Shown here in pieces: positions 1 to 64,000 of a DNA stretch of 64,000 nucleotides. Source of the stretch: Labia minor. Its lineage: Eukaryota; Arthropoda; Insecta; Dermaptera; Spongiphoridae. The stretch spans positions 31,159,172 to 31,223,171 of the forward strand of contig OY720344.1 of assembly GCA_963082975.1 (NCBI GenBank), given 5' to 3'. Both the position numbers and the translations under genes were made by a program. The stretch's first letter is position 1, and the number at the start of each line of letters is the position of its first letter. Under the pieces are notes generated by a model. The model was not told the origin of the DNA, searched no databases, and saw only the letters and a program-made list of their open reading frames with translations.

Positions 1-750
1 TACTGTGATTCACATATTAGTGTAAAGATTTATTAATTTTTATTTATTTTTTAAAATTTTTATAATTTTATAAATTATTTTATAATTTATATAAATAAAT
101 AATTCTAAACTATTAATTGATTTTAGAGTTATTAATTTTTCTTAATTTTATATTAGGATCGTTTTGAATAGTCAATTCATTTGAATATGATCTTCTGCAT
201 GTGTTCAAATATTTTTTTAACTCAATTAATGTGTGAAAGACAAATTTAGAAATATTTACACTTTTTATGTGTTTGAACATTTAGTTCACGCCTTGACTCA
301 CTAATACAATTATCAATCATATGCAGAATAACGTTCTTGAAATATTTTAAAAAATATTTTAATTAAAATGTTATGTTAAGTATACATTAGGACCACAACA
401 TTTTTACATCAGTCTTAATTATTAAAATTATTAATAAAAATTAATTACAAATAATGAATAGAAAAGTTGTAATTTGTCTTTCTGATCTCTAAAATGTCCT
501 AATAAGTTTTTTGAAATTAAAATGCTAAGTGGTTTTTTGAATTGAAGAAACGATCTGTATAGTTGTCATTTTTAGGTAAATGATTGTTCGTAATTAAAGT
601 AATTAATAAGAGAAATTAATAAATATCAAAGGATTTTAAAATTATATCTTTTCCATGATTGAAAGTGACTTGGAAAAGAAATTAAATTAATAATTTATGA
701 TTTATGAAGTGAATATAAAATTGTAAGAATATCATTTATATTAGTTATAA
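1..750. other. AT-rich gene-free stretch
   Basis: Low-complexity AT-rich DNA. I see no exon-like stretch, RNA gene or recognisable element. Confidence 0.5.
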
Positions 751-1262
751 TACGAGCGTAAGTCAATAAGTTCGTTACTTTTTAAATTTCCCATTCTTAA
801 GTGAAATGGCATCACATCTCCTGTCAGGAGGCAACTATCAGATAACCCTGTCAAAATTTGAACCAGCTGGGGCTTTTAGTTTTTGTTTGACATCAATTAA
901 TAGCAGACTACATCGTGGTAAGAGAAGAAAATGGAAAAAAGTGAATTTCTATGAAAAATATCCATGAATTAAGTTTCATCATTCGCCTTAGTCTCCGGAT
1001 CTAGTCCCGAGTGACTATTTCTTGTTTCCAAACCTAAAGAAATGACTCGGCGGAAAAAGATTTGACTCCAACGATGAAATCATCTTGCAAACTAACATGT
1101 TGATATCCTCGACAAAAACCTTATTTTTTGGAAGGAATAAAAAAATTGGAGAAACGTTGGACGAAGTACTCAAAGGAGTCTACGTTGAAAAATAAAATAA
1201 TTTTTTATCCGAAAACCTTTATTTCATTAAAAAAATCACGGATTTATTGACCTGCCTTTGTA
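751..1262 (+). mobile_element. Decayed, internally deleted mariner element
   Basis: Imperfect terminal inverted repeats begin TACGAG at 751 and end at 1262. The right half in plus orientation translates with breaks to the C-terminal part of a mariner transposase: the signature PSDYFLFPNLKK is readable near 1008-1040, followed by LGGKRF-like residues and a terminal VYVEK then stop near 1195. The N-terminal two thirds are missing and stops interrupt the rest, so it is dead. It is the same family as the copy at 9006-9467. Confidence 0.8.
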
Positions 1263-4200
1263 TATTATATACCATATACATGATATGCTAATTTCCAATC
1301 CATAATTCTTCTTCCACCCACATAACAAAATTTATGAGTGCGTAATTTCTTAATGATCTGTAAATATGAAATTAACTATTTATTTTTTGTTGGATATATG
1401 TGTTCCGTATAATTTAAAAATACAAGACAACAACTTCTAAATTACAATTCTCAAAATTCAAGAAATTAAAAGTAAACAATTAATCTATGACAAATATTAC
1501 CCAAATTTATCTAATTTTCCTTTATTTATTCTAATTTAGTCCTTTAAACTTTAAAGGATTAAATCAGGGTTACACAAACTTTCTAATTCCAAGGTCCCCT
1601 GTTGAACAAATATTTTTTCGAGGGTCCCTCCCTTATCAAACTAGCCATTTAAAACCAATCATGAAACTGATTATTAAAAATTAAAAAAAAAACGTTTTAA
1701 AAAAATTAATTTCAATGAAAATGAAAGTTTCTTAACTCGTGGATCCCTGCTAATATCTGGATGCTTTAATTTGTTTTATTATTTAATATTTTGACAAAAC
1801 CATCAATCACTATTGATGCATGACTTGTTGATCTAAATTGTTGTAAAGTATAGACGGCTGATATTAAGTTTAATTAATAAATTTATTTGTTTATTCTAGT
1901 TTATCCCTGAGTGACCTTTACTGAAAATTGGTACAAATATAAAGATATAATAATATATAAATATATGTTTAAATGTACTTATATTAAATTTATTATTTAT
2001 TTATATACCATTATAAAAGTGTTTTCTTAAGTAACTATTATTCAAACTTTTAATTATTAAAAATCAACCAATAATTTGAAACATTATACCTGTTTATTAT
2101 TTATATTATTGAAAATTGTATTTATTTAATATTTTTTAATTGAATTTCTTGAGTTTAAATATTAATTTTAAGAAGTTTCTACATTTATTTTACATTTTGA
2201 ATAAATATTAAATTAAACGAAAATAAATGTTCAGTCAGAATTTTAATTAACAAGAAACGTAAATCATTTTATCAGTGAACTTGCTTTAAAAAAAAGTTTT
2301 TAAGAGGTATTAAAAAGCTGTTTTAACATTATTAGATTATATTAATTTAAATGAAATTTAAAAATAAAAATATTGATCAAGTCCTTAACCAAGAAAAAAT
2401 TGTAATATATGATATGTTACTGATCCCAGAATTGATAAAAAGGCTTAGGTCAAATTTGTATTATTTATTTACTTTGGTTTTTTATAAATATATCTTAAAT
2501 ACTTATAAAAAAATATGTTTTTATTTTTAAATTTCTCTTATGAGATACTGTATGAATATATTCTAAATAGAAATTAATTAAGAGTTAATTATTTAATTTA
2601 TAATCTAAAAGTCCTACAAACCCACCCCTCCTCATTTTGATTTCCTGTAAACAAAAGTTATGAATCATTTGTTTTATGACTTGTTTTAACGGATTTCTAC
2701 CATTTTTCTAATTATAATATAAATAAATCACAGATAATCTCATTAATCCTCCATAAAAAATTTGTTTTGATTTTTCATCTTAATACTGATTATTTATCTA
2801 ATAAATATATATATATTACTTATTTTTTTTTATTGTATTTATCGCTAAAAAATATATTTTTTTTTAGAATGATAAAAAGTACTATGTATATACGTATATA
2901 CATATATGTGAAAAAAAATAATTAACAGTTTTACTTAAAAAAATAAATTTATATTTTATTTTCTAATTACATAAATTAAAATTTAAAAACACATACTATA
3001 AAATATACTTAAAAGATTAAATCAGTGGAGCAATATAATTTATTAAATATATTGTAATTATTTCTTCCTGTTATTTCATAAGAAATTTTCTCTAACACTA
3101 AAATCAAACAAACTTTATAAAAGTTAATCAAAAAATGATTTAAATCAGAATCTGATATTGAATAATTCAATTAAAACTATTTTCAAATATATTTAATTAT
3201 TGAAACACATGATCAAATTCATTTTCTTATTTAAAGAAAATATTAAAGATTTCAGCAAATTGACAGATATTAAATATTCAATAAAATTAATTACTTAATC
3301 TACATAATTTTACTTGTCATCAGTAGTGTAATTTATTAAACGTTGACCTAATTAAATACTAACCCTCCCTTGTATAGAATTTCGTGTAAACAAACAATTC
3401 AAATAGATGCAAGTGAGCCCCTCGTATCGATTGAAAGACCGGACTTTACAAATTAATATCGGTTAAAACCGACAATCTCCAGTTTTAGCAATGAAGGTAG
3501 ATGACTGTCTTAACACCACCAACTTAATAAGATTGGTAACATAATATTTTTCAAGATTCCCACCGTGAACTGAAAATTATTATTCTTAATAGAATTTTCA
3601 CATTTTTTTTTATTTATACTTAATGAAAATTCTTTGTCTGCCAAAATCGTTTAAAAGGATACATAAATAATTGAAAGTGAAGGATTAATTAAGAACTGTT
3701 AAATAATTAACAAACAATTGTTACTTATAATACTAATTAATTATTCCTTGTATTTGTTTTACTAAGTGAATCATAAGAAATATCAACCAGCTTTTAAATA
3801 ATAAATATATAAGTGATAATTGAAGGTTTTAGGAAAAACAAAATTCATATTCATATATTAATTGGCATCATTAATATTTTGATTTTATTACTTTTTTAAT
3901 TCGACTTGAAAAAAACAATAATTTACACTCAAAATTTCTTATTAGACAATTTTTTTAAAATAAGTTTGAATGTTTTTAGTTTACTTAACCAAAGTATTAC
4001 TTTTGGTAATGTTTAATCAAAGACTATATTAAAAAATGTTTTTAATCTCTTTTTGAAACATCCATAAATATCAGCATATGTTAATAAAAATTTCAGGCAT
4101 TTGCATTAAAAAATATTTGAAATAAATCTTTTTGACATTTTTAACTTTAAACAAAAGATTTTGATTTATGAATCAAATATATAATCATTTAAAATTTAAC

Positions 4201-5566
4201 TGAAATATGAACTGATTTCCAAAAAAAAATTATTATGGATGATTTTTTTTTATTTAATTGGAAATTTTTATATACTAACAAATTATATAAGATTGTGTCA
4301 AAGTTCATTCAAATATATGTATAATTAATGCTTATGATTAAAAAATAATCTTTTAATTATATATATAAATAGAATTATAAAAAAAAAACAAGTTCCTTAA
4401 TCCGTGACAATTACAGATATTCATATGAAAGTGGGATAATTTGTTGATTGTATTAAATACGTTACTTCATTAGTCACATTGGAATATCAATTCCCTCCAT
4501 CAAAGGATGATCTTTAATTAAATAAATTCAGAAACTTTAATGAAAAATTCATTTTTAAATTATTCCATCAATTCTTAAAATTAAATTCAGTAAAGCCTTA
4601 AAGAAAAATGAATAGAATGGTTAAAATTTAAGACCCTATCCATTCCCGAGTAACCAACTAACTTAATCCCGTGACTTTGAAAAAATATTTAAGAAAAAGC
4701 GAGGACTTTTCTTTTGATTTCTTTTTTAAAAGAATTTAGTCATATATCTATCGTCACTTATTAAGTAGCTCTATCCTTTAAATAAAAATTCATTATACAA
4801 CTTATTTTAGACATTCAATCTCTTTCATGTTTTTTAATATTATTAAAAATTTTTTTCATTAATATATATCTTTATCATGAAATGAATGATACGTATAGAG
4901 GGCCGTGCCTGACCAGCGTTCATTGCGTGCACCGCACGCAGGCGGCCTAATTAAAAGGCGGCCGAACGTCATATATTTAGAGACGCCAATTATTTTATAA
5001 TCCCAGTCACTTTGGTTTTTGTATTATTTATTTATTTTATATTACACGAACTGAAAATGTATTCGTTCAAATATATTTTATATATATATAATATGACTAC
5101 AATGTTATACGTACTCGTATATCGATACTATGAGAATAATATCTACAACTCATATAAAAACGGTTTTGTATATCGGTCGAGGTCAATATAGTTTATATTA
5201 TAGTATAATAACTTGTTTAATACCCTAGACACACGTTGGAGATTAATGATCATTAATAATTAATTATTAATTAACAAACGAAGAGGAAAAAGCAAAGGAA
5301 TGTATAAGTATGTTGTTATAAAAGATAAATTCTCTTTTATGGAAAATTGAAAAAATCTACGTTAATTTTGAAAACATTTTCAGTCCAATTTAAACATAAT
5401 ACTCGTGTATCAATGCACAATGTAACATTAGTTTTTCAAAATTAAAAATAATTAAAAATTACTTGAGAACTTCAATGGCTCAGTTAATTTTTGATAGTAA
5501 TATCTCATTCTTAGAACTGTACATATATAAGTGAAGGGACAAAATGGATATTTATGAATAAATAAA
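1263..5566. other. AT-rich gene-free stretch with a possible hAT MITE
   Basis: About 4.3 kb, mostly AT-rich. At 1565-1749 a short element may be bounded by CAGGG...CCCTG ends (9 of 11 bases match) with hAT-like text, but a target duplication is unconvincing. At about 3360-3520 and 4895-4970 base composition is more mixed. The latter has GC-rich words (GGCGGCC twice, in direct repeat) but no readable product. No gene is supported. Confidence 0.4.
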
Positions 5567-6668
5567 TACAGTGGTACCTCGACATACGAGCTTAATTCGT
5601 TCCAAGACCTTGCTCGTATCTCAAATTGTTCGTATCTCAAAGCACTTCGCGCCATTAAAACTAATAGAAAAGCTTTTAATCCGTTCAAGTCCCCAAAAAT
5701 CACCTTAGTTTTGTTTTTTGTATGCTATTTTGAATCAAACAAATGTCTTTACGAGAAGGAACATTTATTTAAAAACAACAAAAATAATGGGAACATTTAA
5801 ATAAATAAAAATAAGAAGAATTTAAAAAAAAACTTAAATATCATCGCTTGTCTTTGCTTTTTTCGCCTCCCCTTGCTCATCTTGTTCAGCAAAGCGTTTT
5901 ACAAAATTGTATAAGGAAGTTTGTTTTTTCCTCCCCTTCAGGGTATTGCGAAAATGATTGAGACAGGTTTCGTTAAATAATTCCGAAGCCCGACCAGTTG
6001 CAACCTTTTCGGGGTGGTTTTTATCTACAAATTCAACAATTTTCTCCCACATTCCTAGGATCTCTTTAATTTCTTTTGAGGAGATGACATTTTCTGTTTC
6101 TGGCGCCTCTTCAGAAACTGTGTTTTCTTGGGTCACAACATCATTCTGTGTTTGTAGGTTTTGTAACTCTTCAGTTGCAAGCTCCTCAAAATGTTGCTCG
6201 ACGAGTTCGTTTACATCATTTTCACATCTACTTCTAGACCCAAAGATTTTCCCAAAGAAACAATCTCTTCTATTTCTGACACTTGAGATTCAGATTCTGC
6301 AATGATCCTTTCAGTTACAGCGTCAGGCCATAGCTTTTTCCATGCAGAAATTAATGTTCTTTTTGTGACACCCAGCCAGGCCTGATCAATAATTCTTAGA
6401 CATGTCACTATGTTAAAATGGTCTTTCCAAAATTCTCGAAGGGTCAGGTTTGTACTATCCGTCACTTCAAAGCATTTGCGGAACATGTGCTTTGTGTACA
6501 GCTTCTTAAAATTAGAAATGCGGGGGCAAATTGGTGCCGTGTGCATCGTCACGGGGTGCTCGTATCTCAAATCTTGCTCGTATCTCAAAGCAAAATATCG
6601 GTCGGTTGGCGGGTCGTATCTCAAAACACTCGTATGTTGGGGCACTCGTATGTCGAGGTACCATTGTA
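5567..6668 (-). mobile_element. Tigger/pogo DNA transposon remnant
   Basis: Terminal inverted repeats CAGTGGTACCTCGACATACG (left) and its near-complement ending at 6666, with TA at both outer edges, give a pogo/Tigger-type element of about 1.1 kb. The minus strand encodes the C-terminal half of a TIGD-type transposase in pieces: 6645-6211 (residues such as LREFWKDHFNI and WKKLWPDAV) and 6136-5834 (HFRNTLKGRKKQTSLYNFV). The N-terminal DNA-binding and DDE parts are missing or broken, so it is inactive. Confidence 0.85.
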
Positions 6669-9005
6669 CTTTTTTTTCATATATTATTATTCATTTTATA
6701 TTTAATTCTTTGTTACTATTTATTTATAGGTGTAAGTTTGTATTTCAAAATAAAATATATTTATCTTATTCGGAGATGAGCGATAAGCTCCAATAGAAAT
6801 AATTATTTACCTTGCTGTGCCCCGGCGGAAATGGCTCTAATCTGTTTGAGAGAATCCTTTTGATAGAAGAATTAAATTCAAGTTAATCTGTGAAGGATGA
6901 TGATTGATGGCGTTGATTTATTTAACTTTTAAAGCTCAATAATAAAAATAACATTTTTCCAAAAATTATATTATTTACAACTTTATATAAATAAAATATA
7001 TAAAAAAGGACTAAAAAATGTTAAGAATATTATTTTAATAATAGCTTTAATTTTAAGCATTAAATGTTATTTTTTAGAACTTTGTCTTCGATCATAGAAA
7101 AACATAATTAATATATTTTTTAATTAATCTTAATTCATTGATTTATCATTAATATATTTTTAGTAAAATTTTTTGAGAGATTTTTAGGGTGTAATTGTAA
7201 AAAGAGTACTATTTCATCCTTGTTAAATTATCTTATATAAGAGATGATTAAATGATCCCTCATTTATTAAGGGTGCTTTGATCTGAATTAATTGAAAATG
7301 TTATACCCTCACAATTAGGACAGAATTATAAAGGGCCCCATACAATGGATTGGATTAGAAGTATTGTTATTTTGTTGGTCTTTGGAGAGAGATGGTGAAA
7401 TGATAAATTGTTCGTTATTTCTTTTTTTAATCAAGGGTAATTACAAATTTAAAAAAAAACATTTTAAAAGATTTTCATTTATTTGTCAGTTAAATTTAAT
7501 TTTTATTTCATTAAAATTTCTTTTTTTTAAAAAAACAATCAAATGAAAAAAAATAAGATCACTAAGTTAGATAAAAATCCCATTCGGTCAATATTGTATT
7601 TATTGTTGGTTTTATTTTGTAGCTCATTACCCAAAATTAAATAAAAAATAAGCTGGAGTGTCTCCACTCGACTATCTCGCAATTTGAATTGGATTAAATA
7701 ACATAATATATTATATTTAAATTAAATTTAATTAATTATAAATTATAAATAATAAATATTAAACCAGCGCATGTTTGGTTTTTTATTGATGGCACCATGG
7801 CACGTGTTGGCGCGTGAGATTTGCAGTGTTAAAAAATTAATTCTGGTACTTTCAGCGATTCAATCAAGCTGAAATTCTATATATAGCAGTTTTATACAAT
7901 TATTAATCATGTGAAAAGTTGGCGAGATAGTAAAAAGTTTTCCATTTTATTATTCTCTTTTTTTTATTATCTAAATTTTTTTAGATTAAAAACTAAATAT
8001 GTTAGCTATAAATACAATTTATTTTAATGGAAATAAATGATGTGTTATGGTAAAAAAAGGTGTTTGGTTTTTATTAAAAGAATTTCTGAAAATATCTCGT
8101 CTACATGATAGAAAAAAAAATTGGTTCATTTATTAATTATTATTTATTTTTGTTTTGCAACAAAGAAATTTATATACAATGATTAGATTAATATTTCTGC
8201 TTTTTTTTCCAAAAAATGATCCACCAATATAATTATGTATTTATTTTAAAATTTTAAATAAATCTCTTCAATTTCTGTCAATTATATTATTCATTTAATT
8301 CAATTAATTTAAAGTAAACATATGATATTTTATTACAGGTTATATTTCTAAATATTAATAACATTATAATAATTTCAAATATTTTATATTTATTTAAATT
8401 AAACTTTAATAAAAATGAAGTCATTTGTTTATAGAATCTGTCTTCCAATTAATAAATCTTATTGTTGGAATATTCAAAGAGACTTAATTCGAATTCCTTA
8501 TGAAGTAAATAAGATTAGATACAAAAGCAGATGCCAATCCAAATAGTCTGAATTAAAAAATTACTAATTGGCCAATCTTCTTTTGACCTATATAAGTATA
8601 AAGGACTCAATCATTATTTAATCTAACTTCTTTAACATTATAATCCAACTAATATAATACATATATAAATATATAAATTTAACACTTATTCATCATTTCT
8701 TGCTTTGCAAATTTTGTATTTGATAATTAAAGTTAAAAAAGAAACAAACAAAACTTGGGAATACATCATTAATATATTTAATTCAAAATAATTATATTAT
8801 AATATACAAAATTGCACTAGAAATGAATAAAGAAAACATTGAAAATTTCAATATTATTATTTTTTTTTAAATAAATTAGGATAAAGGTTATTTATATTTT
8901 TTCGTTTTGTTTAATATATGAATATATTAAAAATGTCTAAATGATTTACACAGTTCTATCTAAATGTATTTTTTTAAAATTTTCTACGATTTAAAAAAAA
9001 ATTAA
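6669..9005. other. AT-rich stretch upstream of LGR1, with one small element
   Basis: Apart from the family B element at 7653-7931, I see only AT-rich sequence. No upstream LGR1 exon could be recognised with confidence. Confidence 0.4.
7653..7931. mobile_element. Family B short inverted-repeat element, copy 1
   Basis: Begins CTGGAGTGTCTCCACTCGAC. ACTATCTCGC at 7671-7680 is mirrored by GCGAGATAGT at 7922-7931. It is nearly identical to the outer parts of copy 2 (17935-18540) but lacks that copy's internal ~330 bp. Non-coding. A superfamily cannot be assigned by eye. Confidence 0.65.
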
Positions 9006-9467
9006 TACGAGGGCAGGTCAATAAGTCCGTGACTTTTTGAATGAAACGCAGGTTTTTGGATAAAAAATTATTTTATTTTTCTACGTAGTCTTCTTTTTTA
9101 TCCCTTTCAAAAAATAAGATTTGTCGAGGACATCAAAATAGATTTGTTTGTGAGATGATTCCGCCGAGCCATTTCTTCAGGTTTGGAAACAAGAAATAGT
9201 CACTCGGGGCTAAATCCGGATTATAGGGCGGATGAGGGAGCAATTGGTATCCCAATTCATGGATTTTCATGGAAATTCCCTTCTTTCCATCTTCTTCTTA
9301 AATAACGAGGTAGTCTTAATAGATGCCAAAGAAAAACTAAAAGACCCAGCTGGTTTAAATTTCGACAGGAGTCAGCTGATCATTACCTGCTGACAGGTGA
9401 AGTGTTGTCATTTCTTTTAAGTGACGGAAAATTCAAAAAGTCACGGACTTATTGACCTGTCCTCGTA
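9006..9467 (-). mobile_element. Internally deleted mariner element
   Basis: Near-perfect terminal inverted repeats: TACGAGGGCAGGTCAATAAG at 9006 and its complement ending at 9467. The minus strand between about 9235 and 9070 reads as a mariner transposase C-terminus (HPPYNPDLAPSDYFLFPNL, then KKWLGG, later DYVEK and stop) with a deletion and a premature stop. It lies about 420 bp upstream of the LGR1 start codon. Confidence 0.85.
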
Positions 9468-9890
9468 AAATAATATAATAATAGCCAATAATATAATGGT
9501 AAATTTTATTTCACATTGACATTTAAAGTATTTTTTTATGTTGCCGCGAAATACAATATGTTTATCAAACGCCTCTCAATCAGTAGAATGGAAGCAGTTT
9601 AGGGTTTCAAACCCAGGCTAAAACTCGAAAGCCGTTAAAAAAATGTACATTTCTTATTTTTCATTTTTAGTGTCATTTCTTTTAAACCAAAACCAAACAC
9701 ACTATCATTGAATAGTAATCTAAAACTTTATTTAAGAAAACATTCGTTTAATTTAAAAATAAAATTCCAAAAAATAATTTTCTCTTCTTATCAGTACTTG
9801 TAAAATCATTCTGAAACTGGACATTCATATTTTTTTTCCTTTTAATTTGTTTTTGTGAATTTATTTTTATTTTTATTTTTTTAATTTCAG

Positions 9891-12800
9891 ATGTTGAGAC
9901 GAATGTTGCTATGTAGTCTTCTAATTCTTTTCATGGGAGTTCCCGGTTGTTCAGGGGATTTAGAAACGAATCGATGTCGATGCACGGTCCTTACTCCTGA
10001 AGATCTCGCTGATCTAGAAGAGACACTCAACGAGAACAAAGACAATCTTCATGATTGCACCTGCCGCGGAGATTCTTTTATTGAAATACCATTGAAACCT
10101 CTCTGTCAAGGATTCGTTTCATCATTGTAAGTATATTTTTTCAAATAATACTCTGTTTATTTATTATTTATTTTATTTAACTTGTAATTCTTTTGCGTTC
10201 ATTTGATATTTATTTTTATTGAACTGTAATTAACTTTGGCTATTATATAACTTATAATTGACTTTTTTATTGGTTTTTTAATTATATACCTATGCTTTGT
10301 AGATATTAGATCATCGTTTGCTAAACTTGAATGCATGAACTAGAGTAGAGGAGAGAAGTTTTAAGATATAATACCAACAGAAATCCCTCCATAATATAAA
10401 TATAACTCATAAATCTATTTTTACATATTTTAATATTTTAATGTTGCCATCGATAGATTATAAGAAGGAAAAATTCATAATAAAAATAAATAATTATTCA
10501 ACAACTGATTTTTACCGATCGACGATAGGAAGTGAAGGTATTGTTTTCTAATAATTTTAACTACTAACTCACACAATTAATTAAATGTGCTGCAAACTAA
10601 TTTCCTACTGACATTTGTTGAAGAGATTCTGATGTTGTAAAAATAGAAATGCGCATAAAGCAAAGCAAATACACATAACACATTTTGAAACTTCACCTTT
10701 AATTAAAAATTATTCTTATTAATTTTTATATTTTTAAGTCTAATTTTAGTTATTGTAAAATATAAATGACAGATTATTATTATTATTATTGATAATGTAG
10801 ATTATATTTTTAAAATCCACATTAAATATTTATTTTATAATTTTCAACTTTAAAAATTCTTCTCTCTCGGTTGAATATATATATAAGTTATATTAAATTC
10901 AACTCAAGTCCCTTCCCTCGTGGCTAAATGCCAGGATTATATCGAATATTGTGAATACTGAATAATTATTATGATCCTCTCACTTATATATTATATATAT
11001 ATGTTGAATTATTAACCAATATAAATTGCAACATCCGTCTATTAAATTAATAAAATTGTTCAAAATACTAAAAAATATCACTAATTTATAGAATAATCTT
11101 TGACATATTTTGCAATATAAATTTAATATGATATATTGAAATTGCATATATGAATATTTATTTATTTTATGTGTCTATATGACTAATGATCTTACAATTA
11201 GTGATCTCTGTATAAAAATATTTCAAATTCAATTTTCTAGAATCTTCTATAATAATAAAAGCAAGTGTAATGTGTCTGTTTGTCTGTCTGTTTGTCTGTG
11301 TGTTTGTTTGACCGAGCTCTCCAGGCAAATCTATCGCACGCAGGGACCTGTAATTTTTTACACGGAAGCACAAAGGGGCTGGCCACCAGACCTCGAAGCC
11401 CGATTTTCGATTTTTGAATTAGAAAAATTTTAAAAAAATTATAAAGAATATAATAGTTTAGTTACCATTACCAGTTTAGTTACCATACTAGATCATAGAG
11501 GCGCTGGTGGCGATAATTTGGCCGTAATTTAAATTCTGAGCAATGTGCAGATAAAAATCTTTTTATATATCTATTGATATTTACAATATCTCAATTGATC
11601 TTATTGGCCTTTTAAACTTTGAAAACATTCACATTACGGCTATAATTTAATACTATTAATTTTTAAGATTATGTGAGTAAATTATTTTAATTAAGAAAAT
11701 TTGATCTCATAATTGGATTTTCACGTAAGATTTTAATATATAATATATTTTTTAATATTATTTTTATAGTAGTTTAGTGTTATGCTAATTTTATATTTTA
11801 TTTTTATTTTGTTTACTCTGATTTTTTTTTTAAATAAATTAATAACATTTAAAGTAGCATAAAAATATTAATCGAGGCAGGAAAATTGATGGGGTTTGAA
11901 ATTAATAGTGATAAGACAAAATAATTAGTATCAGAGAGAATAATATTTGCAAAGAATTTAAATCGAGGTTGCAATCGGGAAATTATTATCAAAGGGGATC
12001 AAAATTATTAAATTATAGGTCATAAAATAGAGAAGACTGGGGCCGACAGGGCACATGGCTAGCATGGGAGAGGAAAATATATTGGTGGGAGTTCGATTGG
12101 AAAACGTCCGTTTGGAAGACCAATTGTGAACAGGGTGGACAATGTAGGAAGGAACGTGAGAGAGATAGGATAGGGTAGGAGTTAGATGGTTATAGCTCAG
12201 AATAGGGACACTCGGGGGGGGGTACAGGGGGCGGAGCCCCCGTCTAGGTGTGAAGAGCGCCGAAGGCGCTCTGATCAGCTAGTATATATATAAAATATAT
12301 ATTAATTTAATAAAATATGTATATTTAAAGATTCATAATGTAACTCATTTTTTCTTTTAACACTTTTTAATATTTGTTTCAGAGTATTCGACCATGCGAG
12401 AATCAAGATTTTACCTCGAGACAGTTTACAGGTGTATAAGAACTATTTAAGAGATCTGTAAGTATGAAAATTCCTTTTTCTAAAATATTTACCCTCCTTT
12501 CTTTTAAGCTATAAATTAGTAATTAATATAAATATCAAATTCCACCTAATCATAACTAAAATTCTAATTATAAAGTAAATATTAAAAATAAGAAAGTATT
12601 TATGAAAATATTTTTCAAAAACTTTATTCATTTAAATTAAAATTAGCCAAAGAAATTTAATTAAGAAAACCTAATAATGATTATAATCTATCATATCAGA
12701 AATTATTTATTTATTTATACATTCAAATAATATAATTTCTAAAAACAAATCAAATTTGTTATATGAATCTTTGATAAATTAGAATATGACAAAATAAATT

Positions 12801-15800
12801 AATTTTATATTAAAAAAAAAAATAAATGACACAGTTAAAATATAACCTATTAATATTGCGAGGTATTTTATGGTTAGTACGATTCCACTTAACTTTTATC
12901 TTGATTTTTCTCGATCTACTTCTTATCGATCCCATAGACTCCAACTACAGAGAAATTCCCTTCCCAAACCTGGGACTCAAACCCGGGATCTTGAGGTTGA
13001 AAGACAAGCGTGTTTAAAAAAAAATAAAATCATAAATTGATATGGGGGTTTCAATATATCTATTTTCGTAAATACTATTTTATTTGCATGGGTTTGTGTG
13101 CATTGATAGCTATTAGCTAGGAGAGTCCAGATTGGATTTTTTTTACTAATGAGAAAAAATAGCGAATGCTGGCCTTTCATTGGCTGAAGCAAATGATCAC
13201 TCCTGACGGGGTGTTATTAAGAACCAGCGCTCTGACTGCCAGCGACAGATCTGACAACTACATAGCATTCCCGAGCGCCAATCAAATTTACTTTGAGCGG
13301 CCTCATAAGAACGACCTGCTGCCATTAAGAAAGAAATAGTTTTGTATATATATATATATATAATTGTGTTTTATATAAAAAAAGAATATACAATCTATAA
13401 TATTAAAACCAAAGAAGTCCTGCTGAAAAAATACTAAATTATGCATTCATTAATCTTTATTATTAATATAAGTAGAAAAAAAGTCCGCCGCTAGGTACTT
13501 TAAAAAAAGATATTTCTAAAACATACAACCCTTAAAAGAATGGCCTGTGAATATAACATAATATATAGTTCATAATTTGATAACAAAATATTAAAATAAA
13601 TATTTTTAATTTTATTTAATTTATAATATTTTGTATTTAAGGAAGCCATGTTCGGCGTTGCCCGGCGTCATTTTTTATAATTTTAAATTCCTATTTTAAA
13701 TTAATAAAAAACTAACAAAGATTATTTTTACCGAGGCTGAAACCTAAACAGATCGATTTTTCTTTATAAATATTATCTATGTGGTGTAATTTCTAAAAAC
13801 TCCTTCGAGCGGTTTAATATTTCGAAAATACAAATATATATATATATATATATATATAATATAATATAATAAGATAAGATATAGGGACTAGAGATTTATA
13901 CATGTTCTACATGATAATCAAGAAATAAAGAACAATTTTATTTTAATAGGTATATGCTCTTCCAAAAGTAGATTTGGATTTTTACTCATTCAACTTTTGT
14001 ATTGATTTCATAAATATTTCTTAAAGCGATAAATAAACAAAAAATACAATTCCTTAACTCCGAGGCTGGATTATAAAAATAGTTATTCCCTGCAGGCAGG
14101 CCTGGGTTGTCGGTTGATGAAGGGGTTGATGAGCCTCTTTCAGTTGCCACACCCAAATAAATGACATCCACAACGATGTTTGAATAAATGCTTAATATGA
14201 TCGATAATTGCTTATATTCATTCTTGAAAAATTAGTGATATTATAATCAAACATATTCTATATTAAATAATTTTTATATGTATATACATTAATTAATATA
14301 TAATATATACATAGATTTCCTGTATTATGGAAATCTAATATTTCAGTTATAATCTCTTTGTTTCATTTACTTATTTAAATATAAAATATTAAAATTAAAT
14401 ATTTAATATTGAAATTTCAAAGAAAAGATTCGATTTAAAGATTGATAAATCAGATATAGGAATCTTTTCAGAGTTTCTGGTTAATATCTGTTGACTTTAT
14501 GAACGAAGAAAAAATAAGAGAATATCTATTTGAAGTAGCTTATTTTAACACTTTATTTTTTAAATGTTTTAATTAAATGTATTTCATCGAATGAAAATTA
14601 TATCTAATAAATTAAACTTATTGAAAGATTCAAATGTTTACACAAAGAGTAATTTATTTCAAAAGATTTATAATAAATTTTAAATTTTATTTATTAAATA
14701 AGGGTGAGTATAATTTATAAAATTAATCTTAATTTAAGTAATTGAAAATAAAAAAAACTTTTTTTGATCGTTTTTAAGACAAAAATAATGTTTATTTAAT
14801 CATTAATTACTATAATTAAGTGATAAGTTATGTGTTACCATAGAACAGAGATATGCAAACTATGAAGGCGGGACGTTTGCCATCACTTAAACAATTTGTA
14901 AAAATTAATGTTTTTTATTAAAAAATAAAAAAAAATAGTGATTTTTTAAAATCAAATGTAACTTTTTCTTGTATTTATTGTTTTTTTTTATTATCATCGA
15001 TATGTTATACCGTCCAAAAAAGCTTCATAAAAATTATAAATAGCATGTCAAGGGGCTTAAGTTTTTACCTGGAAGTTTGCGCACCCGTGATATAAAGCAT
15101 AAAAATAAGAATATTAATTTTATTCATTAAATTAAAAATAAAATTCCGTAATTTATGAATATAAATAATAATAAATTACACTTTAATTTATTATTTTAGA
15201 CTATTTTCTATAACTAACGATAAAAATAACCAAATAAAAATATAAATGAACGTTTATAATGATTTTTTTTTAGTTCTTTGACTGATTTGAAAAATTTAAC
15301 AATTATCGAACGGGGAGTTTTTCGAAATCTCCATCAATTACGAACCATGTAAGATTTATTTATTTAATCGATTATATCTTTATTTAAATTGTTATTTCAA
15401 TAAAATAATTAAGTAAATGTTTTAGTTATATTATGAGAGCTCCGGATCTCCGTGTTTTACCTCCAGGAATTTTTGAAGGACTTGGCGATAGTTTCCGCTC
15501 ATTGTAAGTAAAAATATTTTATATTAATGTGCATAGATTTTGATTGGATACAATATATCCTCTTTTCTCTTTCTTTCTCTCTTTCTCTTTTCTTTTTCAA
15601 CTTCGTTTTGGTAATTAATACATTTTATCGTTTATAATAATTATATTAATATGAATTTAGTATTGTAATTAATAATATTTATGGTAAATTCAAATACTGT
15701 GATGAGAGTTCATACTAATTGATTGATTATATATATATTACATATGATACACTTATAAGATAATGCCAATTTTCTTAAATTACCCATTCGTCATAGATTT

Positions 15801-18800
15801 CCTCATACGATTAAAATCTCGTTAGACTGATAGATCGATTTATCAGATTTGATTATCATGTATAAAAGGGATTCAATTCAATTCACCCCAACTTCGAACT
15901 CTCTTACATAATCCATTCATTACGGAACATATTAAGTTCTTAGCATTATAAAGAAAAAGGATCAAATGTTTCTCTAAAATATTACTCCCTCTGTCCAAAA
16001 ATATGGTATACATTTGAATGTTATATATGTCCGAAAAAATGATATATATACATACACATTTTTATGATGATTTAACCGCCGTACCTATACGAACGTACGT
16101 AATACGTCTACTATATTATCTCGTTAAATTATATTTTATTTTTATAAAATAATTTATTATAATAAAATAAAAATGAATACTAAAAACTATTAATTTTTCC
16201 AGGATCATTTTGTTGCATACCTTTGCTGTAATTAACTCGATATTTTTCGTTATTATTGTTCCTTTCAGTCTATTCTTGGAACTCCTTTAAGGCCAGAGAC
16301 CAATTTTCCTTCAAAAAATTGTTTTTTACACGGATCGTAACGAGGCCTAGGCTACAGCTGCCATGAACATCACTTTTGTCATGAAACGTTTTCTTTTATA
16401 GCTTCTTTGAGGTTCTTCTTCATCCAGCATAATGTATCGCGAACGTTTTGATTGTGTTAAATAAAACCATTTTTCGTTAATGTGGACGTAATTGTACATA
16501 TCTTTAAAATATTTACATATCTGGTTTAACCTTGGACAAGCAAAACGCTAATCTAGCAACCTTATTTTGCTCTGTTAGATATATTAACAGCCGAAGAAAT
16601 GCGTTAAACGTAGTACCTCGCTTTAAAATATTATAAAGGGTTGACTTTGGGATACCAATAGCAACAAACTACGAATTCTTTCACGACGATTTAAAGGAAA
16701 ATTTTTAATTTTTGACAATTTTTCTGAATAATCCTTACTCTTTCTTCCGAATTTCTTCTTTTTTTTTGATGAAACATCTTCAGATGATTGGCCGGCACTA
16801 TACTGCTGCTTAACTATAATTTTGGAAAAAGTTAAACGATTCACCTCAAAATTAATAGCACCGCATTGCAATTTATCGCCTTTATTATACTGTAACACTT
16901 TTTACAGAATACCATTATCAAGGGTCAATAGTTTCGATATCGAACTTCTTCTACACACTTGATCACAATTTTCATTATAATTTGCCATTTTGCAATCACA
17001 TTATAATTTTAATACAATTCGTTGTTTTTTATCTGTCAATTCTTTTTAACATGGATAAGCTATTGCAGTACCATTTATTGTTTTCAGAAGTTCAACTAGT
17101 ACTTATATATCTATAAAAGAGAAAAACTGGAAATATTAATTGCATTCCTTAATACCAAAAAATGTATACCAGAGGGAGTATTTAAATTATAATTTAATTA
17201 AACAGAGGAAATAAATTGAATTGTTTTTTATTTTTTGTAAATAATATATTTAGTTTTGCTCATAAATTTACTTCACTATAGTGAAGCATCACTATTATTT
17301 CTTGATAAGATAAAACAATAAAGATCTATTAGAAAATAACAAAATCAAATATGTTGACGATTAAAAATGTTAGAAAGTAACTTGAAAAAAATATCAACTT
17401 TAATAAAAAATATAATTATATATATATATAAATTAGTGAGAATTACTCAAAATATTTTTTATATCAATATTATAAACATTCAAATTAACAAAAGATATGA
17501 TAATCCAATATCATTTTAAGTTCAAAAAGGTGATTCGTTCAAGAAAAGAGAGAAATGGCAATGAGGCGTTAATCCGAAATTTAGACGCATAAAACATTCT
17601 CTATCTCCTTTCTGAGCAGAAATGAAGAATAGAGAGAGAGAGAGATGGGTGGTAGGGGTAGGGATATGCTTTCATCTAATTTACTCATCCCTTTCAATTT
17701 TAATAAAATAGAACGAAATACAATGAAATTTTACTTCCTTTATCTTCTTTTAAATTTAAATTAAATTTATCAAAATTCAAATATATATTATCATAAACCC
17801 TTGAATATTTAGAAATGAAATTTAATTAATACCAATTATAATATTTATATAAGTTATAAATTATCAATGGTTAAAGTTGATAACCATTTCTATTAAAAGA
17901 TATTTCTATCACATTAAAATTCATTTGAAAAAATCTGGAGTGTCTCCACTCGACTATCTCGCAAATTTGAATTGGATTAAATAACATATATTAATTTAAA
18001 TTAAATTAAATTATAAATTAAAATTAATAAATAATGTTTATTAAACCAGCGCTGTGTTTGGCTCTATGTTAATGGCACCACTTCACGTGTTGGCGCGTGA
18101 GATTTGCAGTGTTAAAAAATTAATTCTGGTACTTTCAGCGATTCAATCAAGCTGAAATTCTATATATAGCAGTTTTATACAATTTTTAATCATGTGAAAA
18201 ATTATCAAACATATATCTTTATTTTTACGGTCACTTTAGAAGAAAAAAAATCAAAACGTTGTAGCTAATGACCCTCTTACGGTTGAGCTACATTTCTCAA
18301 AAGTTGATAGAAAACTATGAATTTTGAATAATGTCCATGTACCAAATTTCATCATTCTAGCTCAAACTGTTTTTGCGTAATCTTGTCTACATACATACAC
18401 ACATACATACACACACACACACAGAGACATTTTTCTCAACCTTAGTGAAAATGATTCAGGAACCATCAAAACTTATAAAAACATCAAAATCTCAACATCG
18501 AAAATTTTCGTGATCGCAATACTATCTCTGGCGAGATAGTAAAAATTGAAAAACAATTTATTTTTGGAAAATGATTCTAAGCGTTGCATGAAATTTTATA
18601 ATAAAATGTGTATTTTATCACCTTTCAGAAGAATAGTACATAGTGGATTACTTGTTGTTCCTGATATGACTGGCCTTCCTCGAAATATTATCATGCAAAT
18701 GATGTAAGTTTAAAAATTAATTGATATTTTAATTTCAAATGTAATCTTAATTTGCTTATATACTCAATAGCGAATCATCTCCCGGAAAGAGGAATTTCAA

Positions 18801-20333
18801 TAAATTATTATCTCATTTACCTACATGTTTCTTTGTTTCATGAATAATTCAATAATATATGAGATGTGAAATTCTTTTTTTTTTATTTTCTTTAATTTTA
18901 TTTTAGCTCTAAACCCGTCCCCCATATTAAATTTAAAAAATCTCTCTGCATAAATTTATACAATTCTATCATTTACTATAATTTCATTTGATTATTTTTA
19001 AATTGTTATTATTTAAAATTATTATAGTTAAAATTTCAATAAATGTATTCATAAGGGACAATATATTGTATTTTATAATAAGGAACAAAAATTCTTTGAA
19101 ATTGCATAAGAAAACTTGTATCTTTTAAAAACAAAAAGTTATAATAAATTTTCGATTCAAGTTAACATTATACCTAAGGGAATGTACTTTGTTTAATTAA
19201 TAAATATATTACTGTTAGAGAAATTATTAAAAAATAGGAAATTACAAATTATAAAATTTCCGAAACATACAATTCATTAAAACTTTAATTCTTGTATAAT
19301 TTCTGTGGATAAGTACAAGTGAAGAAAAAAGTTGAAGAAAGTTGATTAATATGTATATATTATTATATTCATAGAAAATTTATCTTTCTTATCAAATACA
19401 TCAACTTTAAATTTTTTTTATAATTTTTTATATACTTTTCATTTCATTTATTTGATTTTTAAAAATAATAATTAACACTCATTAATTAATATAACAAAAC
19501 AAAATTAATATTTAATTTCAATTAAAGAAATCATATCTCATTGAGTTATGATACTTACATATTTTCATTATTATTATTTTTTTGAAACAATATATATGCA
19601 TTAGATATCAAATTTCATTGATTTTATTCTATTATCTATTAAACTAATTTTTTATTTTTTTAGAGATTTAGAATCTAATAAAATCACCAAAATTGATTCT
19701 AATGCATTACGAGTTCGTGTTGACAGGCTGTAAGTATTTAATAGTATATATCTATACTTTATTTTTAATAAGTTAATATTAATAATCCTAGATATAGCAT
19801 ATATTTAATATAATGTTAATAATTAATAGAAATAGAATAATTTAGCTATTTAATTAATTACTTCACTATAAAATAAATAAATTTTACAAATAATTTTCAA
19901 TTATTTATATTTATTTTGTTTTTTAGTATTTTGGACTATAATAATATAACAAGTGTAAAGGGAAGTGCGTTCAATGGCTCGGAAATCGATAGGCTGTAAG
20001 TTAAGTTGAGATGACATCTCATTTAATTCGATTACAAATGTACGAAATTAACTGGGATTTTTTTTCTAGGAGCCTTAAAGGCAATCGTGGTCTCTCAGAT
20101 CTCTCCCTTCATGCCTTTGTTGGTTTATTGAACCTCAACACTTTGTAGGTATGATGATTTCCCAATCTATATAATAAATAAAACGATTAATAATTTTTAT
20201 TTTTATTTTTGAAAGAGATCTCTCTGAGACCAGTATTACATCTTTACCGACAGCAGGATTAGAGAAATTAACTTTACTTCGCCTTGAAAACACACCCTCA
20301 CTTAAAGTCATCCCTTCTGTTTACAGCTTCAAG
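9891..20333 (+). CDS. Lgr1: LGR1 ectodomain exons 1-9: signal peptide, Cys cap and LRRs
   Basis: Exon 1 encodes a hydrophobic signal peptide (about residues 1-22, ending near GCSG), then an N-terminal cap with clustered cysteines (CRCT, CTC, C near residue 73). Exons 2-8 each carry one leucine-rich repeat of about 22-26 residues and all end in phase 2, the exon-per-LRR layout known from vertebrate glycoprotein hormone receptors. Recognisable repeat cores are VFDHARIKILP, LTIIERGVFRNL, IDLESNKITKIDSNAL and LILDYNNITSV. Exon 9 (residues up to 289) switches to phase 0 and ends in IPSVYSFK. Confidence 0.9.
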
Positions 20334-23300
20334 GTAATCATCTCTACCTAAATTACATATTCCAATTTATAAATAATTTTTTTGTTTAGAATTATTAAAT
20401 ATAGTTAAAATCTTAAACTATATTTAATTTATTAATTTAATGTATTAGAATTGCTTTCTTATTGGTGGGGGGAGAGGGAGGAAGGAGAAAAAACAAAAAG
20501 ACTAATCTCTAAAAATATCTAGATTGTATTTAGAGAATAATGAATAAAAATAAATTTATATTTAATTATTTCTTGATGAATGATTGATGGTTGATTTCTG
20601 TGGAGCATGCTCTCTTCACGTTAAATGACAACTGAGGGGAATGTGTAGATAGATCAATGAGAACAATTAAGAAAACCACTCTACAAATTAATTATAAAAG
20701 ATAAAGACACATAATCAAATTTATTTTACATCACAAGAAAGTGGTTAGATTAAAAAATTACAAGAGTAAAATCGTTGAATTATATTATTACAATTTCTGA
20801 CCAATAACAATTATAAGATATAATTTTACCGTTCGGCGATATGAAGGAAAATATTGTTTCACACTAATTTTCACCTGTGGAGATTTTTACATATCTCCAC
20901 GAATCATGTATTTTATTATCAGAAAAAGTATTTTTAGCATGATGCTTGTCCGTCCGTCCGTTGTGTGTCTTTATAAATGTATTCAGGTTGAACGGATCAA
21001 CGGATTTTGATAAAATTTGGTATACTTAATTAATGCATCAGTAGCATGAATTCACCAACTTTTGGCGTATACCCGGAAACGGGAAGTGATAATTTCCAAA
21101 GTAATTAATTAATTTTATATTCATTGTCGGAAATTTTTCACTTAAAATATAGTAGTAGTTAATAATTGAGTAATTAAACTAAAAATAAAAACCAAGATAA
21201 TATAATTTAGTCTTTTTACCGACCGACGATAGTAAGGGAGGTATTGTTTTTCACACCAAATTTCACATGTGGAGATTTTTACATATCTCCACGAATCATG
21301 CATTTTCTTAACAGAAAAAAGTATTTTTAGCATGATGTCTGTCCGTCCGTCCGTCCGTATAGATGTGTACAGCCTGAACGGCTGAACGGATTTTGATGAA
21401 ATTTGGTATATATACTTAATGCATCAGTGGGATGAATTGATCAACTTTTGGTGCAAATCCGGAAACCGGAAGTGGTAGTATTAGCGATCGACGATAGGAA
21501 GGGAAGGGTTATTTTCATACCAAATTTCACATGAGGAGATTTTTTACATATCATCACGAATCATTCACTTTGCATTGATTTTATACTCGAGAAAAATCAT
21601 CTTTATTAGTTTTTTTTTCTAAATTTAAAATTATATGATGTCATCCAGCCATTCATGACGTCACAGCCTGGTCTTACATATATATTATAAATAAAATAAA
21701 ATTAAAAATATTTATGTTATATCCATATCTGTTTTTTATTACATTAATAGATATATTAAAATTATTTGAAAATGTTTCTGTAGCTGGAAATTAATTTATT
21801 TCAAACCGTCGGTCGGTTTGGACCTGGCCACAGGTCAACTTATTAATTCATGTTTAAAAAAATTTTTTTTATACTTTTTAAATATACCAGCTGGTCAGAG
21901 CGCCTTCGGCGCTCTTCACAGCTGGACGGGGGCTCCGCCCCCTGTACCCCCGAGTGGTACATCGTATTTAGTTATTATCCTTCGTGATTACATTCAATTT
22001 TTCTACATATTCAAATTTTACATTTTGTATATTAAGTTTAATTGCATTTCGAGTGATGTTTTGAAAAACTGTTTAGCGCCCCAAGTTGTTATAAAACAAA
22101 CAATTTTAGCTAGTATAATAAGATTAATCCAAGTAATATCGTCTATTTCTATTCACTCCTTATGGTAGCGGCCCAGTCGATGATGTTATATGGATCGTTA
22201 ATTAACCATTAACCATTCACCGAATCGCCATTCAAATAATAACATACAAACAGAAAAGTAGGCGTGTTAATATAAAATATATACCTGTTTCAGTAAAGAT
22301 ACGATGATCGTTATCGAAAATCTTCTAATTGCTCTGAAACAATTTTTAAAATTTTTAATGTTTGGATATGTGTTTATGCAATGAAAACAGATATCAGTAT
22401 AACAAATATATTTTTAATTTTATTGAATTTTTATAATATAAATAAATAAGATATAAGAAGCGGTGGCTTGATTGAAATTTATATACACTTTAATATTATT
22501 TTTTAATAAAAAGAGAATTTATTAAAAATTAAAAATAAAAAAAGAAGCCTATTTTAATAAAAAAATATAAAGATCTCCTTTTTATCATTTGTCTAAAAAA
22601 TCATATTTTAATTTTGATATAAAATATAGTTGTGTAGTGTCAAAAATGGAAAATTGAGCACTTGAGCAAAGCAGACTTCGGGTCGCCAAGGCCAAAAATG
22701 AGGTATTTTCACGCTTACCTTTTCGATGGTAGCATTCGTTTTCGTTTCAATTTCCGGCATTTTGAAAATCGTATGATTCCTTTTTGATTTTTTTTTCATC
22801 AGCTTCGGGGTCACCACTTGTTAATTTTTAATTAATAACAACAAAGATAATTTATTTATGCTTACACTTTTTATTTAAGCTAAAGCTTTGTACATATTAG
22901 CTTATAATAATGTTTACTAATACATCTCATTAATCAACAATTAACAATCTAATTAATTATATCAAAAAATATAAACAACTTAATATTTATGATGATAAAA
23001 ATAAAATTGATGAAACAAATCTTCTTTTAAACGTTGTGTGAAACAATTTCAAATAATTTAAATGTAAAACTATTAATGAAATTAAAAAATCAAATATATG
23101 AATATAATATATCTCACAGGCGGTGGTTGTGACGTCATCCATATATTATAAATTTAAATTAAGAAGAACTAATAAAGTTTCGTGAGATGTGATCAATAAA
23201 ACTCAATTTTTCTTTATAAATACTATCTCTGTTGTGAATTTCAAAAAAATCGTTAGAGCGGTTTTTGAGAACAATGAAACAAAGAAACAATTTTTACTCG

Positions 23301-26300
23301 TATAAGAAGATAAGATATATATCTATTTAAAATGTTTGCAAATTAAATAATTTATTTCAAATCGTCGGCCGGTTCTGTGCCTGGGCACAGTTCATTTTTA
23401 TTTATAAAAAATACACAGGCACACACTTCCATTTTGTTTGACTCAGAAACGTGTATTTATTTTGAAACTCTAAATTCACTTTAAATGAAAAGGAAATGAA
23501 TTCTCTTTGGCAAAAACTCTCTTGGGAAACCAATTTTTTTAATAAAAAGTTTAAATACAATCTTTCTTACAGAGAACAATTATTATTAAAACTTTTTATA
23601 AGAAACAATAGTAATGTTAATAACAATTTATTTTTACAATTCTTTCTGACAAAAAGAAGTAAAACTCTGTTTTATAATAATAATTTTTATTAATTCATGA
23701 ATATATATGGTATATATTTAAAAAATACAAAGAAATTTATTTTTGAAAACTTTTTTAAATAATATAGAATCAGTATAAATATATGTATATACAATTAACA
23801 CTCTATATAAGCAACTCATTAGAACCAATTTATGAAAAAATTTCTTATTAGGAAAAGTTGCTTATACGGAAAAATTGAATTTAAAGCATAAAAATATTAA
23901 TTAATTATTTAACAGATATTAACAGAAATTCTAGTAACTATTCTAATTAACAGAAATTAACTTCAATACTGGCAGCATAAAACACAAACATATTCCAATA
24001 AAAGATTTTTTTACAATTTGAGGTTATATTGTTGTGAACAGTTGTCAACTCAAATATTTAACTTTAAAAAAGTTAAAGTTGCTTATACAGAACAGTTAAA
24101 CTAAAAATAGTTGCTTGTATAGAGGTTGTTTATAAAGAATGTTGCTTATAGAGAGGTTGCCTATATAGAGCGATTACTGTATATATATATATAAAACAAT
24201 ATTTTAAATGAATATCATTTTTAAATAAATAGAAAAATCAAAAAGAAAGTATGTGTAATTAATTAACTTTCATAATGAAATTAGGAGAAAGTGGGGCAGA
24301 TTCATACATTAGGTATATCTGATGTTGGGCGTATATCAACAGAATATCTTATACGTGTATGTATAACTTATTTATCTGTGTAGTTGTTGACGTAGTATCG
24401 GTGTAAAACACGCGTCGATGTGACTCGCGGAACCTGATTCGGCCAGGCCTAAGTAATTTAAGAACCTCGCTATCATCGTCTTTTTCTAATAAAAGCTGGT
24501 CTTTGAATTGTTCTATTCTTTTTTATTTAAAAAATAATAGGGTCAAGTTTGTGAATTGATCTATAAAAAATTATATTTATGGTTGTCTTTCTTTGGCAAT
24601 ATTTTGATTTTAGTTTCTTGTGATGGATTAGGTACATTCATAAATGTTCGGAGCACATTCATACAGTATCCTAAATCAGCTAAGACAACTAAGTCCGCAA
24701 ACATTTCAAAATTCAACAAAGATCTATCTTTTTATAACAAACCTTTGACTTTTGTACATCCTATTCAAGTCGGTTATGCCGGTTATGTGTCCCATGATAA
24801 GTAGAATGGGTTCTATCAACCTTGTCTTGATTTTCATGTTTGGAGGCGCTACTTTTTACCAAGTAGCTTCCCAATATTGATCCCAGGGGCTGGGTGGACT
24901 CCGAACCAGAGAGATTTCTTTGACAGACCCGGGACTTAAACCCGGGACCACGAGGATGTGAATTAACGCCGTTAATCGCCATGTTGCGTAGCGCCTTCTA
25001 TAAAATACATAACATATTATTGTTGTTAAGATAATTCTCTTCAAGTTGATTAGTTTTTAAGTTGGTTCCCTTAGTTCCCCATAAAAAGAAAAATGTATAT
25101 TTATGTTATTCTCTTTTTATAATAACTATTTGGTCATAGAGACTATATTTTGGTTTCATGAACGTTTTGTTTTGCTACTTTGATTTTGATAAATAAATAA
25201 ACATTTCATGCACAGCTTGTCTATTTTTTCAAATGTATGAATTTGCCCCGCATTGGGTACATTCATACATTTTAAATTTTTTTTTAAGTGTTACAAGAAG
25301 TCGTACAAGTGTATTTAATTTTATGTTTTTAATATAACGTCAAATAGTAAGTAGAATCAGCCCCACTTTTCCCTCTATATGAAAAAAATAAATGTTTTGC
25401 TAATTTACTAATTTATAAATGATATAAAGATTGTTGCAATTCCATTTTAATATTTTGTTATTTGTTTGTTATTTTTAATATTAAAATTTTAATTTTTTAA
25501 AGTCGACTCACATATTGATTGTTTTTCTTTATTAATTTTATTGATGTATTCTAAAATGAATAAAAGGGTGTTCTGCAATTTTATTTTAATCTCTATTGCT
25601 GAATTAATATGAAAGGAAAAATATAATTTTGTTAACAAATAAATTCTATTTTCATTTCAAATTACTAAAAGAATATTTTATCTATCAAACTTAAATATTA
25701 AATTAAATACTAAATCATTGTATCCCTAGTGATATAATAATATATTATATAAATAGGTATATAGTATATATATTCAATTGCTAAAAGTGATTTCAATTAA
25801 AAAAGGATTTATCATAGCACACAGCTAATTGTCCATAGTTTATTTTGAGTTGCTCTTTTGGCCATTATTTATTTTTTAAATGAAGGGATATTTCGTTATA
25901 AATAACATTTTTTTTTAATATTTATCTCTATTAGAATTTCAGATTACTTATTTATATGCAAACAACTAAATCAACTTTTTTAATTTATTGATATGTACGC
26001 TCCAAAAAGTACTTTCTACTGAAATAAAAGATTTATATTTTTAAATTTTAAATATATCATTTTTATCCCAATATTTTATTTTACTAAGTAAGAAAATAAT
26101 TGTTTGTATCTTAGAACGAATACCTAAATAATGGTATTTGAAAATTGTCCTTGTTATTATTGTTCTTTGATTTAAATTAAAAACATAATATATACTATGG
26201 ATTAAGATTTTATGTTTCTTGATTAGAATATTAAATATTAATTTTCCGTTTTTTGATTCATATTTCAGATGTTAAGGGAGGCTTGGCTCACTTATTCTTT

Positions 26301-29300
26301 TCATTGTTGCGCATTTCATTTTCCAGCGAGACATGATCCCCATCGACACGCCCTTCATCAGGTTAGCATTTTTTTATTAAAATAATAAATATTTAACATT
26401 GTAATTTATATAATAAGTTGTTGAATAAGTTCGCAGAAAGGAAATGAAGAAACCAATTTTTATTTGTAAAAATGATTTCAGTTTCCCTCAACTTCAATAC
26501 ACTTATTCCAATTGTCTTAATTTATGGATTCCTTGACTGTAGTGGTTTTCTGATAGCTCTGCAAAATAGCCCTCCACGGCAACTAAAGGGTCTTTCAACA
26601 AGGACGGGTCGATGTTAATAATCTGTTTTGGCGGCATCTGTCAAATCTGTCTTTCTGATTCAGTCACTGATACCAAATCATCATGGCAAGTTACAAAGTT
26701 GAGCAGCATGTGCAAATGATAAAAATTTATTATCAAAATGAGGGTTCGTTAGTGCAAACGGTGCGCGCATTGCGCCCATTTTACGGCAGACGCGGTGGCC
26801 CTTCAAAGTCTACTCTCCAACGATTGGTAATCTAATTTGAGACGACCGGTTCAGTAAACAACCAATCAACGCCTTTACGTCAAAAGAACGCCAGATCGGT
26901 CGAGAACATCGCCGCTGTACGTGAGAGTGTTCAGGAGACTCCTAGGCAGTCAATTTCTCGGCGTGCACAAGAACACGGCCTTAGGCAGACTTCCACTTGG
27001 AGAATTTCGCGTCGGGATTTGGGCCTGCATCCGTACAATATCCAACTGACAGCGAACGACACAATGCACATTCTCCTTGAACGGTTTGAGGGTAGGGTTA
27101 TCTCTCTCAGAGGTGACGTGAATTGGCCACCAAGATGTGATGTGATTTGATTCCGCTAGACTTTTTCTTGTGGGGTTTTCTGAAGTCGCAGGTCTATTCC
27201 AATAAGTCACAATCGACCGTTGCCCTAAAAGCCAACATAACATAGGCCATCGCTCAGATACAGCCGGATCTATGCAGCAGAGTCATTAAAAATTGGACCT
27301 CTCGGATTCGTGCCGCCATACGAAGCCGCGGCGGACATTTGGACGATGTCATATTCCATCCATAATGGCATAAAAAAAAAATAAATTTCGTTAAGATCTC
27401 ACACACATCTTGTTTTATCAATTTTATCATCGACCCGTCCTTGTTGAAAGACCCTTTATTACCTCTTTGTTTGAAGAAAATCATTTTCCATGGAGATATT
27501 ATTTGAGGAGTGGGAAGAACCAGAAGTCGGAATAGCTAAACCTGGCGAATAGGCTAGACGTTGCTGGATAGTCGTACTTGAATTCAGTTATTTTGAAACC
27601 CAAATTAACACTCAAAATATTGCTCACTGTACCCAATGAAATGCCAAAGCCTCTGTTAAATCTCTTTCAGTCAATCAACGATCTTCCAATAGCATATCTT
27701 GTATTTTTTCGATGATATTAACGAATTGATGGCGCTATGCGAACTTATTGAACAACTTAGTATACATAATGTTATCATAAAGTTAAAATTTAATTTTTAA
27801 GTTTTAATCTAATTCATTCACATATTGTTTGTATTAAGCAATTTCAGTTATTTATTGTTAATAAATAATTTAATACATTAATTTATTATTTATATTATAA
27901 TAATATATTTTACTAAATTTACGATATAAATTTAATTGATAATAAAATATAGTTATTTAATGACGGGGTTTAAGGCTCATTTGGCTCGAATTCGGGAAAG
28001 ATGTGGAACTGAAAGAAAATCAACAGCCAATGAAAATAATACACAATTACAAAATTCAACCGAGTCGACTTTGGGGACCTGGCATAGAAAACGTCGAAGA
28101 AGACATTTGAGTCCAACTTACTATGATGAATCTGCTTTTTTTGCTCCGTTCGAGGTAAAAAAAAATTAAATCTGACATTATTTTAAATATTTCATTTTTT
28201 CATATGACAAAAAAATATTCTTGGAAAAATTGAATCACTAATTGATTTAATTTGTTTGTGTTCTAATTTTCAATCAGAAACACTCTAGAATAACCTTAGT
28301 TTCTCCATTATTATTAACTATCATTAATTTGAATTAGAAAAAAAAACGTGTTACGATTTTTTATACTGAATTTATATATTATCAAATTTTTATAGTCAAT
28401 AAATTACGTTATTAAAATTATTTTTAATAAAAGTTTCAAATTTAATCGATGAGTTCCCTTGAAACATGAATTCCAATAAATTTTATCACCATTATTTATT
28501 TTTAGTAAATCAATAAGAGATGAATTTTTATATAAAAAATTTAACACTTTGACCTTTTATTTTTACAGTTCGATAGTACCGAAGAACAGGGGAGTGGACT
28601 CAGCCAATCTCCTTGGCATAATACTCTGGGTGTGCCAAATAGTCCTGAAATCAGTAAGGAAGAAGATGATGAATGGGGAGCTGGTGTTTTTCATTCTTCG
28701 ACTGCTTCACTTTCAAAAGTATATATTGCGGAATGTGGCAATCTCTCTATGAGAGGGTGAGATGAAAACAATGAAAAAAATATAAAAACTAAATTTTAGA
28801 ATTTTTGCAAGAAATCAATTAATAATAATTAGGATCACTCTAGACACAATTCAAAAGCATTAATTTTTTTTTGTTTTTGAACAATTACGAGTATGCCCTA
28901 TGAAAAATATTTGTTTTTTTTTATAAATTTATACATACACCTATATTAATAAAAGTAATTGGCTATAAGTTATTGATATATATTTCTACTTTGAATAATT
29001 AAATATAGGTAATAGAAAAAAAATTTGATTATAGTAATTGAATTATTTGTATTTCCTTATCAAGGGCACCTAAAGTTAAATGTTACCCTGCACCTGATGC
29101 CTTGAACCCATGCGAAGATATTATGGGTTTGGAGTGGTTGAGAGGATTTGTCTGGATTGTGGTTGTCACGGCTGTTTTTGGAAATCTCGCTGTTCTAATT
29201 GTTCTTCTCCATTCTCTTTTTGACCTCACGGTTGCCAAATTTCTAATGTGCCATTTGGCTTTTGCTGATTTGTGCATGGGTGCTTATCTACTCATTTTAG

Positions 29301-31179
29301 GAGCTATGGATCTGCATTCCAAAGGAGAATATTTTAATTATGCTTATGATTGGCAAAAAGGTAAAATTTATTTATTGTTCAATTTTGAAACGGTATTACC
29401 TTAAAATTCTCTTTTAGGATATGGTTGTCAGGTTGCTGGATTTTTGACAGTATTCGCCAGTCAATTATCTATCTATACTTTGACAATTTTAACTGTTGAG
29501 AGATGGTTTGCTATTACTCGTGCCATTTACCTGAATAAAAGATTAAAACTTCCAGCGGCCGCACATATTATGGCCTGGGGATGGATTTATAGCATTACAA
29601 TGGCAATTCTTCCATTATTCGGAGTCTCAAATTATTCTACCACGAGGTAAGAATTTTTAACTTGTAAGTTGTAAAAAATTTATATCAAATCTACTTACTC
29701 TACATATCTATATTAATTATAATTTCAGTATTTGCCTTCCAATGGAGACTCGTAGTGCATCTGATGTCGCCTATTTGGTATCACTTCTACTTGGGAATGG
29801 AATCGCATTCTTCCTTATTTGTCTCTGTTATGGTCAAATGTACTCCTCTCTATCTGGTGCTGCAACTGGAGAGTCAACTGTTGCTAAAAAGATGGCATTA
29901 TTGGTGCTCACCGACCTCGCTTGTTGGGCACCCATTGCATTTTTTGGCCTTACAGCAGTTGCTGGATATCCTTTGATAGATGTCACAAGATCCAAAATAC
30001 TACTCGTATTTTTTTATCCTTTAAATTCATGCGCAAATCCATATTTATATGCCATATTGACTAGTCAATATCGAAAGGATCTTACCATTCTTTTATCAAG
30101 GTAATAAATTTATTTTCATCTTTCTATTATATTATAAATATATTTGTCTATGTGTATAATTTTAAGGTTTTCGCTATATATTGTGTATATTCCTCTATAC
30201 AAGGAAACATTGAATTTCAAAGTCTAATTATTTTAACAAATTTTATCTATTTTGTAAATAAAACTGAGTTTCAGTCACTTTCTTTTCTTAGGTTTAAATC
30301 AGAGGTTCCCAAATTTTTTTGTGTCATAGACCCCTTGACATGTTTTTCGGTTTTGGGTAGACCCCTACTTACCTGATATTGATTTTTTGTAAATTTCTAT
30401 AATAATTTTACCTTTTTTTTAGAGCCATATTGAATTATAAGTATAATGAGAGTAAATGGGTACTATCAGTGTATGTTGAGATCCACTGTCATGGACCCCT
30501 ATTTTCACTTTATGGACATCCAAATTTTTTTTCGCTGACGTAGACCCCTTGCAGGTTGCCATAGACCCCTGGAGATTGATATAGAGCACTTTGGGAATCA
30601 CTGGTTTAAATGATGAGTTCAAAATTGTCCCTGATGGTTAATAATATCCTATTTTTTTATTTAAAAAAACTAATATATCCCTGTCCATATGAATATTCAT
30701 GTATCCATTACCATAATAATATTTATTTGGTGATTAGAGAAATTTTCCCTTAAATTTATTTTTATTCGTAGATATGGGATCTGCACTCAAAGAGCTCAAC
30801 AATATAAATTGGCATACTCGTTACCGACAACAACGCATATTCCGGTCTCCCTTGCAACACCAAAGCCTCCGAGACATGAGGTTAAACTCTTTCTTAAAAT
30901 CAAATCTCTTTTCTACAACAATTAATCTACTGTAAATAATAAAAATTACCTAGATAAACACTGTATATAAATTTTACAAAATATAGTATAAAAACTATAT
31001 TAAAAGCTAATTTATAAAAATAATTATATAACTTTTTTCTTGATACTCATAAATAAAAAAAATTGAATGCATTTTATAAATAAATAATTAATATTATTGT
31101 TACGAATTAATTTTTTCATTAGGATAATCGGGCGAATCAGCCATTGGTATCATCGGACTCAATCTCTGAATTATGCTAA
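9891..31179 (+). CDS. Lgr1: Glycoprotein-hormone-type leucine-rich-repeat GPCR (LGR1-like), 17 coding exons
   Basis: Complete coding gene of 796 codons; predicted plasma-membrane receptor. Coding exons: 9891-10126, 12383-12457, 15274-15348, 15426-15503, 18629-18703, 19664-19729, 19927-19995, 20070-20144, 20216-20333, 26269-26361, 27975-28154, 28569-28756, 29065-29360, 29418-29646, 29729-30100, 30772-30880, 31123-31179. All boundaries are GT-AG and phases agree throughout. Order: signal peptide, Cys-rich cap, one LRR per 66-78 bp exon with phase-2 introns, hinge with HCCAF, then seven helices resembling TSHR/FSHR (ERW for DRY, NPYLY in TM7). Type A LGRs bind heterodimeric cystine-knot hormones (GPA2/GPB5 in arthropods) and signal through Gs. 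The least certain boundary is the start of exon 11, where the acceptor has no pyrimidine tract. The ATG directly follows TTTCAG, so a 5' UTR exon or trans-splicing is possible. Confidence 0.92.
10511..10545 (+). repeat. Family A repeat fragment
   Basis: Short match to the family A left end (TTACCGATCGACGATAGGAA) in LGR1 intron 1; the rest is missing or diverged. Confidence 0.4.
11243..12282 (+). mobile_element. Non-autonomous Helitron 1, in LGR1 intron 1
   Basis: The 5' end is TCTTCTATAATAATAAAAGC preceded by A. The 3' end is CTAG (12279-12282) followed by T, and 9 nt upstream lies a perfect hairpin GAGCGCC-gaa-GGCGCTC. A second hairpin, GGGGGC-gga-GCCCCC, precedes it. This matches Helitron ends (TC...hairpin...CTRR inserted between A and T). 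No Rep/helicase is present. The interior holds a (TGTC/TGTT) microsatellite, a minus-oriented fragment of another Helitron 5' end (about 11530-11572) and a LINE 3' fragment (about 11875-12230). Confidence 0.8.
11875..12230 (+). mobile_element. Decayed LINE 3' fragment inside Helitron 1
   Basis: The segment translates in broken frames to reverse-transcriptase C-terminal text: GFEINSDKTK near 11892, GHMASMGEEN near 12053, then PFGRP-like residues. It matches the longer copies at 45640-46630 and 54001-54301, with shared wording and internal deletions. Confidence 0.65.
12865..13017 (-). mobile_element. tRNA-derived SINE, copy 1 (partial)
   Basis: On the minus strand, a B-box-like GGTTTGAGTCC sits in CCCGGGTTTGAGTCCCAGG, followed by the same body found in copies at 24765-24998 and 36303-36578 (AGGGAATTTC, ATCAAGAAAATCAAGG-type words). 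It lies in LGR1 intron 2. Confidence 0.65.
13080..13335. repeat. Mixed-composition block, probable unclassified repeat
   Basis: About 250 bp of relatively GC-balanced sequence within LGR1 intron 2. It has no open frame resembling a known protein and no convincing terminal repeats. Another block of similar character lies at 35000-35170. Confidence 0.3.
15985..17178 (-). mobile_element. Mariner-like element with plant/Stowaway-like termini
   Basis: Ends are CTCCCTCTG...CAGAGGGAG flanked by TA on both sides, with GGTATACATTT also mirrored inside both ends. The minus strand encodes broken transposase: an N-terminal helix-turn-helix part at about 16898-16640 (KIKNFPLNRRERIRSL) and a DDE-domain part at about 16400-16270 (TKVMFMAAVARPRYD). 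TKVMF..AVARPRFD-type text and CTCCCTCYGT ends are known from the plant mariner-like/Stowaway lineage. In-frame stops show it is inactive. It lies in LGR1 intron 4. Confidence 0.75.
17935..18540. mobile_element. Family B inverted-repeat element, copy 2
   Basis: Starts CTGGAGTGTCTCCACTCGAC and ends ACTATCTCTGGCGAGATAGT at 18540. The left 250 bp is nearly identical to copy 1. The extra right-hand part contains an ACATACATAC/CACACA microsatellite near 18390-18422 and text shared in character with copy 3 at 34373-34982. Non-coding. Confidence 0.65.
20823..21100 (+). repeat. Family A repeat, diverged partial copy
   Basis: Contains the left-end, CATATCTCCACGAATCATG, TAGCATGATG and GTCCGTCCGTCC blocks of family A, with many substitutions. 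It ends after the GGAAACGGGAAGTG block. It lies directly upstream of a better-preserved copy in LGR1 intron 9. Confidence 0.7.
21213..21844 (+). repeat. Family A repeat, full-length copy
   Basis: About 630 bp starting TTTTTACCGACCGACGATAG and ending CCACAGGTCAACTTATT. Blocks in order: left end, GTCCGTCC microsatellite, a second diverged left-end-like unit (GCGATCGACGATAGGAAGGG near 21484), a TGACGTCA-containing segment, and a right end with GTCGGTCGGTT, which is the inverted complement of the left-end ACCGACCGAC. No ORF. Confidence 0.75.
21887..22200 (-). mobile_element. Helitron 3' end, minus orientation
   Basis: Read on the minus strand, this ends with the GGGGGC/GCCCCC hairpin, then GAGCGCC-gaa-GGCGCTC, then TGACCAG and CTGG at 21890-21887, followed by T. 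CTGG satisfies the CTRR rule. It matches the other two Helitron 3' ends in the window. The 5' limit (toward higher coordinates) could not be placed, so the right boundary given is nominal. Confidence 0.65.
22640..22770 (-). mobile_element. LTR-retrotransposon gag-like fragment
   Basis: Part of a minus-strand open frame (22817-22608) reads VSVKIPHFWPWRPEVCFAQV. This resembles the start of many arthropod retrotransposon Gag proteins (KIPPFW..DPEVWFAQ). Only about 45 residues resemble the family and no LTR, protease or polymerase is nearby, so it is a relic. Confidence 0.5.
23340..23398 (+). repeat. Family A right-end fragment
   Basis: TTATTTCAAATCGTCGGCCG and a degenerate GTGCCTGGGCACAG correspond to the family A right end. 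A TGACGTCATCC block at 23131 may belong to the same relic. Confidence 0.45.
23790..24181. mobile_element. Tigger-type MITE
   Basis: Inverted ends: right end read inward TACAGTAATCGCTCTATATA, left end TACAATTAACACTCTATATA, with TA at the outer edges. The interior repeats GTTGCTTATA motifs. Non-coding; in LGR1 intron 9. Confidence 0.65.
24283..25376. mobile_element. Unclassified TIR element, split by a SINE
   Basis: Ends AGGAGAAAGTGGGGCAGATT (left) and the complement of AGGGAAAAGTGGGGCTGATT (right) form inverted repeats. GGTACATTCATA/TTCATACATT motifs recur inside. A minus-oriented SINE (24765-24998) is inserted within. An open frame at 24556-24804 gives no recognisable protein. A superfamily cannot be assigned. 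Confidence 0.55.
24765..24998 (-). mobile_element. tRNA-derived SINE, copy 2
   Basis: On the minus strand: a head with GGCGCTACGCAACATGGCG, B-box-like GGTTTAAGTCC within CCCGGGTTTAAGTCCCGGG, a body with CACCCAGCCCCTGGGATC, and a tail with CCATTCTACTTATCATGGGA. It is the same family as 36303-36578. Confidence 0.75.
26269..28756 (+). CDS. Lgr1: LGR1 hinge exons 10-12
   Basis: Exon 10 encodes residues 290-320 with LTYSFHCCAF, matching the AYPSHCCAF hinge signature of FSHR/LHR/TSHR. Exon 11 is basic (RKRRRRH) and contains YYDESAFFAPFE. Exon 12 is acidic and ends with AECGNLSMRG. The RKRRRRH run resembles a dibasic processing site, but this is inference. For exon 11, an AG at 27951-27952 has a normal context but gives the wrong phase. 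The in-frame choice is AAG then GCT at 27975. Confidence 0.75.
26414..27759 (-). mobile_element. Outer mariner-like element, host of a nested transposon
   Basis: Ends AGTTGTTGAATAAGTTCGCA (from 26416) and the near-complement ending 27757, with TA on each side. The right arm, minus strand, reads as a degraded mariner transposase: IEKIQDMLLEDR, LTERDL, ISLGTVSNILSVN, then AYSPGLAI and FPLLK-like text. The left arm (26430-26583) is its other end. A second DNA transposon (26584-27458) is inserted between the arms. It lies in LGR1 intron 10. Confidence 0.75.
26584..27458 (+). mobile_element. Inner Tc1/mariner-superfamily element, internally deleted
   Basis: Perfect or near-perfect inverted repeats AAGGGTCTTTCAACAAGGAC (from 26586) and its complement ending 27456, flanked by TA. 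The plus strand starts MASYKVEQHVQMIKIYYQNE at 26682, an HTH/DUF4817-like N-terminus, continues SVQETPRQSISRRAQ-like text, and ends with the arthropod DDE-transposase C-terminus (NWPPRSCDLTPLDFFLWGFL-like near 27122-27180, then RGGHLDDVIFHP and stop). A central deletion and frameshifts inactivate it. Confidence 0.75.
29065..31179 (+). CDS. Lgr1: LGR1 seven-transmembrane exons 13-17 and tail
   Basis: Residues 443-796. NPCEDIMG (457-464) precedes TM1, as in TSHR. TM1 has FGNLAVL (Asn483), TM2 has LAFADL, TM3 ends in ERW (569-571), intracellular loop 3 has AKKMALLVLTD, TM6 has CWAPI, and TM7 has NPYLY (721-725). The cytoplasmic tail contains CTQRAQQYK, corresponding to the FSHR CKRQAQAYR-type segment, and ends ISELC then TAA at 31177. 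A candidate poly(A) signal AATAAA lies at 31251. The 7TM region is interrupted by four introns, unlike the single-exon 7TM of vertebrate glycoprotein hormone receptors. Confidence 0.9.
30300..30603. mobile_element. hAT-type MITE with 8-bp target duplication
   Basis: Starts CAGAGGTTCCCAAATTTTTT and ends TTTGGGAATCACTG. The 8-bp GTTTAAAT occurs immediately outside both ends (30292-30299 and 30604-30611). The interior has repeated TAGACCCCT motifs. It lies in LGR1 intron 15, 200 bp after a 7TM exon. Confidence 0.85.
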
Positions 31180-34100
31180 TTAAATTGTTAATTGACTTAA
31201 TAACATGTTCCTAATTATAATGTTTAATATAAGTAAGTATCTACTAAAAAAATAAATTAACATTTTCTAGAAATATTAAATTAAATTAAAATACTAAATC
31301 TAGTCAAATATTTATAAATAAATAACTATTTTCATTATGCCAATTATTATATGATATATAAAATTAATCAATAAAGGAGATTGGAAATGCGAATGAAATT
31401 CCAATCTCATAATTAGTATATTACATACATTAATTTTAAAAATAATCTTATTAATCTGAAATAAAATATGAATTTTTTTCTATAATTCTTATTATTTAAT
31501 TTAAAATTAAATATAAAAAGTCAATAAACAATTTAGTTGGTAAAATAATAATTATTCAATAAATTCGACTGAAATATTTTTATCTAATTCTATTTTTGGC
31601 AATTACTTTTTTATTTTTGTTTTTCAAAATTTAAATGAAAAAGAAACTAATTTTGTTTAAAAATTATTATTATTATTTCCTATAACCTAAATATTATATA
31701 TCCAGTGATGTATTGGTAAAATAAGAATTAAGGGAACGCATAGTGGGAGCAAATAAAGTCCTATTTTCACCAAACTATTTTTTTCCATATAAGTTTTTAT
31801 TTTTTCTTATTCTTACTATACAAAATATTAACGAACACAAAAAAGAAATTCTAACAGTAGATTTAACTGGGAGTTGTCAGGACATGAAAAAGGACTGGAA
31901 CGCGTTCTGGTTCTGAAAAATGTAAGGGAACGTCGTTCCCACGCGTTCCCCTCCCAATACACCATTACTCTTGATTTGGTTCTGCTCTAGAATCGCGACA
32001 TTTTTTTTCCTTAAACTCATCTAAGTATATTGAATTTAATTTATTGATAAAATATAAAATTGTTAATTAATTAAATAAATCAAAACCAAATAAATTTAAT
32101 TTCGGTTTGGTTTTAGAAATTAAGATTTCTTTCATTTTATTATTATTTATCATTTACTAGAATAATTTAAATAAAAATGTGATAAAAAAATTAATGTAGG
32201 TGAAGTATGTTTATATAATTATAAATAGATTTAATTTAATTTATTAAATATAACTTCATTTAAATTGAATTATATTCCAAACTTTTAATTCCAATTGAGT
32301 TCCAATCAGTATACTGAATATTATTTATAATATGTATTTCTTATAATATTTAAATTGTATTTTTAAAACCTGATAATAAAAAAACATTATATTTTCATTC
32401 TTTATATTTCTATCATATTCGTAAAGAAAGATTCACGATTGACTCAATTTAGATATATCATTTATTTCATTTTATAAAAAAATATGTACTTAACTATTCT
32501 ATATTTTGTTAAAATGATTTTTAGATTGGAAATAATCCGCAAATGGAAACATCATTCAAGACATTAGATAAGAAAATGAATGAATGATTGATTAAATGAA
32601 TGAATGAATAATTAGTTTACAAAACAATATTATAAAAAGAAAATTGTGCCAAATAAATGAATGAATAAGTTTTTATTTTGTATATAGTAATTTGTTATTT
32701 TCTTTGTAAATATTTCTAATGTTTTAATAAAAGGTTTTATTTTAATATTGTAATTTATATTAAAATTATTTAAACATTTTTAAGCGGGAGGGAGGGAGTA
32801 ATTAGATAATTGATTTAACTAATAGTAAAACTACATTCCATTAGTTTACTAATGAATTATTAATACATATAGACAATCAATATATACTTATATTGTGAAT
32901 GTCAGATAATATGATGTTAGATATTTTATATGTTTTTAGATATTAATAGTAAAAAAATATAAATATTTTTCATCTGCATCTTTAGTTTATAGAATCAAAA
33001 AAAATTTACACAGGATGATAGAAAAAATTACAGGGAAATGTGCCAACATCTATATGTATAGTGATACATCAAATAAAATTTATGTTCAGGAACATAATTC
33101 AAAATTAGGGGGATGCCAAACCGTTCATGTTATAAAATAAAATGGATAAAGCAAATGAAGCCAAAATTTTATAAAAATTATATATTATTAAAGTAGGCCT
33201 TTATATGTAATTACAACCTGATTTAGGTTTCATCGCTTTATAACCATTCATTCCCCTCTCTCTTAATATAAATTATATGGATTAAATCATGGATTTCATA
33301 ACCGAAAAAAGTCTTTTACATACATATTTGAATAACAATGCAAATATTTGTCTCAATTAAAAATGTGGTAGTACTTTATGTATAAAATTAATTTCATAAC
33401 ATTATTCTTTCAAACAAATATCCAAATAATCCAGAGAAAAAATTAAAATTGTTGATTATTTATTCTATTTATGTTAAAAAAGTAAGATTTTAAATAAATT
33501 ATGATAATTATTCTTTTAATTAATTTTAATATTCAAATAAAAATGAAATTAAATAAAACATTGTAATAATAATTATATGAGAAAAAAATTATTTTTGTTT
33601 TATAGATATATATACAAAAAGAATATATAATTTATGTTCTTTAGAGAAATTGAAAAAAAAAATATCTTTTCATAAAAAGTATATTATAATTATTAAAAAA
33701 TTATTATTATTTTTTTATTTATAAACAAATAAATTGCCAGATTTATTTGTAAGTATTGTAAATATGAAATTAAAAAGCTGCAGATATTCAATTTAATTAA
33801 ATCAAATTTAATCATAAATAATATTTTGAAAATCTTTAATTCACATAACATTTTTATATACAGAATTTTATAGAAGTATTAAAAATATATCTCTATAATA
33901 TAACTAATAGGTATATTCAAATTAATACTAAGATAAATTAAAATATATTCGTTTGTGTTTTCTTTACGAACATAAATAATTAAATTTTTTGCAATAAGTA
34001 TGTTCGTTTATGTTTCCATTAATTTGTTTATTAGAATTGGTTAGTTTGGATGAACAAAGTAATTCTCATATGAGTGCGATTCGGCATTCAAATATAAAAT

Positions 34101-34219
34101 ATTTTTTATTTCCACTAGGCTCCTTTTCCAGGGAAGGCTCCCGATTCCTTATTTCTAAGTAAATATAATAATATTTATTTATATTTATTTATGATATTAA
34201 ACTATTTTCAATAAAATAC
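31180..34219. other. Intergenic AT-rich stretch
   Basis: LGR1 3' flank. A hAT-like MITE may lie at about 31704-31966 (AGTGATGTATTGG near the left end and CCAATACACCATTACT near the right, with GGGAACG repeats inside). A GAAT-type microsatellite is at 32575-32610. Otherwise AT-rich with no supported gene. Confidence 0.4.
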
Positions 34220-34372
34220 CTATTTGATTTCAATATTCCTTAAACAAATCTTATTCCGGTATTTTTTCTCTCCATGGTACCTAGGCCTGATTACAGGCGA
34301 GAGGAGAGGGGAATTTTCCCAAGATTCGCATTCGTATTGAGAATAAGGAGCCGGATAACATCTGAAAAAATC
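34220..34372 (-). other. Exon-like stretch of unknown identity
   Basis: On the minus strand, TTTTTTCAG near 34366 is followed by an open frame of about 46 codons (CYPAPYSQYECESWENS, then PLLSPVIRPRYHGEK) ending at a stop at 34222-34220. Base composition is much more balanced than the flanks. I do not recognise the peptide. It could be a 3' exon, a pseudogene piece or part of an old repeat; family B copy 3 abuts it. Confidence 0.25.
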
Positions 34373-34982
34373 GGGAGTGTCCTCCCCTAGACTTTCCCGC
34401 ATATAAATAGGTAATTAAGTTATTATTATTATGTTTTAACAACAATAAAATTAAACAAACTAATTAATTTAAATTATAAAGTAAAATGGTTTAACACTAT
34501 TATATATATTTATAATCTACACCTAACGCTACTTGTATAGGTAAAATGTCACTTCTGGTAGTCAGATCATGATGAAATTTGGTATCTGAATTTTTTTCAT
34601 ATTTTTAAATCTATATACAAAATATGAAGCAAATATCTCGAAGCAAACTGGTACTTTACTTGAAAGGTAAACGCAACCAATGTAGGTAAAGTACCACTTC
34701 CGGTTAACCGATTTTGACGAAATTTTGATAGAAATCTACAAACTGTGAATAATATCGGTGTACCAAATTTCGAAGTCTTAGCTTGATTAGTTTCTGAGTA
34801 AATTTGCTCACAGACAAACATTACATACATCCATACATCCATACATACACACACACAGACATAATTCGAAAAATGGTATTTTCCGACTCTGGGAGGTCTA
34901 AAACGTCAAGATCTATCGAAATCTCGAAGTCGAAATTTTTGACGATTCCAATACTTCCCTTACACGAAGTATGCGGGAAAGT
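34373..34982. mobile_element. Family B-related inverted-repeat element, copy 3
   Basis: Starts GGGAGTGTCCTCCCCTAGAC. ACTTTCCCGCA near the left end is mirrored by TGCGGGAAAGT at the right end. It has the same architecture as copies 1 and 2 (GGAGTGTC head, ACATACATCC/CACACA microsatellite, closing inverted repeat) but a diverged sequence. Non-coding. Confidence 0.6.
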
Positions 34983-35351
34983 AAAAAGGAAATATATAAG
35001 GCCCCAAAATGCTGTCGACTGCTCAGAGTTGGCAGAAAAAAGTCAACGCTAGGGTAGCGCAATCGTCGGACAATCATCATGTTGAGAAATGCGCAGGAGA
35101 CAACAGCGTCACCCTGGCGTTTACATTTTTCCGTCATTGTTCCTAATTTTAAGTATCCTTTTTTTGGAACTTTATAGTTGTCAACCCTATATATATATAT
35201 ATGTATGTATATTCCAAATAAAATTTAAGAAATTGTATGAGATTTTACAATTTTACAACCTATATTTATTATTAATTATTTTTAATATTAATAAATATTT
35301 TTTATTAATTTCAAATTAAATTTTTTTTAAAAATTAAATATTCTTTAAATA

Positions 35352-35400
35352 GAATTTCGACAGAACAATACCTCCCTTACTATTGTCGGCCGGTAAAAAT
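35352..35400 (-). repeat. Family A left-end fragment, reversed
   Basis: On the minus strand this reads TTTTTACCGGCCGACAATAG then TAAGGGAGGTATTGTTC, the family A left end; the remainder is absent. Confidence 0.55.
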
Positions 35401-35987
35401 TAACTTTAAAAATATATTTACAACAATCTAACAAGAACGTTTCGGATAAAGAATTAATAAAAAATATGTTATAAAATAATACATATCTATATATGATCTA
35501 TTAAATTTGAAAATAATTAATATATTTATATAATTATATTTTATTTGAAAATGATTTAACAACAGAATTGCAGAATTGAATTAAAAATATTAAACTAAAA
35601 TAAAAAAAAATCACTATCTTTATATATATAATGTATAATACAATTACTTATTAAAGATAAATAAATAGAAAGTGAAAAAATTGTAGTAATATTTTTATAA
35701 TACCTACTAGTAAATAACACAATTTTATTTTTAAATTTTTTATATAATACTTAATTAAATAATTTGCTTATTCTATTTAATTAAATTTAGTTTTTATATT
35801 TATTTTTTTAATCTGAGAAATTTAAATAAATTTGATTTATATTAGTATAATAATATTTAAGTCTGTACTAAAGAGTTTCAAGTTTTTCCTAAAAATGGTA
35901 TAAAATATAGAAATATATATCGTTATTTTTAAGATAAATTTTACTTATTGTCCTTCTGGGACAGATTGTAAAATAAAATGAGTTAAT

Positions 35988-36011
35988 AAAAAAAAAAAAA
36001 AAAAAAAAAAA
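35988..36011 (+). repeat. Run of 24 A
   Basis: Uninterrupted poly(A), preceded by AATAAAATGAGTTAAT. This could be a retroposed tail, but no parental transcript is recognisable upstream. Confidence 0.7.
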
Positions 36012-36302
36012 TTTTAAGATAAGTTATAAAGTTTATATAAAAAAAAACAATAAGGAATGTGTGACGGAATTCTTACAATTCTTCTTATAATTATATTATA
36101 GTTTAATGTATTTTGGGAGAAACAGCTTTTCTCAATTTTTTTTTTTTTGATCTATATAGATAGCTTTAAAATTTTTACTGAGTTTTTTTTCCCTCAAAGT
36201 ATTTTTACCACATAGTACTATACTTTTCACTTCATTGTACTATATAGTATTAGTAATTGTCTGCCATAACACTAAAATTTATATGCTTAGTTATAAACGG
36301 AT

Positions 36303-36578
36303 AAAGGCGCCATTGGGTGTGTGGGTAGCGAACCTGTCCCACATTCACATGGTCCCGGGTTTAAGTCCCGGGCCTGGCAAGGGAATTTCCTTAGCTGGGG
36401 TCAACCCAGTCTCCGGGGACAACATTGGGGAAAAGCTTCTTGATAGCGCCTCCGATCAAGAAAATCAAGGTAAAGGTTGAGAGGACCCGTTCTACTGATC
36501 ATAGGATACCTCATTGATATAACCGCCTTGATAGGCACTGTCCTTGCGTAGGACGTACAGTCAGAAGTTTTTTTTTAT
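36303..36578 (+). mobile_element. tRNA-derived SINE, copy 3 (best preserved)
   Basis: A-box-like GTGTGGGTAGCG near 36319, B-box-like GGTTTAAGTCC at 36358 inside CCCGGGTTTAAGTCCCGGG, then a non-tRNA body and a T-rich end. Spacing of A and B boxes fits an RNA polymerase III promoter. It shares body and tail with copies at 24765 and 12865. Confidence 0.8.
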
Positions 36579-36639
36579 ATACGGATAGTTCTTTAGAAAA
36601 AAAGTTATTGGCGATAAAATCAAATATCAATATTCAAAC

Positions 36640-36760
36640 TTAAAAAATGTTTATCTCGTAAACTAGAAGGGCCCCAACTATATTGCCTAAGGAAAGTTTC
36701 TTTGGAATTAAAAAAGGAATCCACTGGTAAAGTTTTATCAAAATACATCATTCATAAATT
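36640..36760 (+). repeat. Dispersed repeat unit (TTATCTCGTAAACTAGAAG family)
   Basis: About 110 bp similar to both arms of the inverted repeat at 60005-60470 (shared GGAAAGTTTCTTTGGAATTA and CCACTGGTAAAGTTT). Function unknown. Confidence 0.6.
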
Positions 36761-37058
36761 AAAGTGAACAATTACATATTTTATATAATTTAATTTGTTT
36801 ATTTTGATTAAAAAGGCATAATTAATAAATAATTTTTTTATATACATATTATTACCACATTAGAATCAAATTACACTAAATTAAACGATAACATGCTGAA
36901 TGTTAAATAAAGTGAGATAATTTATTTATAATTTATTATAAAGAGTCACTATATTTATAACTATTCTGCACAATTTAATCCATTAATTGCCTCATTTTTT
37001 ATTGAATCTATCATGCTAAGCTATAATAAACAAAATCTAATTTGCATTTAATTATTAT

Positions 37059-40000
37059 TTAATTATTGATGTTATTAAAATTCTCTAATATCTTTGTGGA
37101 ATATTCTTTTACTAATGAAGACAAATTTGTGGTTGAGGTTAAATTTCTCCCTTTGAATGCCATTGTTGATAATTTATTTTGATAATTTATTTGAAATTGT
37201 AACAATATAGTAAGGTTTGTAAAAATAGTACTTAATATCTAAAATATTTTTAATCTATTAATAAAAATGAAAAAAGCTATTAAAATTAAAATTAGGATCT
37301 TCTTACAGTAATTAATATTGTGATATTAATTGAAAAAAATCCGGCTGCTTTAAATTTAATCTTTCTTTGAAGAATTTGTAAAAAAAATATTTTTAGCTGG
37401 AAATAATAATTATTTATGGTAACTTAATATCTTTGTCTTATATATCTTACATTAGTTAAATTGTTTAATGTTATTTCCACTCAAAAATATAATACAGTGG
37501 GTGATCGATTAACGAACAGTTCGGACAATGAACAAAAGAGATAACGAACACATTCACGAAAGATTTTTATGTTCGGACACCGACCACATATTCGGACAAC
37601 GAACTAAGCCGAATTCTAACGAATATTAACTTCCAAAGGACCTGGGAGATATTTTGGCAGATTTCCCCTGTCTGTCCTTTCAATTTCTACCACCCAATAC
37701 GAATTCGCTGATTCAGCCGATGGATCAGGAGGTTATTGTGGGTTTCAAGAAATTGAACTCGTGCGCTGTTTCACCGGTATTTTGAAGCAAGCCAATTCTC
37801 GTCAACAATGACGTTAAAATATTTTTGAAGAGAAAAATTTGACATTGTTGAAGCTATACGAATCATTGAAAAGGCGTGGTCAGAAGTCACACAGCGTCAG
37901 TTGATTTTTGCTTGGTGAAAGATGTGTCCTTCCTTCGTCCAAGGAGAAGATCAGGCGGACACCCATGAAATTATAGCTGAAATTTTGACAACTGCCAGAG
38001 ATCTGGAATTGGAGGTGAATGAGGATGACATAAAAGAGCTCATAATGGACCATGAAGAACAATTGAGGACAGTAGAACTCCAAGAGCTCTTGAAAGAAGA
38101 ACACCAAGAAATAAATCAAAATGTGTCTGAACAAAAGAGAACAAATGCCGACATCTGACATTAAAGATCTTTTGAAGAAGTGGGAGGATGAAAGATCAAT
38201 GGTTTTAAAATGGCACCCAAATCCAGCTGACGTCAATAGGGCTGAAGTTATCTATAATGATAATGCTATCACCCATTTTCGGAATATCCTTAAAAAAAGA
38301 AAAAAGCAATCGACGTTAGATATATTTTTTAACGCCTATATTGATTAAAGTGCAAAATTATAGGTATTTTTTATTTTTTGAAATAAATTAACCGAAAACA
38401 TATATATCCTTTTTTAATATTTAGGGTCTCTGGAACAAATTAATCGATTTTAAATAAAAATCTATGGAAAATCAATGATCGGTTAACGATCAATTCGGAT
38501 AGTGAACATAGTCTTGGAACGGATTATGTTCGTTAACCGATCACCCACTGTACATTTATTAATTCAACTCCAGTAAAAGAAGAGGATATATTAGTAGAAA
38601 CTTCTAATTCCTCTTATCTTAATAGATTTGATAAAAGTTAATTGAATATATATATATATATAAATTATTCGATTAAAAATTCTAAATCGTCCAATTTTTT
38701 TTTTTTGTATATGAATTTTAAATACAGGTTAATCCATTTTGATTTTCCAACATACGAATACAAATTAGAAGTACGGAAGTTAATTTGTCTAGTATTATTA
38801 TCAAATTTAACATCCAAATATTTTTAAAAAAATTATAATTTGATTTTTAAAATAAAATTATATTGTAAATATATTTTATACATATATTTGTCGAGGAAAC
38901 TATAAGATAATTTTTATTCATTGGTTGCCTATGTTTATTATTTTATATAAAAATATTAATATAAACAAATAATATCATATTAACTGACTCTTGAGTAAAA
39001 TTGCATTAGAATTATACAATAAAAATGTATTTGAGAGTGTCACTCCAAAATATTTTAAACAAGAAAATGTTAAATTATTCGATATTAATTACCATTTGTA
39101 TGACAGCTAAATTAGTCTCCTTAACCGAATATCTATGAAGAATAGTTGTAGTGCATTTTGCCTGAAAATTTCATAAAACAAAATAAAACCAAAAGAAATT
39201 TAAAATTACATAATTTATCAATCTAAGTCAGTGATTCTCAAGCTATTTTTTACCGACCGACGATAGTAAGGGAGGTATTGTTTTCACACCAAATTTCACA
39301 TGTGGAGATTTTTACATATCTCCACGAATCATGCATTTTCTAAACAGAAAAAAGTATTTTTAGCATGATGTCTGTCCGTCCGTCCGTCTGTCCGTCTGTC
39401 CGTCTGTCCGTCCGTCCGTCCGTATAGATGTGTACAGCCTGAACGGCTCAACCGATTTTGATGAAATTTGGTATATTTACTTAATGCATCAGTGGGATGA
39501 ATTGATCAACTTTTGGTGCAATTCCGGAAACCGGAAGTGGTAGTATTAGCGATCGACGATAGGAAGGAAAGGGTTATTTTCACACCAAAGGAGATTTTTT
39601 TATATATCACCACGAATCATGCACTTTGTATTAGTTTTATCCTCGAGAAAAATCATATTTATTAGTTTTTTCTTGATTTAAAATTATATGACGTCATCCA
39701 GCCATTCATGACGTCACAGCCTGGTCTTGCATATATATTATAAATAAAATAAAATTAAAAATGTTTATATTTATTATTTATGTATCCATATCTGTTTTTT
39801 ATTACATTAATAGATATATTAAAATTATTTGAAATTGTTTCTGTAGCTGGAAATTAATTTATTTCAAACAGTCGGTCGGTTCGGACCTGGCCACAGGTCA
39901 ACTTATTTTACCGAGGTACACTTTTAACGGTTTAAAAATTTGGCGGCACACAAAGAAAATGATAAGTGTAATAATCATACTAATTTTTACCTTTTTTTTT

Positions 40001-41791
40001 TTGTTTAGAACCATATTAAAAAAACTGAAAAAAGTCGTAAATGTTTAAGAGCCTGATCGCAAAAACATTTTACTTACCTTTTTTTACATACATATAAAAT
40101 AAATAAGTACTTTTTCTTAATTTAAACTTTACATTTGTAAAATTTGGCGGCACATTTAGAAAATCTCGCGGCACAGTGGTTGAGAATCACTGATCTAAGT
40201 AATAATTATCTATATGTATTATAATATAAGTACACTACATCATAAGAAGCTTTCTTCTTCATAATTCAAAGCTTCTGAAGTAACAGTCGAAATGCGCATA
40301 AAGTAAAGAATATATAATAAATAAAATTGAAATTTCACCAAATGTCTAACTAATAATTATTCATAATATGTTGCTTATTTTTTAAGTTTAATTTTACATA
40401 ATAATCATAAATTTAAATAATAATATAAGTATATTTTGTCAAAGTAAAAAAATAACACATAGTACATACATATTTTATTAATAATGTATCATAATAAAAA
40501 TTTAAGTTTTTTTAAAATAAATGCAAACCAAAAATTCAAATATTTATCATTACGCATTAGATAAAAATTGATAGATTTTGTAAGTTTTATTAATTTCCAA
40601 TTTTAGTAACACATTAGTTTCAATTATACCTGATTAATTGTAGATTGTGTAGCCCATGAGATTAGTATAATTAAGATAATATAAGTTATGAAATATATAA
40701 CAAAATCGATTGCAAATAAATATCCCCTAAAATCATATAAAATATAATAGATAGTCGTAAAAAGTGCATTGCCAATTATCACTAATGCAGCAGCAAAGAT
40801 ATTCATTACAATGAATCCAAAAACTTTGTTCAATTCATTACTTAATTCACAGATGGTCGCATGCATTTTTGCCCAATTTCCTATCATACAAATTTTTGTA
40901 GGAATGTTATCCTCTTCCAAAGGAGACACATTTACTAAACAACAAATAAAAAGACAATGATCCATTAATATAAATTAAATATAAGTATTAGTATTATATA
41001 AAAATTTCAAAAACAAAAAATATCAAAATATAATTAATAGATAATATGTTTTCATTAAAATATTATTATTTCGCTTATTTACAAGTTGATATATATTAGT
41101 TTTGATTGAATAATTTATCATAAACTTAAATAGATTTTTTCAATAGCTATATTATTATTACAAAATATTAATCTAAATCATTTTTACCATTTATAATTGA
41201 TTCGCTGATGTTTTTATTTAAATGTTTTATTTTAAAGTTGATCAATATAACGAATAGTATATAAAGTGATGTACAATGAACAATTATCACATTATAATGA
41301 ACAATTGGAAAGATATATAGCACAGAATGCTTTAAAGGTGTTATAAAATTGAATACTATAAATTGATAATAGAGAAAGAAAAGATTATAAAAGATATTAA
41401 ACCAGATTAACATAAAAGAGATAGATGATAGTTTTTCAAAATGTTCTTTCCAAAATGCAGACTTATCACCGGTTTGATTCATTAAATTAAAAAGATTCAT
41501 GAATGATTTTGCATGAATAATTTGCCAGGTATAGAAAACAAAAAAACCAATCACATTTGTTGTATGACTGATCTTAACTGAAATACCATAAACAGAGCGT
41601 ATAAAAACTTCCGAATTATGAAAGACATATTTGCATGTGATTATAAAAATATTAGCGGCAAAACAATAAATAAGTGCTGGATAAGAAATTTTGAAATTAC
41701 GATTGAAATTAGAACCGCTATAGAAAATAGGCGATAATCCAAAAAAATTATGAATTACAAAAAACATTTGGATTGATTTCATGAAATCCAT
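37059..41791 (-). CDS. Gustatory receptor (Gr family, 7tm_7), five exons
   Basis: Complete gene of 415 codons plus stop; predicted ligand-gated cation channel/chemoreceptor in the membrane. Exons on the minus strand: 41791-41188, 40934-40630, 39161-39093, 37396-37307, 37238-37059. All introns are GT-AG; phases 1,0,0,0 agree. Exon 1 has the Gr start NFFGLSPIFY. Exon 2 has HATICELSNELNKVFGF. Exons 3-5 give the family C-terminus: AKCTTTILHRY, then LQILQRKIKFKAAGFFSIN, then TILLQFQ in TM7. The usual TYxxxxxQF is altered to TNLTILLQF. The last three phase-0 introns match the conserved Gr pattern. An AATAAA lies about 56 bp past the stop (37003-36998). Introns 2 and 3 contain hAT and Tigger insertions, but every splice site is intact, so the gene may still work. 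The specific ligand cannot be inferred. Confidence 0.87.
37493..38552 (+). mobile_element. Tigger/pogo transposon remnant in Gr intron 3
   Basis: Ends CAGTGGGTGATCGATTAACG and CGTTAACCGATCACCCACTG with TA on both sides. The plus strand encodes the C-terminal end of a Tigger transposase in two frames (37922-38158 and 38121-38348), ending NAITHFRNILKKRKKQSTLD. This is the same domain end as in the element at 5567-6668, but the TIRs differ. The 5' transposase part is deleted. Confidence 0.85.
38664..38822 (-). other. Open stretch of unknown meaning in Gr intron 3
   Basis: On the minus strand about 52 codons are open (starting KYLDVKFDNNTRQINF) with a more balanced residue mix than the surrounding AT-rich sequence. 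No splice sites or family match were evident; it is not part of the Gr model. Confidence 0.15.
39229..40192. mobile_element. hAT element in Gr intron 2, split by a family A repeat
   Basis: Starts CAGTGATTCTCAAGC and ends GAGAATCACTG. The 8-bp ATCTAAGT flanks both ends (39221-39228 and 40193-40200). TTGGCGGCACA occurs twice in the right arm. A full family A repeat (39247-39907) interrupts the left arm. No transposase ORF. Confidence 0.85.
39247..39907 (+). repeat. Family A repeat, full-length copy nested in a hAT element
   Basis: About 660 bp from TTTTTACCGACCGACGATAG to GGTCAACTTATT, with an expanded GTCC/GTCT tract at 39370-39422. TTTTACC occurs at both junctions of the split host element. 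This may be a target duplication, or it may be part of the repeat itself. Confidence 0.8.
40630..40934 (-). CDS. Gustatory receptor exon 2
   Basis: Starts after TTGTTTAG with NVSPLEED and ends STINQ before GTATAA. It contains the amphipathic Gr loop (KMHATICELSNELNKVFG) and two membrane segments. Confidence 0.85.
41188..41791 (-). CDS. Gustatory receptor exon 1
   Basis: Encodes residues 1-201 plus one base, with about four hydrophobic membrane segments. The ATG at 41791 is chosen because it precedes the Gr-type N-terminus (IHNFFGLSPI). The exon ends AATG before GTAAAA. Confidence 0.85.
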
Positions 41792-42579
41792 GTTCTAAGT
41801 GTGGTAATCTTTTAAAGATTGCTTGTCATCGATTAAACATTCATTCAAATGCATTTCCTCTATTCGGTTAAATCATTTATCATCGGTACGATCGTTGAAT
41901 TATACATAATTAATGTGACAGATATACGAGAGAAATATAGAAAATATTATTTAAGGGAAATTTCAACATATTAAAATATGAGAGTTATATTAATCAATTA
42001 TATATCAATTATGATTTAGTTTTTTATTATGAAAAGTAATTAGGGTAAACGTACCATTGGTGGACCACTGGCTGGTAATTGACTATTTGATAGATTTTTG
42101 ATCAAAATAATTTTTTTAATTTATAATTAAGCTCGAGATATCGATAAATATCAAGAAGAGCCTCTTCCGGATTGCTGCATTTATAATAGTATTGTGAATC
42201 TTTTAAAACACGAGGTAAAGGTTCTTGCATTTTAAGGAGTTTCTTATGCAAATCGTTAAGGATTCACTTTATTTTCAATATATTATGTTTTAATTAATAA
42301 TAATTACAAACCAAAAGTTAATTTCAATATTTGATACTACAAATTTTTTACATCAATGTAGGGAATTTCGTTGTCTTGGGGTTGTTTTATCAAAAAATAT
42401 CGATTCGGTTTAGAAATAATTCCAAAATAATATCGTTTTTATTTTAAAGAAAACAAGATAAAACAGTATAAAGATAAGTAAATGCAAATATAACTTCTTC
42501 AGTTCTTGATAATAATACTTCTTCTTAAATCTTCGTAACGATGGGTGAGCAGAGTGCAGAGATAAGGAGCTGATTATCA

Positions 42580-42660
42580 GTAATGAATAGAATCGTGCCG
42601 GGATTTTTATAAAGAAGTTCCAGAGGACTGGAACGCGGTTGCTATTGGTCGTTGACTTGG
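42580..42660 (-). promoter_or_regulatory. Candidate TATA/CCAAT promoter, minus strand
   Basis: Reading the minus strand: GACCAATAGCAAC near 42650, TATAAAAAT at 42611-42603, and an initiator-like TTCATTA with the A at 42584, 27 bp downstream of the TATA start. Upstream (to 42860) is GC- and CpG-rich. The next minus-strand gene is the gustatory receptor, whose ATG is about 790 bp further on. Whether it is served by this promoter is inference. Confidence 0.4.
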
Positions 42661-42860
42661 CGCTTTCGGCGTGGAGTGACGGCGGCTGTAGCGAGTGGGG
42701 CGCTTGCTGCGTGGACCGGCGTAGAGAGGAAACAGGCGCTCCGTGGATTTTGATGTTAACGCTGGCGGAAACTGAAGTCGTAAGATCCGCCAGGCTTTGG
42801 CTGTCTCGGTCGGTCGGTCGCTCGAGTTGCGAGGAGAAGCCAGAAAGCCCAATCCCCACA
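42620..42860. other. GC- and CpG-rich island
   Basis: About 240 bp rich in CG dinucleotides in otherwise very AT-rich DNA, including CGGTCGGTCGGTCGCTCGAG. Long open frames exist on both strands because AT-rich stop codons are scarce here; none resembles a known protein. A promoter or 5' UTR region is the likeliest role. Confidence 0.5.
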
Positions 42861-43170
42861 TAAATTTGAAATATTTTCTTAATGTGAACAGTAACAATTA
42901 TCATGGGGTGGTCTATTCTGAAACAAATATCACATTTTTTTTAAATTTGACCGGGGGTGGTCCATTACTTAAATAGTCGTATTAATATAATAATAAATAT
43001 CTTTAAGATTAAAAATAAGCAGCTTTAGAGAGGCAAAGAAAGAAGGAGTAAATAAATCCTTGACTATTTCGGTAAAGTAGTAGTACCTCTCCATTTCTTC
43101 GAGGACATTTTTCTTTTTTGACATACAATAATATTCAAAGCGTAAAAGATAACCAACCCTTCGATTAAGA

Positions 43171-43549
43171 GTTTTTAGCATTATGTCTGTCCATCCGTCC
43201 GTGCGTATAAATGTGTACTGCTTGAACGGCTCAACGGATTTTGATGAAATTTGGCATATTTACTTATTTGGTATATTTACTTAATGCATCAGTATGATGA
43301 ACTGATCAACTTTTGGTGCAAATCCGGAAACCGGAAGTGGTAGTATTAGCTATCGTGATAGGAAGGGAAGGGTTATTTTCACACCAAATTTCACATGAGG
43401 AGATTTTTTACATATCACCACGAATCATGCACTTTGTATTGGTTTTATTCTCGAGAAAAATCATCTTTATTAGTTTTTTCTTAATTTAAAATTATATGAC
43501 GTCATTCAGCCATTCATGACTTCACAGCCTGGTCTTACATATATATATA
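43171..43549 (+). repeat. Family A repeat, left part, interrupted by Helitron 2
   Basis: 5'-truncated: begins at TTTTTAGCATTATGTCTGTC and runs to CATATATATATA, where the Helitron begins. The sequence resumes at 46857. Confidence 0.75.
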
Positions 43550-43663
43550 TCTATATATATAAAAAAAGGTTTTTGTCTGCACATTGCTCAGAATTTAAAA
43601 TTTTTTGCATATCTTCGCGTTTCATGACCTCTAGAATCCAAAAGTGACTTTAGAATTTTTCAC

Positions 43664-43718
<55 letters not shown>

Positions 43719-46700
43719 CGGAAAATTACTATTTTATAGACTCAGAATTGGCTGAACCGATTTCTTTGAAATTACATCACAATATTCTTATATACCTCTA
43801 GAGTAACATAGGCTATACATTTTATTAATATCTTATCAATAACCGCAGAAATTAATTTTTTAAAGTTTATATAATTCTCCGTGTTGTTCATTCAAGAGCA
43901 GCTCGCGGCTCACTGCCGGCCTAGCGGAATCATTTCAAACAATGAATTATCATAGCTATTCCCAATCAAAGAATTATTATAATATTTCCCTTTTTATTTT
44001 AAATTCTAATATACAAATATCAATTCAATTAAATAATTTATTCTAAAAGTTCTCAATTTAATTAAAATATTTATTAGATCATATTTTTATCTTAAATTAT
44101 TTTTTATTTAATTGAATATTTCTTCTTTTCTATAATATATATATAATAATATATAAATTTTATCATTGAATAATAAAAAAAAAATATTATTTAACCTGAA
44201 TTAAAATGACTGAATTATATTATCTTTGTTTTTTATTTTAATTTAATTACTCTATTATTAATTACTAAATATATATATATATATATTATATAAAAATTAA
44301 AATATGATGATATAAAGTTGTTTTAAATTTTTGACATTTTTAAATTGGGTATATTTTTTAAATTTATTAAAATGTCTTTTTTATTTATTATGTTTAAAAG
44401 ATTCATTTTTATTATGTGATATTAATAAAAAATAACGATGCTCTGTGCAAGTCGAATCATGTTGCACATAATTAAATAACAATTGCCAAACAAAGAATAT
44501 AATATTTTTTTAAATTCTTATATTTAAATATCATTTCAATTAAATAATTTATTCTAAAAGGTCTCATTTTAATTAATTTAATAAAATATTTAAATCACCA
44601 TTCAATTTTTTATTAATAGGCTTCTTTTTTTATTTTTAATTTTTAATAAATTCTCTTTTTTTGATATGATATTAATAAAAAATAATATTAAATTGTATAT
44701 ATAACTATAAAAATTAGAATATTTGAATTTTTTTAAATTTTAACACATGTAATCAATCATATGCATTAAGAATGGAAAATTTTTAAAATCAACTTGCTAT
44801 TAAATTCAGAAAAAAAATACTGATATATAGAATATATAGACTATTCGAATATAATTTAAAACTCTTTCTCTCCTTCTATTTTAAATTAAAAAAACGGAGT
44901 TTTAAGAAATTTAGATGCCATATGCAACATGGGTGGGTAAATGAATTGGGCTGGAAGAGGAGGCAATTTATAATTTTCTTCTAATTCATATTTAGGACAA
45001 ATCGTACAACATTATATCAAATCTCGCTAAGAACATTCAATATTTTTGTACACAAATTATTCAGAGTATTGGCTAAGCGTATCACTCACAATCAGTTTAT
45101 ATTGAAATTTATATAAATTAACAAAGTAAAAAATTTTATTTGTTTAAATTTTATTATAATGAATCAAAAAAAATTAAATATATAGATCACATGATTAAGA
45201 GAAGCAAAAAACTTGACAGAAAATAACTGTTGGATGGAGGTCGGACATGACAGAAACTGTAAGCGAAATCTTCATATTGCGACGAATAATTTTCAAATCC
45301 CCTAGCACCACAGAATTTATGTTTCTTTTAAGGAAAATAACTATGATCTAAAAAAATAATAAATGAACTTAATAATAAAAAAAAACAAATAAATCAATTA
45401 ATTTAAATTAATACTATTAATGAATGTATATATTGGTCATTTATCTATAGTTTTATACCGTTAATTTTTATAAATTGTCTCAAGTCTCTATTTTTGCATT
45501 TTCTCAAGTTTCATTATAATTAAAAATATTCAATAATAATCTAGCAATGAAAATAAAATACCAAAATGTAATGATCAAGAAATATTATACTCTATTTCAC
45601 TATTATAACAGAGAAAATACTTATGAACCATAGGCGGAGGAAATATTAGGAGATATCATTGCGGGTTCAGGCCAAATCGACCAACATTAATTAAGATATT
45701 TTCATTATGACAGATATTAGGAACAAAACCGCGAATTCAATATTTCTGTTGACTAATTATTTGTAGACTTTAGTAAAACATACGCATGACTCAATAGATC
45801 CGGATAAACTTTTTCAAATTTTCAATCTTCAAATTTCTCTTGAAGGTAGTAAAGAAAGAATAAGATGCGGAAATCAATTGTTAAATATTAGGTTACCCAG
45901 ACGACTTAAATATAATAGGAGATTCGGCAATTGCAATTACAGATAGTGAGGAAAATTTAATGGAGGTTTGAAATTAATAGTGATAAGAAAAAATATTTAG
46001 TAACAAAGAGGAAGAGTATTAACATACAAAATCTTAAGATACAAAATGTAGAATTTGAATATGTAGAAAAATTGAATGTAATCACGAAGGATAATAATAT
46101 TTGAGAAGAATTTAAATCGGGGTTGCAATCGGGAAACGCCTGTTATCTGCAATAAAGAGGCTTATCTCTTCAAAATTATTATCAAAGGGAATATATAAAA
46201 AGATTATTTTGCCTGTTGCATTATATGGGTGGGAGGTATGGTCTATGACCCTTGGAGATGAGAGTAGATTCAGAGTATTTGAGAATAGGATTCTTCCCTG
46301 CATTTATTGGCCAAAGAAAGATGAGGTCACCGGGTATGGGGGAGACTGCATAACAAGAAATTGCATGGCCTCTCTGCATCTTCAGAAATAGTTAGGGTTA
46401 TAATAGGGAAAAAGCTGCGATAGGCAGGACACGTGGCTAGAATGGGAGAGGAAAAATATATTGGTGGGGAGACCGATTGGAAAACGTCCGCTTGGAAAAC
46501 CAATGGCGCGTAGGAAGGGACGACAGAGAGATGGGACAAGGGCTCAGGATAGGGACACTTGGAGAAATGTGGTTGTTGAGGCCAAGAACTTTCGAGTATC
46601 TTTGAGCCACATAGGTAGATAGATATAACATATACAATAATAATATATATAATTAATATAGTGATTAAATTAAAATATATTTTTTAAATAAGAACACAAA

Positions 46701-46856
46701 AAGAAATGAATGTTTTATGTAATATACTGATTGAAACAAAATGGATGAAAACCTTTTAATACTTTCAACCACCAAATACTATGTACAACTCGGGGGTACA
46801 GGGGGCGGAGCCCCCGTCTAGGTGTGAAGAGCGCCGAAGGCGCTCTGAGCAGCTAG
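43550..46856 (+). mobile_element. Non-autonomous Helitron 2 (3.3 kb)
   Basis: 5' end TCTATATATATAAAAAAAGG preceded by A. 3' end CTAG at 46853-46856 followed by T, with the hairpin GAGCGCC-gaa-GGCGCTC 9 nt upstream and a GGGGGC/GCCCCC hairpin before that. The insertion lies exactly inside a family A repeat without target duplication, as Helitrons do. Near the 5' end is a (GTCT)n tract (43663-43718). The interior is AT-rich and carries a degraded LINE. No Rep/helicase gene is visible. Confidence 0.85.
45640..46630 (+). mobile_element. Degraded LINE reverse transcriptase inside Helitron 2
   Basis: Broken frames give reverse-transcriptase text in order: LFVDFSK near 45765, YPDDLNIIGDSAIAITDS near 45893-45950 (YADD-type catalytic box with A changed to P), FEINSDKKKYL, LPVALYGWEVWSM (open frame from 46209) and AGHVARMGEEKYIGG near 46428, ending in GATA repeats. 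Many stops; inactive. The same family is found at 11875 and 54001. Confidence 0.75.
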
Positions 46857-47013
46857 TTATAAATAAAATAAAATTAAAAATATTTATGTTATATCCATAT
46901 CTGTTTTTTATTGCATTAATAGATAGAATAGATTTAAATTATTTGAAATTGTTTCTGTAGCTGGAAATTAATTTACTTCATCGTCGGTTCGGTCCTGGCC
47001 ACAGGTCAACTTA
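46857..47013 (+). repeat. Family A repeat, right part after Helitron 2
   Basis: Continues TTATAAATAAAATAAAATTA directly from the left part at 43549 and ends at GGCCACAGGTCAACTTATT. Confidence 0.75.
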
Positions 47014-49392
47014 TTTTTTTAAGAACCAAATTGAAAAAATTTAGAAAAAACTGGACTAGATTTATGAATTAATTTGCATATATAAAAAATTATTTTGAAA
47101 ATAGTTCCTCCAACTGAAAAATATACTGGAACCAAAGAAGGTTAAGATATATAAAATGTTAATTGGGTATCTAACTAATGTATTATTTACTAAATTTTTT
47201 TTAGAACTAAAATAGAAATTCATACTAGAAAAGAATTGTTTAACGTAATTTGCTAAGAACACAGCAAAGAAAAGCATAACTCATCGATATCTTCGAAATG
47301 ACATGTAGACTTACTATACCGTATCCCAACCAAGATAAGAACAATTCTTACCATTTACCCTCTTTTTTATGAAATATATTTACATTAAATTAAAATTATA
47401 TCACATTCGGCAAACAATTTTAAATTTAAATTGAACCATTTACATTAATAGGCCACCTCCTTGTTTTTTTTCAAAATTTGATAATTTCATTAATGAACTT
47501 CTTACTGATATATTTATAATTTTTTTTTTAAATTTTCATTAAGATCTTTGAATAAAATTAAGCTTATTGATTTAATAGAATTAATAGAATTAAACTTATT
47601 GATTCGATTTAAGATGTATTCTAAAACACCACTAATTTTAAAAATTAATATTTATTTATTTTATTTTATTTTAATATGTATTTTATTTTAAATAATTTGC
47701 AGAAGAGTGCTCACCTCTGCACTCCCCGCTCGCCCCTCTCCATGCCCCTCCGCCGCCTGGCCACACCTCCTCTTGCAGGCCGGCTGACTCGAACGCATTT
47801 TTTCCCCTTCCCTGGTGAGTGTAAGACCTTAAATGGCCTCTCCACTGAAATCATCCCTTAATCAGTCGCTAATTAAGAATTAATTGTAATTTTATTATTT
47901 ATTTTTATTAATTAAAAGGAAGATTAGTGAACTTTTAAAAAAAAAATATTTCAATAAAAATTAAATTTTATAAAGTGCATTTTTATAATTTTTTTATTCA
48001 TATACCCAAATAAATTTATAAATTTTTCATTCCAATCTTTGAAAAGAATTAATCTTAAATATTCTATCAGATCTCATTAATTAAATTTTATTACAAGTTA
48101 AATTAAAATTATTTAAAAATTAAAAAATTATATACAAAATTTTATTTTTCTTTAAATATATTTATTGAAATATTTTTAAAATTTCAATATCTATATTAAT
48201 CCTGTTAAAACTTATTTATTTAAAAAATATGATGTGCTGATTATTTTCAAAATTCCTATAATATAATTATAAATCAAAAAAATATAAATTGCTTATATTC
48301 ATATAGGAATATATAATTTTAAATATTCTATATATTCTTTCTAATCTCATTATCGCTCACACCGTTCCTTTCAAATCTCATATGAATATTGTTTTGTCAA
48401 TTTCATATTATTATAACACTTTTGAAAAATGAATAATATTTCTATTTCCTATATATCAATTAAACAGAATAAAATCTTCGTGAAATTAATAATATAATTT
48501 TAATTAGTTTTCTGATGTTTTCTAAGATATTTTTATTATATGTCTATTATATGCGTATTATAACTTATTATAATCATGGTTCTATATAGGATGTAAAATA
48601 ATTTTAGTATTTTAATATTACAGAAATAAGATGATATTTTTAAAAAACTTTTTTAATATTATTTATTTATTTATATCAAATTTTTTTATTTCCTGTATAT
48701 AATATAAATATCTAAGTAATCTTAATTATTTTTTTCTTTATCGAGGCGAGAGTGATGGACATTAACTCAAGTCGACGAGCTGTTCTTCGAGTTTAATCTG
48801 CGAGAAATATCAACCCTTTATTAACTCCGAGGTCAGTATTTATTATTAATTTTATTTTTAATTCAATTTAAATTTATTGATTATATCATGTTTCAATCTT
48901 CGTTCCTGCTACTGAATGTTGATTTGAATTCTTGATTATCTTCTCCATCCTTCATGACGATAAAATGATTTAAATACAGCTCTCCAAATGTAAGTAATAA
49001 TCGTTATTTATTTAGCATGGCGCACTTTAAAATAGAAAATGTAAATATAATGTTTAAAGTAAAGTTTAATATAATATAGAAAGTATAATTAAATTACAAT
49101 GATTTTTTGCTTTTGAAAATATTCATTAGGAGAATATAGAGAAATATATTAAATTATATGACAGAATTTAGTGAGATTAGGGAATTTCAGAGTACATCTT
49201 TCAAGAAGAAGCATTGATAAAGGAGGCAGAAAAGACAAAGGTATTTTTAGAATTAGTAGGTTTTGATGCGTTATACTGGGAGGGTGGCTATTTTTTGATA
49301 TATATATATATAGTTGTTAGGAATTTTCAGGTGGTTGCCTCCTACATCCATGCATGTTCTCATCATACTAATTCATAGATTAGATTAGAATT
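47014..49392. other. AT-rich stretch with two exon-like islands
   Basis: Mostly AT-rich. The GC-rich island at 47702-47812 is listed separately. Around 48745-48980 there is mixed-composition sequence with possible splice signals on either strand, for example minus-strand TTTCTCGCAG before a short frame IKLEEQLVDLS-stop, but no gene can be assembled. At 49160-49300 an open-looking patch is not recognised. Confidence 0.35.
47702..47812 (+). other. GC-rich exon-like island
   Basis: About 110 bp, strikingly GC-rich, bounded on the plus strand by AATAATTTGCAG before 47702 and CCTG followed by GTGAGT at its end, i.e. good acceptor and donor signals. One frame is open through it (PRSPLSMPLRRLATPP). 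On the minus strand a GTGAGC donor also exists. No family recognised; could be an orphan exon or a non-coding exon. Confidence 0.3.
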
Positions 49393-49567
49393 AATAAATA
49401 AATAAAATAAACAAAACGATAATATTAGATTACAAAAAAAGATTGTTTGGCGTTTTCTAAAAAAGTATAAAAACCAGAGTGGAAATAGATACAGAGAAGA
49501 GTATATAAATGAAAAACGTAAACTTAGAAGGCTATATAAAGAAATCAAGAAAAAAGAAAATGAGGAA

Positions 49568-51736
49568 ATGTGGAAAAGGATAAGCAAATGCAAAGATAAT
49601 GAGGAATTTTGGAAAATTATAAAAATCAAAAGAAATAAAAAGGAAGGATGTACAATTACAGATATGGAAAGATGGACAAACCATTTCAAGGAGTTGTTAG
49701 AGGGTGACGAAAGAACTCAAAAGGCGATAAAACCTGTAGAAGAGAAAGTAGAAGTAGATGATGCCGATAAGGAGTTTATTAATGAAGACTTAAAATTAGA
49801 GGAGCTGGAATATGAAATGAGAAAACTGAAGAGGAATAAAGCTGCGGGTTCCGATGGAATAATAAATGAATTTATAAAGGTATCCAGCCAAAATATAAAA
49901 CTGAAAATATTACATCTATTTAATGAAGTGTGGAGTACAGGAAGGATTCCTAACGAATGGAGGAAAGGAATTATAGTGCCTATATTCAAGAGCGGTAATA
50001 AAAACGACACTAGCAATTATAGGGGAATATCTATCCTAAACGTACTTTACAAAATATTCGCATCGATAATGGCGAAAAGGTTAAGAAGATGGTTGGAAGT
50101 AAAAGAGGTTATAACAGAGAGTCAATCTGGCTTTAGACAAAATTACGGTACAAGAGACAATATATTTGTATTGGAAACGTTAATAGAAAATAAATTAAAA
50201 CGAAAGAAAGGGAAACTCTTTGCTTTATTTGTAGATTTTAGGGCGGCTTTCGACAAAATAAATAGAGACCGGTTATTCGAGAAGATAGAGGAAGTTGGGC
50301 TGAGGGGAAGATTATTTTATGTTTTAAGAAATATTTATAAAGAAACACGGAATATAGTGAGAGTGAATGGAGAGGAAGGGAAGGAATTCTTTACGAGGAA
50401 AGGGGTAAGGCAGGGTTGTCCTCTGAGCCCAACACTCTTCAATATATATATAAATGATTTAGAGAAAGACAGTATGAGAAAGAATATAGGAGGAACAGTT
50501 ATTGGTAATACAAAAATAAACTGCATGAAGTTTGCTGATGACGTAGTTTTGTTGGCGGATGATTTCGAGGGATTAAAAGAGATGGCTAAATCCCTCGAGA
50601 TCTACGCTAGAGAGAATGATCTAGAGATAAATATAAACAAGACAAAATATATGATTTTTGGGAATAGAGGAAGAAGAAAAAAATATCCCAAATTATGCCT
50701 AAATGAAAAGGAAATAGAAGAAGTAAAAAACTTTAGATACCTTGGGATAGTCTTTTCAAATATAGGCTCTATGAATATGCACGTAAAGACACAAGCAGCT
50801 AGAGCTACAGTTCTGGTAAATAAGCTAGGGGCAATTATGAGAGATTGTGGTTCAGCAGAGAAGAAACTGTTGGCCTTCAACTCTATAGTGAGTTCAACCA
50901 TGACATATGGAGCTGAGATCACGGGATTGAGGGAAAACAAACAACTAGAGGTAGTTCAGGCCAGATATATAAAAATATGTTTCGGCCTTGAAAAAAATAC
51001 TCCACATTATATCTGGCAGAGCGAACTGGGCCAGAACAGCATTTGGCTTCTACAAGTCAAAAAAGTAATAGAATATGTACTAAGAGTGAACTCATTGGAA
51101 GAACATAGATGGCCAAAGATATGCCTGAGGGAAGTATTAAGAGGAATAAAAAATAATGAGGCGACACAATGGGGGAAGCATCTAAAAAATTTGTGTGACA
51201 AGATGGGGAGTGGAGAAATTTTATTAGGAATAATGTGTGAATGGGATATGACGACCATCAGACGGGCTGCGGAGAATGGTTTTCAAAAGCTAATGGAACA
51301 AGAAGTTCAAGAGCGTTGGAGAAGAATCGACAATTCGTCCTACTCCAAAGAATACAAACTCCTAAAGAAAACAGCATTGAGAGAAGAATACTGGTTTGAA
51401 ACGGATAGAAGGTGGAACAGAAGAGTTGCATGGGGAAGAATGAGAATGGGAAATGGGATAAAAGGATTGAAAGATTGGTATGAATGTGAGTCTTGCAGAT
51501 TGTGTGGATGGGAAATAGAAAATTTGGAGCATGTGATGAGCTGTGAGAGAGTGAGAAGTGAAGTGAGTGAAAATTTGAGAGAGTGGAGAGAAAATTGTGG
51601 ACAGAATGTGAATTGGTTGAAAATGTTGACTGAGAGCATAAATGAGAAGATGTGTGAATGGTGGTGTGTGTGGGAGGGGGAAATAAAGAAGGAAGAGAGC
51701 AAGAAGTCAAAAAAGACGGAAGAGATTGGAAAATGA
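49568..51736 (+). CDS. LINE reverse transcriptase ORF (722 codons from first ATG)
   Basis: RNA-directed DNA polymerase of a non-LTR retrotransposon; copies element RNA into the genome. Motifs: KAAGSDGI (about residue 96), QSGFRQNYGTRDN, ALFVDFRAAFDKINR, GVRQGCPLSPTLFNIYIND, and catalytic MKFADDVVLLADD (FADD at about residues 320-323). Near the C-terminus is a CX2CX8HX4C-type zinc knuckle (CRLCGWEIENLEHVMSC). The frame is open upstream of the ATG for about 50 codons (e.g. YKNQSGNRYREEYINEK), so the ATG is only the first methionine of a truncated protein. No internal stop or frameshift suggests a recent insertion. Clade (I/R1/Jockey-like) not certain. Confidence 0.88.
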   Translation: MWKRISKCKDNEEFWKIIKIKRNKKEGCTITDMERWTNHFKELLEGDERTQKAIKPVEEKVEVDDADKEFINEDLKLEELEYEMRKLKRNKAAGSDGIINEFIKVSSQNIKLKILHLFNEVWSTGRIPNEWRKGIIVPIFKSGNKNDTSNYRGISILNVLYKIFASIMAKRLRRWLEVKEVITESQSGFRQNYGTRDNIFVLETLIENKLKRKKGKLFALFVDFRAAFDKINRDRLFEKIEEVGLRGRLFYVLRNIYKETRNIVRVNGEEGKEFFTRKGVRQGCPLSPTLFNIYINDLEKDSMRKNIGGTVIGNTKINCMKFADDVVLLADDFEGLKEMAKSLEIYARENDLEININKTKYMIFGNRGRRKKYPKLCLNEKEIEEVKNFRYLGIVFSNIGSMNMHVKTQAARATVLVNKLGAIMRDCGSAEKKLLAFNSIVSSTMTYGAEITGLRENKQLEVVQARYIKICFGLEKNTPHYIWQSELGQNSIWLLQVKKVIEYVLRVNSLEEHRWPKICLREVLRGIKNNEATQWGKHLKNLCDKMGSGEILLGIMCEWDMTTIRRAAENGFQKLMEQEVQERWRRIDNSSYSKEYKLLKKTALREEYWFETDRRWNRRVAWGRMRMGNGIKGLKDWYECESCRLCGWEIENLEHVMSCERVRSEVSENLREWRENCGQNVNWLKMLTESINEKMCEWWCVWEGEIKKEESKKSKKTEEIGK

Positions 51737-51836
51737 AATCTGGCATAAATGAGAAGATGTGTGAATGGTGGTGTGTGTGGGAGAGGGAAATAAAGAAAGA
51801 AGAGAGCAAGAGAAGTCAAAAAAGACGGAAGTGATT
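51637..51836 (+). repeat. 107-bp tandem duplication at LINE ORF end
   Basis: CATAAATGAGAAGATGTGTG starts at 51637 and again at 51744, with the following ~90 bp nearly identical. The first unit encodes the C-terminal residues and stop; the second lies after the stop in the 3' UTR. Confidence 0.85.
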
Positions 51837-51980
51837 TGAAATAAAATCTGTAGTGTAAATAATATCTGTAAATTATGTATATAAATTATGGTAATTGTAG
51901 CCCTAAACCCCAAAACGGGGAAGGGTGGAATCGATAATAAATTAATAATTAATAATTAATTAATAATAAATAAATAAAAT

Positions 51981-53646
51981 GTGGGTGGATAAAACAAATG
52001 CCATGCTATTATTTAAGGGATGGATTGCACTCCAGGTCTGAATTGTGCCATTTTGTATTACTGAGAGTGTATACTCTTTTTCATTATTATTTCTTTTTAA
52101 CTTTCCAAATATAAAAATATTTTATTTTTTTTTATTATGGAAATTATTTCATATGAATATAAATATATTGTAATCGAAAATATTTATACTCAATAATAAT
52201 TTAATATTAATAAATTATCAAATTTTTTTCTTATCATTGTATTGATAAATCATATTTGGAAAGAAATAAAATATATATATAGTTAAGCTTATTTAAAAAA
52301 TTAACTTAATGTATAATTTTTGTTAATTATAAACATGTGGTACAACTTATTTTAAATAAATAAATAAAATTAGATCTCCTAAAATTTTTTTTAATTTTGA
52401 TAGATCAAATATTCTTATTCTTTAGCTGGCTTACAAATCCCATACGATCATTTTGCTTATTCTTATGTGTATTCTGTCCCAGTGTCCCCGCAAAAATTCT
52501 CCGGGAGATAAAAATGTCACGGTTTACATAAATAATAATACCATCCGTGAATAAACCCAATATTATACAATTTTTACCGACCGACGATAGTAAGAGATGT
52601 ATTGTTTTCACACCAAATTTCACATGTGGAGATTTTTACATATCTCCACGAATCATGCATTTTGTATTGGTTTTATCCTCGGGAAAAATCATCTTCATTA
52701 GTTTTTTCTTAATTTTAAATTATATGACGTCACCCAGCCCTTCATGACGTCACAACCAGCTACTACTTATATATTATAAATATAATAAAATTAAAAATAT
52801 TTATGTTATATTCATATCTTTTTTTTATTACATTAATAGATATATTAAAATTATTTGAAATCGTTTCTGTAGCTGGAAATTAATTTACTTCAAACCATCG
52901 GTCGGTTCGGACCTGGCCACAGGTCAACTTATTTAATTAATTATTAATTTATTTATTAATTAATAAATATTATAATTTCTACATTTATAAACTCTATAAC
53001 AGTTTATTTTAAGAAGTTTCCGGTAAATACATTTTAGTAAATACACAATACAAAAAAATATGCCAGTAAATATTAAATAGATGTAAACGTTAATAAATTA
53101 ATTATTAACAGAATAATTAAGTTGGCTTTTTAAAAAAAATAAATTGTATACAATTTTAAAATTTCGAAATAGTTCGAATCATTGAAATTATTATTATTTA
53201 AATATTCTAAAAAAGTAATTAAAAATTATCTCGATTCAAAAAAAAATTAAAACTTTTTTATATTTTGATAATTAATTTATTTAATAAAAATCGTTCACAC
53301 TAAAAAAGTATTAATAAGGTACTATATAAAAAATAAAAAAACAATTTTGTTTTTGATTATTTATTAACATATATTTTTTATGAATACATATGTATCTTCA
53401 TTCAATTAATTTTTTTATTGTTAAATGTTTAATAAAGTTTTTTTCTATAAAGGATTGTCTAATCACATAAAGATTATTTGATTAAATCAAATCATTATAA
53501 ATATAATTTGATTGATATGATAAGTATTCAATTTTATTTTAAATATCTAAAATTAATTTTTTTTCTATGATATAAATAATTAAATTCTAACTTATGATTC
53601 ATTAATATTAAATATAAAATAATAAATAAATAAATAAATTATAATT
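51981..53646. other. AT-rich stretch with one family A copy
   Basis: Apart from the repeat at 52571-52932 I see nothing beyond AT-rich intergenic sequence. Confidence 0.4.
52571..52932 (+). repeat. Family A repeat, short single-unit copy
   Basis: Starts TTTTTACCGACCGACGATAG and ends GGCCACAGGTCAACTTATT, but passes directly from the first CACGAATCATGCATTTT block to the GTATTGGTTTTATCCTCG block. It has lost the ~290 bp between the two internal direct-repeat units found in full copies. Confidence 0.8.
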
Positions 53647-56017
53647 TTAGAAGTCTGATAATGTTTTATGTTTGTTTTTGTTTATTGATTTACTTAATAA
53701 TTCATCTGAAACTAAAATTTCCCAATTAAAGGGTTCTCTTCTGGAATGGCAGAAGTTAGGCAAATTGATCTCTTCAAATTCCCATTTACCAGCGCCATCA
53801 TCATCATCATGGGCTGTTTTCTCTTTAATAGTAACCAACGCAAGATAAGGCACATCTTGTACTAAACAAAACATTTGCTCGTAAGTTCTTGGCTCTTGAC
53901 CAACCATTTGCCTCGAGCATACTTCCAAAGTAGAAGAATGACCCACTAATAGTATATCACCACCTGAAACATTAATCTTTTCTTAGTAAAAACAAAGGAA
54001 TAGTATTAACACATAAAGTCTTAACATACAAATTGTAGAATTTGAAAATGTAGAAAAATTTAAATATTTAGGTTCTGTAATCACAGAGGATAATAATATT
54101 CGAGAAGAGTTTAAAGCGAGGTTGCAATCGGGAAACGCCTGTTATCATCCAGTAAAGGGGCTTATAATGTGGGAAGGGACGTGATAGAGATGGGCGAGGG
54201 TAGGGATTGGAGGTTAGTGGTTCAGAGAATAGGGATACTTGGACAAGTGTGGTTGCTGCGGCCAAGAACTTTCGAGTTACCTAGAGCCACTGAGATAGAT
54301 AGATTTTAAAAAGATGTTTATTTCTATATATACTCCTCACCTTCTCTAGAATGTTTTAACTCTATAAAATATTTTTTTCTTTTAAATTATTTAATAATAA
54401 TAATAAGTTTTTATCTTTTGACAAAAGATTCTCACCTAAGAAGATTATATTGTCATATTTAAAACTTAGTTTAAATATTAAATACATGTAACTATGAACA
54501 TAACTTGGAATTATTTATAACTTACTATTAGTATTAAATAATTTTTTCTTACAGATATTTCAAGTTTTATGCAGAATTTGCAAGAGCTTTTTTATTAACT
54601 TTATTAATTAGAAGCAATTTGCAACTGAGTATCAGTATAGATGAAACTGTCTTAAATGACAGAAGTTGTCGTAACTAGTTTTAAATTTTTAAAAACAGTG
54701 AATAATGAAAGATCAAAAAGTTAAGTAAGACGGAATTGGAAGCAAAGTCAGAAAAAAATCGTGCCAAAAAACAAACTAATTTTTTATAGAAAACGTCGAA
54801 AATTTATTTGAGCTCTTTTAAAAAATAATTATCGATTACCTTCAGCTTGGGTACATTCAAGGAAATATTTTAAAATTTTATAATTCCGTTCATAAAAGAA
54901 ATCCACATGTTCCTCCAAGGAGAGATTTTCTCGTGCAAATGATGCTTTATACTTTCTATTAATATTAAACCCATGATCAATCAATTCATCATAAGTCATC
55001 CAATCAGGGATTTCAACTTCTTTATACCATCCAAGGTATTCAAAAAAACCTGGCTCAATATTGATGGGTATTTTTTCTTTGAGCTTCATGGCGCTCAAAA
55101 TGGCATCGCATGTCTGAATACATCGGAGTGCGGGCGCTGCAATGGCATGTTTTACATTGTATTTGAGATCGGCTAACCCCTCGCCCGTTAATGTTGCCTG
55201 GAAGGTTCCCACCTGAGTTAAGGGAGAATCGAGACGGAATCCATCTTTGCCCTTTGAGCGTTTTGGTAGGGAACGGGGCATATTCAAATCTGCTCTCACA
55301 TAATCCCCTGAAATTAAAAAAAATTGAATGATTTGGACTAAAATTTTATTCCATTTTAATTTAAAGATAGATGATCTTGAGATATAATAATAATAATAAT
55401 AATAAAGATAAACAAGAAAAAAGAAAAGAACGGATCAGGTTTACATGTTGTTCATAGATTGAGTATTATTATTATTATTATTATTATTAATAATAATTTA
55501 TAGTTCATTTTAAGCTATTCTTTTTATATACCTTTAAAAAAATTTCACTTTTCAAATATAATAATAATTCTAATAAATTATTATTTTAATGGTCAAACAA
55601 AATAATTATATCTTTTACTTTAGAATTGAATTAATGTTCTAAATTTATTGAATTTAGACAAGATAAAGTTATTATAAATTAAATTAAATTGTGAGTTTCT
55701 AGATATTTTTTATCTAATATAAAAAAGCCATATAAAATATATTTCACTAAAAGTGTTTTAAAATTACAATTTTTATTTTTTTTTTATTTTTTGAGATGAA
55801 ATAAAGTGGAAATATTTTAAATTTAATAAATATAGTTAAATATTTTTAATAAGTATATTATAAACCAAAAAAAATCTATATCAATATAATTATTGTCATA
55901 ATTTCAATCACCATTTTCATTGAAACACATTGAAATCCATTTATTATAGCCGTAATTTAAATCGCATCGTTCTCCGTGACGGACCAAAAAGACACGTCTG
56001 CATTGAGGTGATGACAT
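53647..56017 (-). CDS. Histidine-phosphatase (PGM-like) of the UBASH3/ecdysteroid-phosphate phosphatase family
   Basis: Three exons, minus strand: 56017-55912, 55307-54840, 53963-53647; GT-AG introns with consistent phase 1; 296 aa if the ATG at 56017 is the start. Histidine phosphatase fold: VRHGER (Arg13, His14, Arg17), APALRCIQT (Arg97), IEPGFFEY (Glu120) and VGHSST (His200) supply the catalytic residues; NMPRSLPKR is a UBASH3/Sts feature. UBASH3/Sts proteins dephosphorylate phosphotyrosine. The insect relative (EPPase) releases free ecdysteroid from its phosphate; which applies here is inference. The UBA and SH3 domains typical of UBASH3 (over 600 aa) are not seen in the 3.7 kb upstream. 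The ATG sits immediately after TTCGTAG, so it is either the true start behind a 5' UTR intron or an internal codon after an upstream exon. Confidence 0.87.
54001..54301 (+). mobile_element. LINE 3' fragment in phosphatase intron 2
   Basis: Plus strand, opposite to the gene. Broken frames read FKYLGSVITEDNNIREEF then RLQSGNACY, and the end carries GATA repeats. It has an internal deletion relative to the copy at 45950-46630. Confidence 0.75.
55377..55490. repeat. Inverted ATA/ATT trinucleotide tracts
   Basis: A run of (ATA)n at about 55385-55404 is followed 60 bp later by (ATT)n at 55466-55490, able to pair as a hairpin. It lies in phosphatase intron 1. Confidence 0.6.
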
Positions 56018-59000
56018 CTACGAAGAAAAAAATTATGATTTTTATAAATTTAATTTAAAAGATTAAATATTTCAAAAGAAATTACCTTAATTAAAAATTA
56101 ATATGGAAGAAAATTGTAGATAGTTATTCATTAACTGAAACTGCCTTACTGAACAAATAAATGCGTTTTTGTTAAATATATCAAATTAAATTATAATATA
56201 AAATTCTAGATAAGAATTAATTTTATAATTTTAAGAATATATATATATATATAAATTTATTTACATGTTAATCTCTTTATTATTTATGTGATATGAGGAA
56301 TTTTCTAATATCCTAAAAATATATTTATTCTATACCGCGAATTCATTCAAATTTTATGAAAATATTTAAATTATTTTAATTTTAAATTATTCAAAATAGA
56401 ATACACGAATTAGAACCTAAGTTATATTTCATATAGGAATTCGATTTGTGTAGATAAAAAATAAATCCTTTCCCCTTGGTATTTAGTTTTTGTTGATTTT
56501 ATATTATAAATTCTACAAAAGAGAGCTTGATTAGACGTTATTTACTGTACGTTGGTCTATGCACCTACAATAAACTACATTTTAATTCTAATCCTCTTTT
56601 GATAAATTTGTTTGAAATTTATCTACTTAGACCTTGACATTGACGTCAAAGAAATTTGTCTTTCTAAATCCTATTTAAGGTTTTATATATATATATGTAA
56701 TGATATGTGTTTATTTGAGTATCTTTATATATAACACAAAGAATCTATTTATTTTTAAAAAAATTTATTTATTTCACAATTTTCATTATTATTATAATTT
56801 TCATGAATTTGAGCTTTAATAGATCACCTTTACTTCAATTGTCAAATGTAAATAATTTATAATTAAAATAAAATTAAAAAGAAATTATAAATGAAGATAT
56901 TTTTGATTTTTTGGGGAGTACATATTAAAAACTTTTAATTTCAAATTATAATCAAACATATTTTGAAATAACAACTTAAATACATCTTCAACTCAAAAAT
57001 AAATATATATGTATTTATTATACTTACGTAATTTTATTTTATAGCATTTTATAGGTGGGATTGATAGTTTTAAAATAATATTCTCATTAAAAATATTTCA
57101 TTCAGTATATTTTCATGATACCTTTATATAATAAAAAGTTGCGCTCGAGAAAAGATAATTTCATTTGAAAATGAGATAACTCGATTATATTCCATTTTAA
57201 TGAATTTGACCTTGAATTTCATTTTCGGCAAACGTAATATGTTTTTTTAATTTTAATATATTATTTTATTAATAATATCTGTAATATTTTGCTAAGATTA
57301 GTTATTTTCTGATTAATAATTATATAAACTATTTGATAAGAATTAAATTTTTTAATTTAAAATAATCGTTATTGTTAGTGTTTTTCATTAAATTTGTTAA
57401 AAAATCATTCCAAGAAAAAAAGGACAAAAATTAATTAATTTTAAAAATGAAAAAATATCCTAATATTTTTTCATACTTGTGTTAGATAACTGAAAACATT
57501 TATATTGATTGCAGCCGTGCTTTCAAAGAGTAAAAATAACAATTGTTATTAGAAAAATTTTAAATATTCTAAATCTTAAATAAATTTAGCAATGAATTCT
57601 CAGGAATATTTCAAAATTTAGTATCATTCTTCATGTTCTCTCAATTTATCTTCATATTTATTTCTACATTTGTCTTAAATCTTATTAAATAAATAATTGT
57701 GTCATCTTTACTCTCAAAAGTTATTATGATTATATTGAAAATAATGAGTAAAATATTAGTTAAATTACTTATAATGATAACTTATTAATGAAAATTAAAA
57801 TATCTTTAAATTAATATATTCTATCTACATATAAAAACATTAGAAAGATAAATTATTAAATGATCATCTATATTGTTTTCACTAAATATTAAGAATTTAT
57901 CCCCCACTAAAGGGAGGATTACGGAGGATAGAGAACTCCATAGATAGTGAAAAAATTGTTTTTATAATTATTTTCAAATAAATATGTGAATACTTAGTCA
58001 AAAATAAAATTATTTAAAATATTTTTAGATCTGAAATTTAAATTATTCAATTGTAATAAAAAAAACATGTTTTTTTAAAATTTTTATTTATATATTTTTA
58101 TAATTATGTAAATAATAAAGTATTAATAGTAATAAAACATTAATTATTTATGTATAAACAATTATTAAATTTTATATTTAACATTCGTTATATTTTTCTT
58201 TGATCGGTAATCTTTTCTTTGGCACTGAGTATATTTTGAAATAATATATACTATCTATAATATAATAAAAAATTAATAATTTAAATGTCTTTAAATATAT
58301 GAATATATTTATAATTAACACAAAATATATAGAAATGCAAATTATATATCAAGATTAAAATAAAAACCTTTTAAAAAGGATGAAAAAGATTTGATATAAT
58401 TAACGATATGTTTTTAATCTTAAATTTAAATAAATAAATATTGAGTTTTATATACACATTAGATATATATTAAATTTAAAAAATAAGTTCTTTAATAATC
58501 AAACTACTTAATTATTAGAAATAATATTTTAGTTTTGAGTTTACAATTATTAAAAAATAAATTATATGTAATTATATTTATTTAAATATGTTTAAATTGA
58601 TTTCTTTTTAAGTTTAGAATCTAAATACTACCCAAATCGATGTTTATTTATGTAATACTTTTTTAGAAATCAATGGTCGTTACATCATTTTTTAATATAT
58701 ATTATTATTATTATTATTATTGGATAAGAAATGAGGAGAAAAATAATTTCACTTAAATAAATCATTCAAAAATAAGATAAATGATACAATGAACTTTTAA
58801 AAACCACTTCAGAGGCTCGCAATTTTTTATCTTTATTATCTTTTAAAAATAATAAATCAGTAAGTTTTCCAGAAATAAAAATATAGTATTTTTAGTTTTT
58901 GAAAAACATCCTTAATTATACCCCTATTCCTATTTCTATCCACAAGATAAGTTTTTATGATATTTATTTATCAAGGTATTTTAATTTATATAATATATTT

Positions 59001-59752
59001 TTTCAATGATAACATTTTTCGATGTTTATATATTATTTATTTATTATTTATATATAAAAATTTATGTTTTTGTATGTTTTTTTAATAAAGATAAATAATA
59101 TTCCATTAATATTTATTCAAATTGAATGAATATTGAAAAATTATTTTAATTTGTTTCTTTAATATAAATCTATTTTAATATTTATTAATCTTTGACTATA
59201 TTTATATTATAAATTAATATTCCACTTGAACTTTAATATTTAGTTACATTTTAATAATATTAATTATTTTATTACGTTATTATATCAATATTTAATTCAA
59301 CTTATCGGTTTTATATATACAAATTTTTAATTTTTATCAATTATTAAATAAAAAATTTGTTTTAAAAAAAAAATACTAAAATACTTAACGAGGATCTTTT
59401 TGAGAATATTTTAGTAATTTTTTTATAAAATATTTTTTTCTAAATTAAAAAATAATCACTTATCTACCAAGTGGAAAAATCGATATACATTGATATACGG
59501 ACGGATAGATGTTATTTATGTATGTATATTTCCCATATTATAATTATTAATATTAATCAATTATTTACTTTTTTGCTCTAATATAATTACCTAATTACTA
59601 TCTAAAATATTACTTAGAGAATTTAAAATGTTAATGTTCTAATTTAATTTTAAAATTACATAAATTCGTTGGGATTTCAACTTATAATATTTTTTTATTA
59701 TTAGTAATCAAGGGTAATAAAAGATAAAAATATTAAAACAAAATAAATATGA
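56018..59752. other. AT-rich gap between phosphatase and RhoGAP genes
   Basis: I searched both strands for UBA, SH3 or 2H-esterase exons and found none. A short mixed patch near 57897-57950 has no recognisable product. An (ATT)n tract lies near 58699-58722. Confidence 0.45.
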
Positions 59753-62700
59753 TTATGGTTCTCGTTGCATTGAATGATGACATTGTAGAGTCCATTGAGC
59801 ATTTGGATTTTCTTTATAAACAGCCATGACGATTGATGAATGTTCCAAACGACGACGATCTAATAAAAAAATAACATGTTTTTAATTAAAATAGGTATAT
59901 TAATTTATTTTGAAGAATACTTTTCAAAAGATTATTTATTATTTTTAATTTTAGATCATTTTTTTCTAATAATAAAATTGGTAATTGTTTACAAAACGCG
60001 AAACTTCAGGGATTTGAATTAAATTTTGCCAGTGGATTTCTTTTTAATTCCAAAGAAACTTTCCTTATACAATATTTCTCGGTATTTTCCAGTTTACGAG
60101 ATAAAAATTATTAAAATATGACAAATAAACTAGTTATGAATGAGCAGCCATTTAATAATGTTTTATTGACTTGTATATAGAAAAATTATTTATTAAAATT
60201 AATTATTTCTTTAATTTTCATATATCCAAACTTAACTAAAAAAAAACGATAATTAGTGGAGCTCTCTGCTAATCAAATGAATAAAACATGGTAGCTAAAT
60301 AGAATGTAATTACTCGTAAATGGATTTACATGCAAATTTTAATAATTTTTATCTCATAAACTAGAAGAGACCGAGAAATATTGTATAAGGAAAGTTTCAT
60401 TGGAATTAAAAAAGGAAACCTTTGGTAAAGTTTCATCTAAATCCCTGAAGCTTCCTGTTTTGGAAACAATTACCCATAAATCTCTATTTTATACTAATTG
60501 TAAGAGAAACTGACAACACACAGGTTAATTTCTGAAATATATATATATAATATGTTTTTGGAATCAGGGGACTTTTATATGTGTAAATTTAAGATTTAGG
60601 TAAAAAACAACTTTAATTATATATATATTCCCAATATTTATTTTGTAAGTTTATTTAAGAAAAATATATAATTTAAAGTCAACTGATATTCCCCTCACTG
60701 TCACTATTCTCGAACAAAAATATTCTCTTATTTGTATAGATCAATGCATTAATAATTATCAATGATTCATCAATGAATAAATTATATAAAACTTATGTTC
60801 AAATAGGGGTATATAAGAATCTTGAAATGTAATTTCATAGTAATCTATAGACAAACTGACAGACATGAAAAAATATAAAGTTATATTTTATTTTCTACTT
60901 GAAGATATGCAAAATCTTTCAAATTCTGAGCAATGTGCAGACAAACACCTTTTTATATAAATATAGATTTTACAAGATAGAAAATATTTTCTATACTCAC
61001 TGATATTTCCTCCAACTTCATACAAACAATGGGTTGCTAATTGCGTTTCCGCTCTAGCTTGGAGACAAGGAGGTGTTCCACTGTTTGTAGAAGTATTCTT
61101 TTTAATAAACCTAGAATTTGACTTTTCATTATTTTTTCTCGAAAGTGCTGCTTCCTCTAATAAACTAGAAAAAAATGGCAGGATAGTAAAATATTAATCT
61201 ATAAAATAAATAAAAAGTAAATAATTTAACATGCATCTATCTAATATAATATTTACTTAAGTACAAGTTGCCCCGCGGTTAGTGTTGGTGTTAATTTCAA
61301 AGCTCTTTCTGATATTCCTAATTCTTTAGCTGATATTCGAATTACACCTTCTTGAAAATCCACTTCATTGATAATTTTACGTGTGATTGGTTCCCTCAAA
61401 CGACGTCCTAAAAGTCTTTGCATCTGATAAAAATGAAAAAACAAATAATTATATTATTGAACAAAAATTATTACAAAATTATTAATAATAAATAAATATA
61501 TAAATTATTTATTTTTCTAATCTTTTGTTAGACCATATTTGAGAAGTGTTTATTATTAATAAAAAGTTAAATCCTTAATGTAAACACTCAAATTAAAAAA
61601 TCTTTTACATACATATGCATATAAAAACAATTAATCAATAAAATGACAATCAATTTAAAAGTCCAAATATTCAAAAAATAAATTTATTTTAGATTCTCAT
61701 CTGCTAATTTGTTGTTTTATTTATTTATTTATTTATTTTTATTATTAAACTTACCGCAGTAGCATTTTCTTTATGTCCACGTCGATAAGCTTCAATTTCG
61801 TTTTGTCTTCTTAATTGAGCAAGTAAATGTTCTGGCACTCTCCATAAATCGTCTTGACAATTTAACATTCTTTCTATTAACTGACAACAAACGGTTGCTG
61901 CCTCAGCTTGTTCATTTGGTGATTGTTTCGATAATTGTCGAACAAAACTGTTGGTATTTATTTATTATTATTATTATAATAAATAATATTATAATTAATT
62001 TCATAAATAAATATTAATAAATACCGGGGATGAAAAATATTTGGAGCCAAGACTATGGCCAAATTTCGTAAAGCCATACGATTGATTCCTTCATAACTGG
62101 CAACCCGATGAAGGAAATCAAAAAGTCGACGAAGAGTAGCACTATGCTCTGAAGGGAGTAGCATTACAAGTAGATTAAGTGCCATATTCCTTGCAGAAAT
62201 TGGCATTTCTAGAAAAAAAGTTAATATTTTTAACGAATAATTATTAATTAAAAAATATGTTTAAGTAATACATTTCTAATTTTGTTAAAAATTTATATAC
62301 CAAAATAAGCATAAAATTCTTAGTATTTTCATTTAAGTAAAAATTTAAATTTTTAATTTAATAATTTTAATTAATTAATTTAATTTAATTTTTAATATTT
62401 AACCCAAACTTTAATAAATATAAATCATGTGTGTAATTTTTATTATATTATTCATACTATTTTTCTTACTGTAATTCGTTTTCACTTCAATTTACATAGA
62501 AAGACTAAAAATTCAACAACGTTAATATTTAAATTTGGAATATCACATGGGTCTAAGATTTTCATTAAAATTAAATAAACTGAAATGGCAATTTATATTA
62601 GATATAAGACTATAAAGATTTGGATGAATTGGTTTTATATAAATGCTCTTTTTAATTTATAAACAATTCTTAATAGTACAATAGAATCTGACTTTAAATA

Positions 62701-63736
62701 AATAAAAATTTGGATAAATTTTTATTATAATTGTTGTAATTGATATTAGTGTAATGCAGTCTAATCAGGTTATTTTTACGTTGTTTTTTGATTTTATATT
62801 TTAATAATCTTTTTACCATGGACAAGATAAAACATCTGCATATATTCTTCAGTTAATAGGGGTTGTGGTAATTCACGTAGCCATCGTTTCAGGAGCGTTG
62901 CTACATCATGAGGAGATGCTAGATCAAATGAATGAGCTGCCCCAAAAGAAGCATCCACTTTCATACGAAGAGAATCGACTCTTTGTTTTGGACCTGACAC
63001 CCGAAGCAAACCTTCTTCTTCAAGGCCCTCGCGTTCCAAATAAGCTAACATTTCATGAAAAACTCGTGGAACTGGCAACGGATCCACACCATTTTGAATA
63101 TCTTTTTCAATAAGGGCCGCAATCGGTTGGCCAAAAACATTGCATTCTAAAATAATAAAAAATTAATTAAAAAATAAGATTAAATAATATTAACTTTATA
63201 ATATAAATTTTGTTTTAATTACCATTTTTTGTACGACTTCTTTTTCTCGCTTTACGTTTATTAAAAGGAATATTATGTGACTCAAAAAGACCTGTAACTT
63301 CTAAAAGTACAAGTGGACGAAGACGGATTATATCTTCAACATCTAATGAATCCAACCAAGTTCGTCCAATTTGATCTTCCACTGGAAGATTATTTATAGG
63401 AGGAGAGCCATGATGAAGGGAAGATGGAATGTGTGGTAACGAAACATGATGGGATGATCTAAATAAAAATATTTTTAAATCTAAATATTATTAAGAAAAT
63501 TTAAAAAAAAATATAAAAGAAAAAATAAATGGAAATTTTTATTTTCAATTCAATATAATTTTAATTTAAAAAAAATTCAAGGCATATATTTTAGCAAATT
63601 TTATTTATTAACTTTTCATTAACTTATTTAATAAATAAGTAATTATTTAAAATTTTTCAATTTATATATATTTTTTTTAAATCCAAACCAAAAATAAAAA
63701 CATGTGCAAAGGTATTAAGAGTTATTTTATCGTTTC

Positions 63737-63767
<31 letters not shown>

Positions 63768-63956
63768 AATTTAATAATTAAAATGTAAATTGAAAATAAT
63801 AAATAAATTGATTTTTACCCAATGGATGGATTAAGTAAGTCCCCATCATTAAGAAGAGCACGTGCCGCTGCTCTTTGGGATTGAACTGCAACTGCATCAA
63901 GTAAAGAACTGTGTGATCGTGATAATGACGCTCTTTCATCTTCAAAAGTTTCATTT
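59753..63956 (-). CDS. RhoGAP protein of the ARHGAP18/28/40 (conundrum) family, C-terminal 505 residues
   Basis: Partial gene running off the right edge. Exons, minus strand: 63956-63819, 63458-63223, 63146-62817, 62208-62025, 61947-61755, 61423-61257, 61164-61001, 59859-59753 (stop). All GT-AG, phases agree. It stimulates GTP hydrolysis by Rho-type GTPases in the cytoplasm. The RhoGAP domain starts near VFGQPI with the arginine finger in EEGLLRVSG, then LLKRWLRELPQPLLT and NLAIVLAPNIF. The family-specific C-terminus follows: GVIRISAKELGI, LYEVGGNI and NPNAQW, as in ARHGAP18 (EIGGNI, NPNAEW). Drosophila conundrum is the likely orthologue. The last intron holds an inverted repeat and a Helitron end; the protein itself looks intact. 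The N-terminus lies outside the window. Confidence 0.9.
60005..60470. repeat. Inverted repeat with ~115-bp arms in the last RhoGAP intron
   Basis: The left arm (about 60003-60118) and right arm (about 60340-60468) are roughly 85-90% complementary by eye, separated by about 230 bp. Both arms contain the GGAAAGTTTC(A/T)TTGGAATTA motif, or its complement, also found at 36640-36760. Transcripts could fold into a long hairpin. Confidence 0.75.
60480..60967 (-). mobile_element. Helitron 5' end fragment, minus orientation
   Basis: Minus strand starts TCTATATTTATATAAAAAGG at 60967 (preceded by A) and continues GTTTGTCTGCACATTGCTCA and GCATATCTTC, matching the first ~250 bp of Helitron 2 (43550). The 3' end with its hairpin is not present nearby, so the copy is truncated; the left limit is nominal. 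Confidence 0.7.
62025..63146 (-). CDS. RhoGAP domain exons
   Basis: Exons 63146-62817 and 62208-62025 carry most of the catalytic GAP domain. The Arg of LLRVSG inserts into the GTPase active site in this family; the Lys/Arg of LLKRWLRELP and Asn of LAPNIF are the other conserved residues, and all are present. Confidence 0.88.
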
Positions 63957-64000
63957 CTAAACAAAAAAAATAGGAAAATATATATTTCAGAGAAACATCT

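Follow-up and report, generated by a model that had tools for sequence, protein, structure and literature searches.

Does a 64,000-nucleotide stretch of the Labia minor genome (hereafter the window; C1:31159172-31223171) hold a complete and intact gustatory receptor (Gr) gene, when only part of such a gene is visible as long open reading frames? An initial annotation had proposed a complete gene concealed in short exons. We examined this proposal by splicing the exons, by comparing the joined product with protein families and structures, and by searching the whole genome (604 Mb in 71 contigs) for relatives.

A gustatory receptor gene in five exons

Stop-to-stop frames of at least 90 aa hold only the first two of five exons (41168-41794, 208 aa; 40624-40974, 116 aa), just as had been noted at the outset. 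At 25%, the G+C content of the coding sequence lies close to that of the window (25.9%) and within the range of the introns (13.8 to 29.9%), so that the small exons would not stand out by composition alone. With splice sites predicted from the sequence, the gene is read as follows:

41188..41791, minus strand: exon 1, 604 nt, residues 1-201 and the first base of codon 202
40630..40934, minus strand: exon 2, 305 nt, residues 202-303; acceptor TTGTTTAG, donor GTATAA, phase 0
39093..39161, minus strand: exon 3, 69 nt, residues 304-326 (AKCTTTILHRYSVKETNLAVIQM); phase 0 on both sides
37307..37396, minus strand: exon 4, 90 nt, residues 327-356 (LKIFFLQILQRKIKFKAAGFFSINITILIT); phase 0 on both sides
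37059..37238, minus strand: exon 5, 180 nt including the stop, residues 357-415; TM7/S7b and tail

Exon 1 starts with an ATG at 41791 and ends at a phase-1 donor (G/GTAAAA). Joined from 41791 to 37059, the exons make up an open frame of 1248 nt, coding for 415 aa, whose sole stop is the terminal one (37059-37061); the coordinates, exon lengths (including those of 69, 90 and 180 nt) and product length given by the initial annotation all proved correct on splicing. Introns 1-4 measure 253, 1468, 1696 and 68 nt, and all four are bounded by GT-AG. The phase-0 splicing claimed for the further exons holds at the three junctions of introns 2-4, but exons 1 and 2 are joined in phase 1 (AAT G/TA).

The joined product was searched against the Pfam profile 7tm_7 (PF08395; curated cut-off 26.6 bits), which had been set beforehand as a refuting test, and matched it with 98.9 bits and an E-value of 5.1e-28, residues 10-374 aligning with profile positions 4-369 of 370. 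Exon 1 by itself has no Pfam match, so that the N-terminal half depends on the joined profile match and on the paralogue described below; exon 2 by itself matches 7tm_7 positions 217-294 with 25.2 bits (E 1.2e-5), just below the cut-off. Exons 3-5, joined and searched by themselves, match 7tm_7 with 48 bits (E 1.4e-12) and therefore carry a genuine family signal of their own, in line with the suggestion that they restore the Gr C-terminus. A sequence search of the PDB (E <=1) returned five distinct sequences, all of them Grs (E 3.7e-8 to 2.6e-5): 8uvt, which we take to be BmGr9; 8vc1; 8zdz; and 8jm9 and 8x82, both named sugar-taste receptor 43a. The alignments span at most residues 195-373. 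A Kyte-Doolittle scan (19-residue window, peaks >=1.4), a plain hydropathy measure, gave six peaks each for the window Gr and its paralogue, where seven helices are expected of a Gr.

The superfamily is common to gustatory and odorant receptors, and the product does match the odorant receptor profile 7tm_6 (PF02949; cut-off 25.8 bits) at E 0.29. That match amounts to 10.6 bits, below the cut-off, against 98.9 bits for 7tm_7; moreover, the TM7 motif ends in QF and 5/5 PDB matches are Grs. The probability that the gene encodes an odorant receptor is accordingly negligible, and this assignment was rejected.

Exon 5 begins with ILSTIF followed by TN, which places the last intron six codons ahead of the TM7 motif. 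PMC2680840 describes three C-terminal phase-0 introns for insect Grs, the last lying six codons before the motif in most, and the window gene shows both the three introns and the spacing. We scanned the window and 33 of 43 loci (all except L009-L018, ten short matches of the protein search) for AG acceptors six codons ahead of a motif that begins with T or I and ends in QF, SS, SG, SN or ST; of the four rows returned, three are the window gene, its paralogue and a relative, and the fourth is an unrelated frame. A further 22 TM7 ends read in the genome (21 in one C9 cluster, and one at C1:122.24 Mb, a locus that we take to be Gr43a-like) run through the corresponding place without an intron, and the last intron is thus not universal in this genome.

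The window gene is a member of the well-known arthropod Gr family, ordinary apart from its pore-motif residue and its long tail.

An intact paralogue and constraint on the pair

At E <=1, the window Gr protein matches ten places in its own genome: five belong to the window gene, three to a close paralogue (C1:8.72 Mb), one to a relative at C1:9.0176 Mb and one to the Gr43a-like locus. The paralogue reads:

C1:8718731-8724420 (locus L019), minus strand: five exons of 607, 296, 69, 90 and 168 nt; 409 aa

Its splice phases are those of the window gene, its introns have GT-AG sites and internal stops are absent. The two proteins are identical at 281/408 aligned residues (69%), and exon 1 (607 nt in the paralogue) reaches 77.6% amino acid identity. 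Outside the coding sequence, identity is 146/216 upstream, 47/64 in intron 4 and 162/287 downstream, the last being near chance level for AT-rich DNA by our estimate rather than by computation. Since all four introns are kept at the same places in both copies, the pair (C1 ~8.72 and 31.20 Mb) is read as the product of duplication at the DNA level and not of retrocopying. Together with the joined profile match, this five-exon paralogue bears out the proposal of a complete Gr gene in short exons.

The relative at C1:9.0176 Mb is more distant, with 25% identity to the window Gr in exon 1, and has a phase-1 intron at the same place (TATGGAG/GTATAC ... TTTTAG/AGGATAAAG). A Gr43a-like locus exists elsewhere in the same genome, which makes it improbable that the window gene is the Gr43a orthologue. 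A TPY motif in S5 marks the Gr43a-type fructose receptor, according to PMC11100771; the window Gr resembles receptors of this type only weakly in sequence. In a Gr family scan of the genome, which read exon by exon and scored 111 of 239 first-look candidates, neither the window gene nor its close paralogue was among the 58 matches listed at E 0.001. Short, AT-rich, transposon-interrupted Gr genes such as this one are recoverable from sequence alone.

The coding sequences of the pair were compared over 408 codons, and the NG86 method gave dN 0.186 and dS 0.331, a ratio of 0.56; the four estimators tried gave ratios from 0.52 to 0.69. By part, the NG86 values (dN/dS) are:

Exon 1: 0.128/0.322
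Exon 2: 0.281/0.312
Exon 3: 0.291/0.325
Exon 4: 0.201/0.362
Exon 5, motif part: 0.078/0.367
Exon 5, tail: 0.259/0.398

Constraint is thus uneven, as dN nearly equals dS in exons 2 and 3. In neutral simulations (1800 runs, six settings of 300), none of the 1800 runs remained stop-free, the mean number of stops per run being 11.0 to 19.7. A ratio at or below the observed one arose in 17/1800 runs, of which 16 belonged to the settings with the strongest transition bias; as 16/600 runs at a transition bias of 4 reached the observed ratio, this outcome depends on the mutation model assumed. The ratio of 0.56 and the lack of stop-free neutral runs argue that selection has kept the pair open. Being pairwise, the test does not apportion constraint between the copies and would miss a very recent loss.

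Two transposons occupy the introns of the window gene, as had been reported for it:

39229..40192, intron 2: hAT-like nonautonomous element with 13-bp terminal inverted repeats (CAGTGATTCTCAA) and an 8-bp target duplication (ATCTAAGT)
37494..38551, intron 3: Tigger/pogo-like element carrying terminal inverted repeats; its forward frames are riddled with stops

The first element is hAT-like by its inverted ends and 8-bp duplication. It contains a nested high-copy repeat of ~665 bp (about 39247-39911) and has at least 50 matches in its own genome, itself included, the inner part being up to 98% identical elsewhere. The second element has inverted arms of 26 nt (37493-37518 / 38527-38552) that are 96% complementary, three forward frames full of stops, and 82 own-genome matches, itself included. 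Its Tigger/pogo label rests on its general features and on a weak DDE_1 match, below cut-off (E 0.0055), given by a stretch of similar appearance in another part of the window. A search of the paralogue's corresponding introns (plus strand only, E 1e-3) gave no match to element sequence; intron 3 of the paralogue does, however, contain the inner repeat in one copy (83.6%). In an empty-site comparison, the joined transposon flanks gave spurious AT-rich matches to the paralogue. Both elements leave the exons and splice sites untouched.

These insertions raise the possibility of a recently silenced pseudogene, in which the frame is still open and expression has been lost, for example through the two intronic transposons. 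One of the two carries a very young nested repeat (copies up to 98% identical), neither has a match in the equivalent paralogue introns on the one strand compared, and the uneven constraint and the departures of the pore motif, which might reflect relaxed function, would fit as well. Transposable elements are, however, usual in the introns of repeat-rich genomes, stops, frameshifts and broken GT-AG sites are all absent, and no run in the six neutral settings stayed free of stops, although a very recent loss would escape that test. We consider silencing very unlikely and rejected it on account of the open frame, the intact splice sites and the simulations. The view that the gene looks functional is supported by its evolution, with an intact paralogue of the same exons and dN below dS.

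The pore motif and the C-terminal tail

Residues 363-371 of the window Gr form the motif TNLTILLQF, in which T, Q and F are kept, Tyr is replaced by Asn and the second hydrophobic position is occupied by Thr. The corresponding motif of BmGr9 is 436-TYLVILIQF-444 (PMC11100771). Aligned with it, Asn364 takes the place of Tyr437 and Thr366 that of Val439, and the gate residues are Ile367, Gln370 and Phe371 (Ile440, Gln443 and Phe444 in BmGr9). The initial annotation was right that the Tyr is replaced, but Asn alone replaces it; the Leu that had been counted with it is ordinary. The motif is INITILLQF in the paralogue, TYLIILLQF in the relative at C1:9.0176 Mb and TYLVILMQF at the Gr43a-like locus. 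The 22 further TM7 ends that we read all have TY (22/22), which is no estimate of frequency, since 21 of them belong to a single tandem cluster and profile matching had determined which ends were sampled.

PMC11100771 gives Tyr at this position in 80.7% of GRs, with ~19% of insect Grs having another residue, and has the motif Tyr of BmGr9 touching the heads of pore-penetrating lipids. A missing Tyr is therefore compatible with membership of the family. According to PMC9643425, BmGr9 Y437A still responds to fructose, whereas Y437F has a changed K/Na permeability ratio. As ~19% of Grs lack the Tyr and Y437A BmGr9 responds, Asn does not imply a dead channel; it is compatible with a working one and may alter its selectivity. 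A literature search for an Asn variant of the motif yielded a single paper, in which asparagine is used differently. The Asn, present in two open copies, is a natural variant at a position where mutation to Phe changes the ion selectivity of BmGr9 (PMC9643425).

Beyond QF, the window Gr continues for 44 residues (372-415) and the paralogue for 40; the relative at C1:9.0176 Mb terminates four residues past QF. Being common to both paralogues and absent from the distant relative, the motif Asn and the long tail probably arose in the common ancestor of the two. The pair is not alone in having a long tail, as the Gr43a-like locus has an apparent one of 28 residues. Sequons occur in the tail at NLT 388 and NLS 394 of the window Gr and at NTT 386, NLT 390 and NTT 398 of the paralogue, and may be due to chance, given the Asn- and Thr-rich stretch in which they lie.

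A genuine Gr could also end elsewhere, with an additional splicing event or an alternative last exon removing the long tail from the translated product. The early stop of the relative and the weak constraint on the tail (dN 0.26, dS 0.40) would agree with this. On the other hand, both copies keep the tail in frame, with whole-codon gaps only and 55% identity over 38 aligned codons, and an in-frame stop just past QF is absent in both, which makes an alternative 3' end quite unlikely.

Proposed function and comparison with known receptors

We propose that the window carries an intact Gr gene whose product most likely serves chemosensory neurons as one subunit of a tetrameric ligand-gated cation channel, and we put the probability of this reading at roughly 0.93. 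The channel mechanism and the expression are inferred from knowledge of the family. An agonist would bind in an extracellular pocket, S5 would then move S7b, and the Gln and Phe of the motif would open the gate; the 44-residue tail, which follows S7b, would lie outside the cell, since this position is extracellular in the Gr family. Both members of the pair are predicted to form working channels, with ion selectivity or lipid coupling perhaps shifted, because the lipid-contacting Tyr is Asn in them. It is possible, if rather doubtful, that the two represent a small Gr lineage with a retuned pore, characterized by (i) Asn for Tyr, (ii) a polar motif residue and (iii) an extracellular tail of 40-44 residues with two or three N-glycosylation sequons. 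Channels of such a lineage would differ in ion selectivity or lipid coupling and would bear a glycosylated tail on the outside.

The paralogue L019 shares with the window Gr the five exons, the phases, the motif Asn and the long tail, and differs in its motif, where Thr is also changed to Ile, in its shorter tail and in its first intron (839 nt vs 253). With the Gr family (PF08395) at large, the window Gr has in common a full-length profile match, three C-terminal phase-0 introns and a motif ending in QF, whereas the extra phase-1 intron in the middle of the gene, the change of the motif Tyr to Asn, the Thr at a usually hydrophobic position and the 44-residue tail set it apart. The solved Gr structures (8uvt, 8jm9, 8x82, 8vc1 and 8zdz) have S7b gate residues I, Q and F identical to those of the window Gr, in a match that is limited to residues 195-373.

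Genes elsewhere in the window

Three further protein-coding genes are recognizable in the window from profile matches:

29042–30104, +, rhodopsin-type GPCR, two exons (7tm_1)
53650–55434, −, histidine phosphatase superfamily protein, exons (His_Phos_1 match in part)
61961–63162, −, RhoGAP domain protein, two exons (E 2.2e-14 and 7.8e-19)

The two GPCR exons match 7tm_1 with E-values of 1.4e-4 (below cut-off) and 7.9e-9, and the encoded protein looks like a glycoprotein-hormone-type LGR receptor. The His_Phos_1 match of the phosphatase gene falls in 54832–55434 (−; E 7.2e-7), and a profile search of its putative exon at 53650–53982 (−) returned no match; the protein is possibly UBASH3/Sts-like.

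Mobile-element sequences

Two further features of the window are related to transposable elements:

5834–6690, −, Tigger-like transposase remnant, overlapping open frames (weak DDE_1 match)
49406–51736, +, open frame, 776 codons long, that encodes a reverse transcriptase domain (RVT_1 match at E 5.9e-42)

The latter is probably a non-LTR retrotransposon whose long frame is intact. In the Tigger-like remnant, the DDE_1 match (E 0.0055, below cut-off) lies in 6214–6690 (−), and a profile search for a transposase match in the frame at 5837–6289 (−) found none. Separately, translated frames revealed a transposase remnant, which we take to be mariner-like, inside an intron of the related Gr at C1:9.02 Mb (locus L020, about 6400–7100).

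A tandem Gr cluster on contig C9

The same genome carries a tandem Gr cluster at C9:49.58–49.74 Mb, inside loci L025–L038, in which the TM7 motif ends in TYLIVLFSS or similar, followed within a few residues by a stop codon (21 ends read). Both the Gln and the Phe of the QF gate pair, which closes the TYhhhhhQF motif of Grs, are replaced in all 21 of these ends. A cluster entirely without the pair may be of greater interest than the window Gr gene, which has the motif TNLTILLQF.
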